Assembly (NCBI RefSeq): GCF_001650635.1 | Contig: NZ_LWQU01000127.1 | Coordinates: forward strand, 1-51,338 | Length of the DNA stretch: 51,338 nucleotides | DNA from: Magnetospirillum moscoviense | GTDB taxonomy: Bacteria > Pseudomonadota > Alphaproteobacteria > Rhodospirillales > Magnetospirillaceae | Direction: 5' to 3' | Shown: positions 1 to 51,338 of the stretch, piece by piece | Position numbering within the stretch: the stretch's first letter is position 1 | Layout of the letters: each line of letters starts with the position of its first letter | Translations under genes and position numbers: made by a program | Notes under the pieces: generated by a model | Databases searched by the model: none | What the model saw: only the letters and a program-made list of their open reading frames with translations | What the model was told of the DNA's origin: nothing

Positions 1-72
1 AGGGGGGCATGATGGATGAGTCATTCCATCTTGAATCACGCTCACGCCCGCCTGTCCAGGCTATGTTAACGC

Positions 73-378
73 CTATGAGGGGCGCCCGTCCAGGGGCAGG
101 TCGTCCACCGCCTTCACCAGCGCGGCGCGGCCGCCGGGCGGCATCACCGACCGGGGCACCGACAAGGGGGCATCGATGCCGCAGGCGGTGAACTCGCCCC
201 GGCCCAGCAGGGCGGCAAGGCGCTGGAACGGCGGCCCGCTTCCGGCGAGGTCCTGAACCGGACGCAAATCCTGGATGGCGTCATCCGCCAGCGTGGCGAT
301 CCACACCGTCGGACGCGGAACCTTGGGTCGCCATTGATCGGCGGCGCCGGAAAAATCGATGCCGAGGACCGCCCTCAG
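73..378 (-). pseudogene. DUF429-type (RNase H-fold) protein, truncated N-terminal fragment
   Basis: About 101 residues that begin VLGIDFSGA and contain GIDAPLSVP, both typical of the N-terminal half of DUF429 predicted nuclease-like proteins, which usually run to 220-260 residues. The frame stops abruptly after PLDGRPS, so at least half the protein is missing. No ATG, GTG or TTG precedes the GIDFSG motif. The most plausible start is a CTG that overlaps the stop codon of the upstream polyprenyl synthase gene, which would make the gene translationally coupled to it. The bases between 1 and 72 do not continue the protein and look foreign, so the gene was probably cut by an insertion whose other part lies outside the window. 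The family call is moderate; the truncation is seen directly. Confidence 0.5.
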
Positions 379-1415
379 TAGGCGCGCTCGATGCAGAAAT
401 CGATGACGTCGATCAGCGATTGCTTCAGGGCGCTGTCGGGGAAGATGCCCAGGGCGTCGCGCGCCACCTCGCCGTAATGGCGGGCCCGGGCGATGGTGTC
501 GGCCAGGCTGCCGTGCTTTTCCATCAGGGTGATGGCGCGGTCCAGGTCGCCGTCTTGCTGTTCCAGCCGCTCGACGGTGCGGCGCCAGAATTCCCGCTGA
601 TCCTCGTCGCCGCGCCGGAAGGCCAGGATGATCGGCAGGGTGATCTTGCCCTCGCGGAAATCGTCGCCGACCGTCTTGCCCAGCACCGCCTGCTTGGCCG
701 AGTAATCCAGCACGTCGTCGATCAACTGGAAGGCAATACCCAGATTCAGGCCATAGCTTTCCAACGCCTCTTCCTCGACCTTGGGGCGGTCGGCCACCAC
801 CGCGCCGATGCGGCAGGCGGCGGCGAACAGGGCGGCGGTCTTCGAGCGGATGACCTCGAGATAGGAATCCTCGGTGGTGTCGGTGTCGTTGGCGGTCATC
901 AATTGCAGCACTTCGCCCTCGGCGATCACCGACGACGCGCGAGACAGGATGGCCAACACCGCCAGCGAGCCGTCCTCGACCATCAGCTCGAAGGCCCGCG
1001 AAAACAGGAAGTCGCCGACCAGCACGCTGGGCTTGTTGCCGAACAGGGCGTTGGCCGAGGCCTGGCCGCGGCGCAATTCGGACTCGTCGACGACGTCGTC
1101 GTGCAGCAAGGTGGCGGTGTGGATGAATTCGACGCAAGCCGCAAGCTTGATGTGGCGGTCGCCGGTATGACCGGCCAGGCGCGCCGAGGCCAGCGTCAGG
1201 ACCGGGCGCAGGCGCTTGCCGCCCGAGGCGATGATGTGGCCGGCCAGTTGCGGGATCAACTCGACCGGGCTGTGCATGCGATCGACGATGGTGGTGTTGA
1301 CCTTTTCCAGGTCCTGCTTCACCAGGGCGACCAGCGTATCGAAACTCTTGGCCTTGCGGCCGCGCTCTTCTTCCAGACTTACCACCTTCGCCACGTCGAA
1401 AACTCCCTCGGTCAC
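375..1415 (-). CDS. ispB: polyprenyl (octaprenyl/decaprenyl) diphosphate synthase
   Basis: Makes the long all-trans isoprenoid side chain of ubiquinone by successive addition of isopentenyl diphosphate to an allylic primer in the cytoplasm. Seen directly: GGKRLRP near residues 65-71, the first aspartate-rich motif DDVVD near 106-110, and the second, DDVLD, near 233-237, in the right order and spacing for a trans-prenyltransferase. I chose the GTG start at 1415 (346 residues) because it gives the usual family length. An ATG 108 bases upstream would add an arginine-rich, non-conserved tail and run into the divergent methyltransferase gene. The chain length of the product cannot be read from the sequence. 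Divergent from the methyltransferase gene at 1507. Confidence 0.93.
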   Translation of the reverse strand: MTEGVFDVAKVVSLEEERGRKAKSFDTLVALVKQDLEKVNTTIVDRMHSPVELIPQLAGHIIASGGKRLRPVLTLASARLAGHTGDRHIKLAACVEFIHTATLLHDDVVDESELRRGQASANALFGNKPSVLVGDFLFSRAFELMVEDGSLAVLAILSRASSVIAEGEVLQLMTANDTDTTEDSYLEVIRSKTAALFAAACRIGAVVADRPKVEEEALESYGLNLGIAFQLIDDVLDYSAKQAVLGKTVGDDFREGKITLPIILAFRRGDEDQREFWRRTVERLEQQDGDLDRAITLMEKHGSLADTIARARHYGEVARDALGIFPDSALKQSLIDVIDFCIERAY

Positions 1416-1506
1416 GGAACGCCCCCGTCCGTGGGGTGAACTTACTGTTGCGGTGGAAAGGCGGTCAAGCTTACATCGGCCGCGAAACAGGCATGCGAGC
1501 CCTGAA

Positions 1507-2265
1507 ATGACCGATTTTGCCACGACAGAAGACCATCTCCTGGGCGGACGGGTGGTGATCCGCCAGCCCAGCCAGGGCTACCGGGCCGGGTCGGACCCGG
1601 TGTTTCTGGCCGCTGCCGTTCCGCTGCGCACAGAAGGCCGAGTCCTTGATCTGGGGTGCGGCGTCGGCGCCGCCGGATTGTGCCTGCTGTCCCGTCTTCC
1701 CGGCATTACGGTTACCGGCTTGGAATTGCAGCCCGAACTGGCCGGCCTTGCCCGCGCCAACGGCGAGGCCAACGGCTTCGGCACTCGCTTCCAGGTGGTC
1801 GAGGGGTGCCTGGCCAAGCCCCCGGCCCTGCTGAAGGGCCAGGGCTTCGACGCAATCATCACCAATCCGCCATGGTACGAAGCCGGCACGGTTTCCGAGC
1901 CGTCGGTGGCCAGCAAGCGCATCGGCCATGTCGAGCGTGCGCTGGATCTGGAGAGCTGGCTGCGGGCCGCGGTCAAAATGCTGCGGCCACGCGGCCATCT
2001 GGCGCTGGTGCACCGCGCCGACCGGCTGGGCGACATCATGGCGGCGGTGAAGGTGCTGAAGCTGGGCGAGATCCAGGTGATCCCGCTATGGCCCAGGGAG
2101 GGGCGGCCGGCGATCCGGGTGGTGGTCACCGCCCGCAAGGACGTCAAGACGCCGCTGGAGCTGACGCCGGGACTGGTGTTGCACACCGCCGACGGCGCCT
2201 ATACCGCCGAGGCCGAGGCGGTGTTGCGCCACGGCGCCGCGCTGGCGATTGCAAGAAGCGCTTGA
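1507..2265 (+). CDS. TrmN6-type class I methyltransferase (COG4123)
   Basis: 252 residues. The SAM-binding loop [11 protein letters not shown] lies near residues 46-56, an acidic end of strand 2 (GLELQPE) follows, and the catalytic NPPW motif typical of N6-adenine methyltransferases is near residue 124. The closest characterised relatives modify A37 of tRNA1(Val). The substrate here is inferred from the family only. The start ATG is the first in frame after the intergenic region shared with ispB; an upstream extension of the frame overlaps ispB antisense and is not credible. The stop codon overlaps the -35 box of the rpmG promoter. Confidence 0.85.
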
Positions 2266-2289
2266 CTCTGTCCGGCGGATCAGTATCTT
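2262..2289 (+). promoter_or_regulatory. putative sigma-70 promoter of rpmG
   Basis: TTGACT (2262-2267), a 16-base spacer, then TATCTT (2284-2289), followed about 50 bases later by the rpmG start codon. The -35 box overlaps the end of the methyltransferase gene. A good match to the vegetative consensus, by eye. Confidence 0.6.
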
Positions 2290-2338
2290 CCGCCGCCTGT
2301 GTTTCGATCACGACACCAACGAATTCGGGATTTTCGTC

Positions 2339-2506
2339 ATGGCCAAGCCTGCCACCATCCTCATCAAGCTCCTCAGCTCTGCCGGCACTGGCTACTTTTA
2401 TGTGGCGAAGAAGAATCCGCGCAAGACCACCGAGAAGCTGAAGTTCCGCAAGTATGACCCCGTCGTGCGCAAGCATGTCGAGTTCAACGAAGCGAAGATC
2501 AAGTAA
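2339..2506 (+). CDS. rpmG: 50S ribosomal protein L33
   Basis: 55 residues, the normal length of bacterial L33. [20 protein letters not shown] and the C-terminal [18 protein letters not shown] are characteristic of the alphaproteobacterial, cysteine-free (zinc-independent) form. Monocistronic between its own promoter and a strong terminator. Confidence 0.97.
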
Positions 2507-2529
2507 GCTTCAGGGCTCGCCTTGAAATG

Positions 2530-2565
2530 AAACGCCCGCCGGGGCAACCCGGCGGGCGTTTTCGT
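2530..2565. terminator. intrinsic terminator, probably bidirectional, between rpmG and divK
   Basis: A perfect 13-14 bp GC-rich stem (aacgcccgccgggg / cccggcgggcgtt) with a short CAA loop, followed on the plus strand by TTTTCGTTT. It lies between the convergent ends of rpmG and the response regulator gene. Confidence 0.85.
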
Positions 2566-2584
2566 TTGTCCGCCCCGCGATCGG

Positions 2585-2950
2585 TCAGGCCAGGAACTTG
2601 GCGACGGTCTGCAGGAAGCTGGTGACCGAAATCGGCTTGGCGATATAGCCCTCGCAGCCGCCTTCCCGAATCTTCTCCTCGTCGCCCTTCATGGCGAAGG
2701 CGGTCACGGCGATCACCGGAATGGCCTTGAGGTCGGGGTCTTCCTTCAGCATGCGGGTGATTTCCAGGCCGGAAATCTCGGGCAGCTGGATATCCATCAG
2801 GATCAGGTCGGGCTTGTGCTTGCGCGCCAGACCCAGCGCCTCGCGACCGTCTTTGGTCTGCAAGGTCTCGTATCCATTGGCCTGCAAGAGGTCGTTGAAC
2901 AACTTCATGTTCAGGTCGTTGTCTTCAACGATCAGCACGGTCTTTGGCAT
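2585..2950 (-). CDS. divK: single-domain response regulator DivK
   Basis: 121 residues forming one receiver domain with no output domain. Seen: acidic pair ED in LIVEDNDLN near residues 8-9, phospho-acceptor Asp in LILMDIQLP near residue 53, conserved Thr/Ala of AVTAFAM, and Lys in the AKPI motif near residue 104. The sequence around [15 protein letters not shown] is typical of DivK, which in alphaproteobacteria feeds cell-cycle and polarity signals to the CckA-CtrA phosphorelay. CckA is encoded 6 kb away in this window. Start ATG has a strong ribosome site (GAGAGG) upstream. PleD-type single receivers cannot be fully excluded, but the length and motifs favour DivK. Confidence 0.88.
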
Positions 2951-3014
2951 GTTTCCTCTCGGCGAATCCCGGCACGGACAGACGATGTCCGGCCCCCCTG
3001 TACCCGTCGCGGCC

Positions 3015-3043
3015 ATCATCACCGTTTCCTTGAGTGCTGTCAA
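3015..3043 (-). promoter_or_regulatory. putative promoter of divK
   Basis: Reading the minus strand: TTGACA (3043-3038), a 17-base spacer, then GATGAT (3020-3015), ending about 65 bases before the divK start codon. The -35 is perfect; the -10 matches 4 of 6. Confidence 0.45.
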
Positions 3044-3139
3044 ACCCGACCAAAGCCTTGTGTCGCCGATTATGGCGGACCTTGACAGCGGGCGCCCGGC
3101 GGCGACACCTAAAGGGAACCCCAGCCGAAGGAGGGTCTC

Positions 3140-3745
3140 GTGCCCCGCTTCCTCGCCCTGCTCCTTGTGATCTTTGTGCATCTGACGAATTTTGCCCAGG
3201 CGGCGCCGGTGGGAACCGTCACCCGCCTGCAAGGTGCGGCCGAGGCCGGAGCCCTGGCCCTGGCCGAGGGCGCCACCATCCCGGCCGGCGCGATCCTGCG
3301 CACCGGACCAGGCGCCCGGCTCGAGATTCGCTTCATCGATGGCACCATGTTGACCCTGGGCGAGAAGGCCGAGGTGATCGTCGACCAGTTCCTGTTCGAC
3401 GGCGCCGCCGGAACCGGCACTGCGCGCTTCGCGGTCAACCAGGGCGCCTTCCTGGTCGCCACCGGTGCGGTGGCCAAACTGCCCGAGCGTCCATTCAAGG
3501 TGGTCACCCCGATTGCCAGCATCGGCGTGCGCGGCACCAAATTCTGGGGCGGGCCGCTGGACAATCCGCTTGATGTGCTGGTGCTGGACGGAATGATCCG
3601 AGTGGAAAGCGCCGCCGGTGCCGTCGATCTGACGCAGCCGGGGCAGGGGACGGCGGTCAAGGCTGCCGGCATGGCGCCACAGGCACCGTCCCTCTGGTCG
3701 GATCAGCAGGTCGGCCGCGCCTTCGGCAGCGTCAGCTTCCGCTGA
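3140..3745 (+). CDS. secreted FecR-domain protein
   Basis: 201 residues. Starts with GTG seven bases after a strong GGAGGG ribosome site. A signal peptide (hydrophobic [18 protein letters not shown], cleavage near residue 21) is followed by a FecR-like beta domain covering most of the protein: GTVTRLQG, the [17 protein letters not shown] core, and the typical [13 protein letters not shown] motif near residue 130. FecR domains of this secreted kind occur in periplasmic or surface proteins. There is no transmembrane anti-sigma segment and no sigma factor nearby, so an anti-sigma role is unlikely. Function unknown. Confidence 0.75.
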
Positions 3746-3748
3746 CGA

Positions 3749-4309
3749 TCAGTTGCGGACCGGCGGCTTGATGCGCTGGGAATAAAGGGTGGCCGGACCG
3801 CCCAGGCGCATCGCCTGGTCCAACGTCGCGGTGGCGGCGATGCGGGTGGTCAAGGGCTCGGCCGGCGGCTGCGGCGCCACTGCGATGGTCTTCGGCTTCA
3901 ACTCGGCCGGCCGGGCCGGCGGCGGCGGCACCGGGGCCGGCAGCGACACCTCGGTCTTGCGGGGCGGGGGCGGCGGCGGGGCTACGGTGGCGGCGACCGG
4001 CGCGGCGATTGCCGCCACCCGCACCGGCTGCTGGGCGGCGATCGGTTCCGGCGTCGGCGCCGCCGGGGCGGGCTGTGCGACCACGGGTGCTGGTTCGGGC
4101 TGGGCGCGCGGTTTGGCCTCGGGGCGGGCCGCCGTGCGCTCGCGCTCTTCGCGCATCACGTCTTCCGCGGTGCGGGCCGGACCCAAGCCGTCCTTCACGA
4201 AATTGCCGATGACCTTCAGGAATTCCGGGACGTCGTCGGATGCCCGCGCCGGTATGGCGGCCGACAGGCAGGCGAGAATGACGGCGGATTTGAGCGCGGT
4301 ATGGTTCAT
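3749..4309 (-). CDS. secreted proline/alanine-rich hypothetical protein
   Basis: 186 residues. A clear signal peptide (cleavage after ARA near residue 23), a short conserved-looking block with EFLKVIGNFVKDGLGP, a charged RERERTAARPE stretch, then a long low-complexity Pro/Ala segment including six prolines in a row, and a short C-terminal block ending LYSQRIKPPVRN. It lies 22 bases downstream of purU on the same strand and may be co-transcribed with it. The composition suggests a periplasm-spanning linker or wall-associated protein, but I do not recognise a family. Confidence 0.6.
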   Translation of the reverse strand: MNHTALKSAVILACLSAAIPARASDDVPEFLKVIGNFVKDGLGPARTAEDVMREERERTAARPEAKPRAQPEPAPVVAQPAPAAPTPEPIAAQQPVRVAAIAAPVAATVAPPPPPPRKTEVSLPAPVPPPPARPAELKPKTIAVAPQPPAEPLTTRIAATATLDQAMRLGGPATLYSQRIKPPVRN

Positions 4310-4331
4310 GGGGCGACTTTACCAGAGCTGG

Positions 4332-5192
4332 TCACTTGAACACCACCGTCTTTGATCCGTTCAGCAGCACCCGATGTTCGACGTGCCAGCGCACCGCACG
4401 GGCCAACACCAGATTCTCGATGTCGCGGCCGATGGCGACCAGGTCTTCCGGGGTATGGGTGTGATCGACCCGCTCGACCGATTGTTCGATGATCGGGCCT
4501 TCGTCCAGGTCGGCGGTGACGTAGTGGGCGGTGGCGCCGATGATCTTGACGCCCCTGGAATGGGCCTGGTGGTAGGGCTTGGCCCCCTTGAAGCTGGGCA
4601 GGAACGAATGATGGATGTTGATGGCCCGGCCGGACAGCTTGGCCGAAAGGTCGGTCGACAGGATCTGCATGTAGCGGGCCAACACCACCAGATCGGCGCC
4701 GGAACGATCGACCACCTCGGAAAGACGGGCCTCTTGCGCCGCCTTGTCGTGCTTGTCGACCGCCAGGTAATGATAGGGGATGCCGTGCCATTCGACGATC
4801 GAGCGCATGTCCTGGTGGTTCGAGATCACCGCCGGAATCTCGATGCCCAACTGGCCGGTATGATAGCGGTGCAGCAGGTCGACCAGGCAATGGCCGAACT
4901 TCGAGACCAGGATCACCACCCGGGGCTTGCGCGACAGGTCGTTCAGGTTCCAGATCATCTGGAAGCGGGCGGCGATCAGCGAGAACAGCTTGTCGAATTC
5001 GGGCCGGGTCGGAGTCAGCGCGCCCGACGAGAAGACGATGCGCATGAAGAACCGCCGCGACAGCGGGTCGCCGAATTGCGCCGCCTCGGTGATGAAGCAA
5101 TCGTGCTGGGTCAGGAAGCCGGAGACCGCGGCCACGATGCCGACGGTGTCGGGGCAGGTGATGGTCAGCACGAAGGTTGGCTTGTCGGACAT
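4332..5192 (-). CDS. purU: formyltetrahydrofolate deformylase
   Basis: 286 residues. Hydrolyses 10-formyl-THF to THF and formate, balancing the one-carbon pool. An N-terminal ACT domain (about residues 8-80, starting VLTITCPDTVGIVAAV) is followed by a formyltransferase-fold catalytic domain with IHHSFLPSF, carrying the family His, and the Asp in ADLDEGPII near residue 230. Start ATG (MSDKPTF) chosen because the upstream in-frame extension is lysine/arginine-rich and not family-like. The upstream region contains the 23-bp palindrome at 5363-5414. Confidence 0.95.
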   Translation of the reverse strand: MSDKPTFVLTITCPDTVGIVAAVSGFLTQHDCFITEAAQFGDPLSRRFFMRIVFSSGALTPTRPEFDKLFSLIAARFQMIWNLNDLSRKPRVVILVSKFGHCLVDLLHRYHTGQLGIEIPAVISNHQDMRSIVEWHGIPYHYLAVDKHDKAAQEARLSEVVDRSGADLVVLARYMQILSTDLSAKLSGRAINIHHSFLPSFKGAKPYHQAHSRGVKIIGATAHYVTADLDEGPIIEQSVERVDHTHTPEDLVAIGRDIENLVLARAVRWHVEHRVLLNGSKTVVFK

Positions 5193-5362
5193 GGGGCCCA
5201 GAACTCCTGATTTCGACTGCTTGATAGCCGAGGCGGGGGGGCTACGCCAAGCATGCTGATCGTCGCTTGCCTTTTTTTTGCGCTTGGCCCAAGGTCGGCG
5301 AGTGGTCCGATGGCGACGAGTGGTTCTTCGTCGGCTGAATCGGCCCACAAGATCAATGGATG

Positions 5363-5414
5363 GTGTACTGACACGGTCAAAAGGTCAGTGTACCTTTTGA
5401 CCGTGTCAGTACAC
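5363..5414. promoter_or_regulatory. perfect 23-bp inverted repeat, putative operator or hairpin
   Basis: Arms 5363-5385 and 5392-5414 are exact reverse complements around a 6-base centre (cagtgt). Each arm contains its own dyad: TGACACGGTCA (5369-5379) and TGACCGTGTCA (5398-5408), with centres 29 bp apart. There is no T-tract, so it is not a simple terminator. It lies in the divergent gap between purU (171 bases from its start) and the acidic protein gene (30 bases from its start), which suggests a dimeric-regulator operator controlling one or both. As RNA it would form a very strong hairpin just ahead of the acidic protein ribosome site. Confidence 0.6.
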
Positions 5415-5444
5415 TAGCGCATTCACCCCCCAAGGAACGCCTGC

Positions 5445-5792
5445 ATGATCACCGTCTATTACAAGTCCGGTTCAGCCCAATGGAAGTACGAACTGGCGGA
5501 CGAGGAATACGAGTACGTCATCTCCAACGTGATGGAGGACGACCCGGATCCGCAGGAGATGTTCGACGATTCGCTGGAAATCCTGCGCGACGTCTCGGCC
5601 ATGGCCGAGGACGAAATGGAGGAGGATGATCAGATCGATCAGACCATCGCCGTGGCCTTCCTGTGGCATTGGTTCAACAAGCTGGCCAAGCCGGAAGACC
5701 GCATCGAGGGCGACGTGGTGCTGATCGAGGACGAGGACGGTTCGGGCGTCACCATCCTGCCGGCCAGCGACGTCATCGAGGAAGAGGGCTGA
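5445..5792 (+). CDS. small acidic hypothetical protein
   Basis: 115 residues, strongly acidic (runs such as EDEMEEDDQ and EDEDGSG), with an N-terminal MITVYYKSGSAQWKYELADE block and no signal peptide or membrane segment, so it is expected in the cytoplasm. Start ATG follows an AAGGAA ribosome site. It stands alone between the palindrome at 5363-5414 and a terminator. I do not recognise the family. Confidence 0.7.
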   Translation: MITVYYKSGSAQWKYELADEEYEYVISNVMEDDPDPQEMFDDSLEILRDVSAMAEDEMEEDDQIDQTIAVAFLWHWFNKLAKPEDRIEGDVVLIEDEDGSGVTILPASDVIEEEG

Positions 5793-5820
5793 GCCCTTAC
5801 CTTCCCCCGGCTTGAACGAA

Positions 5821-5860
5821 AAACGGCGGAAAGGGGCAACCCTTCCCGCCGTTGTCGTTG
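5821..5860. terminator. intrinsic terminator between acidic protein gene and recA
   Basis: A stem of 14 bp (aacggcggaaaggg / cccttcccgccgtt, one mismatch) with a short loop. It separates the convergent ends of the acidic protein gene and recA. The T-tract is short (TTGTCGTTG on plus; A-rich GAAAAA on the other side gives T-rich RNA for recA). Confidence 0.7.
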
Positions 5861-5873
5861 GTGGCGCGCGCCC

Positions 5874-6950
5874 CTATTCCTCGACGGTGTTCCCGTCCAG
5901 GTCGCCGGGGGCGCCCGACAGGGCGTCGGCGACCAGGCCGGCATTGGCGCGGATGGTGTTCTCGATCTCGGCGGCCATGGCTGGATTGTCGCGCATGAAC
6001 TGCTTGGCGTTCTCGCGGCCCTGGCCGATGCGGGTCGAGTTGTAGCTGAACCAGGCGCCCGACTTCTCGACCACCCCGGCCTTGACGCCCAGATCGATCA
6101 ATTCGCCGCTTTTCGAGACGCCCTCGCCATACATGATGTCGAAATCGACCACCTTGAACGGCGGGGCCAGCTTGTTCTTCACCACCTTGACACGGGTCTG
6201 GTTGCCCACCACCTCGTCACGGTCCTTGATGGCGCCGACGCGGCGGATTTCCAGGCGCACCGAGGCATAGAACTTCAGGGCGTTGCCGCCGGTGGTGGTT
6301 TCGGGGTTGCCGAACATCACGCCGATCTTCATGCGGATCTGGTTGATGAAGATGACGATGGTCTTCGACTTCGACACCGAACCCGTCAGCTTGCGCAAGG
6401 CCTGGCTCATCAGGCGGGCATGCAGGCCGACATGGGAATCGCCCATCTCGCCTTCCAGTTCGGCGCGCGGCACCAGGGCCGCCACCGAATCGACCACCAG
6501 CACATCGACCGCCCCCGAGCGGACCAGGGTGTCGGCGATTTCCAGCGCCTGCTCGCCGGCGTCGGGCTGGCTGAGCAGCAATTCGTCGATATTGACGCCC
6601 AGCTTGCGGGCGTAGATCGGGTCCAGCGCGTGCTCGGCGTCGATGAAGGCGCAGGCGCCGCCCTTCTTCTGCGCCTCGGCGATGACATGCAGCGCCAGTG
6701 TGGTCTTGCCCGAGCTTTCCGGCCCGTAAATCTCGACGATGCGCCCGCGCGGCAGGCCGCCGATGCCCAGTCCGATATCCAGGCCCAGCGACCCCGACGA
6801 GACCACTTCGGTCTCGACGATGTCGCGGCTGCCCATCTTCATGATGGAGCCCTTGCCGAACGCCCGCTCGATCTGGCTGACGGCGGCTTCCAATGCCTTT
6901 TGCTTGTCCATGGTGTCCTTGTCCACGAGGCGCAATACGGTCTGCGACAT
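5874..6950 (-). CDS. recA: recombinase RecA
   Basis: 358 residues, the usual length. ATP-dependent strand exchange and LexA co-protease. Seen: Walker A GPESSGKT near residues 71-78, the Walker B region [14 protein letters not shown], the L1/L2 DNA-binding loop region including [19 protein letters not shown], and an acidic variable C-terminus. Start ATG (MSQTVLR) gives the expected N-terminus; a longer frame adds unrelated residues. An SOS box lies upstream. Confidence 0.98.
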
Positions 6951-7059
6951 GGCAGTTTCCCCTTCATCTATCCCGAGACGGGCGGGTGATGCAACACGAG
7001 CTTCGTTAAGGGGCACAGTACACGATGTGTTCCGGAACGCAACAAGAATGTTCGCATTT

Positions 7060-7074
7060 GTTCCGGTCTGGTTC
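7060..7074 (-). promoter_or_regulatory. LexA (SOS) box of recA, alphaproteobacterial type
   Basis: GTTC (7060-7063), seven bases, GTTC (7071-7074); read towards recA it is GAAC-N7-GAAC. This is the direct-repeat LexA site known from alphaproteobacteria, quite unlike the gammaproteobacterial palindrome. It lies about 110 bases before the recA start. A further GTTC at 7050-7053 is six bases from the first and may be a degenerate second site. Confidence 0.75.
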
Positions 7075-7157
7075 GCGTGGGGTTCTGGAATTTTCCATGC
7101 CCGAGCGCTTTGGTCGGGGGAGTGGAGGACTCTGGCCGCCATAAAAAAGCGTGCGGC

Positions 7158-9563
7158 TCAGCCTTCCATCACCTGTTTGACCGCGCCGGCCAGCTGCTTC
7201 AGCGAGAACGGCTTGGGCAGGAAGGTGACGCCGGAATCGGGGTCGATGCCGTTCCTGGCGACGTCTTCGGAATAGCCGGAAATCAAGATGATGCGGATGG
7301 TCGGTCGTTCCATCGCCACCAGCTTGGCCAGGGTGACGCCGTCCATGCCGGGCATCACCACGTCCGAGATCAGCACGTCGATGGCATCCTCGGCCCTGAG
7401 CACGTCCAGCGCCTGCTCGCCCGAGCGGGCTTCCAGCACCTTGTAGCCCTTGTTTTTGAGGGCGCGCCCGGCGAACATCCGTACCGCGTCCTCGTCCTCG
7501 ACCAGCAAGATGGTGCCCGATCCGGTCAGGTCGGTGGTCGAGGTGTCTGAATCGGCGGCGGCGGGGCTAGCCGGCCTTTTGGTTTCATGGGCCGGCTCGG
7601 CCTCGATGCGCGGCAGGTAGATCGAGAAGGCCGCCCCTTGGCCGATCTCGCTTTCCACCACCACGAAGCCGTCGGTCTGGCGCAAGATGCCATAGACGGT
7701 GGACAGTCCCAGCCCGGTGCCGGCACCGACTTCCTTGGTCGAGAAGAACGGCTCGAAAATGCGGCTTAGGTGTTCCTTGGGGATGCCGGTGCCGGTATCG
7801 ACCACCTCGATCCGGACGTAATCGCCGGCCGGCATGGTTTCCGGCCCGCGCTGGATGGGGGTGTCGAAGGTGGCGATGCCGGTGCGGATGGTCAGCGTGC
7901 CGCCGCCGGGCATGGCGTCGCGGGCATTGACCGCCAGATTGATGATGACCTGGTCGAACTGGCCGGGATCGACGCGGACCAGGCCCAGTTGGCGGCCGTG
8001 CACCATCTTCAGCTCGATGGTCTCGCCCAGCAGGCGGCGCAGCAGGTTGTGCAGGTCGGCCAGGGCGTCGGTGACGTTCAGCAGGCGCGGCTGCAGGGCT
8101 TGGCGGCGCGAGAAGGCCAGCAATTGGCGCACCAGCGAGGCGGCGCGGTTGGCGTTCTGCTTGATCTGCATGATGTCGGCGAAGCTGGGGTCGCCGGCCC
8201 CGTGGCGCTGCAGCAGCAGGTCGCAAAAGCCGATCATGGCGGTCAGCAGATTGTTGAAATCGTGGGCGACGCCGCCGGCCAACTGGCCCATGGCCTGCAT
8301 CTTCTGGCTTTGGGCGAACTGGACTTCCAGGTTCCTTTGGTCGGTGGCGTCGATGAAATGGACGATCAGGCCCGAGATGGCGCCGTCCTCGTGAGTCGGG
8401 CTGACGAAAAGCTGGGCGATCAGCTCGCGCTTGCCTTTCAGGCGGACCTCCAGATGGGTGCCGGTGACCGAGCCCTGCAGCACCTTGGCCAATTGCTCGG
8501 CTGCGCCGTTTCGGTGGTCCTCGGCGATGATGGCGGTGAGCGCCCGGCCGCTGATGCCGTCATGGTCGATGCCCAGCATCGATTGAAGGGCCAGGTTGCA
8601 GGTGCCGATCGAGCCATCCAGCTCGACCAGGGCAATGCCGACGGGGGCGTCGTCGAACAGCCAGCGGAAGCGGCGTTCGGCGGCGCGCAGCGCGCGCTCC
8701 CATTGATGTTCGGGCACCATGTCGCGCACCACCACCGAGCGGGTGCGGATCTCGCCGCCATCGTCGAACACCGTGTGGGCGACCATGGCCTGGAACACCT
8801 CGCCGCCGCGCCCCATCAGGCGCAGTTCGACCCGTTCCTCTTCCGGGTCGGGCACGCTGCCCAGCACATCTTCCAGGCTGTGACCGATCAGTTCCGACGG
8901 CGTGCCGCCCAGCCACTCGGCCAGGCGGTGGTTGGCCGAGCGGATGATGCCGTCGGAATCGGCCGAATAACAGCCGACCGGCAGGAAATCGACGAAATCG
9001 GCCAGCCACTCATTCTCGCGCCGAAGTGTTTCCTCGATGGCGCGTCGGGCGGTGACGTCCTCGACGAACCACACCACGGCATCGCGGCCGGCCGGGCGGA
9101 CCTCGGCCGACAGCCATTCCCGCGATCCGTCAGGGGCGGTCAGGGCGATTTCGGTCTTGCGGGCGGCACCGACGGCCGCCGCGGCTTCCAGCCGTTCCAG
9201 TTCGGTCAGGGCGCGGTCGTCGCTGGCGGCGCGGTCCAGCAATGGCGCCAGCGGGCGCTGGGCCGGCCCCAGCAGGCGCCGCGCCGCTTTGTTGCGGTGA
9301 ATTTCCTCGCCGTCGCGGTGGACCAGCACGCAGGCGCGGGTTTCCGATTCCAGGGCGCCGGCCAGATGATCGACATGACCGGCAGCTGCCCGGGCCTGAT
9401 CCCAGCGCCGGGCCAGCACCCAGGCCGAGGCGCAGGCCACCAAGGCCGCCGAGGTGGCGGCCACGGTCAGCAGGCCGCCCTCGGCGGCGACCAGGCCGGC
9501 CGCGCCCAGCGTCGAAGCCGCCAGGACCCACGGTAGCCCGCCGGTGGTGCGATCAGTGTGCAA
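7158..9563 (-). CDS. cckA: cell-cycle hybrid histidine kinase CckA
   Basis: 801 residues. Two N-terminal hydrophobic segments (about residues 10-50), three PAS-like segments (about 60-170, 180-285, 290-405), HisKA with H-box AGGVAHDFNNLLTAMIGF near residue 430, HATPase with N-box NLAVNARDAMP, and G-boxes GTGIP and GAGTGLGLS. A C-terminal receiver follows (VEDEDAVR; phospho-Asp in LISDVVMPGMDG; Lys in LPKPF). AHDFNNLLTA plus this architecture is the signature of CckA, which phosphorylates CtrA through ChpT. The start is a TTG that overlaps the end of flhB by 11 bases, so translation is probably coupled to the flagellar operon. No other start restores the N-terminal membrane segment. Confidence 0.88.
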   Translation of the reverse strand: MHTDRTTGGLPWVLAASTLGAAGLVAAEGGLLTVAATSAALVACASAWVLARRWDQARAAAGHVDHLAGALESETRACVLVHRDGEEIHRNKAARRLLGPAQRPLAPLLDRAASDDRALTELERLEAAAAVGAARKTEIALTAPDGSREWLSAEVRPAGRDAVVWFVEDVTARRAIEETLRRENEWLADFVDFLPVGCYSADSDGIIRSANHRLAEWLGGTPSELIGHSLEDVLGSVPDPEEERVELRLMGRGGEVFQAMVAHTVFDDGGEIRTRSVVVRDMVPEHQWERALRAAERRFRWLFDDAPVGIALVELDGSIGTCNLALQSMLGIDHDGISGRALTAIIAEDHRNGAAEQLAKVLQGSVTGTHLEVRLKGKRELIAQLFVSPTHEDGAISGLIVHFIDATDQRNLEVQFAQSQKMQAMGQLAGGVAHDFNNLLTAMIGFCDLLLQRHGAGDPSFADIMQIKQNANRAASLVRQLLAFSRRQALQPRLLNVTDALADLHNLLRRLLGETIELKMVHGRQLGLVRVDPGQFDQVIINLAVNARDAMPGGGTLTIRTGIATFDTPIQRGPETMPAGDYVRIEVVDTGTGIPKEHLSRIFEPFFSTKEVGAGTGLGLSTVYGILRQTDGFVVVESEIGQGAAFSIYLPRIEAEPAHETKRPASPAAADSDTSTTDLTGSGTILLVEDEDAVRMFAGRALKNKGYKVLEARSGEQALDVLRAEDAIDVLISDVVMPGMDGVTLAKLVAMERPTIRIILISGYSEDVARNGIDPDSGVTFLPKPFSLKQLAGAVKQVMEG

Positions 9564-10614
9564 TGTTGCCCTTCAGACGCATGACGTAGCCGATGACTTC
9601 GGCGACCGCCTTATAATGCTCGGGTGGGACTTCCTGGTCCAGTTCGACCGTGGCGTAAAGCGCACGCGCCAGGGGCGGGTTCTCGACGATGGGGACGTCG
9701 TGCTCGGTGCCCAGGTCGCGGATGCGCTTGGCCACCAGGTCGGCACCCTTGGCCACCAGCACCGGCGCGTTCATCGCCTCGGCATCGTATTTCAGCGCCA
9801 CGGCATAGTGGGTCGGGTTGGTGACGATGACGTCGGACATCGGCACCGCCGCCATCATGCGCTTTCTGGCGCGCTGCATGCGCAAGGACCGCAGGCGAGC
9901 CTTGATCTGCGGGTCGCCTTCCTGGTTCTTGTGTTCGTCCTTCACCTCCTGCTTGGACATCTTCATCTTTTCCATCCAGCGCCAGTACTGGAACAGATAG
10001 TCGGCCAGGGCCAGCGCGGCCATCATCAGGACGGTGACGAAGATCATCCAATAGACCTTGTCATGGATGTATTCCATGAGCGCCATCAGGTCGAGGTCGG
10101 CCAGGTTCTCGAACTCCTTGACGCTTTTCCAGATCATCCAGCCCAGCACGATGCCCAGCACGATCAGCTTGAACAGCTGCTTGACGAACTCGACCAACTG
10201 GTTGGCGGCGAACAGCCGCTTGACCCCTTCCATCGGGCTGAGCTTGCTGAACTTGGGGATCATGTTCTTGCCGATCCACATGAAGCCCTTGGTCTGGGCC
10301 ACCTGGACGGCGATCCCCAAAACCACCACCACGGCCATCGGCACCAAAAGGACCTTGCCCATCGCCAGGCCCAGCGTGACCATCAGGGTGGGGATGGCGG
10401 TACGGTCCAGCGCGATGTCTTGCGGGCGTTCCAGGAACGGGATCAGCGAGGCCTTGAGGTCCGAGGCCATGCCCGGCGCCAGATAGCCGATGATGATCAG
10501 CGCCGCGACCAGCGAGGCCAAGCTCTTGGCCTCGGTGGTTTGCGCGATATTGCCCTCTTCGCGGGCGTCGGATAGGCGTTTGCCTGTTGGTTCTTCTGTC
10601 TTGTCGTCGGACAT
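9553..10614 (-). CDS. flhB: flagellar type III export switch protein FlhB
   Basis: 353 residues, full length. Four membrane segments in the first 210 residues, a charged linker, then the cytoplasmic autocleavage motif NPTHYAVAL and the FlhB_C domain. It controls the switch from rod/hook to filament export. Lies 3 bases downstream of fliR and overlaps cckA at its 3-prime end. Confidence 0.97.
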   Translation of the reverse strand: MSDDKTEEPTGKRLSDAREEGNIAQTTEAKSLASLVAALIIIGYLAPGMASDLKASLIPFLERPQDIALDRTAIPTLMVTLGLAMGKVLLVPMAVVVVLGIAVQVAQTKGFMWIGKNMIPKFSKLSPMEGVKRLFAANQLVEFVKQLFKLIVLGIVLGWMIWKSVKEFENLADLDLMALMEYIHDKVYWMIFVTVLMMAALALADYLFQYWRWMEKMKMSKQEVKDEHKNQEGDPQIKARLRSLRMQRARKRMMAAVPMSDVIVTNPTHYAVALKYDAEAMNAPVLVAKGADLVAKRIRDLGTEHDVPIVENPPLARALYATVELDQEVPPEHYKAVAEVIGYVMRLKGNIAH

Positions 10615-10617
10615 CGC

Positions 10618-11382
10618 TCAAGTCCCGCCGATGAAGGGCAGAAGGCCGGCCTCGAACCAGCGCAGGAACAGGAAGATCATCAACGGGATGGCCACCATCA
10701 GCATCCACAGCCCGCCCAGCAACTGCAGCGGCAGGGCGACGAAGAACACCTGGATCTGCGGCGACAGGCGGCTCATCAGACCCAGCGCCACATAGAAAAA
10801 CAGGCCGAAGGCCAGGATCGGCGCCGACAGCTTGACGGCAAAGCCGAAACTTTCAGACATCAGGTGCGACAGCGTCTCGGTGAAATCGCCCAGCGGCATC
10901 GCCTGGCCTGGCTGAAAGGTACCGTAGGAATCGAACATCGCCTGGATCATCAGGTGATGCAGGTCGGTGGCGAAGATCGCCACCAGCGCCATGTTGGTCA
11001 ACAGCGCGGTCAGGGTCGCACTTTGCTGTTCGGCGACGAAATCGAAGGAAAAGGCGTTGGTCAGTCCGATCTGGGTGCCGATGAAGGTACCGGCCACGTG
11101 CAGCGCGCTCATCAGCACCTGGGTCACGGTGCCGATATAGATGCCGATCAGCGCTTCCGAGCCGATCATCAGCAGCAACGCTCCCAGGTCACGCGGCCTG
11201 GGCGGGTACATGCCTCCGGCCAAGGGCAGCAGCAGCAGGGTCATGGCCAGGGCCAGCAGGATCTTGACCCGCGCCGGGATCATCTTCCCCGAGAAACCCG
11301 GCAGCATCATCATCGCCGCGCCGAGGCGCGAGAAGATCATGAAGAAACGGTAGATGTCGAACGTCAGGATGTCGTTGAGCAC
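10618..11382 (-). CDS. fliR: flagellar export protein FliR
   Basis: 254 residues with six to seven hydrophobic segments and the family start MLNDILTFDIYRFFMIFSRL. Membrane component of the flagellar export gate with FliP and FliQ. Between fliQ (15 bases) and flhB (3 bases) in one operon. Confidence 0.95.
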   Translation of the reverse strand: MLNDILTFDIYRFFMIFSRLGAAMMMLPGFSGKMIPARVKILLALAMTLLLLPLAGGMYPPRPRDLGALLLMIGSEALIGIYIGTVTQVLMSALHVAGTFIGTQIGLTNAFSFDFVAEQQSATLTALLTNMALVAIFATDLHHLMIQAMFDSYGTFQPGQAMPLGDFTETLSHLMSESFGFAVKLSAPILAFGLFFYVALGLMSRLSPQIQVFFVALPLQLLGGLWMLMVAIPLMIFLFLRWFEAGLLPFIGGT

Positions 11383-11397
11383 CCGGCCCCTCTTCGT

Positions 11398-11667
11398 TCA
11401 ATTGCCGCCGGCAATGACGCGGTCGAGGATGGTCTTCCAGAATTCGTTCATGGTGTTGAGCATGAAGGGGAAGAACAAGATCAGCGACCCGAACACCAGC
11501 AGGACCTTTGGCACGAAGGTCAGGGTCATTTCCTGGATCTGGGTGATGGTCTGGATGATCGAGATGGCCAAGCCGATTACCAGCCCAGTCAGCAAAGGCG
11601 GCGCGGCCACGATCACCAGGGTCATGATGGTTTCTCGGGCGACGTCGATCAGGTCGGCTTCGGTCAT
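11398..11667 (-). CDS. fliQ: flagellar export protein FliQ
   Basis: 89 residues, exactly the family length, with two hydrophobic segments and the typical ARETIMTLVIVAAPPLL and ATQIQEMTLTFVPK-like region (here ITQIQEMTLTFVPK). Start MTEADLID chosen; the frame extends 14 codons further but this would overlap fliE. Confidence 0.96.
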   Translation of the reverse strand: MTEADLIDVARETIMTLVIVAAPPLLTGLVIGLAISIIQTITQIQEMTLTFVPKVLLVFGSLILFFPFMLNTMNEFWKTILDRVIAGGN

Positions 11668-11683
11668 GGATGGCGACCGGCGA

Positions 11684-12001
11684 TCAGATCGGCATGCGCA
11701 TGATTTCATTATAGGCGTTGATCACCTTGTCGCGCACCGTGACGACGGTGTCCAAGGTCATCTGGGCGTTGGCGACGGCGGCCACCACCTCGCGGATGTC
11801 GGCCTTGCCGGCGATGGCCGCAGCCGAGGCCTGCTCGCCTTCCTTCAAGGCGCCGACCGCGACCTTGGCGGCATCCTTCAGCACGCTGGAGAAATCGCTG
11901 CCGGGCATCGGCGCCGGAGCATCGCGGGCTTCCATCCCTCCGTCGCCCAAGGGCTTGGAGAAGGCGGCGTAGGCATTCAAAGCGTCGGAAATGCGGGTCA
12001 T
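11684..12001 (-). CDS. fliE: flagellar hook-basal body protein FliE
   Basis: 105 residues. The C-terminal half (ADIREVVAAVANAQMTLDTVVTVRDKVINAYNEIMRMPI) has the helical pattern and end (EIMRMPI) characteristic of FliE, which joins the MS ring to the rod. Between flgC and fliQ in the operon. Confidence 0.94.
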   Translation of the reverse strand: MTRISDALNAYAAFSKPLGDGGMEARDAPAPMPGSDFSSVLKDAAKVAVGALKEGEQASAAAIAGKADIREVVAAVANAQMTLDTVVTVRDKVINAYNEIMRMPI

Positions 12002-12020
12002 GGTCTAGATTCCCTGGTGG

Positions 12021-12434
12021 CTACTGGCGCAGCAGTTCGACGGTGCGCGACAGCATCTGGCGCGACGAGTTGATGACGGCCATGTTGGCTTCGTACGAGC
12101 GCTGGGCCTCGCGCATGTCCATCATCTCGATCAGCGGATTGACGTTGGGGGCCAGCACATAGCCGTCGCGGTCGGCGGCCGGGTGCTTGGGGTCGAAACG
12201 GCGCAGGAACTCGGCCGAGTCGGGGCGGACCTTGGCGACCTTGACCCCGGTGACGCCATTGGCCCGGTCCAGTTCGCTCTTGAACGACACCACCTTGCGG
12301 CGATAGGGGCTGCCATCGGGGGTCTGGGCCAGGGAATCGGCGTTGGCCAGGTTCTCCGAGATCACCCGCAGCCGTTCGGCCTGGGCCTTCATGCCCGAGG
12401 TGGCGATGCGCGTGGCTTTTTGCAGTTCGTCCAT
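12021..12434 (-). CDS. flgC: flagellar proximal rod protein FlgC
   Basis: 137 residues. The N-terminal rod motif SGMKAQAERLRVISENLANADS and C-terminal MMDMREAQRSYEANMAVINS are typical of FlgC. Start ATG (MDELQKA) is 17 bases after flgB; the longer frame is antisense-like and rejected. Confidence 0.96.
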   Translation of the reverse strand: MDELQKATRIATSGMKAQAERLRVISENLANADSLAQTPDGSPYRRKVVSFKSELDRANGVTGVKVAKVRPDSAEFLRRFDPKHPAADRDGYVLAPNVNPLIEMMDMREAQRSYEANMAVINSSRQMLSRTVELLRQ

Positions 12435-12451
12435 GGTTCGCGGGCTCCGGC

Positions 12452-12850
12452 TTACTGACCCTTGGACAGGGCGGTGCGCAGCAACTTGAATTGCTTCTCG
12501 AACAGGCCGGCGGCCACTTCGTAGGAAGACTTGGCCTGGCCCATCTTGGCCATCTGTTCTTCCAGGACCACGGCGTTGCCGTCGGCCGAGGATTCGAACA
12601 CCTTCTTGGCCGAGACCACCTTGGTCGGGTCCTGCATCGGCGGTGCGATATGGCGGGCGTCCGTGGCCTTGATGCCCACTGACGGCACGCTTTGGCCCAG
12701 GACGTCCTTGAAGTTCCATTCCTTCAGGTCGCGCGGCACGTATTTGGGGGTGTTGGCGTTGGCGATGTTCTCGGCCAGCACTTCCTGGCGCTTGGCGATC
12801 CAGTCCATGCGGCCTTTGGTCAGCGAAACCAGGGTCAGTTTATCGAACAT
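12452..12850 (-). CDS. flgB: flagellar proximal rod protein FlgB
   Basis: 132 residues. RQEVLAENIANANTPKYVPRD is the FlgB/FlgC rod motif, and the C-terminal helix (SSYEVAAGLFEKQFKLLRTAL) fits FlgB. First gene of the minus-strand operon flgB-flgC-fliE-fliQ-fliR-flhB-cckA. Its promoter must lie in the 195-base gap shared with the divergent flagellar operon. Confidence 0.96.
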   Translation of the reverse strand: MFDKLTLVSLTKGRMDWIAKRQEVLAENIANANTPKYVPRDLKEWNFKDVLGQSVPSVGIKATDARHIAPPMQDPTKVVSAKKVFESSADGNAVVLEEQMAKMGQAKSSYEVAAGLFEKQFKLLRTALSKGQ

Positions 12851-12958
12851 CGACGGCCATTCCCAACGAGAACCCGCGCGGGCGGGCGGTCTAAAACCAT
12901 TGGCTATTGTCGGACCAACCCCTTTAACAAAGGGTGAATCCGATTCGCGATCAAGCAC

Positions 12959-12973
12959 TTAACCGTTCTTTAA
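12959..12973. promoter_or_regulatory. putative CtrA-binding box
   Basis: TTAA (12959-12962), exactly seven bases, TTAA (12970-12973): an exact match to the CtrA full site TTAA-N7-TTAA. The site is symmetric and lies in the divergent gap, 109 bases from the flgB start and 73 bases from the FlhX-like start, so it could serve either operon. CtrA control of flagellar genes is established in alphaproteobacteria. Confidence 0.6.
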
Positions 12974-13045
12974 GCGCGCGCGGACAGACTCGGACGACAA
13001 GATACGCCCTGGTGGCGCGACAGCTCAATCGGGAACGAAGACAGC

Positions 13046-13399
13046 ATGGGACAGGGGCACGACCTCTGGGACGAACGGGCCGAGGCCGAGGCTTCCCTGC
13101 CGGTGGGACCGGCGGGCGGGCGGACCGTTGCCGTGGCGCTTTCCTACGATCCCGCCGAATCCGACGCGCCCAAGGTGGTGGCGTCGGGCAAGGGCGCCAT
13201 CGCCGAACAGATTCTGCAACTGGCCTTCGCCCACGGGGTCAAGGTCCGCACCGATCCCGACCTGGCCCAGGTGCTGGCGGCGGTGGAAATCGACACGGTG
13301 ATCCCGCTGGAAGCCTTTGCCGCCGTGGCCGAGATTTTAGCCTATGTCTATCGGGCCAACGGCCAAGTGTCGCCCATCTCCAACGGAGAGACCGCATGA
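13046..13399 (+). CDS. FlhB C-terminal-domain-like protein (FlhX type)
   Basis: 117 residues aligning by eye with the FlhB_C domain encoded at 9553-10614: AVALSYDPAESDAPKVVASG against AVALKYDAEAMNAPVLVAKG, then a matching DPDLAQVL...IPLEAFAAVAEILAYV region. It lacks the membrane part and the NPTH autocleavage motif. Such orphan FlhB_C proteins (FlhX/YlqH type) can act in flagellar export. First gene of a plus-strand operon with a small protein, fliO and fliP. Confidence 0.82.
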   Translation: MGQGHDLWDERAEAEASLPVGPAGGRTVAVALSYDPAESDAPKVVASGKGAIAEQILQLAFAHGVKVRTDPDLAQVLAAVEIDTVIPLEAFAAVAEILAYVYRANGQVSPISNGETA

Positions 13400-13659
13400 C
13401 CGACGTGCGCGAGGAACTGGAAAAGGCGGTGTCGCTGGTGACGGCGGCCAGGCGCCTGCTGGTCGGCGGCACCATGGTCGACCTGGCGGCGCTCGAGGGG
13501 AAGGTTCAGGGAATCTGTGCCGGCATCGCCGAGATGGCGCGTGAGGACGGCCGCACCTTGTTGCCGCTGGTCGAGAAGCTGCTGTCCGACCTTGACCGCC
13601 TGGCCGAGGCGATTGGCGAGCGGATGGACCCGCCGCCGGCCGACCTGGGAGCTGGCTGA
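13396..13659 (+). CDS. small hypothetical protein of the flagellar operon
   Basis: 87 residues, predicted mostly alpha-helical (MTDVREELEKAVSLVTAARRL ... LVEKLLSDLDRLAEAIGERM), no membrane segment. ATGA overlap with the FlhX-like gene upstream, and the stop touches the fliO start, so it is translationally coupled on both sides. The helical amphipathic pattern would fit an export chaperone, but I do not recognise a family. Confidence 0.72.
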   Translation: MTDVREELEKAVSLVTAARRLLVGGTMVDLAALEGKVQGICAGIAEMAREDGRTLLPLVEKLLSDLDRLAEAIGERMDPPPADLGAG

Positions 13660-13950
13660 ATGGAGCTCGACGCCGCGTCCTATTTGCGCTTCGTCGCCGC
13701 GCTGGCTTTCGTCGTCGGGCTGATGCTGGCGTTGCTGTGGGCATTGCGCCGGTTCGGTCCGGCCGGCATGGTGGTGCGCGCCGGCGCCAAGCGGCGCCTG
13801 GGGGTGGTCGAGACCGCGGCTTTGGACGGCCGGCGCCGGCTGGTCCTGATTCGTCGCGACGACACCGAACATTTGCTGCTGGTGGGCGGCGGCAACGATA
13901 TGCTGATCGAAAGCCGGGTCGCGCCCGCGGCCCAGGAGGACAAGGCATGA
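13660..13950 (+). CDS. fliO: flagellar biosynthesis protein FliO
   Basis: 96 residues. One membrane segment (FVAALAFVVGLMLALLWALR, about residues 11-30) then a basic cytoplasmic domain with RRLGVVETAALDGRRRLVLIRRDDTEHLLLVGG, the FliO signature. Assists assembly of the FliP ring; directly upstream of fliP with an ATGA overlap. Confidence 0.92.
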   Translation: MELDAASYLRFVAALAFVVGLMLALLWALRRFGPAGMVVRAGAKRRLGVVETAALDGRRRLVLIRRDDTEHLLLVGGGNDMLIESRVAPAAQEDKA

Positions 13951-14723
13951 GGATGGCTCGCCGAGCCCTGATTTTCACCGTGGCGACCATTGGCGCCGTG
14001 GGTCTGGGGGGCACCTTCGCCGATCCGGCGCTGGCCCAGCAATTCTCCCTGGACCTGGGTGCCGGCGGCGGCGGCAACAACCCCAACAGCACGACGCTGC
14101 GGGTCCTGCAATTGCTGGCCCTGACCACCGTTTTGTCGGTGGCGCCGTCGATTCTGATGATGGTGACCTCGTTCACCCGCATCGTCATCGTCCTGGGCTT
14201 CCTGCGTCAGGCGTTGGGCACCATGCAAAGCCCGCCCAACATGGTGATGATGAGCCTGGCCATGTTCCTGACCATGTTCGTGATGGCGCCCACTTTCGAG
14301 CAAGCGTGGAACCAGGGGGTGCAGCCCTATATCGACGGCCAGCTGGACGAGGTCGAGGCGTTCGACCGTACCGCCAAGCCGTTTCATACGTTCATGACCC
14401 GCTTGGCCCGCGAACAGGACGTGCAATTGTTCATGAACCTGTCGCGGACCCAGCAGGTGACCAAGCCCGAGGACGTGCCGTTGAAGGTGCTGGTCCCGGC
14501 CTTCATGATCAGCGAATTGCGCCGGGCCTTTGAAATCGGCTTCCTGATCTTCCTGCCGTTCATCGTCATCGACATGGTGGTCGCCTCGGTGCTGATGAGC
14601 ATGGGCATGATGATGATTCCGCCGGCGATGATCGCGCTGCCGTTCAAGCTGATCTTCTTCGTGCTGGTGGACGGCTGGTTCATGGTGGTCGGCTCGCTGG
14701 TGCAAAGCTTCGGCGCGGGCTGA
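13947..14723 (+). CDS. fliP: flagellar export protein FliP
   Basis: 258 residues. Cleavable signal peptide (cleavage after ALA near residue 29), then four membrane segments with the family motifs PSILMMVTSFTRIVIVLGFL and FLIFLPFIVIDMVVASVLMS. Export gate component; last gene of this operon. Confidence 0.96.
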   Translation: MRMARRALIFTVATIGAVGLGGTFADPALAQQFSLDLGAGGGGNNPNSTTLRVLQLLALTTVLSVAPSILMMVTSFTRIVIVLGFLRQALGTMQSPPNMVMMSLAMFLTMFVMAPTFEQAWNQGVQPYIDGQLDEVEAFDRTAKPFHTFMTRLAREQDVQLFMNLSRTQQVTKPEDVPLKVLVPAFMISELRRAFEIGFLIFLPFIVIDMVVASVLMSMGMMMIPPAMIALPFKLIFFVLVDGWFMVVGSLVQSFGAG

Positions 14724-14786
14724 TCCCGCCATTTGCGGCGGGTCTGGCATGCATTGAGTACAAGGGGTTCGAACGCCAAAGGGTGG

Positions 14787-14824
14787 TATAATGCCCCCAA
14801 AGGCCGAACGGTCTTCGGCCTTTG
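14787..14824 (+). promoter_or_regulatory. TATAAT box and 11-bp hairpin upstream of the small heat-shock gene
   Basis: A perfect TATAAT at 14787-14792 has no convincing -35 at standard spacing. It is followed at once by a perfect 11-bp hairpin (14798-14808 with 14814-14824, 5-base loop) without a T-tract. The hairpin would lie at the start of the heat-shock transcript, about 13 bases before the ribosome site, or act as a weak end for the fliP transcript. Confidence 0.4.
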
Positions 14825-14848
14825 CCCATCGAAGTGAGGAGGGGGGCC

Positions 14849-15394
14849 ATGACCAGCAGGGTCATCCGGCGTCCACCCAGGTCCGACAGTTCGGTCGAGG
14901 CCCCGCCCCGCCAACCGCTTCAAGGCTGGCACGGCGAGGTCGATCGCTTGTTCGAAGGGTTCTTTCCGGCCGCCTTCGGCGGCTCGTCTCAGACCGCTTT
15001 CGGCCGTGCCCTGCACGAGCTCGATTCCTGGCTGTGCCGGCCGGCCCAGGGCTTCGACGAGCCGGTTCCCAGCGTTGACATCAGGGAACTGGCCGATTGC
15101 TACCAGATCACCACGGAACTGCCGGGGCTGGAGGCCCAGGATGTCGATGTCACCGTCAAGGACGGTGTCTTGATGATCCATGGTGAAAAGACGGTCGAGC
15201 GTTCCGAGGATGCGGAATCTGTCCAGATTTCCGAGCGCGGCTTCGGCACGTTCGAGCGCTCGTTCCGCCTGCCCGAGGATGCCGACGCCAAAGGGATCGG
15301 CGCCGAATTCGCCAAGGGTATTCTGATAGTCACCGTTCCCAAGCAAGAAAAAGCCGCTGGCCGCGATCGCAAGATCGCGGTCAAGCCGCACTGA
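14849..15394 (+). CDS. small heat-shock protein (Hsp20 family)
   Basis: 181 residues. A variable N-terminal region of about 70 residues, then an alpha-crystallin domain (about 72-170) with VPSVDIRELADCYQITTELPGL, DVTVKDGVLMIHGEK, RSFRLPEDAD and the GILIVTVPK end. ATP-independent holdase chaperone. Start ATG chosen because a long purine-rich ribosome site (GAGGAGGGGGG) lies directly upstream; an earlier ATG would sit inside it. Confidence 0.92.
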   Translation: MTSRVIRRPPRSDSSVEAPPRQPLQGWHGEVDRLFEGFFPAAFGGSSQTAFGRALHELDSWLCRPAQGFDEPVPSVDIRELADCYQITTELPGLEAQDVDVTVKDGVLMIHGEKTVERSEDAESVQISERGFGTFERSFRLPEDADAKGIGAEFAKGILIVTVPKQEKAAGRDRKIAVKPH

Positions 15395-15448
15395 GTTCCC
15401 TCTTGCCAGGCGGCATTCGCCCCCCCAACAGCAGGCCGCTTGGCAAGG

Positions 15449-15488
15449 CCCCCTCCCGCCCCGGCAATAGTCGGGCGGGAGGGGTTCT
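15449..15488 (+). terminator. intrinsic terminator of the small heat-shock gene
   Basis: GC-rich stem cccctcccgccc / gggcgggagggg with one bulge and a CAATAGT loop, followed by TTCTTGTCTT. Confidence 0.7.
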
Positions 15489-15602
15489 TGTCTTCGGGTG
15501 TGGGATCGAATCGGTGTTGAATTTCAAATTCGCCCGGCCCATGCTGGCATGGACGCGATGGCGTCCGGTGCCGTCGAGAATACCAAGAAGAAGGGGGGAC
15601 AG

Positions 15603-16034
15603 ATGTCCGTCGAAGCCATTCTGAAGACCAAGGGTCATAACATCTTCACCATCCGACCGGAGCATTCGGTGTCCGAGGCGGCCGCTTTGATGGCCTCGAA
15701 GCGGGTCGGCGTCGCCATCGTCTGCGACGCCAAGGGGCGCCTGATGGGGGTGGTGTCCGAACGCGATATCGTCTCGGGGATCACCCAATACGGTAAGGGC
15801 CTGCTGGAAATGCCGGTTCGCAACATCATGACCAGCCCGGTGGTGACCTGTGCTCCGGCCGATTCCATCAAGAAGGTGATGGAAGTGATGACCGAGCGCC
15901 GCATCCGCCACCTTCCGGTGCTGGAAGGCGAGGAACTGGTCGGCATGATCTCGATCGGCGACGCCGTCAATTTCCGCCTGCACGAGGCGCAGATGGAAAC
16001 CGCGGTCCTGCGCGATTTCGCCGCGACCCGCTGA
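15603..16034 (+). CDS. CBS-pair domain protein
   Basis: 143 residues made almost entirely of two CBS domains (about 15-70 and 80-135): IRPEHSVSEAAALMASKRVGVAIV ... GVVSERDIV and MTSPVVTCAPADSIKKVMEVMTERRIRHLPV ... GMISIGDAV. Stand-alone CBS pairs bind adenosine nucleotides and act as energy sensors or regulators. The paralogue at 16958-17392 shares the same ending (AVLRDFA). Start ATG has a purine-rich ribosome site. Confidence 0.92.
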   Translation: MSVEAILKTKGHNIFTIRPEHSVSEAAALMASKRVGVAIVCDAKGRLMGVVSERDIVSGITQYGKGLLEMPVRNIMTSPVVTCAPADSIKKVMEVMTERRIRHLPVLEGEELVGMISIGDAVNFRLHEAQMETAVLRDFAATR

Positions 16035-16050
16035 TTTCGGTTAAGACCAT

Positions 16051-16087
16051 GGGGCGCCGTCCGCAAGGGCGGCGCCCTGTTTATTTT
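16051..16087 (+). terminator. intrinsic terminator of the first CBS gene
   Basis: Stem gggcgccg / cggcgccc around CCGCAAGGG, followed by TGTTTATTTT. Confidence 0.75.
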
Positions 16088-16157
16088 ATAGCGTGCGGCG
16101 CCCTGATCGTTTCAACAGGCGCCGCGCCCAGTTTGTTGCAGGTGCGAGAAAAAATGG

Positions 16158-16226
16158 TGCAGTGCAAAAAAAGTGTTGGAAAATTCGGTCGGGATCGGTA
16201 TGGTGTGCCTATGTTGCATTGCACAA
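16158..16226 (+). promoter_or_regulatory. TGCA-rich repeats upstream of the phasin, putative PhaR sites
   Basis: TGCAGTGCAA at 16158-16167 and TTGCATTGCACAA at 16214-16226, with further TTGCAGGTGC near 16136-16145. TGC/GCA-rich pairs of this kind resemble binding sites of PhaR, the regulator of phasin genes in PHA-storing alphaproteobacteria. Matched by eye to a general pattern only. Confidence 0.4.
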
Positions 16227-16271
16227 CGGTCGCCGTGGGGGTGATCGGGTGCCGATAGAAAGGGTTTCGCC

Positions 16272-16625
16272 ATGAAGATCGATGGTTTCGACAAGTTCGT
16301 TTCGCTGGGCAAGGAAAACGCCGACGCGGTGGTCAAGAGCAGCACCGTCGCCATGAAGGGCTTCGAAGAGCTGGCCAAGGCCTCGCAGGCCTATGTCGCC
16401 ACCTCGACCGAGAAGGCCGACGCCGTCATGAAGGCGCTGTTCGCCGTCAAGACCCCGGCCGAGTTCTTCGACCTGCAGGGCAAGCTGGCCCGCGAGTCGG
16501 TCGAGATCGCCATCTCGGACAGCCGCAAGTTCGCCGAGCTGACCCAGACCGTCGTGACCGCCGCCCTGGAGCCGATCAACGCCCGCGTTGCCGCCTTCCA
16601 GTCGCTGGTCAAGCAGGCCGCGTAA
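16272..16625 (+). CDS. phasin family protein
   Basis: 117 residues, fully helical with no membrane segment. FDKFVSLGKENADAVVKSS, MKGFEELAKASQAYV and the KTPAEFFDLQGKLARESVE block are typical of Phasin_2 proteins that coat polyhydroxyalkanoate granules. Terminated by a strong hairpin. Confidence 0.92.
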   Translation: MKIDGFDKFVSLGKENADAVVKSSTVAMKGFEELAKASQAYVATSTEKADAVMKALFAVKTPAEFFDLQGKLARESVEIAISDSRKFAELTQTVVTAALEPINARVAAFQSLVKQAA

Positions 16626-16957
16626 CAAGACTCGCGCAGTCGCCTTCGGGTGGCGCGCCAGCCGGTCGGAACCGGGTCCCTCCTCCCTCCCGGTTCCGAC
16701 CGCTCAATGAACGCCCGACCTCTCCCCCCGAGGTCGGGCGTTTTTTTCGAAATTCCTCCCTTTTCTTTCCAATAATTCAAATCTGAGTGCCAGATTCCAC
16801 CCGGTCGGGCGGGTGGCCGGTACTCACCCGGGCAGCAATATTCCTACATCACGATACTATTTTATAAGTAACGACTCATTATCCTTTAAATTGCGCTGCA
16901 GCATGCGCTAGCCTTTTTCTTGCGCGGACGATGAAGCCGCCAAGCAGGGAGGCGTTC
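16626..16957. other. gene-free stretch with two hairpins and an AT-rich promoter region
   Basis: Contains a perfect 14-bp inverted repeat (16663-16676 with 16689-16702, 12-base loop, no T-tract) and then the phasin terminator at 16710-16747. The remainder, 16748-16957, is noticeably AT-rich for this genome (for example around 16850-16895) and probably holds the promoter of the second CBS gene. No coding potential seen. Confidence 0.6.
16710..16747 (+). terminator. strong intrinsic terminator of the phasin gene
   Basis: Perfect 13-bp stem (aacgcccgacctc / gaggtcgggcgtt), 7-base C-rich loop, followed by a run of T (nine including the last two stem bases). Confidence 0.93.
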
Positions 16958-17392
16958 ATGACTGTTGAGAGAATTCTAAAGTACAAAGGCGGAGACGTCT
17001 TTTCGGTGCGTCCCGACCATACGGTGGCCGAAGCCGCCCAGGTCCTGCACAACCGGCGCATTGGCGCCGCGATGGTGTGTGACGGGCAGGCCTGTGTCGG
17101 CGTGTTGTCCGAGCGCGACATCGTCCGTGGCCTGGTCAGCCATGGCGGCAAGGCGCTGACCATGCCGGTCAAGGCGCTGATGTCCAGCCCGGTGGTGACC
17201 TGCACCCCCAAGGATCGCGTCAAGGATGTGATGGACGTGATGAACACCCGGCGCATCCGCCACCTGCCAGTGGTGCGCGACGACACCATCATCGGCATGA
17301 TTTCGATCGGCGACGTGGTCGAGCGTCGGTTGGCGGAAAAACAGTTGGAAGCGGCGGTGCTGCGCGACTTCGCTTTGGCTGCGTCCGCTTAA
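16958..17392 (+). CDS. CBS-pair domain protein, paralogue of 15603-16034
   Basis: 144 residues; two CBS domains with VRPDHTVAEAAQVLHNRRIGAAMVCD, GVLSERDIVRGLV, SSPVVTCTPKDRVKDVMDVM and GMISIGDVVERRL. Clear paralogue of the CBS protein on the other side of the phasin gene, including the shared end AVLRDFA. Start ATG follows an AGGGAGG ribosome site. Confidence 0.92.
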   Translation: MTVERILKYKGGDVFSVRPDHTVAEAAQVLHNRRIGAAMVCDGQACVGVLSERDIVRGLVSHGGKALTMPVKALMSSPVVTCTPKDRVKDVMDVMNTRRIRHLPVVRDDTIIGMISIGDVVERRLAEKQLEAAVLRDFALAASA

Positions 17393-17450
17393 CCTATCTT
17401 GCCATCGGCGGCCTCGTCGCGCACAGTTCGTGCGAGGAGGCCGTAAGCCG

Positions 17451-18293
17451 ATGACATTCAAGGGAACCGACACCTACATCGCCACCGACGACCTGATGGT
17501 CGCGGTCAACGCCGCGCTGGCGCTGGAGCGCCCCTTGCTGATCAAGGGCGAGCCCGGGACCGGCAAGACCGTCTTGGCCCAGGAAGTCGCCAAGGCGTTG
17601 AACCGGCCGCTGATCGCCTGGCACATCAAGTCGACCACCAAGGCCCAGCAGGGTCTTTACGAATATGACGCGGTGGCTCGGCTGCGCGATTCCCAGCTGG
17701 GTGACGCCCGGGTCCACGACATCTCCAACTACATCGTGCGCGGCAAGCTGTGGGAAGCCTTCGAGGCCGAGGCCACGCCGATCTTGCTGATCGACGAGAT
17801 CGACAAGGCCGACATCGAGTTTCCCAACGACCTGCTGCTGGAACTCGACCGCATGGAATTCCATGTCTACGAGACGCAGCAGGTGGTCAAGGCGGCACGG
17901 CGGCCTTTGGTCATCATCACCTCGAACAACGAGAAGGAACTGCCCGACGCCTTCCTGCGCCGCTGTTTCTTCCACTACATCCGCTTTCCCGACCGCGAGA
18001 CCATGGAGCGCATCGTCGGAGTTCACTTCCCCGGCATCAAGGCCAACCTGCTGCACGAGGCGCTGACCATCTTCTTCGAGTTGCGCGACGTGCCGGGCTT
18101 GAAGAAGAAGCCGTCGACGTCGGAACTGCTGGACTGGATCAAGCTGCTGGTCGCCGAGGATCTGGCCCCCGAGGATCTGCGCGCCAAGGATGCCAAGACC
18201 TTGATCCCGCGCCTGCATGGCGCGTTGCTGAAGAACGAGCAGGATGTCCATCTGTTCGAACGCCTGGCGTTCATGCATCGACGCGGGGGCTAA
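17451..18293 (+). CDS. MoxR-type AAA+ ATPase
   Basis: 280 residues. Walker A GEPGTGKT near residues 38-45, Walker B LLIDEIDKAD near 107-116, sensor 1 ITSNNEKELPD and arginine-finger region AFLRRCFFHYI. MoxR ATPases work with VWA partners to mature or activate enzymes such as CO dehydrogenase. The stop codon overlaps the start of the VWA gene by one base (TAATG), a standard pair. Start ATG follows GAGGAGG. Confidence 0.93.
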   Translation: MTFKGTDTYIATDDLMVAVNAALALERPLLIKGEPGTGKTVLAQEVAKALNRPLIAWHIKSTTKAQQGLYEYDAVARLRDSQLGDARVHDISNYIVRGKLWEAFEAEATPILLIDEIDKADIEFPNDLLLELDRMEFHVYETQQVVKAARRPLVIITSNNEKELPDAFLRRCFFHYIRFPDRETMERIVGVHFPGIKANLLHEALTIFFELRDVPGLKKKPSTSELLDWIKLLVAEDLAPEDLRAKDAKTLIPRLHGALLKNEQDVHLFERLAFMHRRGG

Positions 18294-19525
18294 TGTTCCT
18301 TGACCTGTTTCTCGAGCTGAAGGCGGCCAAGGTTCCCGTATCCTTGCGGGAATATCTGACGCTGCTGGACGCCTTGGACCGGGGTGTCGCCGGCCATAGC
18401 CCGGAAACCTTCTACTATCTGGCCCGCGCCGCGCTGGTGAAGGACGAACGCAATCTCGACAAGTTCGACCAGGTGTTCGGCCGGGTGTTCGACGGCATCG
18501 TCGGCGAGGGTGCCCAAGCCGGGGACGGCGTCGCCGCCGAGATTCCCGACGAATGGCTGCGCGCCCTGGCGGAAAAGCTGCTGAGCCCCGAGGAGATGGC
18601 CGCCATCAAGGCGGCCGGCGGCTTCGACGAACTGATGGAGATGCTGAAGAAGCGCCTGACCGAGCAGAACGAGCGGCACCAGGGCGGCAGCAAATGGATC
18701 GGCACCGGCGGCACCTCGCCGTTCGGGGCGTTCGGCTATAATCCGGCCGGGGTGCGCATCGGCCAGCCGACCAACCGCCACAACCGCGCGGTCAAGGTGT
18801 GGGATCGCCGCGACTTCAAGAATCTCGATGACGGGCTGGAACTGGGGACCCGCAATTTCCGCCTGGCCCTTCGGCGCCTGCGCCGCTTCGCCCGCGAAGG
18901 GGCGGCCACCGAGCTGGATCTCGACCAGACCATCACCCACACCGCCCGCCAGGCCGGCATGCTGGATGTCCGCTTCCGGCCCGAGCGGCACAACAAGATC
19001 AAGGTGCTGCTGCTGCTTGATGTCGGCGGCTCGATGGACGCCCACGTCGCCGCCTGCGAGGAATTGTTCTCGGCGGCCCGGTCCGAGTTCAAGCATCTCG
19101 AGCATTACTACTTCCACAATTGCCCTTACGGCCATCTGTGGCGCGACAACGAGCGGCGCTGGGACGAAAGGGTCTCGACCCTGGACGTGCTGCACACCTA
19201 TCCCCACGACTGGAAGCTGGTGATCGTCGGCGACGCCGCCATGAGCCCGTGGGAAATCACCGTGCCGGGTGCCGCCGTCGAGGAATGGAACGAAGAGCCC
19301 GGCCAGGTGTGGCTCGAGCGCGTGCTCGCCAACTGGCCCAATGCGGTGTGGCTGAACCCGGCGGCCGAGCGCATGTGGGGCTGGACCGAATCGACCCAGC
19401 TGTTGCAGCGCATGATGGGGGGCAGGATGTATCCGCTGACCCTGGACGGGTTGGACCAGGCGATGCGCGAGTTGAACAAGGGCGCGGCGGCGGGGGGAGG
19501 CGGGGCATGGCGGCCTCGGCCCTAG
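18293..19525 (+). CDS. CoxE-like VWA-domain protein
   Basis: 410 residues. N-terminal helical region (about 1-120), a basic linker, then a VWA fold with metal-site motif LLLDVGGSMDAHV near residue 245 and the later DWKLVIVGDAAMSP strand. The first serine of the usual DxSxS MIDAS is glycine here (DVGGS), a variant I associate with this CoxE-like subgroup, so it is not necessarily inactive. It partners the MoxR ATPase upstream; the specific client is unknown. Its 3-prime end overlaps the next gene by 19 bases. Confidence 0.88.
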   Translation: MFLDLFLELKAAKVPVSLREYLTLLDALDRGVAGHSPETFYYLARAALVKDERNLDKFDQVFGRVFDGIVGEGAQAGDGVAAEIPDEWLRALAEKLLSPEEMAAIKAAGGFDELMEMLKKRLTEQNERHQGGSKWIGTGGTSPFGAFGYNPAGVRIGQPTNRHNRAVKVWDRRDFKNLDDGLELGTRNFRLALRRLRRFAREGAATELDLDQTITHTARQAGMLDVRFRPERHNKIKVLLLLDVGGSMDAHVAACEELFSAARSEFKHLEHYYFHNCPYGHLWRDNERRWDERVSTLDVLHTYPHDWKLVIVGDAAMSPWEITVPGAAVEEWNEEPGQVWLERVLANWPNAVWLNPAAERMWGWTESTQLLQRMMGGRMYPLTLDGLDQAMRELNKGAAAGGGGAWRPRP

Positions 19526-21660
19526 GCAACCTCAAGGACCGCCTGCTGGCGCTGGTGCTGCTGGGGGTGGCCCCGGCGATGATGGGGGTGGCGATCCTGG
19601 TGGTGGCGGTGATGGCCCGCGACGCCCGCCATGACATGGCCCAGGCCAACGTCGCCAATCTGGTGCGGATGGTGACCGAACTGCACGATACCGCCCTTGA
19701 ATCGACGCGAGTGGTGTTGGCGTCGCTGGTCGCCGAAGATGATCTCGACGCCGAACGCTGCTCGGTGCACCTGTCGCGCGTCGTCCGCGAGGGCTATGAC
19801 ATCGAGGGGCTGGTGGTGATTCGGGCCAATGGCTCGGTGCTGTGCGCCGCCGGGCACGGCGGGGATATCGGCTGGATGACCCGACTGCCAGTGGTGTTCT
19901 CGGTGCGGCAAAGTGGCCAGCCGGCGGTCGGACCGTATCTTGTCTCGGCCGACAGGGGGTTGTCCCTGCCGATCGCCATGCCGATCGAGGATCAGGGCGG
20001 AAAAGGCGGCGCCATCCTGGTCGGCGTGCGCGAATTCCCGTGGTCGAAACGTCCTTTGATCGGCAACGTCCTGCCCGCCAGCGCGCACATGCTGATCCTT
20101 GATCAATCGGGCGCGGTGCGTCATGCCCAGGGCGGCAATGCCAGGATCGGCGTGCCGGCGCCGGTCGAGGCCCTGGCCCGCGCGGTGCGGGAAGGCCGCT
20201 CGGGTGTGCTTTTTGCCGAGGGCGAGGACGGCCGGGGCCGCATCCTTGCCTTCGACCGGCTCAGTCGGTCCATTCCCGACTTGTTCGTCGCGGTCAGCGT
20301 TCCCGAGGACGTGGTGGTCGGTCCGATCCGCGACTTCTTTCTGCTGGTTGTCGGTGCCATGGCTTTGGTCGCCGGAACCATGGTGGTGGTCCTGATGGTG
20401 GCTGGCCGCCAATTGGTTTTCGCGCCGACCGCCCGGCTGCTGGCGGTGATCCGCGAGGTCCAGGGCGGCAATCGCCAGGCCCGGGCCGGTTCGGTGCGGG
20501 CCTTCGGCGAATTGAACCAGATCGCCCATGCCTTCGACGATCTGCTGGACGAACTCGACCAGCGCGAGGCCCGTTTCCGCGACCTATTCGACCAGTCCCC
20601 CGACGCCATCTTGGTGCAAGACCTTTCTGGAAACTTCGTCGATGCCAACACGGCCGCCTGCCGCCTGACCGGCTTCAGTCGCAAGGCCCTGCTGGCGATG
20701 GACGTGTTCGCCCTGGTGCCGAGCGCCGACCGCGAGCGCCTTTATCAGACATGGTCGGCGCTGCAGCCCGGGCGTCCGGTCACCGTCACCGGCGAGCTTC
20801 GCCGCGAGGATGGCATGCTGCTGCCGACCGAAACCTTCCTGGCCCCGCTGGGCAGCGGCGCGGCCCGGCAGGTGGTGGCGGTGGTGCGCGACGTGTCGGC
20901 CCAGGCCCGGTCCCGCCGTGCCCTGGAACGCGCCCGAGACCAGGCCGAGCAAGCCAGCCGCGCCAAAAGCGACTTCCTGGCCAACATGAGCCACGAGTTG
21001 CGTACGCCTCTGAACGCGGTGATCGGTTTCGGTGAGACCATGCGGCTGGAAATGTTCGGGCCGCTGGTGCCCAAATACCGCGAATATGCCCAAGACATCG
21101 TCGAGTCCGGCACCCACCTGCTGGAACTGATCACCGATATCCTGGATCTGGCCAAGATCGAGGCCGGCCGGATGGACCTGGCCGAGGAGCCGGTCAGCCT
21201 GGGCCAGGTAGTCGTCTCCGCCGTCAAGCTGTTGCGGGGCCGGGCCGATGCCGGGGCCGTTACCATGGACGTCCGGTTGCCGGCGACCGAACTGGTGGTG
21301 ATGGGCGATCCACGCCGTCTGAAGCAGGTCCTGATCAACTTGATCAGCAACGCGGTCAAGTTCACCCCATCCGAGGGCACCGTGACGGTGGCAGTCGGTT
21401 TCGACGCCAAGCAGGGAATCGCGCTAACCGTGGCCGACACCGGCATCGGCATGGCGCCCGAGGACATCCCGCGGGCAATGGAACCGTTCGGTCAGGTCGG
21501 GCGCAACGTCACCAGCCCGACCGAGGGTACCGGCCTGGGCCTGGCCCTGGTGCGCGGCATCGTCGAGACCCATGGCGGCTCTATCGCCATCGACAGCGAA
21601 CCGGGGCGCGGCACCACCGTCACCGTCCGCCTGCCAGCGGCGCGGGTGATCGCCAGTTAG
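19507..21660 (+). CDS. membrane sensor histidine kinase with double-Cache-like and PAS domains
   Basis: 717 residues. First membrane segment about 12-36, periplasmic sensor of about 240 residues (Cache-like by size and position), second membrane segment about 278-300, HAMP-like linker, PAS domain (FRDLFDQSPDAILVQDLSGNF, near 355-470), HisKA with FLANMSHELRTPLNAVIGF near 490-508, HATPase with NLISNAVKFTPSEG and GTGLGLALV. No receiver domain and no regulator gene beside it. The start lies inside the end of the VWA gene, so the two are probably co-translated; a link between the kinase and the MoxR/VWA pair is suggested only by this. Confidence 0.9.
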   Translation: MAASALGNLKDRLLALVLLGVAPAMMGVAILVVAVMARDARHDMAQANVANLVRMVTELHDTALESTRVVLASLVAEDDLDAERCSVHLSRVVREGYDIEGLVVIRANGSVLCAAGHGGDIGWMTRLPVVFSVRQSGQPAVGPYLVSADRGLSLPIAMPIEDQGGKGGAILVGVREFPWSKRPLIGNVLPASAHMLILDQSGAVRHAQGGNARIGVPAPVEALARAVREGRSGVLFAEGEDGRGRILAFDRLSRSIPDLFVAVSVPEDVVVGPIRDFFLLVVGAMALVAGTMVVVLMVAGRQLVFAPTARLLAVIREVQGGNRQARAGSVRAFGELNQIAHAFDDLLDELDQREARFRDLFDQSPDAILVQDLSGNFVDANTAACRLTGFSRKALLAMDVFALVPSADRERLYQTWSALQPGRPVTVTGELRREDGMLLPTETFLAPLGSGAARQVVAVVRDVSAQARSRRALERARDQAEQASRAKSDFLANMSHELRTPLNAVIGFGETMRLEMFGPLVPKYREYAQDIVESGTHLLELITDILDLAKIEAGRMDLAEEPVSLGQVVVSAVKLLRGRADAGAVTMDVRLPATELVVMGDPRRLKQVLINLISNAVKFTPSEGTVTVAVGFDAKQGIALTVADTGIGMAPEDIPRAMEPFGQVGRNVTSPTEGTGLGLALVRGIVETHGGSIAIDSEPGRGTTVTVRLPAARVIAS

Positions 21661-21743
21661 AGCATGACCCGGTCAGATCGGAAAGTGCGCCAAGCCTGCG
21701 CGGCGCTGAGCGGGCCCGGCACGGGCCGTACAGACAAAGCCTA

Positions 21744-21773
21744 GAGCCGATTTCGTTCGAACGGAATCGGCTC
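21744..21773. repeat. 30-bp near-perfect palindrome
   Basis: Two 15-base arms (21744-21758 and 21759-21773) with a single mismatch that would be a G-U pair in RNA. Lies between the convergent kinase and methyltransferase genes. No T-tract. It may be a dispersed palindromic unit or the end signal for either gene. Confidence 0.5.
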
Positions 21774-21787
21774 GACGGCGAAAAACC

Positions 21788-22510
21788 TTACGACGGCCGC
21801 GCTGCCAGCGACCAGCGATTGTCGTCGAAACCCAGATTGTGGTGCAGCACTTCGGCTTGCCAGCCCGACTGGCGCAGCAGCGCCACCAACTCGTCCTTGC
21901 CATAGGCGGTCAGCCCGAACCGCCGCCGCAGCAGGCCGTATTCGGAAAAGGTGGTGCGGACCAGACCGAACAGGGCGCCGACCAGAAAGCCGTTGGCGGC
22001 GGCGAAGCGCAGCATCGCTGACACGTCCTTGAGCACAGAGCCGTCGGGCGAGATGACGTCGCCCAGGATCAGTCGGCCCCCGGGCGATAGCAGCGGGGCC
22101 AGCCGGTGCAGCAGGGCCGGCAGTTCAGCGCGCGGAATATATTGCAGGACCGACACCATCAAGACGATGTCGCAAGTGCCGGGCGCCAAACCGTCCAACT
22201 GGCAATCATCCAGCACCTTGATGCGGTCGGACCCGGCATGGCGCCGATTGAGCACCTCGCGGCGGAAGGGGGCAGCGTCATACAGAAGCACGGAACCGCC
22301 CTGGGCGGCGATGTCGTTCGCCATCAGCGCGTCGCCGCAGCCGTAATCAAGCAAGGTGAAGTCGTGCGACGGCAGCAACGGCCTGACCCGCGCCAGCAAG
22401 GTCCGGTAATGCGCCTCGAGATGGCGGCGATTGACGTAGATGGAATTGTCCTGGTTCCAGAAATCAAGCCAGCCCAAGACGCCCCCCAAATCCCTAAGGA
22501 AGTTGAGCAA
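21788..22510 (-). CDS. class I SAM-dependent methyltransferase
   Basis: 240 residues. SAM-binding motif LLDYGCGDALMAND near residue 53, acidic strand-2 end LLYDAAP, motif 4 DIVLMVSVLQYIPR near 115 and post-motif LSPGGRLILGDVIS near 145. The substrate cannot be told; the overall pattern is that of Methyltransf_11/25 small-molecule or lipid enzymes. Monocistronic. Confidence 0.85.
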   Translation of the reverse strand: MLNFLRDLGGVLGWLDFWNQDNSIYVNRRHLEAHYRTLLARVRPLLPSHDFTLLDYGCGDALMANDIAAQGGSVLLYDAAPFRREVLNRRHAGSDRIKVLDDCQLDGLAPGTCDIVLMVSVLQYIPRAELPALLHRLAPLLSPGGRLILGDVISPDGSVLKDVSAMLRFAAANGFLVGALFGLVRTTFSEYGLLRRRFGLTAYGKDELVALLRQSGWQAEVLHHNLGFDDNRWSLAARPS

Positions 22511-22581
22511 GACCGTAACAAGAGTCTGGTCTTTCGCGATATAGGTGATTACCGCTAGCTATCTTAAGCGGATGGTTTCAT

Positions 22582-23181
22582 CTATTTCCCGGCCAGGGCC
22601 TCGCCCAGGGCTTCCCGCATCTTGACGCCCTCCTCGACCCAGTGGCGGATCGCCGGGTCGGCGCTGTCGGGCCAGCGTTCGGCCAGCCGGTCCAGGGTGG
22701 CGAATGTCGCCTCGACCTGGTCCTGGTACAATTGGGCCACCGCCAGCTTGACATGGGCGGCGGCCAGGATGTGCACGATCGCCGCCGGCTCGTCGCCCTG
22801 GGCCTGGTCGATGGCGAAGGCGAAGCCGTCGGCGGCCTGGGCGTGCTCGTCGCGCGCGCCCAACAGCTGCGCCGCTTCGTAAGCGGCGACGATACGCAGT
22901 TCGCGGAACACCAGGCCGGCATGGCCGCGCACGCGGCTCAGCAGAATGTCCAGCGCCTCTAAGGCCTCGTCTTCCGCCTCGCTGTCGATCAGGGCCATGG
23001 CGCGGCCCATCATCGCCCGGCTGACCGCCTCGAAATGGGCGGGGTCCTCGGAATCCTGGAAATGATCGACGATCAGGCTCAGCACCTCCAGCGCGCCGTC
23101 GGAAACTCCGGCCCGGCGCAGCGCCAGGCCTTGTTCAAGGGCGTCCAGAATCATCGTCTGGTCGGGGCTGGCGTCGGTCAT
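22582..23181 (-). CDS. TPR-like alpha-helical hypothetical protein
   Basis: 199 residues, acidic, all-helical, with spaced Ala/Leu patterns resembling degenerate TPR repeats (for example DALEQGLALRRAGVSDGALE and VKLAVAQLYQDQVEATFATL). No signal peptide. Start ATG at 23181 chosen because GGAG lies eight bases upstream; ATGs at 23193 and 23211 are less well placed. Divergent from leuA. Function unknown. Confidence 0.65.
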   Translation of the reverse strand: MTDASPDQTMILDALEQGLALRRAGVSDGALEVLSLIVDHFQDSEDPAHFEAVSRAMMGRAMALIDSEAEDEALEALDILLSRVRGHAGLVFRELRIVAAYEAAQLLGARDEHAQAADGFAFAIDQAQGDEPAAIVHILAAAHVKLAVAQLYQDQVEATFATLDRLAERWPDSADPAIRHWVEEGVKMREALGEALAGK

Positions 23182-23239
23182 CTCGGGCTCCATCAGAAAA
23201 GGCTTATCCATGAATAGCATGGCTGATCGCTTTCGGCAC

Positions 23240-23273
23240 GAACCTGTTGGCCAGGTTCGGCATGAACCTGTTG
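23240..23273. promoter_or_regulatory. GAACCTG repeat cluster upstream of leuA
   Basis: GAACCTG (23240-23246), five bases, CAGGTTC (23252-23258) form an inverted repeat; a third GAACCTGTTG at 23264-23273 repeats the first at 24-base spacing and is followed by TTGACA (23271-23276). Looks like an operator cluster in the divergent gap between leuA and the TPR-like gene. Confidence 0.45.
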
Positions 23274-23336
23274 ACAACACAGGGCAAGTCGGCCTTCCTA
23301 GCGTGCCAAAAGCCCAGCCAACCCCTGCGGGACCGT

Positions 23337-24881
23337 ATGGACAACAATCGCGTCATCATCTTTGACACCACGCTGCGCGACGGCGAGCAATCCCCCGGCG
23401 CCTCGATGAATCTAGAGGAAAAGGTCAAGATCGCCCTGGTCCTCGAGGAAATGGGCGTCGATGTGATCGAGGCCGGATTTCCGATCGCCTCGAACGGCGA
23501 TTTCGAGGCGGTCCACGCCGTGGCCAAGGCGGTCAGGAACGCCACCATCGCCGGCCTGGCCCGCGCCACCAAGGGCGACATCTCGCGCTGCGCCGAGGCG
23601 GTCAAGGCCGCCCCCCGCCACCGCATCCACACCTTTTTGTCCACCAGCCCGCTGCATATGAAGCACAAGCTGCAGATGGAACCCGAGGCGGTGCTGGAGA
23701 AGGTCAAGGAATCGGTGGCCTTCGCCCGCTCGCTGGTGGAAGACGTCGAATGGTCGGCCGAGGACGGCTCGCGCACCGAGCACGATTTCCTGTGCCGCTG
23801 CGTCGAGGCGGCCATCGATGCCGGCGCCCGCACCATCAACATTCCCGACACCGTCGGCTATGCGGTGCCCGACGAATACGCCGCCCTGATCGCCATGCTG
23901 GTCAACCGGGTTCCCAATATCGACAAGGCCATCTTGTCGGTGCATTGCCACAACGATCTGGGTCTGGCGGTGGCCAACTCGCTGGCGGCGGTCGGTGCCG
24001 GCGCCCGCCAGATCGAATGCACCGTCAACGGGCTGGGCGAGCGGGCCGGCAATGCCGCCATGGAAGAGATCGTCATGGCGCTTCGCACGCGCCCCGACCG
24101 CATGCCCTTCACCACCGGCATCAAGACCGAGCACATCACCCGGGCCTCGCGCCTGGTCTCGGGCATCACCGGCTTCGTGGTCCAGCCCAACAAGGCGATC
24201 GTCGGCAAGAACGCCTTCGCCCATGAATCGGGCATCCATCAGGACGGCATGCTGAAGTGCGCCCAGACCTACGAGATCATGACCCCGGAATCGGTCGGTC
24301 TCAACCGCTCGACGCTGGTGATGGGCAAGCATTCCGGCCGCGCCGCCTTCAAGTCGAAGCTGAAGGATCTGGGCTACGAGCTGGGCGACAACGCCATCGA
24401 GGACGCCTTTGTCCGCTTCAAGGAACTGGCCGACCGTAAAAAGGACGTGTTCGACGAGGATATCATTGCTTTGGTCGACGAAGCGGTCCATCGTGATAAC
24501 GACCGCATCCGCCTCAAGTCGCTGGAGGTGCTGTGCGGCACCCGCCACAATCCGCCCAAGGCCGAGCTGGAGCTCGAGATCGACGGCGAGACCCGAAGCG
24601 TCAAGGCGGTGGGCGACGGCCCGGTGGATGCGATCTTCAACGCCATCAAGGCCCTTGTCCCGCACGAGACGCGACTGCAACTCTATCAAGTCCATGCCGT
24701 CACGCAAGGAACCGACGCCCAGGCCGAGGTGACCGTGCGGCTGGAGGAAGACGGCAAGACCGTGAACGGGCAGGGCGCCGACACCGATACGATGGTGGCG
24801 TCGGCCAGGGCTTACGTGAATGCGCTCAACAAACTTTTCGTCAAGCGGCAAAAAACCGCTCCCGATGCGCGCGCGGGCTGA
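23337..24881 (+). CDS. leuA: 2-isopropylmalate synthase
   Basis: 514 residues, the long bacterial form. Condenses acetyl-CoA with 2-ketoisovalerate, the first committed step of leucine synthesis. Seen: FDTTLRDGEQSPGASM at the N-terminus with the metal-binding Asp, SVHCHNDLGLAVANSL, the NGLGERAGNAA motif, GIHQDGMLK, and a C-terminal regulatory domain (about 390-514) where leucine feedback normally acts. Start ATG (MDNNRVIIF) gives the conserved N-terminus. Confidence 0.97.
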   Translation: MDNNRVIIFDTTLRDGEQSPGASMNLEEKVKIALVLEEMGVDVIEAGFPIASNGDFEAVHAVAKAVRNATIAGLARATKGDISRCAEAVKAAPRHRIHTFLSTSPLHMKHKLQMEPEAVLEKVKESVAFARSLVEDVEWSAEDGSRTEHDFLCRCVEAAIDAGARTINIPDTVGYAVPDEYAALIAMLVNRVPNIDKAILSVHCHNDLGLAVANSLAAVGAGARQIECTVNGLGERAGNAAMEEIVMALRTRPDRMPFTTGIKTEHITRASRLVSGITGFVVQPNKAIVGKNAFAHESGIHQDGMLKCAQTYEIMTPESVGLNRSTLVMGKHSGRAAFKSKLKDLGYELGDNAIEDAFVRFKELADRKKDVFDEDIIALVDEAVHRDNDRIRLKSLEVLCGTRHNPPKAELELEIDGETRSVKAVGDGPVDAIFNAIKALVPHETRLQLYQVHAVTQGTDAQAEVTVRLEEDGKTVNGQGADTDTMVASARAYVNALNKLFVKRQKTAPDARAG

Positions 24882-24927
24882 TATAAGACGCGCACATCTT
24901 GACCGACGTGACGGACATTGAAGGTGA

Positions 24928-25974
<1,047 letters not shown>

Positions 25975-26064
25975 TTTTTCGTGCCCCACATGGTGTAGGT
26001 TGGCGCAGATTCAGCCGCCACACCATGGGGAGAGGCGGAACGTGCTCGTTCAAAGGGGATCCGC

Positions 26065-26952
26065 GTGAAGCAGTCCGGTGCGGTCGGACGCCTGGCGACC
26101 TTGCGGCTTTTGGCCCAGCGCTTCGCGTTCGTGTCGCTGATCGTCGCCGCCGTCGCCCTGATGATCCTGGGCAAGGCCGACATCGTGCTGGTCGAGCGCA
26201 CCCGCAGCCTGGTGGCCGACGCGGTGGCGCCGATCTTGGACGCCATCAGCCGGCCTGCCGCCACCATCAACGAATTCACCGAAAGCGTGCGCGAGCTGGC
26301 GTCCCTGCGGGCCGAGAACGCCCGTCTGAAGCAGGAAAACCAGCGGCTTTTGCATTGGCAGATGGTGGCGCGCCGCCTGGATGCCGACAATGCCGTCCTG
26401 CATGAACAGCTGAACGTGGTGCCCGGCCCTGATCCCGCCTTCATCACCGCGCGGGTCATCGGCGATCTGGGCTCGGCCTATGGCCATTCGATGCTGCTGG
26501 GCGCGGGCGCCCGCGACGGCGTGCGCAAGGGCCAGGCGGTCCTGTCGGGCGAGGTGCTGGTCGGCCACATCGCCGAGGTCGGCGAACGCTCCAGCCGCCT
26601 GCTGCTGCTGACCGATCTCAATGCCAAGATTCCGGTGGTGGTGGAAGCGTCGCGCACCCGCGCCATCCTGGCCGGCGACAACAAGGACCGGCCGAAGCTC
26701 AGCTATATCGCCGGTGCCGCTTCGGTGTCGGTGGGCGACCGGGTGGTGACCTCGGCGTCTGGCGCCGCCTTCCCGCCGGGTCTGCCGATCGGGGTGGTCG
26801 CCTCGACCCATGACGGCATCGCCCGCGTGCAGCCCTTCGTGCGCCGGCACGAGTTGGAATTCGTCGCCATCGTCGATTACGGCCTGGGCGGCGTGTTGCC
26901 GTTCGAGCGTCCGCCGATGCCGGAAAAGCGCCGTCGCGGAGGCGACAATTAA
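26065..26952 (+). CDS. mreC: rod-shape-determining protein MreC
   Basis: 295 residues. One N-terminal membrane segment (about 20-37), a coiled coil (LRAENARLKQENQRLL, about 77-92) and a periplasmic beta domain with GARDGVRKGQAVLSGEVLVGHI. Starts with GTG five bases after AAAGGGGA. Confidence 0.95.
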   Translation: MKQSGAVGRLATLRLLAQRFAFVSLIVAAVALMILGKADIVLVERTRSLVADAVAPILDAISRPAATINEFTESVRELASLRAENARLKQENQRLLHWQMVARRLDADNAVLHEQLNVVPGPDPAFITARVIGDLGSAYGHSMLLGAGARDGVRKGQAVLSGEVLVGHIAEVGERSSRLLLLTDLNAKIPVVVEASRTRAILAGDNKDRPKLSYIAGAASVSVGDRVVTSASGAAFPPGLPIGVVASTHDGIARVQPFVRRHELEFVAIVDYGLGGVLPFERPPMPEKRRRGGDN

Positions 26953-26974
26953 TGGCCGCGCGCGGAGCCTTCAA

Positions 26975-27490
26975 GTGAAGCCATCGGTGTGGGTTCAGAT
27001 GGACGGCTGGGTCCGGCACATCGTGCCGACCGGCGTCACGCTGTTCTTGTTGTTCCTGACCGCCATCCCCACCCATATTCCCGGTCTGGCCGGCATCACC
27101 CCGATGCTGCCGATGATGGGGGTCTATTACTGGGCGATCTATCGGCCCGATTTGTTGCCGGCCTGGGCCGCCTTCCTGATCGGCCTGCTGCACGACATCA
27201 TCGCCGGCACGCCGTTCGGGGTGAACGCCCTGGTGATGGTGCTGGTGCAAGGCGTCTCGGCGTCGCAACGCAAGTTCTTCCTGGGCAAGTCCTTCATGGT
27301 GGCGTGGTGGGCGTTCAGCCTGCTGGCCGCCGGGGCGTCGGCGCTGTCCTGGCTGATGACCTCGATCCTGAGCGGGCGGGTGATCGATCCCGGTCCGGCC
27401 TTCTTCCAGTATTTCCTGACGCTTGGCTTGTTCCCGCTGCTGACCAGGGTGCTGGCCCGGACCCAGATGGCCTTCCTGAAAGAGGCCTGA
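26975..27490 (+). CDS. mreD: rod-shape-determining protein MreD
   Basis: 171 residues, five to six membrane segments, with WAAFLIGLLHDIIAGTPFGVNAL, the MreD signature. GTG start at 26975, 22 bases after mreC and preceded by GGAG; earlier in-frame codons lie inside mreC. Confidence 0.92.
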   Translation: MKPSVWVQMDGWVRHIVPTGVTLFLLFLTAIPTHIPGLAGITPMLPMMGVYYWAIYRPDLLPAWAAFLIGLLHDIIAGTPFGVNALVMVLVQGVSASQRKFFLGKSFMVAWWAFSLLAAGASALSWLMTSILSGRVIDPGPAFFQYFLTLGLFPLLTRVLARTQMAFLKEA

Positions 27491-27497
27491 GCGGGCG

Positions 27498-29360
27498 ATG
27501 TATCACGACAGCGATCGCTCGAAGATGTTCACCCGCCGCGCCGCCATGCTGGCGGGCGGCAAGACCGCGTTGTTCGGCGCCCTGGTGGCGCGGATGTATT
27601 ACCTGCAGGTGATCGAGGCCGACAAATACGAGATGGCGGCGCGCGACAACCGCATCTCGATGCGCCTGCTGGCGCCGCCGCGTGGGCTGATCCTCGACCG
27701 CAACGGCGTGGCCATGGCGGTCAACCAGCACAATTACCAGGTCCGCGTCATCGCCGAGCAGGCGCCGTCGCTGGACTATACCCTGGACGCCCTGTCGCAG
27801 ATCATCACGCTGACCGACCACGACCGCGCCCGCATCCACAAGGAAGCCAAGCGGCGGCGTTCCTTCGTGCCGATCACCGTGCGCGAGAACCTGTCGTGGG
27901 AGGAAGTCGCCCGCATCGAGGTCAACGCCCCCGACCTGCCCGGCGTGTTGATCGAAGTCGGCCAAAGCCGGTTCTATCCGCTGGAAAGCCTGGGCGCCCA
28001 CATCCTGGGCTATGTCGCCGCGGTGTCCGAGGCCGACCTGACCGGCGACCCGCTCGAGGAACTGCCCGGCTTCAGGATCGGCAAGGCCGGGGTCGAGCGC
28101 ATCTATGACCTGGCCATGCGCGGGCAGGCCGGGGCCAGCTCGGTCGAGGTCAACGCCGTCGGCCGCGTCATCAACGAGCTTGAGCGCAAGGAAGGCGAGC
28201 CCGGCGTCGATCTGGCCCTGACCCTGGACATCCGCCTGCAGGAATATGCCGCCCAGCGCCTGGGCGACGAATCCGCCTCGGTGGTGGTGATGGACATCCA
28301 TACCGGCGACCTGCTGGTGATGGCCTCGACGCCGTCCTTCGACCCCAACGCCTTCAATCGCGGCCTGACCCACGACGAGTGGAAGGAATTGTCGACCAAT
28401 CCGCGCTCGCCTTTGCAGAACAAGGCGATTTCCGGAACCTTCGCGCCCGGCTCGACCTTCAAGCTGGTGGTCGCCCTGGCGGCGCTGGAAGCCGGCGTCA
28501 TCACCCCCGACCAGACCGTCTTGTGCAAGGGTCACATGGAACTGGGGCCGATCAAGTTCCATTGCTGGAAGAAGGGCGGCCATGGCTCGGTCGATCTGCA
28601 CAATGCCATCAAGGGTTCGTGCGACGTCTATTTCTACGAAATCGCCCGCCGCGCCGGCATCGACAAGATCGCCGAGGTGGCCAATCGCTTCGGCCTGGGC
28701 ACGACCACCGGCGTCGATCTGCCCAACGAGCGGCCAGGCCTGATGCCCAACCGCGCCTGGAAGCGCAAGTCGCTGAAGCAGCCGTGGCACCCCGGCGAGA
28801 CCTTGATCAACGGCATCGGCCAGGGCTATTGCCTGACCACCCCGCTGCAATTGGCGGTGATGACCGCGCGGCTGGCCAATGGCGGTTTCCAGGTGGTCCC
28901 CCATGTCGCCCGCGACCTGATCGTCGAGAAAAGTGCTTCGGCCCGGCCCGAGCCGACCTGGCCCAGCTGCGGCGTGTCGCAGAAGAATCTGGCCCTGGTC
29001 AGGAAGGGCATGTTCGGCGTGTCCAACGAACCGGGCGGCACCGCGTTCCGCGCCCGCATCGAGCAGGACGGCATGTGGCTGTCGGGCAAGACCGGAACGG
29101 CCCAGGTCCGCCGCATCACCTTGCGAGAACGCGAGCAGGGCGTGAAGAAGAACGAGGAATTGCCGTGGAAGGAGCGCGACCATGCCTTGTTCGTCGCCTA
29201 CGCCCCGGAAGAGAAGCCGCGCTATGCCATCGCCGTGGTGGTCGAGCATGGCGGCGGCGGTTCGGCGGTGGCGGCCCCGATCGCGCGTGACATCATGATC
29301 GAGGTGCAAAAGCGTGAACGGGCGCGTGCGGCGGCCCCGACGCAAGGCGGTGCCGGATGA
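27498..29360 (+). CDS. mrdA: penicillin-binding protein 2 (elongasome transpeptidase)
   Basis: 620 residues. N-terminal anchor (about 15-35), pedestal domain with APPRGLILDRNG, and transpeptidase with all three catalytic motifs: STFK near 319, SCD in KGSCDVYFYE near 374, KTG in SGKTGTAQV near 531. Cross-links peptidoglycan with RodA as partner. Stop overlaps rodA start. Confidence 0.97.
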   Translation: MYHDSDRSKMFTRRAAMLAGGKTALFGALVARMYYLQVIEADKYEMAARDNRISMRLLAPPRGLILDRNGVAMAVNQHNYQVRVIAEQAPSLDYTLDALSQIITLTDHDRARIHKEAKRRRSFVPITVRENLSWEEVARIEVNAPDLPGVLIEVGQSRFYPLESLGAHILGYVAAVSEADLTGDPLEELPGFRIGKAGVERIYDLAMRGQAGASSVEVNAVGRVINELERKEGEPGVDLALTLDIRLQEYAAQRLGDESASVVVMDIHTGDLLVMASTPSFDPNAFNRGLTHDEWKELSTNPRSPLQNKAISGTFAPGSTFKLVVALAALEAGVITPDQTVLCKGHMELGPIKFHCWKKGGHGSVDLHNAIKGSCDVYFYEIARRAGIDKIAEVANRFGLGTTTGVDLPNERPGLMPNRAWKRKSLKQPWHPGETLINGIGQGYCLTTPLQLAVMTARLANGGFQVVPHVARDLIVEKSASARPEPTWPSCGVSQKNLALVRKGMFGVSNEPGGTAFRARIEQDGMWLSGKTGTAQVRRITLREREQGVKKNEELPWKERDHALFVAYAPEEKPRYAIAVVVEHGGGGSAVAAPIARDIMIEVQKRERARAAAPTQGGAG

Positions 29361-30520
29361 TGCGGCCAGCACCTCGGCTGTCGTTGCAGCTCAATCGCGC
29401 CGAACTGTCGTGGCGCGAGAAGCTGTGGCACATCAACTGGACCCTGATCTCGTTGCTGACCACCATATCCTCGGTGGGCTTCCTGACCCTTTACTCGGCG
29501 GCGGGCGGGTCGCTGGAGCCGTGGGCGGTCAAGCAGATGATCCGCTTCGCCATGGGCATCGGCCTGATGGTCGGGGTGGCGGTGATCGACATCCGGGTGT
29601 GGATCCGCCACGCCTATGTCTTCTATGCGGTGTCCTTGGTCCTGCTGGTGGCGGTCGAGATCAAGGGCACCATCGGCATGGGGGCGCAGCGCTGGATCGA
29701 CCTGGGCTTCATCCAGCTGCAACCGTCGGAACTGACCAAGATCGCCCTGATCCTGACGCTGGCTCGCTATTTCCACGGCGCGGCGATGCAAGATATCGGC
29801 CGGCCGACCTTCCTGATCATCCCGTTATTGCTGGTGTTCGCCCCGATCGCCCTGGTGCTGAAGCAGCCCGACCTGGGAACGGCGATGATGTTGTTGATGA
29901 GTTCGGGCGCCATCTTCTTCATGGCCGGGGTCAGGATGTGGAAGTTCGGCCTGGTCCTGGCCGGCGGCCTGGGCAGCATCCCGGTCGCCTGGCAGTTCCT
30001 GCGCGAATATCAGAAGAAGCGGGTGATCATCTTCATGAACCCCGAACAGGACCCGCTGGGCGCCGGCTACCACATCACCCAGTCGAAGATCGCGCTGGGC
30101 TCTGGCGGCGTGTTCGGCAAGGGCTATATGAGCGGCACCCAAAGCAAGCTCAACTTCCTGCCGGAAAAGCAGACCGATTTCATCTTCACCATGTTCGCCG
30201 AGGAATGGGGGCTGATCGGCGGTCTGGTCCTGTTGTTCCTGTACGGCCTGCTGATCGCTTACGGCTATGCCATCGCGCTTCGCTGCCGCAGCCAGTTCGG
30301 GCGTCTGGTGGCGCTGGGCATCACCACCACCTTCTTCCTGTACGTCTTCATCAACACCGCCATGGTGATGGGGCTGGTTCCGGTGGTCGGCGTGCCGTTG
30401 CCGATGATCAGTTATGGCGGCACCGCCATGCTGTCCCTGCTGTTCGGCTGGGGCCTGGTGATGAGCGCCTATATCCATCGAGACACCCCGATCGGACGGC
30501 GCGGCGCTCTGGACGATTAG
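29357..30520 (+). CDS. rodA: peptidoglycan glycosyltransferase RodA (SEDS)
   Basis: 387 residues, ten hydrophobic segments. SEDS motifs present: QRWIDLGFIQLQPSEL, KQPDLGTAMM and the C-terminal PLPMISYGGTAML. ATGA overlap with mrdA. Confidence 0.97.
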   Translation: MMRPAPRLSLQLNRAELSWREKLWHINWTLISLLTTISSVGFLTLYSAAGGSLEPWAVKQMIRFAMGIGLMVGVAVIDIRVWIRHAYVFYAVSLVLLVAVEIKGTIGMGAQRWIDLGFIQLQPSELTKIALILTLARYFHGAAMQDIGRPTFLIIPLLLVFAPIALVLKQPDLGTAMMLLMSSGAIFFMAGVRMWKFGLVLAGGLGSIPVAWQFLREYQKKRVIIFMNPEQDPLGAGYHITQSKIALGSGGVFGKGYMSGTQSKLNFLPEKQTDFIFTMFAEEWGLIGGLVLLFLYGLLIAYGYAIALRCRSQFGRLVALGITTTFFLYVFINTAMVMGLVPVVGVPLPMISYGGTAMLSLLFGWGLVMSAYIHRDTPIGRRGALDD

Positions 30521-30572
30521 GGGCGGGGACAGGCTATACTGTGCGCACGCGCGGATTTTCGGAGAAGGACGA

Positions 30573-30857
30573 ATGGAGGAGACCAAGACGGTCCGGGTGG
30601 TGGTCGAAGGCCGGGTCCAGGGCGTGTGGTATCGCGGCTGGACGGTCCAGGAAGCCAACGCCCATGGACTGGACGGTTGGGTGCGCAATCTGTCGGACGG
30701 CCGTGTCGAGGCGATCTTCCACGGCCCGGCCGATCGCGTCGATCGCATGATTCAGGCCTGCCGGGCCGGCCCGCCCTCGGCATCGGTTTCGCGCGTGCTG
30801 GCCGAGCCGTGGTCGGAACATCCCGGCCATGGCTTTCATCAGCGGCCGACGGCGTGA
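30573..30857 (+). CDS. acyP: acylphosphatase
   Basis: 94 residues, the family length. VEGRVQGVWYRGW near 11-23 supplies the phosphate-binding loop and catalytic Arg; the catalytic Asn is in GWVRNLSDGRVEAIF near 39. Hydrolyses acyl phosphates. Separate from the rod operon by 52 bases. Confidence 0.95.
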   Translation: MEETKTVRVVVEGRVQGVWYRGWTVQEANAHGLDGWVRNLSDGRVEAIFHGPADRVDRMIQACRAGPPSASVSRVLAEPWSEHPGHGFHQRPTA

Positions 30858-30924
30858 GATTGCGCCGTCCCCGCAGCCACCGGATGCCAGGAAAATCTTG
30901 TTTCACGGGGGGCGTAAATTCCCT

Positions 30925-30953
30925 TTGCAGGGGCGAACGGTTGGCGCTATAAG
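30925..30953 (+). promoter_or_regulatory. promoter of tRNA-Pro
   Basis: TTGCAG (30925-30930), exactly 17 bases, TATAAG (30948-30953), ending 17 bases before the tRNA. Confidence 0.7.
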
Positions 30954-30970
30954 GACGCCTCCAAGGCGGA

Positions 30971-31047
30971 CGGAGTGTAGCTCAGCCTGGTAGAGCACTG
31001 TCTTCGGGAGGCAGGGGCCGGAGGTTCGAATCCTCTCACTCCGACCA
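30971..31047 (+). tRNA. tRNA-Pro, anticodon CGG
   Basis: 77 bases including encoded CCA. Acceptor arms CGGAGTG / CACTCCG, D-arm with AGCTCAG...GAGC, anticodon stem ctgtc/ggcag with loop TTCGGGA (anticodon CGG), T-arm GAGG-TTCGAAT-CCTC. The 3-prime half is the probable integration site of the recombinase encoded 126 bases downstream. Confidence 0.96.
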
Positions 31048-31081
31048 TCCCCAAACCGTAGGAACTCTGCGGTTTGGGGAT
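31047..31081 (+). terminator. hairpin after tRNA-Pro
   Basis: Perfect 12-bp inverted repeat (31047-31058 with 31070-31081) with an 11-base loop, directly at the tRNA 3-prime end. No T-tract follows, so termination is only probable. Confidence 0.45.
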
Positions 31082-31172
31082 GGCACCAATCTCAGGTTCG
31101 GGACCAGAGATTGAATTTGCGGGACAATTGAGGGACACTGAGCCGTTAGGCACTGTCCCGGAGTGTCCCCCA

Positions 31173-32171
31173 GTGGCGACCATCACCAAACGCTTCAATC
31201 GCGACGGCGAACTGATCGGCTGGCAGGCGAAGATTCGCCGGCACGGCTTCCCCTCTCAATCCAAGACCTTCGATCGCAAAGCTGACGCCGATGCCTGGGC
31301 AAGAAGCCTTGAGGGCGAGATGGATCGTGGCGCCTTCATCGATCGCCGTCCGGCGGAGCAGATGACGTTGGCCGATGCCATCCGGCATTACCTCGATGCC
31401 GTGGCTCCAACACACAAGGGAGGCGACGTTGAAGCGGCCCGCCTGGGACGTTTCCTACGCGAGGAGCCAGACCTGTGTCGCTATGCCCTATCGAACCTGC
31501 GCACCCACCACCTTGAGGACTACCGTGATCGCCGTCTCGAAGCCGTGGCGCCGGGCAGCCTCTGCCGGGAGATCAACCTGCTGCATGCGGTATTGGAATC
31601 GGTTCGCCGTCGGGTCGGGTTGGTCGATAACCCCGTTTCCCACGTCCGCCGCCCAAAGGTGAACGACGAGCGCGATGTCCGCCTCGCACTCGACGAAGAG
31701 GCGCAGCTTCTCTTTGCCCTGGATGCCACAAGGAACCCCTGGATCAAGCCCTTCGTGATCGTAGCCCTGGAAACCGCCATGCGGCGTGGTGAATTGCTAT
31801 CGCTTCGCTGGGAGCATGTGGACCTGGTCAAGCGTACCGCCCATCTGCCGGAAACCAAGAACGGCAAGGGACGCACCGTGCCCCTCAGCAGCCGCGCTGT
31901 GACGACCTTGGGGGAACTTCCCCGGTCAATCGGCGGACCGGTATTTCCGGTGTCATTAGACTCGCTTAAGCACGCCTGGACCCGTGCCCGCAATCGCGCC
32001 GGCCTCCATCACTTCCATCTCCACGACCTGCGCCACGAGGCCACCAGCCGCTTAGCCGAGCGCGGCTGGAACATTCTCGAACTGGCGGCTGTGACAGGCC
32101 ATCAGGATTTGCAGATGCTGAAGCGGTACACCAACCTGCGGGCGGCAGATTTGGCGAAGAAAATGGGGTAG
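31173..32171 (+). CDS. tyrosine recombinase / site-specific integrase
   Basis: 332 residues. N-terminal SAM-like core-binding domain (about 60-145) and a catalytic domain with the full set of residues: Arg in AMRRGELLSLRW, Lys in ETKNGKGRTVPL, HxxR in HLHDLRHEATSRL, His in GHQDLQ and the nucleophile Tyr in KRYTNL. GTG start (MATITKRF-like N-terminus typical of these integrases); the frame continues 33 codons upstream through non-coding sequence. Placement 126 bases behind tRNA-Pro is typical of island integrases. Confidence 0.92.
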   Translation: MATITKRFNRDGELIGWQAKIRRHGFPSQSKTFDRKADADAWARSLEGEMDRGAFIDRRPAEQMTLADAIRHYLDAVAPTHKGGDVEAARLGRFLREEPDLCRYALSNLRTHHLEDYRDRRLEAVAPGSLCREINLLHAVLESVRRRVGLVDNPVSHVRRPKVNDERDVRLALDEEAQLLFALDATRNPWIKPFVIVALETAMRRGELLSLRWEHVDLVKRTAHLPETKNGKGRTVPLSSRAVTTLGELPRSIGGPVFPVSLDSLKHAWTRARNRAGLHHFHLHDLRHEATSRLAERGWNILELAAVTGHQDLQMLKRYTNLRAADLAKKMG

Positions 32172-32309
32172 TAGAGGTGCGAGCGGGATGCAGCCCCGGG
32201 ATGCAACAGCGCTGCATGCCTTGTCTGCTTTGCGCCCATCCCAGTCATTCCTTGGTTGGCGACAGTTCCCGAAAAGCGGACATAGCATTCAAGATGCGCG
32301 CGATGGTCG

Positions 32310-32648
32310 TTGTTGGCCCGTCTGGCCGGCGCCCTCACCACGCTCACCGCCACCCTGGCCGACCGTCAGGACGCCCGCGCCCGCGACACCGAGTTCATCA
32401 AGGCGGGGCGCAGCAACACCCGCGCCAACGTGCTGCTGGTCACCGCCGGACTTGGCATTGTCGGCGGCATCGGCTTCATGGTATTCGGCCATGTGGACGG
32501 CAACACCGCCGTCGGCGGCTGCATCATTTCCGTGATCACTTTGCTCGCCGGCAAGTTCGCCACTGCCTTTGATTTCGAATTCGGTGGATCGGCAGATTCA
32601 GAGCAGACTCGCACACTGCTGGCGCAGGCGTCACCGATCGGCAAGTAG
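32310..32648 (+). CDS. hypothetical small membrane protein, possibly a fragment
   Basis: About 112 residues with two hydrophobic segments (VLLVTAGLGIVGGIGFMVFG and GGCIISVITLLAGKFATAF) and a hydrophilic tail. The start is uncertain (TTG at 32310, no clear ribosome site), so the N-terminus may be missing. The overall pattern, a charged N-terminus then two membrane segments, recalls small phage or island membrane proteins. I do not recognise a family. Confidence 0.4.
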   Translation: MLARLAGALTTLTATLADRQDARARDTEFIKAGRSNTRANVLLVTAGLGIVGGIGFMVFGHVDGNTAVGGCIISVITLLAGKFATAFDFEFGGSADSEQTRTLLAQASPIGK

Positions 32649-32662
32649 CCCGTATCGACGTG

Positions 32663-34564
32663 TCAGAATTCCAGCCTTCCGGTAAGGAAGAGGCTCCGCC
32701 CGGGCGCCGCGATAGGCTGGGTGGTGACGCCCTGAGGCAACGGATTGACATGCTGCTGGTATCGCTTGTCCAGAAGATTTGTGACTCCGATGGACAGGTG
32801 GAAGCGCTCGGCGACCGAAGTACGCGCAAACAAGTCGAGAACGGCATATCCGCCGGTCGGGCCGCCGGTGTCCTGGCCCGAGCCTGTGACGGTCGAATCG
32901 TCCACCCGCTCCTGACCTGCGGCGAAGCGCATTGCGGCACCCAGGGTGACGGGATGGTCCGGAGCCAGGGCGAAACGCCGCTCGGCAACGGCTTCGCCTT
33001 GAAGCGGCGCGATCTGGTAGAGCGGGCGTGAATCCGTGACGTTGTCTCCGCGGGTCCAGTCGAGCCGCAGACGAAGCCCAAGAGCAGGGGCTGCATTCCA
33101 CCGCCCTTCGACGGACAATCCGGTCATCGCGGCATCGACGTTACGGTAGATGATGCCGCCATCTGATTTCAGGATTCCGGCCTGCCCCCTGGCGCGGTCA
33201 GGGGTGATAAAATCTGCGATCCGGTCATGCCACAGCTTCCCTGAAACTCGCCAAGTCCCCGAAACGGCTGTGGGGGACAAATACCCTTTCCACCCCTCAG
33301 CCCTCCGTTCACCGCCAAGCTCGATTACATGATGCGCCTCGGAGGCAAGACCGGGATTGCCCACCTGGATCAGGGCCGCTGGTCCCGAACTGGCGAAAAA
33401 TCGCTCTCCGGGGTCGGGAGTGCGGACCAGTCGCCGGACCTCGCCATAAACATCCCCCTCGGTGATGGCGTGGGTATATCGCAGCTTGCCGCTGAGATTG
33501 ATGTCCACCGGATCGTTGCGAGTACCCGCGCCGTAATAGGTGTCGTAGAGCTCCTGGGCCGCTCGGTTGTAGGATGCCGCGCTGGCGCCCGATGCGGCGG
33601 GCACCTCATGCGCCATGCCGACGGAGTTGTGGACGACGTCGAGCCGCAGGCCGGCGGCCAGTCTGTCTGCCTGACCGACGGGGCGAGTTCCTTCGAGGGC
33701 GATTGCGGTCGTGGCGATTTCCGTGTCAGGCAGCCGGTAGGAACTCCGGCCCTGGGTAACTCGGCTTGTGTCCAACACCGTAAGGTATTTCAGCAAGCTC
33801 GCATCGAGAATGAGGGCGCCCTTCCACTCGGCGGCCTTGAACTCGCCACGCACATGGCCGCGCCAGGTGATCCAGTCTCCTTCATAGCGAAGCCCCAGGG
33901 CGCCCGGTGCGCGTAGAGTGAAGTTGTCCGCAGCGTAGGTGATGGTATCCACGCTGGCCGCGATCTCAAGGCGGTCAAAGACAGAGCCCATCGGGGCGTG
34001 GTCGATCCGCATGGTTCCCAAACCGTGCTGGAACTGGGGGGCGTCGGTGGCGCTGTGGGGCGTTCGCGATTCCTCGAAATTGTCGAGCAAGCCAAAAACC
34101 GTCAAACCTGTGCGAGGCCCTAGCGGATGGGCAAGCGCGGCTTGGGGGCTGACGCGTTCATAGCTGTAATTCACCCGTTGCCCCGCACCGTCACGATAGG
34201 GATTGGCCCGGTCGGCTCGAAGCCCGGCCCAAAGAACGGTGTCATCAATGGCCTGCCGGGCGGCGATGCCCGAGAAAGCGACATCCCCCGCGCTTTCAAT
34301 CCCCGCCATCATCCCCGTCGCCGGCCCGCCCTGGTGGATGACTTCCGGCGGCGGGGGATGCCTTGGCGAGATGAATGGCGTAGCCGTCAGAATGGACGGC
34401 AAGAAAATTGGACGCGGCACATCCTCGCCGGCATGCCGTTGCATGAAGCGGGTCTCGACGAAGCTGGGAGTAGCGAACAGCCTGGGTACGGGCGTTTCCG
34501 CCTTGGCGGCGGAAATCACCAGCGAGCATACCAGAAGTGAACCGGCGGCGATTCGTGGCGTCAT
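32663..34564 (-). CDS. TonB-dependent-receptor-like outer membrane barrel, plug apparently missing
   Basis: 633 residues. Signal peptide (about 1-22), then about 90 residues with a proline-rich segment, then a beta-barrel of alternating amphipathic strands from about residue 110 to the end, including GVTNLLDKRYQQHVNPL and the terminal Phe of an outer membrane barrel (GRLEF). Segments such as YRDGAGQRVNYSYERVSPQAAL resemble the copper-receptor (OprC/NosA) group. The usual plug domain of about 120 residues and a TonB box are not recognisable. Last gene of a minus-strand operon with a response regulator (2 bases away) and a sensor kinase. Confidence 0.75.
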   Translation of the reverse strand: MTPRIAAGSLLVCSLVISAAKAETPVPRLFATPSFVETRFMQRHAGEDVPRPIFLPSILTATPFISPRHPPPPEVIHQGGPATGMMAGIESAGDVAFSGIAARQAIDDTVLWAGLRADRANPYRDGAGQRVNYSYERVSPQAALAHPLGPRTGLTVFGLLDNFEESRTPHSATDAPQFQHGLGTMRIDHAPMGSVFDRLEIAASVDTITYAADNFTLRAPGALGLRYEGDWITWRGHVRGEFKAAEWKGALILDASLLKYLTVLDTSRVTQGRSSYRLPDTEIATTAIALEGTRPVGQADRLAAGLRLDVVHNSVGMAHEVPAASGASAASYNRAAQELYDTYYGAGTRNDPVDINLSGKLRYTHAITEGDVYGEVRRLVRTPDPGERFFASSGPAALIQVGNPGLASEAHHVIELGGERRAEGWKGYLSPTAVSGTWRVSGKLWHDRIADFITPDRARGQAGILKSDGGIIYRNVDAAMTGLSVEGRWNAAPALGLRLRLDWTRGDNVTDSRPLYQIAPLQGEAVAERRFALAPDHPVTLGAAMRFAAGQERVDDSTVTGSGQDTGGPTGGYAVLDLFARTSVAERFHLSIGVTNLLDKRYQQHVNPLPQGVTTQPIAAPGRSLFLTGRLEF

Positions 34565-34566
34565 AA

Positions 34567-35256
34567 CTAGGGGATCACCGTTATTGGCGCGGCGAAGATA
34601 TAGCCTCTACCACGAGCCGGCTTGATCACCGAGCTTTCCTTATCCGACGTCGCGATTTTTCTCCGCAAGCGACTGATGACGGCCTCCAGACGCCGGTAAT
34701 CGTAATCCTCCTCGCGATGCCCGAGTGCCTTGACGAATTGCTGTCGGCTGACGATGTCCGGCGCGGCTTCCGCAAGCGGGCGCAGCAGAAGCATTTCGGT
34801 CGGGGTCAGCGTGATCGGTTCACCCTTGGGCGTCATGATCGTCATGGTGGACAGGCTCAGGGTCCAGCCCGGCCCGCGATGGTCGGCCACGGCTGGCGAA
34901 ATGCGCCTGCGGATGCTCTCGATGACGGCACACAATTCCCGCATGTCGACCGGCTTGGTCAGGTACGCGTCGGCCCCTTTTTCCAATCCGCTGATCCGGT
35001 GATGCTGGCTGGATCGTGCGGTGAGCATCAAGATCCGGATTTCGGGATGAGACATGCGAAGGCGGTGGGTGATGGACAGGCCGTCCTCGCCGGGAAGCCC
35101 CAGGTCAAGGACGGCAATCTCGATGTGATGCACCGCCAGCACCTGGTCGAGGCCGGCGCCATCGGCGGCGATGAAGATCTCGTGCCCGGCCCGCTGCAAA
35201 TGGAACTGCACTTCTTCGCGGAAGTCGGAATTGTCCTCGACCAGCACTATTCGCAT
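34567..35256 (-). CDS. OmpR/PhoB-family response regulator
   Basis: 229 residues. Receiver domain: VEDNSDF with the acidic pair, phospho-Asp in AVLDLGLPGEDG near residue 51, Thr in MLTARSS, Lys in LTKPVDM near 102. C-terminal winged helix (about 135-229) with ITLTPTEMLLLRPL, the DYDYRRLEAVISRLRRKI recognition region and GRGYIF wing. ATG start preceded by GGAGG and overlapping the kinase gene end by 10 bases. Probable binder of the 10-bp-spaced GTCAG repeats at 37288 and 40236. Confidence 0.92.
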   Translation of the reverse strand: MRIVLVEDNSDFREEVQFHLQRAGHEIFIAADGAGLDQVLAVHHIEIAVLDLGLPGEDGLSITHRLRMSHPEIRILMLTARSSQHHRISGLEKGADAYLTKPVDMRELCAVIESIRRRISPAVADHRGPGWTLSLSTMTIMTPKGEPITLTPTEMLLLRPLAEAAPDIVSRQQFVKALGHREEDYDYRRLEAVISRLRRKIATSDKESSVIKPARGRGYIFAAPITVIP

Positions 35257-37241
35257 TGGCCGGCCTCCTGCTTCGCTCCGGCCTGTTCCGTATCGGTCGG
35301 CAGCCAAGCCAGGAAGCAGATTCTTCCCTTCGTATTTTCCTCCAGTTGCACCCATCCCCCATGTCGTTCGAAGATGTACCGGGTCAGGTAAAGCCCCAAT
35401 CCCATGCCGGCTTGGCCGGCTTCCTCGCTGCCGCGAACATATTTGTCGAAAATCGTGGTTTCGATGTCGCGCGGAATTGCCGCCCCATCGTTGACGATCG
35501 ACCAGCACAGGCCGCTTCGGCCGTCATGGAAACGAGGCGAAACGTCCACTTCGATGGGCGAATTGCGGGGGGAATACTTCACCGCGTTGTCCAGCAGATT
35601 GAGGAGAGCAAAACGGAGCATGCGCTCGTCCGCCTGGACCGAAGGAAGTGTGGTGCCGGAGCGAACCGCTACCCGCTTTTCCCCCTCGGGACCAAGAAGC
35701 TCGACACTTTCCTGCATCAACCCTTTGATATTGATCGGATGGCGGGCGGGTTCGCTGTAATCAGCCTCCAGGTTCTGGCGATGCGTCGCCAAATCCAGCA
35801 TGGCCTTCAACCGCTCGACCGCGCCTCCGATCCGGTCATAGCGCTTTTCGCGATCGGGCGACGTATCGGTATCAAGGACCCGAAGCGTCTGGTTCGCCGC
35901 ATCGATGACAGCCACCGGGGTAAGAATTTCGTGGCCGATCATGTCCAGCAGACGCTCGCGCTCGATCCTTATTTCCCTTTCCATGCTTCCTTCCTGCAGC
36001 GCTCTTTCAGCAACGGCTTCGGCGACGAGTTTGTCCCGCTGAGCGCGATGAGCGCGCAGGAAAAGGCTTGAATGCAGGATCGCGAAATGAATCACGCTTC
36101 CGCCCAGCGAGCTTATGAGAGACAGCTTCGTCGGCTCGGTAAGGCCAAGGGCGGCCGTCAGCGTCGTAAAAAGCAGCCCGGCGTAAAATGTATAGGCGAG
36201 CGCGATCAGTCGGCTTTCGGCGTCCCGATTGCGCCAAAGGGAGGTCAGGGGTTTCAGAAAGACAAGAAGTGACGCGATCATCGCGAGCAATAGCAGCGGC
36301 GCAAAGGCAGAGTAGTAAGGTGTAAACGCGGATATTGCCGTGGCGCCGCCCAATAGGGCCATGCCCCAGATCACCCGATCAGACCAGGGGAAACGGCCCG
36401 GCAGCCGAAGAACCTGGGCATAGAAGCGAAAGCCGAAGATCGCCCCCAGTCCCATCGTGGCCCCCAGCATCTGGTTGGCGATCAACGGGTGATCGGGCAG
36501 CGCGAATTGCGCCAGCAATCCGTCGATGGCAAAAAAATGCACGCCGATCAATGACACGTAGCCCGAATAGGTCAGGTAAATGCTCTGGCGGTTGATGGCG
36601 AAGCCGATCAGGTTGAGGAACGTCACCGTCAGAAGAGCGCCGTAATAGAGGCCGAGCAAGGCGGACTCGCCGCTGACGGCGTGCTCGAAAGCGGAAGGCT
36701 GCCAGAAGCGGGGCAGCACGGTCATCGCGCTGGTGCTCTTGACCCTCAGATAGAGACGGCTTTTTCCCACCGGAATGTGGAGCGGGAAGAGAAAGTTCCG
36801 GTATTCCTCCGTTCGGGCCGAGAACGGGAGCCTGTCGCCGGCCGTCGCCCCGTGCCGCACACCGTCGGGGGGCAGGAGATAAAGGTCCAGGTGGTCGAGA
36901 TAGGACGGCATGACTTCAAGCAGCCACCTCTCCGGGGCGCCCTCGGGCAGGACCAGATCCATGCGCAGCCAGATGGTGTCCGGCGTATAGCCAAGTCCCA
37001 CATTGCCGGGGATCGGCTTGAACCTTCCCGCCGTGTCGATCCCGATGATCTCGTCCAATGTCCGGGTTCCCTCGGGATCGCGGAAGATCGCCATATGGCC
37101 GCGCCCGTCCACGTCGCCGGCCCGACCGTCGAGCATTACGGGAGAGGAAGCCTGGGCAGAATCCACAAGTACCGCCAGCAGCCCAAGGATGGCCAGGACC
37201 TGTAAAATCACGCTCAGAGCCTTTCGGCGGCAAGACAACAT
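35247..37241 (-). CDS. 7TMR-DISM sensor histidine kinase
   Basis: 664 residues. Signal-like N-terminus, a periplasmic 7TMR-DISMED2-type beta domain (about 45-180, with GYTPDTIWLRMDLVLP and the YLDHLDLYLLPP pattern), seven membrane segments (about 190-400), coiled linker, HisKA H-box DMIGHEILTPVAVID near 448, HATPase with NLLDNAVKYSP and GMGLGLYLT. DISM domains often sense carbohydrates or surface ligands. First gene of the kinase-regulator-barrel operon and divergent from the repeat-protein genes. Confidence 0.93.
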   Translation of the reverse strand: MLSCRRKALSVILQVLAILGLLAVLVDSAQASSPVMLDGRAGDVDGRGHMAIFRDPEGTRTLDEIIGIDTAGRFKPIPGNVGLGYTPDTIWLRMDLVLPEGAPERWLLEVMPSYLDHLDLYLLPPDGVRHGATAGDRLPFSARTEEYRNFLFPLHIPVGKSRLYLRVKSTSAMTVLPRFWQPSAFEHAVSGESALLGLYYGALLTVTFLNLIGFAINRQSIYLTYSGYVSLIGVHFFAIDGLLAQFALPDHPLIANQMLGATMGLGAIFGFRFYAQVLRLPGRFPWSDRVIWGMALLGGATAISAFTPYYSAFAPLLLLAMIASLLVFLKPLTSLWRNRDAESRLIALAYTFYAGLLFTTLTAALGLTEPTKLSLISSLGGSVIHFAILHSSLFLRAHRAQRDKLVAEAVAERALQEGSMEREIRIERERLLDMIGHEILTPVAVIDAANQTLRVLDTDTSPDREKRYDRIGGAVERLKAMLDLATHRQNLEADYSEPARHPINIKGLMQESVELLGPEGEKRVAVRSGTTLPSVQADERMLRFALLNLLDNAVKYSPRNSPIEVDVSPRFHDGRSGLCWSIVNDGAAIPRDIETTIFDKYVRGSEEAGQAGMGLGLYLTRYIFERHGGWVQLEENTKGRICFLAWLPTDTEQAGAKQEAGQCE

Positions 37242-37287
37242 CTGATTATCCCATCTGCCTCAAAAAACATCCTTTGAATGAAATCGT

Positions 37288-37390
37288 GTCAGCCAATGTC
37301 AGCTTCCGTCAGGGAGGGTCAGACTCATCAGCTAGAATCTTGTTTTTACACTGTTTTTCATTGCAGGCACTTAATTTCGAACAATACTAT
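37288..37390 (+). promoter_or_regulatory. helically phased GTCAG repeats and promoter of repeat-protein gene 1
   Basis: GTCAG at 37288, 37298, 37308 and 37318, exactly 10 bp apart, with a further TCAG at 37328. Downstream, TTGCAG (37361-37366), 18 bases, TACTAT (37385-37390) is a plausible promoter, about 37 bases before the start codon at 37428. Direct repeats at 10-11 bp are the usual target of OmpR/PhoB-family regulators. Confidence 0.65.
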
Positions 37391-37427
37391 ATCCAACGGC
37401 GATGATGGGTCGAGGGCGAGAAGCGGC

Positions 37428-40067
37428 ATGGGCAAGGTTTTGCACAAATCCGGTCAATCAACGGGTCGGGTCTTTGCCCCGATGATGGCGCTTGAACCGC
37501 GCATCATGTTCGACGGCGCGGCCATGGCCGAGGCCATCGACGCGCATTCGGATGGGGCGGATGCCGTCATGCCGGTCGCGGTGACGACCAATCCGCGCGT
37601 TCTGCTGCTGTCCTCGCGCGTCGCCGACGGCGGTGATCTGGCGCTTGCGGCCAAGGACGATGTGCTGGTGGTGCGCTATGACGCCGAAGCCGACAGCCCG
37701 GATGCCATCCTGAGCCGTCTTTCCCATGCGCTGGACGGGCAGCAGGCTTCGTCCATCGCCCTGGCCTCGCACGGCGCAAACGGCGCGTTCGAGCTGACGG
37801 CGCAATACGGCGTGTCGCTGGCGGGAATTGCCGGCGACGGCGCGCTGCAAGCCTTCATGACGGCCCTGGGGGCACAGATCACCGAGGGCGGGCGCATCGA
37901 TCTGCTGGCCTGCGGCGTGGCGGGCGATAGTGCGGGGAATGCCCTGCTGGCTTACCTGTCCGACATCACGGGGCGTTCGGTTGCCGCCTCCACCGATTCC
38001 ACGGGCAATGCGGCGTTCGGCGGCGACTGGCACCTGGAAGCCGGCGATGTGGATGCGTCCCAGTATTTCCATGCGGCGGCACTGGCGGGGGTTGACGGAT
38101 TGCTTGCCAATCCCGAAATGGTCGCGGATATCAACCCTGGCGTAAATAGTAGCAGCGTAGGTATGCCGGTCAACGTGAACGGCACCCTGTATTTTAGGGC
38201 CAATGACGGCACCAACGGTATTGAGCTGTGGAAATACGACAGGATCAACGCGCCCAGCATGGTCGCGGATATCCGCGCCGGCGCTAACAGCTCTGGCCCA
38301 AACAATTTGGCCAACGTGAACGGCACCCTGTATTTTGGGGCCAATGACGGCACCAACGGTACTGAGCTGTGGAAATATGACGGGACCAACGCGCCCAGCA
38401 TGGTCGCGAATATCAACCCCGGCGCAAACAGCTCTGTGCCAGAATATATGACCAACGTGAACGGCACCCTGTATTTTGGGGCCACTGACGGCACCAACGG
38501 TCAAGAGCTGTGGAAATACGACGGGATCAACGCGCCCAGCCGGGTCGCGGATATCAACCCCGGCGCAAACAGCTCTACCCCAGAATATCTGACCAACGTG
38601 AACGGCACCCTGTATTTTAGGGCCGACGACGGCACCAACGGTAGGGAGCTGTGGAAATACGACGGGACCAACGCGCCCAGCCGGGTCGCGGATATCCGCG
38701 CCGGCGCAAACAGCTCTTCCCCTGGCAATATGATCAACGTGAACGGCACCCTGTATTTTGGGGCCAACGACGGCACCAACGGTACTGAGCTGTGGAAATA
38801 CGACGGGATCAACGCACCCAGCATGGTCGCGGATATCAACCCCGGCGCAACCGGCTCTAGCCCGTCATATCTGACCAACGTGAACGGCACCTTGTATTTT
38901 TCGGCCAGCGACGGCACCAACGGTAATGAGCTGTGGAAATACGACGGGACCAACACGCCCAGCATGGTCGCGAATATCGGCCCCGCCGGAAGTCCCGGTA
39001 ACATAGAATTTATAACCAACGCGAACGGCACCCTGTATTTTTCGGCCGGCGAAGGCACCAACGATCTAGAGTTGTGGAAATACGACGGGATCAACGCGCC
39101 CAGCAGGGTCGCGGATATCTGGCCCGGCGCAACCGGCTCTTCCCCTACCAATATGATCTACGTGAACGGCACCCTGTATTTTTCGGCCTCTGAAGGCTCC
39201 AATGGTAGAGAGCTGTGGAGATACATCCCGCCCTCCACCGCGTCATCGTCGTCGTCGTCGTCGTCTCCGCCCCCCCCGCCAAGGACGGGGGAGGCCGTCT
39301 CGGTGAAAATCCAGGCTCCGATTGCTCAGACAGGCGATACCGGTGCTTCCCTCGTCACCGCCGTGCGGGCGCCTGCGGGTGAATTCGCTCAAGGGGTTCA
39401 GGGCAATTTCCAGGCGATGCGGCACCTGAGCACGACCGGCGGCAACGGTTTCCAAGTGGCCGTGGGAACACCCTCGGTCAACGCCGTCCGAGACGGTGCG
39501 CTTTTCGTGCAAAAGGGAATCCCTGCGGTTCTGCCGGAAAGCCGGATGGTCAATTTCTCCATTCCGATCGATGCCTTTGGGCATACCAGCGCTGAGGCCA
39601 ACATCACCTTGGCCGCCAAGTTGACCGATGGGCGCCCGTTGCCGGCATGGCTTTCCTTCGATTCTGCCAAGGGGGTTTTTGTCGGTGAAGCGCCAGAAGG
39701 CTTTAACGGCGCCCTGTCGGTGGTGGTGGTTGCCCGTGACAATGCCGGTAACGAGGTGGGCACGACCTTCGAGATTCGGGTCCGCGGCGGTGGCAGCGTC
39801 ATTCAGAACAACGCGCCGCCGGCCTCCGAGAACCAGCCGCCGCAGGGCGAGGTGCCGCAGGCGCCCGGCCAGCAGGGCGAACTGGCGCCCGACCCGGCTG
39901 CTCCGGTCATCAAGCTGTCGGATTTCGGCCCGAGTCAGACCTTTGGGGGCCAGACCTTCGCCGGCAAGCCGAGTTTCCAGGAAGAACTGCGCATGGCGAA
40001 CCGCCTGTCCGGCGCCCGTCAGGCCCAATTGCTGGCTGCGGCCCGCGCCGTCGCCCGCACTGCGTAA
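37428..40067 (+). CDS. LEPR-motif / DUF4347 surface repeat protein, copy 1
   Basis: 879 residues. N-terminal LEPRIMFDGA motif (residues 22-31), DUF4347 domain (about 58-225: VLLLSSRVAD, IALASHGANG, IDLLACGVAGDSAG, SVAAS...GGDWHLE), eight 47-residue repeats with NGTLYF and ELWKYDG (about 231-606), a Ser/Pro hinge, an Ig/cadherin-like domain with VNFSIPIDAFGH and LPAWLSFDSAKGVFVG, an acidic-proline linker and a conserved C-terminus ending QAQLLAAARAVARTA. There is no ordinary signal peptide; LEPR motifs mark large exported proteins. ATG start has GAGAAG upstream; the longer frame covers promoter sequence. Likely a secreted or surface-anchored adhesin. Confidence 0.85.
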   Translation: MGKVLHKSGQSTGRVFAPMMALEPRIMFDGAAMAEAIDAHSDGADAVMPVAVTTNPRVLLLSSRVADGGDLALAAKDDVLVVRYDAEADSPDAILSRLSHALDGQQASSIALASHGANGAFELTAQYGVSLAGIAGDGALQAFMTALGAQITEGGRIDLLACGVAGDSAGNALLAYLSDITGRSVAASTDSTGNAAFGGDWHLEAGDVDASQYFHAAALAGVDGLLANPEMVADINPGVNSSSVGMPVNVNGTLYFRANDGTNGIELWKYDRINAPSMVADIRAGANSSGPNNLANVNGTLYFGANDGTNGTELWKYDGTNAPSMVANINPGANSSVPEYMTNVNGTLYFGATDGTNGQELWKYDGINAPSRVADINPGANSSTPEYLTNVNGTLYFRADDGTNGRELWKYDGTNAPSRVADIRAGANSSSPGNMINVNGTLYFGANDGTNGTELWKYDGINAPSMVADINPGATGSSPSYLTNVNGTLYFSASDGTNGNELWKYDGTNTPSMVANIGPAGSPGNIEFITNANGTLYFSAGEGTNDLELWKYDGINAPSRVADIWPGATGSSPTNMIYVNGTLYFSASEGSNGRELWRYIPPSTASSSSSSSSPPPPPRTGEAVSVKIQAPIAQTGDTGASLVTAVRAPAGEFAQGVQGNFQAMRHLSTTGGNGFQVAVGTPSVNAVRDGALFVQKGIPAVLPESRMVNFSIPIDAFGHTSAEANITLAAKLTDGRPLPAWLSFDSAKGVFVGEAPEGFNGALSVVVVARDNAGNEVGTTFEIRVRGGGSVIQNNAPPASENQPPQGEVPQAPGQQGELAPDPAAPVIKLSDFGPSQTFGGQTFAGKPSFQEELRMANRLSGARQAQLLAAARAVARTA
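38118..39240 (+). repeat. eight tandem 141-bp coding repeats (ELWKYDG type)
   Basis: Unit of 47 codons, pattern MVADINPGANSS...NVNGTLYF..NDGTNG.ELWKYDG.NAPS, repeated eight times in frame; the last is degenerate (ELWRYIPPS). Alternating T/I before NAPS and RAG/NPG variants suggest unequal exchange within the array. Confidence 0.9.
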
Positions 40068-40090
40068 GCACTCAGAGGGACCACTTCAGT

Positions 40091-40225
40091 ATGAGCAATG
40101 TTTCCGTCCGCGCGATCCGCCGACTGGAAGCTGTTTCCACCGTCGCCCTGCTGAGCGCCTGCGCCGTGACGCCAACGCCGTTCACGGCCGATGAGTTCAT
40201 CGCCAACTCAAAAAACATCCTTTGA
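40091..40225 (+). pseudogene. remnant of the TolC-like lipoprotein gene (first ~35 codons)
   Basis: A 44-codon frame whose residues from AVSTVALLSACAVTPTPFTADEF match the start of the intact lipoprotein at 43177 almost exactly, including the lipobox LLSAC. After ADEF it runs into the second promoter unit and stops. Its first residues (MSNVSVRAIRR) differ from those of the intact gene. It could still be translated as a tiny lipoprotein. Confidence 0.85.
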
Positions 40226-40235
40226 ATGAAATCGT

Positions 40236-40338
40236 GTCAGCCAATGTCAGCTTCCGTCAGGGAGTGTCAGTTTCATCAGCTAACGTCATGTTTTCACAAT
40301 GTTTTTTCATTGCTGGTACCTCTTTCGAACAATACTAT
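40236..40338 (+). promoter_or_regulatory. helically phased GTCAG repeats and promoter of repeat-protein gene 2
   Basis: GTCAG at 40236, 40246, 40256 and 40266, again exactly 10 bp apart, then TTGCTG (40310-40315), 17 bases, TACTAT (40333-40338). Same layout as at 37288, with substitutions concentrated between the repeats and the promoter. Confidence 0.65.
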
Positions 40339-40375
40339 ATCCAACGTTGGAGATGGGTCGAGGACGAGAAGCGGC

Positions 40376-43153
40376 ATGGGCAAGGTTTTGCGCAAATCCG
40401 GTCAATCAACGGGTCGGGTCTTTGCCCCGATGATGGCGCTTGAACCGCGCATCATGTTCGACGGCGCGGCCATGGCCGAGGCGGTGGACGCGCATTCGGA
40501 CGGGGCGGATGCCGTCATGCCGGTCGCGGTGACGACGGAACCGCGCGTTCTGCTGCTGTCCTCGCGCGTTGCCGACGGCGATGATCTGGCGCTTGCGGCC
40601 AAGGATAATGTGCTGGTGGTGCGCTATGACGCCGAAGCCGACAGCCTGGATGCCATCCTGGCCCGCGTTTCTGATGCGCTTGACGGGCAGCAGGCCGCAT
40701 CCATCGCGCTGGCTTCGCACGGAGCGAACAACTCGTTCGAACTGATCGCGGGATATGACGTGTCGCTGGCGACACTCGCCGGCGACCAGAATCTGCAAAC
40801 CTTCATGGCGGATCTGGGGAAGCAGGTGACCGCCGGCGGGCGCATCGATTTGCTGGCCTGCGGCGTGGCGGGCGATAGTGCGGGGAATGCCCTGCTGGCT
40901 TACCTGTCCGACATCACGGGGCGTTCGGTTGCGGCATCCGACGACGCCACGGGCAACGCGGATTCCGGCGGCAACTGGCACCTGGAAGCCGGCGACGTGG
41001 ATGCGTCCCAATACTTCCATGCCGAATTATTGACGGCGTTTGGCGGATTGCTTGCCGATCCCGTGGCAATGACTGGCTCAGGCATTAGTAGTATAGATAG
41101 GTTAACCAACGTGAACGGCACCCTGTATTTCACGGCCGATGACGGCACCAACGGCACTGAGCTGTGGAAATCCGACGGAACGGCGGCCGGCACCGTCATG
41201 GTCAAGGATATCCGGACCGGGGGCAGTTCTACGCCGATCAGCCTGACCAACATGAACGGCACCCTGTACTTTCGGGCCAATGACGGCACCAACGGCAGTG
41301 AGCTGTGGAAATCCGACGGAACGGCTGCCGGCACCGTCATGGTCAAGGATATCCGGACCGGGGGCAGTTCTTCGCCGGACAAACTGACCAACGTGAACGG
41401 CACCCTGTATTTCCGAGCCAATGACGGCACCAACGGCACTGAGCTTTGGAAATCCGACGGAACGGCGGCCGGCACCGTCATGGTCAAGGATATCCAGACC
41501 GGGGGCAGTTCTATCCCGAGCGATCTGACCGACGTGAACGGCACCCTGTATTTCACGGCCAATGACGGCACCAACGGCACTGAGCTGTGGAAATCAGACG
41601 GAACGGCGGCCGGCACCGTCATGGTCAAGAATATCAATGCCGGGGGCAATTCTTCGACGGGCAAGCTGCTCAACGTGAACGGCACCCTGTATTTCTCAGC
41701 CGATGACGGCACCAACGGCGATGAGCTGTGGAAATCCGACGGAACCGATGCCGGCACCGTCATGGTCAAGCATATCCGGACCGGGGGCAGTTCTTCGCCG
41801 AACCGCCTGACCAACGTGAACGGCACCCTGTATTTCGCAGCCGATGACGGCACCAACGGCAATGAGCTGTGGAAATCCGACGGAACCGAGGCCGGCACCG
41901 TCATGGTCAAGAATATCTGGACCGGGGCCAATTCTTCTACGCCGGAACAACTGACCAACCTGAACGGCACCCTGTATTTCTCAGCCGATGACGGCACCAA
42001 CGGCCGGGAGTTTTGGAAATCCGACGGAACCGAGGCCGGCACCGTCATGGTCAAGGATATCCAGACCGGGGCCAATGCTTCTTCGCCAGAAGAACCGACC
42101 AACCTGAACGGCACCCTGTATTTTGAGGCCAGTGACGGCACCAACGGCACTGAGCTTTGGAAATCCGACGGAACGGCGGCCGGCACCGTCATGGTCAAGG
42201 ATATCCGGACCGGGGCCTTCGGTTCTTCGCCGACCAATCTGATCGTCGTGAACGGCGCTCTTTATTTTACGGCCAGTGACGAAAGCGACACAAAACTTTT
42301 TAAGTTTTCCCCCCCCACCACCACCACCAGCACGGCAACGACGTTGTTCTCCCCACCCCCGCCGCCAAAGACGGGGGAGTCCGTGTCGGTGAAGATCACG
42401 GCCCCCATAACTAAGACAGGGAGCGCCGATACGTCCCTCGTCACCGTCGTACGAGCGCCCGCTGCTGGGGTCTCGCAAGGGTTTCAGGGTGACTTCCAAG
42501 CGGCGCGCACCCAGGGGACGACCAGGGATGGCGGCTTCCGAGTGGCCGTGGGGACCCCCTCGGTCAACTCCGTCCGGGACGGCGCGCTTTTCGTGCAAAA
42601 GGGGATTCCCGCGGTTTTGCCTGAAGGCCGGATGGTCAACTTCTCCATTCCGGTGGACGCCTTTGGGCATAGCAGCACCGAGGCCGCCATCACCTTGGCC
42701 GCCAAGTTGACCGATGGGCGTCCGTTGCCGACCTGGCTGTCCTTCGATACGGTCAAGGGGGCTTTTATCGGTCAAGCGCCGGAAGGCTATAACGGCGCCT
42801 TGTCGGTGGTGGTGGTTGCCCGTGACAATGCCGGCAACGAGGTGAGCTCGACCTTCGAGATTCGGGTCCTCGGCGGTAGCGGCGTCATTCAGAACAACGC
42901 TCCGCCGGCCTCCGATGGCCAGCCGCCGCAAGGCGAGGCCCAACCTCCCGCCGAGGGCCAAGCTCCCGATCAGAGCGGCGAGGCGTCGCCCGACCCGACC
43001 GCGCCAGTCATCAAGCTGTCGGATTTCGGCAAAGGCCAGACCTTCGCCGGCAAGCCGACCTTCCAGGACGAACTGCGCATGGCGAACCGCCTGTCCGGTG
43101 CCCGTCAGGCCCAATTGCTGGCTGCGGCCCGCGCCGTCGCCCGCAACGCATAA
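40376..43153 (+). CDS. LEPR-motif / DUF4347 surface repeat protein, copy 2
   Basis: 925 residues, same architecture as copy 1: LEPRIMFDGA at 22-31, DUF4347 (about 58-225), eight full 47-residue repeats of the form NGTLYF..NDGTNGTELWKSDGTAAGTVMVKDI (about 244-645) plus a degraded ninth, a Thr/Pro hinge, the same Ig/cadherin-like domain and C-terminus (QAQLLAAARAVARNA). The repeats match the classical ELWxxDGT consensus more closely than those of copy 1. The gene is followed by 23 bases and the TolC-like gene, so it probably heads the export operon. Confidence 0.86.
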   Translation: MGKVLRKSGQSTGRVFAPMMALEPRIMFDGAAMAEAVDAHSDGADAVMPVAVTTEPRVLLLSSRVADGDDLALAAKDNVLVVRYDAEADSLDAILARVSDALDGQQAASIALASHGANNSFELIAGYDVSLATLAGDQNLQTFMADLGKQVTAGGRIDLLACGVAGDSAGNALLAYLSDITGRSVAASDDATGNADSGGNWHLEAGDVDASQYFHAELLTAFGGLLADPVAMTGSGISSIDRLTNVNGTLYFTADDGTNGTELWKSDGTAAGTVMVKDIRTGGSSTPISLTNMNGTLYFRANDGTNGSELWKSDGTAAGTVMVKDIRTGGSSSPDKLTNVNGTLYFRANDGTNGTELWKSDGTAAGTVMVKDIQTGGSSIPSDLTDVNGTLYFTANDGTNGTELWKSDGTAAGTVMVKNINAGGNSSTGKLLNVNGTLYFSADDGTNGDELWKSDGTDAGTVMVKHIRTGGSSSPNRLTNVNGTLYFAADDGTNGNELWKSDGTEAGTVMVKNIWTGANSSTPEQLTNLNGTLYFSADDGTNGREFWKSDGTEAGTVMVKDIQTGANASSPEEPTNLNGTLYFEASDGTNGTELWKSDGTAAGTVMVKDIRTGAFGSSPTNLIVVNGALYFTASDESDTKLFKFSPPTTTTSTATTLFSPPPPPKTGESVSVKITAPITKTGSADTSLVTVVRAPAAGVSQGFQGDFQAARTQGTTRDGGFRVAVGTPSVNSVRDGALFVQKGIPAVLPEGRMVNFSIPVDAFGHSSTEAAITLAAKLTDGRPLPTWLSFDTVKGAFIGQAPEGYNGALSVVVVARDNAGNEVSSTFEIRVLGGSGVIQNNAPPASDGQPPQGEAQPPAEGQAPDQSGEASPDPTAPVIKLSDFGKGQTFAGKPTFQDELRMANRLSGARQAQLLAAARAVARNA
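41107..42300 (+). repeat. eight tandem 141-bp coding repeats (ELWKSDGT type) plus a degenerate ninth
   Basis: In-frame units with NGTLYF, DGTNG, ELWKSDGTAAGTVMVK and a variable DI.TGGSS segment. Within-array similarity is much higher than similarity to the copy 1 array, while the flanking domains stay near-identical between copies. Confidence 0.88.
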
Positions 43154-43176
43154 ACACTCAAGGGGATCACTTCGTT

Positions 43177-44859
43177 ATGACCGTCGTCACCACTCGCATG
43201 GCCCGCCTGCTGGCCGCTGTTTCCACCGCTGCCCTGCTGAGCGCCTGCGCCGTGACGCCAACGCCGTTCACGGCCGATGAGTTCTCCGCGCGTGCCAAGG
43301 CCGACCGCGCCGCCATGTTCGAAGGCCAGGAGGTGATGAGCAAGCCGCTGACCCTGGCCGATGCGGTGGCCCGCGTGCTGAAGTACAATCTGGACAAGCG
43401 CGCCAAGATGATGGACGAGGCCCTGGCCCTGGGCCAGACCAGCCTGGACCGCTTCGAGCTGCTGCCCAAGCTGACCGCCAATGCCGGCTATACCGAGCGA
43501 TCCGAGCCCAACGCCACCCGCTCGCGCGATCTTTATACCCAGACCACCAGCACCTCGAACCCCAGCTACTCGGCGGATCGCTTCTCCATCACCAGTGACC
43601 TGGGGCTGACCTGGAACATCCTGGATTTCGGCGTGTCCTATTTCACGGCGCACCAGAACGCCGACCGCGCCCTGATCGCGAGTGAGAGGCGACGCAAGAC
43701 CATCAATAATCTGGTCCAGGAGGTGCGCTTCACCTTCTGGCGCGCCGCCGCCGCACAAACCTTGAAGGCCAAGGTGACCGACACCATCACCTCGGCCGAG
43801 AAGGCGCTGAAGGATTCGGAAAAGGTCGAGACCGAGCGCCTGAAGAACCCCATCGAAAGCCTGCGCATCCAGAAGACCCTGCTGGAAAGCATCCGCCAGC
43901 TGGAAGCCATCGACCAGGAACTGACCTCGGCCAAGGCCGAACTGGCCGCCCTGATCAACGTTGCGCCCGGCAGCGATTTCAAGCTGGATGTGCCCCCCAA
44001 TGGCGGCATGAGCGTGCCCGAATGGCCCATGGACATCGGCGCCATGGAACAGGCCGCCATGATCAACAACCCGGATCTGCGCGAGCAGGATTACCAAAGC
44101 CGCATCGCCCTCGACGACACCCACAAGGAGATCCTCAAGCTTCTGCCCGGCATCACCGTGTCGTTCTCGCGCCAGTACGATTCCAATTCGTTCCTGGTGG
44201 ACAACCGCTGGAACGATGTGGGCACCAAGGTCACCTGGAACCTGATCAACCTGCTGGCGGCGCCCGACCGCATGGCCCATGCCGACAGCGCCGAGAAGGT
44301 GGTCGAGGCCAAGCGCATCGCGCTGCGCATGGCGGTGCTGGCCCAGGTCCATGTGGTGTCCCACCAATTCGCCAGCGCCGCCAAGCAGTTCGAGCGGGCC
44401 GACAAGCTGTGGGGCATCGAGAAGCGTCTGGCCGACGCCTCGGGCAACCAGAGCCGCGGCGGCACCGCCAACGAGATCGAGCGCATCAGCACCGAGACCT
44501 CGGCCATCGCCGCCGAGCTTCGCCGTTTCCAGACCTTTGCCCAGATGCAATCCTCTTACGGCAAGCTGCAATCGACCATCGGCGCCGATCCGGTGCCGGA
44601 AAAGGTGGCCTCGCACTCGCTGGAGGGCCTCTCGGGCGCCATCGTCCTGACCATGCCGCCGGTGGTGAAGGCCGATCCGGCGCCGGTGACCGCGCCCGAG
44701 GTAATGACCGCCGCCGCCGAGCCGGAGGCGAAGAGTGCCACCACCGAGCCGGAGGCGATGACCGCCGCAGCCGAGCCGGAGCGGGAAGACGTGGTGCGCG
44801 ACGGGTTGTTCTGGCTGGGCCGCAAGATCGCCACCCTGGTCGAGCAGACCGATCAATGA
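43177..44859 (+). CDS. TolC-like outer membrane lipoprotein
   Basis: 560 residues. Lipoprotein signal with lipobox LLSAC (Cys near residue 24), then OEP-type helical hairpins in two halves (LADAVARVLKYNLDKRAKMMDEALALGQ; LTSAKAELAALINVAP; LLPGITVSFSRQYDSNSF; second long helix with ASGNQSRGGTANEIERISTE). The C-terminal tail of about 80 residues carries an AAEPEA-type low-complexity repeat. Forms the outer membrane channel of tripartite exporters. Start ATG follows AAGGGGATC. Confidence 0.88.
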   Translation: MTVVTTRMARLLAAVSTAALLSACAVTPTPFTADEFSARAKADRAAMFEGQEVMSKPLTLADAVARVLKYNLDKRAKMMDEALALGQTSLDRFELLPKLTANAGYTERSEPNATRSRDLYTQTTSTSNPSYSADRFSITSDLGLTWNILDFGVSYFTAHQNADRALIASERRRKTINNLVQEVRFTFWRAAAAQTLKAKVTDTITSAEKALKDSEKVETERLKNPIESLRIQKTLLESIRQLEAIDQELTSAKAELAALINVAPGSDFKLDVPPNGGMSVPEWPMDIGAMEQAAMINNPDLREQDYQSRIALDDTHKEILKLLPGITVSFSRQYDSNSFLVDNRWNDVGTKVTWNLINLLAAPDRMAHADSAEKVVEAKRIALRMAVLAQVHVVSHQFASAAKQFERADKLWGIEKRLADASGNQSRGGTANEIERISTETSAIAAELRRFQTFAQMQSSYGKLQSTIGADPVPEKVASHSLEGLSGAIVLTMPPVVKADPAPVTAPEVMTAAAEPEAKSATTEPEAMTAAAEPEREDVVRDGLFWLGRKIATLVEQTDQ

Positions 44860-44877
44860 TACCGGCGTGCCGCTGAC

Positions 44878-45612
44878 GTGACGCGCCTTATTGCCCTCAA
44901 GCGCTGGGCGATACCGCTCCTGAGCCTTCTGTCCTTCGGGGCCGAGGCGCAGGAGCCGGTGATTCCTGTGCAATTAGTCGCGGTGAATTACACCACGCTG
45001 TCGGCCGAACTGCCCGCCAAGATCGACCGCATCACCGTCAAGGAGGGCGAGCGCTTCAAGGAGGGCCAGCAATTGGTGGCCTTCGATTGCACCATCCAGC
45101 GGGCCCTGGTGGATGAGGCCAGCGCCGTTTTTTCCGCCGCCGAGAAGTCCAAGGCGGTGCACAAGCGGTTGCTGGAGCTCAACTCCACCGGCACCCTTGA
45201 GGCGGAGAAATCAGGCTGGGATGCGGCGGTAGCTCAGGCCAAGCTCAACTCGGCCCGTGCCGTGGCGTCCAAATGCACCGTCAGCGCGCCGTTCGCAGGC
45301 AGGGTGGTGGAGCAGAAGGCCCGCGCCCATCAATACGTCCAGGTGGGCCAAGCCATCCTGGAGATTCTGGATGATTCCTTGCTGAACGCTGAATTCATCG
45401 TACCCTCGTCGGCGGTGACGACCTTGAAGCCCGGTACCTCTCTTCAGATCATGGTGGACGAGACCAGGAAGACTTATCCGGGCCGGATCGCCCGCATGGG
45501 CGCCAAGGTCGATGCGGTCAGCCATTCGGTCAAGATCACCGCCGAGATCAAGGGCGACTTCCCCGAATTGATGGCGGGAATGACGGGAAAAATCAGCATG
45601 GCCCCGCAGTGA
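44878..45612 (+). CDS. periplasmic adaptor (HlyD/RND membrane fusion protein)
   Basis: 244 residues, short for the family. Signal peptide (about 1-24, ending GAEA), barrel-sandwich halves (IDRITVKEGERFKEGQQLVAFD and CTVSAPFAGRVVEQKARAHQYVQVGQAILEI) flanking a short helical hairpin, then a beta-barrel (AEFIVPSSAVTTLKPGTSLQIMV). GTG start, 18 bases after the TolC gene. No RND pump gene accompanies it. Confidence 0.88.
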   Translation: MTRLIALKRWAIPLLSLLSFGAEAQEPVIPVQLVAVNYTTLSAELPAKIDRITVKEGERFKEGQQLVAFDCTIQRALVDEASAVFSAAEKSKAVHKRLLELNSTGTLEAEKSGWDAAVAQAKLNSARAVASKCTVSAPFAGRVVEQKARAHQYVQVGQAILEILDDSLLNAEFIVPSSAVTTLKPGTSLQIMVDETRKTYPGRIARMGAKVDAVSHSVKITAEIKGDFPELMAGMTGKISMAPQ

Positions 45613-46895
45613 GCGAGGCGCTCGTCACCCTGCTGGGGATCGAGGAGCAAGCGCTGAAGGCGCGCACCACCATCCAGCTCGCTTTCGTCATGGTCAACGA
45701 CACCCGCGCCCTGGTGGAATACCATCAGGCGGCGCTGCATATGGCGGACAAGGGGGTGGTGGCGGTTTCGGGAGTGTCCTCGGTGGAGGAGAACGCGCCC
45801 TTCACCTTGTTCCTGCAACGGATGTTCAAGCTCCATGAGGCCGGCAAGGAAATTTCTTCCGCCGAGCGCGAGGAATGGGCGGATTGGCTGCCGCCCAAGC
45901 CCTTGTTCCTGCCGCTGAAGGATGCCGACGGCAAGCGCCTGGGCACGCTGCTTCTGGCCCGCGACGAGGATTGGGACGCCGGCACCACGGCGATCGTGCA
46001 GCGGCTGACCGATGCCTACGCCTTCGCCTGGGCGGCCAAGCACCAATCCGCACAGCTGTCCCGGTGGCGCCACCGTCTGAGCAGCCTGCCACGCTGGAAG
46101 CGGATGGTGGCGGCGGGAATCCTCCTGGCCCTGATCTTTCCCGTCCGCCTGTCAGTCCTGGCCCCGGCCGAAATCGTCCCCTCGGACCCGGCGGTGGTCC
46201 GCGCCCCCCTGGACGGTGTGATCGAATTGGTCCGCGCCCGGCCCAACCAGAGTGTCGCGGCGGGAGACGTTCTGTTCGAACTGGACCGCACCACCATCGC
46301 CGGCAAGCTGGAGGTGGCGGCCAAGGTCCTGGATACGGCCAAGGCTGAACTGGACCAAGCCACCCAGCAGGCCTTCTTCGACCCCAAGGCCAAGGCCGGC
46401 TGGGCGGTCCTCAAGGCCAAGGTGGAGGAGAAGCAGGCCGAACGCGCCCAGCTCGAAGACCTGATGACCCGCGCCCAGGTCAAGTCGCCCCGCGACGGTC
46501 TCGCGGTGATGGACGATCCCAGCGAATGGATCGGTCGTCCGGTCAGCGTGGGCGAAAAGGTGCTGGCGGTGGCCGATCCTCGTCAGGTGGAGGTGGAAGC
46601 CTGGCTGGCGCCCGCTGATTTGATCCCGTTGGAGCCGGGCGGGAAGGTGGTCCTGTTCCTCAACACCGCCCCGCTGTCACCCGTCGTGGCCACGCTGTCC
46701 TATGTGGCTTTCGAGGCGAGCTTGAAGCCCGACGGGGTGTTGGCCCATCGGGTGCGGGCGAAGATTGCCGATGCCGACACCCTTCCCCGCATCGGATTGA
46801 AGGGCACGGCCCGCCTGGATGGCAGCCGGGTCCCCCTGGTCTACTGGCTGTTCCGTCGACCGCTGGCCGTGATCCGGCAATGGCTTGGATGGTAG
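45609..46895 (+). CDS. GAF-like/transmembrane/HlyD adaptor protein
   Basis: 428 residues. A cytoplasmic N-terminal GAF-like domain (about 1-150, with AFVMVNDTRALVEYHQAAL and KPLFLPLKDADGKRLGTLLL), one membrane segment near 163-180 (MVAAGILLALIFPVRLSVLA), then a periplasmic HlyD-type region with APLDGVIELVRARPNQSVAAGDVLFELD and AQVKSPRDGLAVMDDP. GTGA start-stop overlap with the preceding adaptor. The combination of a cytoplasmic sensor-like domain with an adaptor is unusual. Confidence 0.82.
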   Translation: MSEALVTLLGIEEQALKARTTIQLAFVMVNDTRALVEYHQAALHMADKGVVAVSGVSSVEENAPFTLFLQRMFKLHEAGKEISSAEREEWADWLPPKPLFLPLKDADGKRLGTLLLARDEDWDAGTTAIVQRLTDAYAFAWAAKHQSAQLSRWRHRLSSLPRWKRMVAAGILLALIFPVRLSVLAPAEIVPSDPAVVRAPLDGVIELVRARPNQSVAAGDVLFELDRTTIAGKLEVAAKVLDTAKAELDQATQQAFFDPKAKAGWAVLKAKVEEKQAERAQLEDLMTRAQVKSPRDGLAVMDDPSEWIGRPVSVGEKVLAVADPRQVEVEAWLAPADLIPLEPGGKVVLFLNTAPLSPVVATLSYVAFEASLKPDGVLAHRVRAKIADADTLPRIGLKGTARLDGSRVPLVYWLFRRPLAVIRQWLGW

Positions 46896-46900
46896 CGATG

Positions 46901-47194
46901 TTAGCGGTCGAGCCGCCTCCGCTCCAATTCCTCGGTGCCTCGACGCCACTCCTCCACGAGCAGTCCAAGCTCGACGTTCTCCAGAACCAAGCGGGGAACC
47001 GGGCGGGTCTCGCAGGGGGACGGAACCAGCAGGCGTGCCACATCTTCGATGCCGCGACGCTGGCCCGGAATGCTGAAGCGTTCGATTTCGATGCCAATAT
47101 CCTTGCCGGTTTCTGCCAATTCGCAATCGGATTCGGCCATGGCCGAGGAGGTGAAGGCCAGAAACGCGGTGGTGACTGCCCAGATCCTTCTCAT
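46901..47194 (-). CDS. small secreted hypothetical protein, antisense within the export cluster
   Basis: 97 residues. Signal peptide (MRRIWAVTTAFLAFTSSAMA) then a charged domain with two cysteines (SDCELAE, PSPCETRP) and a helical Glu/Arg-rich tail. Start ATG preceded by ACGGAG. It is the only gene of the block on the minus strand, convergent with the GAF/HlyD gene (5-base gap) and divergent from the protease fusion (26-base gap). No family recognised. Confidence 0.55.
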   Translation of the reverse strand: MRRIWAVTTAFLAFTSSAMAESDCELAETGKDIGIEIERFSIPGQRRGIEDVARLLVPSPCETRPVPRLVLENVELGLLVEEWRRGTEELERRRLDR

Positions 47195-47220
47195 CTCCGT
47201 GTCTCCATGAGGGGGTGGGA

Positions 47221-49329
47221 ATGACAACAGAGATGGGTATTCTGCCGATGCTCCGCACCGAGCTGTCCTTGCATCCCGGCCCCGCCGAAGCCGACGGCTC
47301 GCCGTCCTGGACCATCCGCGACCCGGTCCGCAACCGCTTCTTCCGCATTTCCTGGCCGGCCTTCGAGATCCTTAGCCGCTGGTGGGCCGGGACGCCCGCC
47401 GAAATAGCCGAGGCGGTATCGGCCGAAACCACGCTTCATCCCACGGAAGACGACGTAAAGGGCGTGGCCGAGTTTCTGGTCGCCAACCAATTGACCCAAT
47501 CGGCAGGCCCCCAAGACACGCAAAGGCTGGCGTCGCGGGCCGAAGCCGAGAAGCCGTCCTGGTTCCACTGGCTGATGCACCATTACCTGTTCTTCCGCAT
47601 CCCCCTGGTCCGGCCCGATCACTGGCTCGGGCGGACACTGCCGTTGGTGCGCTGGCTGGGATCGCACGGGTTCCAGGTGACGACCATGATGGCCCTGACC
47701 ATCGGTCTGATACTGGCGGGACGGCAATGGGATCTGTTCGTCGCCACCCTGGTGGACACCTTCTCGCTATCGGGGCTGGTGTCCTATGGCATCGCGCTCA
47801 CGGTGGTGAAGGTGATCCACGAGCTTGCCCATGCCTACACCGCCAAGAACCATGGCTGCCGCGTGCCCAGCATGGGGGTGGCCTTCCTGGTGCTGTGGCC
47901 CATGCTCTACACCGACGTCAACGACACCTGGATGCTGCCCGAGCGCAAGAAGCGCCTTCAGGTCGGCTCGGCGGGTATCCTGGCCGAACTCACCGTCGCC
48001 GCCTGGGCAACCCTGGCTTGGGCGTTCCTGCCCGAGGGGCCGCGGAAGCAGGCGGCCTTCGTGCTGGCGGCGCTGACCTGGATCTCGTCGCTGGCCATCA
48101 ACTTAAGCCCCTTCATGCGTTTCGACGGCTATTTCATCGCCATGGACGCGATGGAGATGCCGAACCTGCACCCGCGCTCCTTCGCCATGGCGCGATGGTG
48201 GCTGCGCAACGTGCTGTTCGGGCTGGACGCGCCGCCGCCGGAACCTCTGCCTGTGGCTAAGCGCCGGGCGCTGATCGCCTTTGCCGTGGCGGTGTGGGTC
48301 TATCGCCTGGTGCTGTTTCTGGGCATCGCCGTCATGGTCTACCACTTCTTCATCAAGGCCGTGGGCATCGTGCTGTTCGTGGTGGAAATCTGGTGGTTCG
48401 TTGCCCGGCCCATCTGGGCCGAGATGCGGGAATGGGAGAAAGTGAAGACGTCCATCATGGCGGGAACACGTATCCGCTGGACGCTGGGCACGCTTGGAGC
48501 CCTCATCCTGCTCGCCCTCATCCCCTGGCAGGGCAGTGTGAGCGCGCCAGCGGTGATGAAGGGGAGCCGATCCGCCGCCCTCCATTTGCCCTTCCCCGCC
48601 CGGCTGGAAGCAATCCACGTTTCCCATGGGCAGGCGGTGAAGCCGGGCGACGTGCTGATGAGCTTCACCGCCCCCGACATCGCCTTGCGCAAGGCGGTAG
48701 CCCAGGCCCTCATCGACGGCAAGACCGCCGAGTTTGAAGCCGCCACCCTCGATCCTTTGCTGCGGGACCGTGCCGGCATCGTGCAAGAGGATCTGCGCAA
48801 GGCCCAGGCCGAGCTGGCCGCCCTGGATGCGGAAGCAAATCGCCTCGCTATTCTCGCCCCCATGGACGGTAGAATCCTCGATATCCTGCCCGACATGAAG
48901 CCAGGCGACTGGCTTTCACCCCGCCAGAAGCTCGGGCTTGTCCTGGAAAATTCCGCCCCGATCGCGGTCGCCTATGTGGCCGAGGACGACCTCGCCCGTA
49001 TCGAGAACGGTGCAGGCGCCACCCTCTCTCCCCGCGCCTTGGAAAGCCCGTCCCGGACCGGGCGCGTCCAGCGGATCGATCCGTCACCCGCCAAGACCCT
49101 GCCCGATGGGGCGCTGGCCTCCGTCCATGGCGGCGACATTCCCGCGCGGGTCTCGGGGCAGAATATCGTTCCCGACGGCGCCATCACCCGGGTGACCATC
49201 AACCTCGAAGGCCCGCCGCCCGCCCATGAGGAAATCGGGACAATCTCCATCGAGGCCGAAAACTCCAGCCTCATCGGCCGGCTGGCCAGGTCGGTCATGG
49301 TCGTGCTGATCCGTGAATGGGGGGCGTAG
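47221..49329 (+). CDS. PqqD-like / M50 site-2 protease / HlyD fusion protein
   Basis: 702 residues. N-terminal PqqD-like winged helix (about 20-95, FRISWPAFEILSRWWAGTPAEIAEAV), then an M50 intramembrane protease core with zinc motif HELAH (200-204) and the third ligand in NLSPFMRFDG (Asn 294, Asp 302) among about eight membrane segments, then from about 435 a HlyD barrel-sandwich (PFPARLEAIHVSHGQAVKPGDVLMSF; RLAILAPMDGRILDI; YVAEDDLARIENG). All catalytic residues are present. ATG at 47221 chosen over GTG at 47215 because of GAGGGGG spacing. Such fusions are often labelled peptide zinc metalloproteases. Probable energy-independent processing or gating component of the export block. Confidence 0.85.
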   Translation: MTTEMGILPMLRTELSLHPGPAEADGSPSWTIRDPVRNRFFRISWPAFEILSRWWAGTPAEIAEAVSAETTLHPTEDDVKGVAEFLVANQLTQSAGPQDTQRLASRAEAEKPSWFHWLMHHYLFFRIPLVRPDHWLGRTLPLVRWLGSHGFQVTTMMALTIGLILAGRQWDLFVATLVDTFSLSGLVSYGIALTVVKVIHELAHAYTAKNHGCRVPSMGVAFLVLWPMLYTDVNDTWMLPERKKRLQVGSAGILAELTVAAWATLAWAFLPEGPRKQAAFVLAALTWISSLAINLSPFMRFDGYFIAMDAMEMPNLHPRSFAMARWWLRNVLFGLDAPPPEPLPVAKRRALIAFAVAVWVYRLVLFLGIAVMVYHFFIKAVGIVLFVVEIWWFVARPIWAEMREWEKVKTSIMAGTRIRWTLGTLGALILLALIPWQGSVSAPAVMKGSRSAALHLPFPARLEAIHVSHGQAVKPGDVLMSFTAPDIALRKAVAQALIDGKTAEFEAATLDPLLRDRAGIVQEDLRKAQAELAALDAEANRLAILAPMDGRILDILPDMKPGDWLSPRQKLGLVLENSAPIAVAYVAEDDLARIENGAGATLSPRALESPSRTGRVQRIDPSPAKTLPDGALASVHGGDIPARVSGQNIVPDGAITRVTINLEGPPPAHEEIGTISIEAENSSLIGRLARSVMVVLIREWGA

Positions 49330-50039
49330 CAGTGACAATTTTGTATTCACTACAATCCGATTCGCCCTGCGCCCTTGCCGCCGACAAAGCGAATGCCAGA
49401 GAAGCCGATCCGGCTGCCAAGACCGGTCGGATCCGCTGGAATGAGGCCGCGATTGGGCATCGACAACATCATATGCCATTGATTCTTAAACAGAGAAGGT
49501 TTGCTGTCAGCCTCCGTCCCTCCAGCGAATTGCCCCAGTTCTGTAAATTGCATGAATTCTAGCGAGGTCGAACAGACGTGGCCATCCTGGAACCCCCGTA
49601 TTGGTCGGCTGCAGCTACGCGACGCCTGAGAGCTGCGCCACTTCAGGTGGATTAGCCCATAAGGCGCGGCTCGGTCGATGGATCAGAAGCTGGCCGACAA
49701 TTCTACGCGATTACCACCCTGAAGCGGCCTGACCGCTATCGGCCCCATTCGGTCGGTTCGGCGCCCTTTTCCACCGTCTTGTGGTACGAGGGGTTTGGCT
49801 CAAAAGTGGAAATTCATCTGGTTATTCTTTTCGCTTCCTGCGTGAACGCCCGCGCAGCCTGCTGAAACGCGGTGTGTCGGTCGACGCGGCTGATGCTTTG
49901 GGGGAAGCGCGCCCACAAGGGCCGGGCCATTTCGTCTACAGGGCCATCGAGCGTTATTGCCGGCGAAAATCAGGCCGCGTTCTGACTTTGTGCTGATTGT
50001 ATTCCGACTATCAATCCTGTCGGTGACCTCTGCGCTTTA
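49330..50039. other. gene-free stretch, about 710 bases
   Basis: Short frames only (for example 49781-49996, with RFLRERPRSLLKRGVSVDAAD), none with a convincing ribosome site or recognisable family. The codon pattern is mixed, consistent with decayed DNA between the export block and the insertion element. No terminator hairpin with a T-tract seen after the protease fusion. Confidence 0.6.
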
Positions 50040-51045
50040 GAGCGGATTTCCATCAATCTGGCTCATATCCGCACGATCTGAAGTAGTTGGCGCATTCGGT
50101 GGGCAGGAACAGATCGACGAGGCGTCCGATGAGACTCCAGAGGCCGGTGACGGTTCGCTCGGCCTCCTTTCGCAGCAAGGCTTTGAGCTTGGCGAAGGCC
50201 TTTTCGATGGGGTTGAAGTCTGGGCTGTAGGGCGGCAGGAATAGCACCGTTGCCCCGGCGTCCTCGATCGCCTGGCGAACCGCCGGGCGCTTGTGGCTGG
50301 ACAGGTTGTCCATGATGACGATATCGCCTGGATGCACCTCCGGCACCAGGACCTGTCGCACATAGGCTTCGAACCATTCACCGTTGATCGGTCGGTCCAG
50401 GACCATGGGTGCGACCATGCCGGTCATCCGCAGGCCAGCGACCAGGGTGGTCGTCTTGCGATGACCGTGCGGGAAGCCCATGTGCAGCCGTTCGCCCCTG
50501 GGGCAACGCCCGTGTGAGCGGGCCATGTTGGTCGTCGTCCAGGTTTCGTCGATAAAAACCAGGCGCTCCGGGTCAAGGTCGAGTTGGCCGTCGAACCAGT
50601 CGTGACGCTGGGTCAGGATGTCGGGCCGCTCTTGCTCGATCGCGTGGCCGGTCTTTTTTTGCGCGTGATCCCATGGCGGACGAAGAAGCGATGAAGACCA
50701 ACCCGCGACACCGTCAGCCCGATGGCGGCCACGGCATCGCGAAGTTCATCCAGAGTGATGTCCTTACGGGCCTCCCAGATCGCCAGAATGTCGTCGCGCC
50801 GCTCCTCGACCCGCCGCGACCGCATGTCTCCGCCCTGGGGTTTCGGGGCAAAGCCGCCGGTATCGCGCCGCTGCCCATGCCACCGGATCGCTGTCGATGG
50901 CGCCACACCAAACCGCGCCGCCGCCGAACGGCAGCTCATGCCGCCGTCAATCGCCGCCAGAACCCGTGTCCGCAAATCCATCGAGAGAGGCTGTCCCATT
51001 CATGCTGGCCTCCTTGCTCCAGCCAGAATGATGAATCAGATTTTC
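50040..51045 (-). mobile_element. IS630-family insertion sequence
   Basis: Transposase on the minus strand flanked by related ends: 50040 gagcggatttccatcaatct and, inverted, agccagaatgatgaatcaga from 51021 (best match in the inner part, AGCCAGA-TGATG). A TA dinucleotide at 50038-50039 immediately outside the left end fits the IS630 target; no matching TA is evident at the right end, so that boundary is approximate. Confidence 0.65.
50053..50999 (-). CDS. IS630 transposase, joined by a -1 frameshift
   Basis: Frame 1 (50999-50613) holds the helix-turn-helix region (MGQPLSMDLRTRVLAAIDGG, AARFGVAPSTAIRWH). Frame 2 continues from the frameshift site to 50053 with the DDE triad: Asp in RLVFIDETWTTTNMAR, Asp in DIVIMDNLSSHK, Glu in SPDFNPIEKAFAKLK. 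The frames meet at A7 (T7 on plus, 50654-50660), where AAA-AAA-AGA slips to AAA-AAA-AAG giving KKKTGHAIEQ. The joined product is about 315 residues, near the family norm. Confidence 0.85.
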
Positions 51046-51338
51046 AGCCTCTTGGGAATCTGGAAGGTTCTCTGAGGTCCGGCAAGCATGACGCCAGCCC
51101 CGGACGAGCCGGACCTCTGAGAAGCCGGATTGAACGAAACCGCGGGACGCAGACGAGGTCTATGGGGATTTGACCGTGGCGGTGGGCGCGCCTGGCGGTG
51201 GCGGCGGTGAGATGAGGGCCGATGCGGCGTTCCCGCGCGCGGTGGCCGGTACCGCAATGGCGATGGCGGTGGCCCAGAGGTGCCGATCAGCGGCAATCGT
51301 AGTCACCATAATGGCCAATAGGGGGCGATGTGGGCGGC
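51046..51338. other. right-edge stretch without a recognisable gene
   Basis: Contains an imperfect inverted repeat (tctgaggtccggc at 51071-51083 with gccggacctctga at 51108-51120). The rest is GC-rich with no supported coding frame; a frame on the minus strand over 51036-51296 is Pro/Arg-rich and shadow-like. Confidence 0.5.

Follow-up and report, generated by a model that had tools for sequence, protein, structure and literature searches.

A probable export cassette without an ABC or SecA gene and its probable LEPR-tagged substrates in Magnetospirillum moscoviense

How might very long repeat proteins be exported by a gene group that combines a TolC-like protein, HlyD-type adaptors and an intramembrane protease, and that contains no ABC or SecA gene? 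This question is raised by a six-gene block at positions 37278–49329 of the window, the whole stretch of 51,338 nucleotides of Magnetospirillum moscoviense DNA that was analysed. The block encodes two LEPR proteins, a TolC-like protein, a HlyD adaptor, a membrane-anchored HlyD protein and a PqqD-like/M50/HlyD fusion. The earlier note had described these six genes and their position; translation confirms all six there, each on the plus strand. It had also described overlapping starts. This holds for the HlyD and GAF-HlyD genes (4 bp), but the TolC-like and HlyD genes are separated by 18 bp, and the GAF-HlyD and fusion genes by 319 bp.

The motif LEPRIMFDGA occurs twice in the block, in agreement with the earlier note, at 37491–37520 and 40439–40468. 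The first LEPR protein (P0001) probably spans 37428–40067, in a frame open from 37278, and the second (P0002) 40376–43153, in a frame open from 40226. We favor the starts at 37428 and 40376 (MGKVL...) over those at 37278 and 40226, since several relatives have no open frame beyond 10–25 codons upstream of LEPR and, for the first gene, since the DNA upstream of 37428 appears AT-rich by eye. Both proteins contain a DUF4347 domain (37599–38102, Pfam E 2.8e-29, and 40547–41053, E 3.2e-30) followed by ELWxxDGT repeats (TIGR04534). In addition, P0001 carries a He_PIG domain and a C-terminal tag (GKPSFQEELR..., 39960–40064, bounds approximate) that fits a strict pattern. A looser pattern for this tag, drawn up after the sequences had been seen, fits 45 of 61 cases; the rate is 1.6% among internal segments and 4.7% among the ends of other ORFs. 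By eye, no Sec signal is evident in the LEPR proteins, which show a basic stretch and no long hydrophobic core.

Many substrates, though not every one, contain DUF4347, which is probably a caspase-like domain of clan CD; the constant element of the substrate class is the LEPR N-terminus. P0002 contains a clan CD-like pair, His-Gly and Cys, whose residues are conserved in the family (His 58/61, Gly 59/61, Cys 60/61). CHAT matches three of 42 DUF4347 domains (best E 2.1e-5; over the cut-off in one member) and C80 matches four of them (best E 0.0022). Searches of solved structures with DUF4347 returned chain 9qpe_G, named “DUF4347 domain-containing protein” (E 1.2e-4), and, separately, an ECT2-like match; neither is decisive. 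De novo TIM barrels among the matches were rejected as composition artefacts.

The machinery genes follow directly. The TolC-like outer-membrane protein (P0003, 43177–44859) matches the OEP/TolC family with an E value of 1.8e-25 and has a lipobox-like LLSAC by eye. The short periplasmic adaptor of HlyD/RND type (P0004, 44878–45612, GTG start) passes the TIGR01730 cut-off and has a Sec-like leader by eye. HlyD_3 and OEP domains exceed the Pfam cut-offs in the block, which thus holds both a HlyD-type adaptor and a TolC-type protein. The third component (P0005, 45609–46895) combines a GAF-like N-terminus, one transmembrane segment assigned by eye and a HlyD adaptor. The GAF domain proposed in the earlier note is undetectable in P0005 itself. 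Within its family, however, 10 of 28 proteins have a PF01590 match; four of the 28 belong to the SecA-bearing class B introduced below.

The fusion P0006 (47215–49329) bears a PqqD-like N-terminal domain (47221–47532), the zinc motif HELAH (47818–47832), the third zinc-ligand motif NLSPFMRFDG (48100–48129) and a HlyD/biotinyl-lipoyl adaptor domain (48538–49326). Both zinc motifs had been called intact: H, E and H of the first, and N, P, D and G of the second, are invariant in 36/36 aligned relatives, and all but one of 145 class A fusion ORFs (144) carry both patterns, class A being the SecA-less type of the window. With HExxH, a downstream NxxPxxxxDG and a predicted polytopic topology, the M50 part is site-2 protease-like in its sequence features. 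The PqqD-like domain emerged from profile comparison. Pfam does not detect it in P0006 and gives PqqD in one of 36 class A fusions (E 0.22), but profile comparison of the class A N-terminus with PqqD is significant (64% in hhalign, with E 6.5e-5 against E 0.27 for the reversed control). The same N-terminus aligns with that of class B (96%, E 1.5e-9), and five class B genes exceed the Pfam cut-off for PqqD.

The genome itself contains a second complete cassette in identical order, with a cadherin-type LEPR protein, and all three of its DUF4347 genes lie inside these two cassettes. Gene order is kept across Pseudomonadota, so the arrangement reflects more than chance. In a sample of 199 genomes of the order, DUF4347 is present in 46/53 genomes with the fusion versus 4/146 without it (p 8e-33); in a phylum sample of 349 genomes, the figures are 69/75 versus 21/274 (p 1.7e-46). 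Both samples, together with linkage, support the earlier view of the block as one unit that co-occurs with LEPR proteins. Relatives of the fusion are widely distributed, with at least 593 matching stretches in public species genomes. P0006 as a lone query gave no match in a direct scan of the named genomes, for which an alignment query was needed.

Linkage was followed at 143 class A loci, 63 from the order and 80 named. These are not all independent: the order loci take in a decayed locus of the genome under study (L013) and several at contig edges, and the named loci partly duplicate them (e.g. L058/L110, L065/L111, L074/L112, L083/L132). GAF-HlyD lies near the fusion in 59/63 order loci and 75/80 named loci. 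With a gene counted as in view when it scores above the limit anywhere in the retrieved stretch, 43/63 and 20/80 loci, respectively, show a LEPR protein (63/143 overall). The other 80 loci divide into one that shows DUF4347 but not the motif and 79 that show neither; in 48 of these 79, a long frame runs off the retrieved stretch. Despite an intact flank, certain fusions are without a substrate or a full cassette (e.g. L065/L111, L148, L170 and L313, the last in G255). Five genomes with the fusion have an absent or weak DUF4347, yet a LEPR protein adjoins the fusion (G492, G356, G280, G418, G389); in two others of this kind, G255 and G399, no LEPR protein was seen beside it. Across the 143 loci checked, the outcome that the earlier note had named as counting against its reading, M50-HlyD fusions occurring mostly without LEPR proteins, did not materialize.

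A related module was described by Kamneva, Poudel and Ward 2015 (PMC4452313). According to the sections covered here, it comprises Peptidase_M50-HlyD, GAF-HlyD and HlyD/biotinyl-lipoyl proteins, sometimes with an OEP, without ABC, and its loci carry a secondary SecA_DEAD ATPase. The authors proposed SecA as the ATPase and M50 as the membrane pore, and called the role of the module “completely unknown”; those sections name no substrate. These loci correspond to our class B. The two classes separate in both trees (support 0.97 for DUF4347, 1.0 for M50), and they differ in their tags: LEPRxMFD[GA] is found beside class A, and LEPRxLLSG beside class B. The first dialect occurs in 62/63 class A cases, and the remaining one (L052) reads LEPRMMFDGA in a separate alignment. 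The second occurs in 7/7 class B N-termini, selected because DUF4347 and a secondary SecA share one contig, and the class B giants carry LEPRFMLSGE or LEPRFLLSGE. From frame lengths and positions, the class B giant lies directly upstream of GAF-HlyD in five genomes (G204, G303, G315, G263, G212); the same is plausible for G259, whereas G498 has a further long frame separating the two. Both matched forms are present in at least seven genomes.

This match of dialect to machine class brings new support for recognition of the motif. Within class A, M50 and DUF4347 distances correlate weakly (r 0.12, 52 loci; 118/2000 permutations as high), which does not support pair-by-pair co-evolution. Separately, dialect and machine class could be inherited together without direct contact. 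Class and motor are also not perfectly tied, since two class B-like M50 genes stand without SecA (L266/L327 and L317). Most class B regions were picked for their SecA match; among nine genomes picked by a divergent M50 alone, seven have SecA (G018, where it is broken, G054, G291, G351, G246, G357, G491), and G128 and G382 are without it.

What, then, powers the SecA-less class? The cassette might be an incomplete type I system, in which an ordinary ABC ATPase of PrtD, LssB or HlyB type encoded elsewhere drives export, with the M50 fusion in an accessory role in processing. The T1SS-like HlyD and OEP parts, and substrates with a conserved C-terminal tag in place of an evident Sec signal, are consistent with this, as is one locus (L151) where the frame of an ABC exporter starts 33 bp past the fusion on the same strand. 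However, the window block holds no ABC or SecA gene, as the earlier note had stated for an ABC pump, and no dedicated ABC exporter ATPase as in type I secretion. A profile search places ABC ATPase frames, which belong to various kinds, in the neighborhood of 12 of 143 cassettes (a first pattern had flagged 11, without L080 and L166). Exporter-type ABC proteins with a membrane domain adjoin only two, L151 and, on the opposite strand, L080, so that the consistently adjacent ABC gene that would have spoken against the earlier note did not turn up. RND pumps were absent from Pfam and NCBIfam scans of the block genes and did not recur near cassettes. Of the 46 genomes of the order with both fusion and DUF4347, 17 exceed the PrtD cut-off and eight the LssB cut-off; 27, including the genome studied here, pass neither of these two models, and ABC exporters below the cut-off exist in all 46. 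As the sister module, moreover, has a SecA-like gene and not ABC, we regard the type I explanation as distinctly unlikely.

The earlier note had favored export without a dedicated ATPase, with the fusion in its place. Passage through the M50-HlyD channel would then be powered by proton motive force or by repeat folding outside, and proteolysis would make it irreversible. The strictly conserved HExxH fits this idea. SecA matches none of the 143 class A loci, and 45/46 fusion and DUF4347 genomes of the order have a single SecA match, as does the genome studied here. Among unannotated ORFs of at least 110 aa inside the 143 cassettes, one shows a Walker-A-like pattern, on the opposite strand. A search for a conserved extra gene gave only candidates confined to a minority: a small protein after the fusion (eight loci), a sulfotransferase (seven), a cluster of mixed-kind ABC-ATPases (six), kinase or regulator genes, tail-collar proteins, cut substrate genes and antisense frames. 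On the other hand, the SecA-like motor in the class B gene group (PMC4452313, as described in its covered sections) suggests that an ATPase is normally needed, and this role could be filled in trans by canonical SecA or an ABC protein. Export in the absence of a dedicated ATPase thus appears unlikely, and “no motor at all” less likely than a motor that has been lost or borrowed or that goes unrecognised.

Regulatory roles are common for GAF and S2P domains, and the block could instead be a regulatory or efflux module of GAF sensor, S2P and adaptors that lies by chance beside surface-protein genes, its protease releasing a regulator. A two-component system does adjoin the window cassette: a divergent 7TMR-DISM sensor histidine kinase (35247–37241, minus strand), a possible regulator outside the machine, and an OmpR-type response regulator (34567–35508, minus strand, start uncertain). 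Yet no regulator is a constant cassette gene in the 143 loci; phmmer matches to the kinase occur in 16, window included, and are strong only in L049, L050 and L066. The cassette with its TolC and three HlyD-bearing proteins, the genome-wide LEPR association and the matched dialects make this non-exporter reading highly improbable.

Overall, our preferred reading, to which we give a probability of roughly 70%, is that the block encodes a dedicated exporter for very long, N-terminally LEPR-tagged repeat proteins, either secreted or at the surface, and is the SecA-less branch of the module described in PMC4452313. We infer secretion from the adaptor and TolC homology and the type of substrate. 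In this exporter, the PqqD-like domain would bind the LEPR tag at the cytoplasmic face of the fusion, and the polytopic M50 part would form the entry point at the inner membrane or act as its gate, and may also clip the tag. The HlyD part of the fusion, the membrane-anchored HlyD protein and the soluble HlyD would assemble into a mixed tube across the periplasm that joins the TolC-like protein. The C-terminal tag could mark the chain end for release or anchoring, and DUF4347 may process the substrate. The most likely energy source would be a motor whose gene lies outside the cassette, either canonical SecA or a general ABC protein, or else ratcheted folding of the substrate outside. A bolder version is doubtful: a machine that lacks its own ATPase, handles proteins from 900 up to several thousand residues long and is powered by neither ABC nor SecA, whose PqqD-like domain reads the LEPR dialect and whose protease is both gate and clipper, with the FDGA and LSGE dialects keeping two machines apart in one cell.

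How does this system compare with known ones? Our literature search, which took in no preprints and few subscription papers, returned nothing linking LEPR or DUF4347 to this machinery, and only PMC4452313 bears on the machinery. The LEPR-XLL domain (NCBIfam NF012209) shares by name the N-terminal tag family with the window proteins; the tag here is LEPRIMFDGA, P0002 misses the 17-bit cut-off with a score of 14.9 bits, and P0001 is not listed. The M50 part of P0006 matches the daptide protease model with an E value of 2.5e-47 but stays below its cut-off (161.8 vs 300 bits). Unlike the daptide and epipeptide (YydH/LiaK) intramembrane metalloproteases (NF041824, NF058609), it is fused to PqqD-like and HlyD domains and associated with giant proteins rather than with small peptides. 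As in type I secretion (HlyB/HlyD/TolC), HlyD adaptors and an OEP/TolC protein accompany a large repeat protein that bears a C-terminal tag; in contrast to it, the window has three HlyD-bearing proteins, an M50 fusion and an N-terminal tag, and no ABC protein.

The module of Kamneva and colleagues, as its covered sections present it, has M50-HlyD and GAF-HlyD side by side as in the window. It differs by the SecA-like ATPase, whereas the window class lacks SecA and has TolC inside the cassette; the window M50 shares about 25–27% identity with the divergent M50 genes. The window system would thus be a form, lacking SecA and devoted to LEPR proteins, of an export module that is known but uncharacterised. 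This joins the LEPR tag of giant proteins and the M50/GAF-HlyD loci, until now two orphan observations, into one testable pathway, and the LEPR giants become a substrate class for a module left without a role in that paper. Relative to what its covered sections report, the machinery itself is not wholly new; the present data add the substrate class and the two matched forms of tag and machine.

The cassette at 37,278-49,329 of the window lies entirely on the forward strand and encodes two LEPR/DUF4347/ELWxxDGT proteins, an OEP/TolC-like protein, a short HlyD protein, a TM-HlyD adaptor of the GAF-HlyD family and a PqqD-like/M50/HlyD fusion (47,215-49,329). Translations and domain scans bore out this gene inventory, as given in an earlier note, apart from corrections of detail. 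The note's statement that the block has no ABC pump also holds, as domain scans and profile searches of the block revealed neither an ABC nor a SecA gene. Divergent from the block and upstream of it are genes for a 7TMR-DISM histidine kinase, an OmpR-type regulator and a TonB-receptor-like protein. In another genome of the genus (G133), a unit of at least 13.2 kb is present in two copies, 99.1% identical (L049 and L050), and matches window 32,989-49,352 piecewise; the match starts close to the TonB-receptor gene and ends shortly past the fusion stop codon. As the match takes in the kinase, the regulator and the cassette, it seems that the three are mobilised or duplicated as a unit. Between the rodA/PBP2-like genes and the cassette lies a gene (31,074-32,171) for a tyrosine recombinase of phage type. 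A small gene at 32,323-32,648 has an 89% identical copy on contig C206, close to a decayed cassette and beside a resolvase-like gene.

The same genome carries a second cassette (L012, contig C152), with a full-length relative of the fusion, 58% identical. Its order, LEPR-DUF4347-cadherin protein (2424 aa), TolC, HlyD, GAF-HlyD and fusion, is that of the window, and no ABC gene is found there either. The third copy, on C206, is decayed, its fusion missing about 108 residues, and C180 holds a cassette remnant. The three DUF4347 domains of the genome all lie within the two cassettes. Beside the second one (L012, 2298-4589), three small secreted proteins have a Phage Tail Collar domain; counting this locus, 21 of 143 have small secreted proteins of this kind close to the cassette.

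These 143 neighbourhoods of the window type (class A) comprise 63 from the order and 80 named loci, which partly repeat the first set. GAF-HlyD is in view beside the fusion in 59/63 and 75/80 of them, and TolC, short HlyD and GAF-HlyD together in 54/63 and 36/80. LEPR proteins, that is, long repeat proteins with the N-terminal LEPR tag, are in view in 43/63 and 20/80. Among the 80 loci without one, a single locus (L114) has a DUF4347 protein, whose N-terminus is cut off; the other 79 lack both. In these, the stretch end cuts a long frame in 9/20 order loci and 39/59 named loci, and many of the remaining ones begin close to a contig end. In a few loci (L065/L111, L148, L170) the substrate is absent despite longer flanks. 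A sulfotransferase-family gene adjoins the cassette in 7 loci (e.g., L077, 4461-5591). Among the matches listed, fusion hosts include Alpha-, Beta- and Gammaproteobacteria, Magnetococcales and Desulfuromonadales-type MAGs.

Two checks named in the earlier note, co-occurrence across genomes and the search for a nearby ABC gene, brought neither of the results that would have counted against its reading. Of 199 order genomes, 53 have the fusion (E <= 1e-20), 50 have DUF4347 and 46 have both (Fisher p 8e-33). Four genomes have DUF4347 only (G091, G115, G130, G174) and seven the fusion only. In the latter group, G054 and G018 contain class B-type genes (divergent M50-HlyD clusters) and a secondary SecA, broken in G018, which also has class A fragments; G102 contains no more than part of a fusion; cassettes reach a contig start in G093, G096 and G100; and in G107 a 2368-aa LESRMMFDA protein adjoins the cassette. 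Among 349 genomes sampled from the phylum, a close fusion (E < 1e-180) occurs in 75, DUF4347 in 90 and both in 69 (p 1.7e-46); the looser fusion set (E <= 1e-20) gave 73 of 90. Common descent inflates both p-values; the better evidence comes from physical linkage.

Regarding the motor, a profile search detected ABC ATPase frames near 12/143 cassettes. When read or Pfam-scanned, these were single importer-, Mla- or DrrA-like ATPases, with two exceptions, the only loci in which an exporter-type ABC with a membrane domain adjoins the cassette: in L151 the frame is on the same strand, opening 33 bp downstream of the fusion, and in L080 it lies 53 bp away on the opposite strand. No unannotated Walker-A ORF was found on the coding strand inside any cassette. 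ABC frames being rare and mixed, and such ORFs missing, the motor is absent from the locus and may act in trans. At the genome level, the PrtD model exceeded its cut-off in 17 of the 46 order genomes with fusion plus DUF4347 and LssB in 8/46, neither in 27/46, including M. moscoviense; the test covered these two models, and other ABC exporters are present in all 46.

SecA is matched in none of the 143 class A neighbourhoods. A single SecA match is present in the M. moscoviense genome and likewise in 45/46 order genomes with fusion and DUF4347; the two matches in G127 are possibly one split gene. Among 74 phylum genomes with a close fusion, 39 have one match, two have none and 33 have two or more, the second being weak and partial in six. 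Where neighbourhoods were read, the extra SecA adjoins the divergent M50-HlyD (about 280-360 bits against the class A model), not the window class. An intact SecA frame (659-820 aa) is present in 14 of the first 16 class B-type regions, broken in L256 and absent from L266, and SecA occurs in three of four further ones (L316, L318, L319; none in L317), most class B regions having been picked because of a SecA match. The class B-like M50-HlyD of L266 (7898-10168) retains HEFGH, but its third motif is altered (NGNPLQRFDS), so it may be inactive.

The constant element of the substrates is the LEPR tag, not DUF4347. Six phylum genomes have a close fusion without DUF4347, and G356, with a weak match, adds a seventh. 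Reading the neighbours revealed a LEPR repeat protein beside the fusion in five of the seven: LEQRFVFDG (G492), LEQRMMFDA (G356), LEPRLLFDG (G280), LEPRMMFDA (G418) and LEPRLLLDA (G389). None was seen in G255, nor in G399, where the contig runs out. LEPR proteins with no match to the DUF4347 profile used here occur in eight named loci as well. A second tag lies at the C-terminus, described by patterns written post hoc on sequences already seen: G[KR]x[SAGTN][FLM]...[QED][LIMV] (strict) fits 38 of 61 distinct C-termini and [FL]..Q[LIM] (loose) 45, the sets overlapping. The respective control rates were 0 and 1.6% for 12,200 internal segments, and 2.2% and 4.7% for 1,271 other ORF ends. Both window substrates fit the strict form and not the loose one.

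The N-terminal tag differs with the machine. Class A motifs end in D[GA] in 62/63 substrates, the 63rd likewise by eye. Giant DUF4347 frames (6,562 to 14,920 aa) end adjoining class B clusters, and [LM]E[PQ]RxxLSG is the N-terminal motif in 7/7 selected ones. Two SecA-less class B-like clusters have LEPRLLFSA (L317) and IEPRVLLSA (L327). The C-termini differ too: RI[QVA]W is present there in 5/9 complete frames preceding a class B GAF-HlyD (L248, L249, L252, L254 and L255, not L250, L257, L264 or L266). Classes A and B separate in both the DUF4347 tree (support 0.97) and the M50 tree (support 1.0), and seven genomes contain both (G204, G212, G259, G263, G303, G315, G498). Across 52 loci of class A, M50 distances are almost uncorrelated with those of DUF4347 (r 0.12), which counts against fine-scale substrate-machine matching there.

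Profile comparison indicates that the fusion N-terminus is PqqD-like: in class A it matches PqqD itself (E 6.5e-5, against 0.27 for the reversed control) and the class B N-terminus (E 1.5e-9), and five class B genes score above the PqqD cut-off of Pfam. Pfam alone found PqqD in 1/36 class A fusions (E 0.22). The zinc-motif residues are invariant in 36/36 relatives, and in sequence the HlyD part is similar to structures of the MacA/HlyD type. In DUF4347, His-Gly and Cys are retained, as in clan CD peptidases; its matches to CHAT and C80 are weak. The domain of the second window substrate (40,547-41,053) matches an ECT2-like animal protein chain (PDB 11xu, E 3.9e-8), an alignment that preserves neither the His nor the Cys. 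One LEPR-DUF4347 protein with WD40-like repeats (L102, 2221-5520) has a C-terminal caspase domain (Peptidase_C14, E 5.6e-17), and the C-terminus of another (L105, 10432-13650) resembles it by eye.

Overall, the cassette most likely encodes dedicated export machinery for LEPR proteins. Homology and linkage suggest that the PqqD-like domain would recognise the LEPR protein, that membrane passage would occur at the M50 domain and that the HlyD and TolC parts would form a tube. Because the signal comes in two dialects, LEPR recognition is directly testable. In the loci described by Kamneva et al. (2015; PMC4452313), a secondary SecA_DEAD protein adjoins M50/HlyD, GAF/HlyD and HlyD genes; SecA is proposed as the ATPase and M50 as the pore, and the module's role is called 'completely unknown'. 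In contrast to that module, the window class has no secondary SecA_DEAD in the locus. The window system represents a SecA-less form of this published, uncharacterised module, and its substrate class is now identified.
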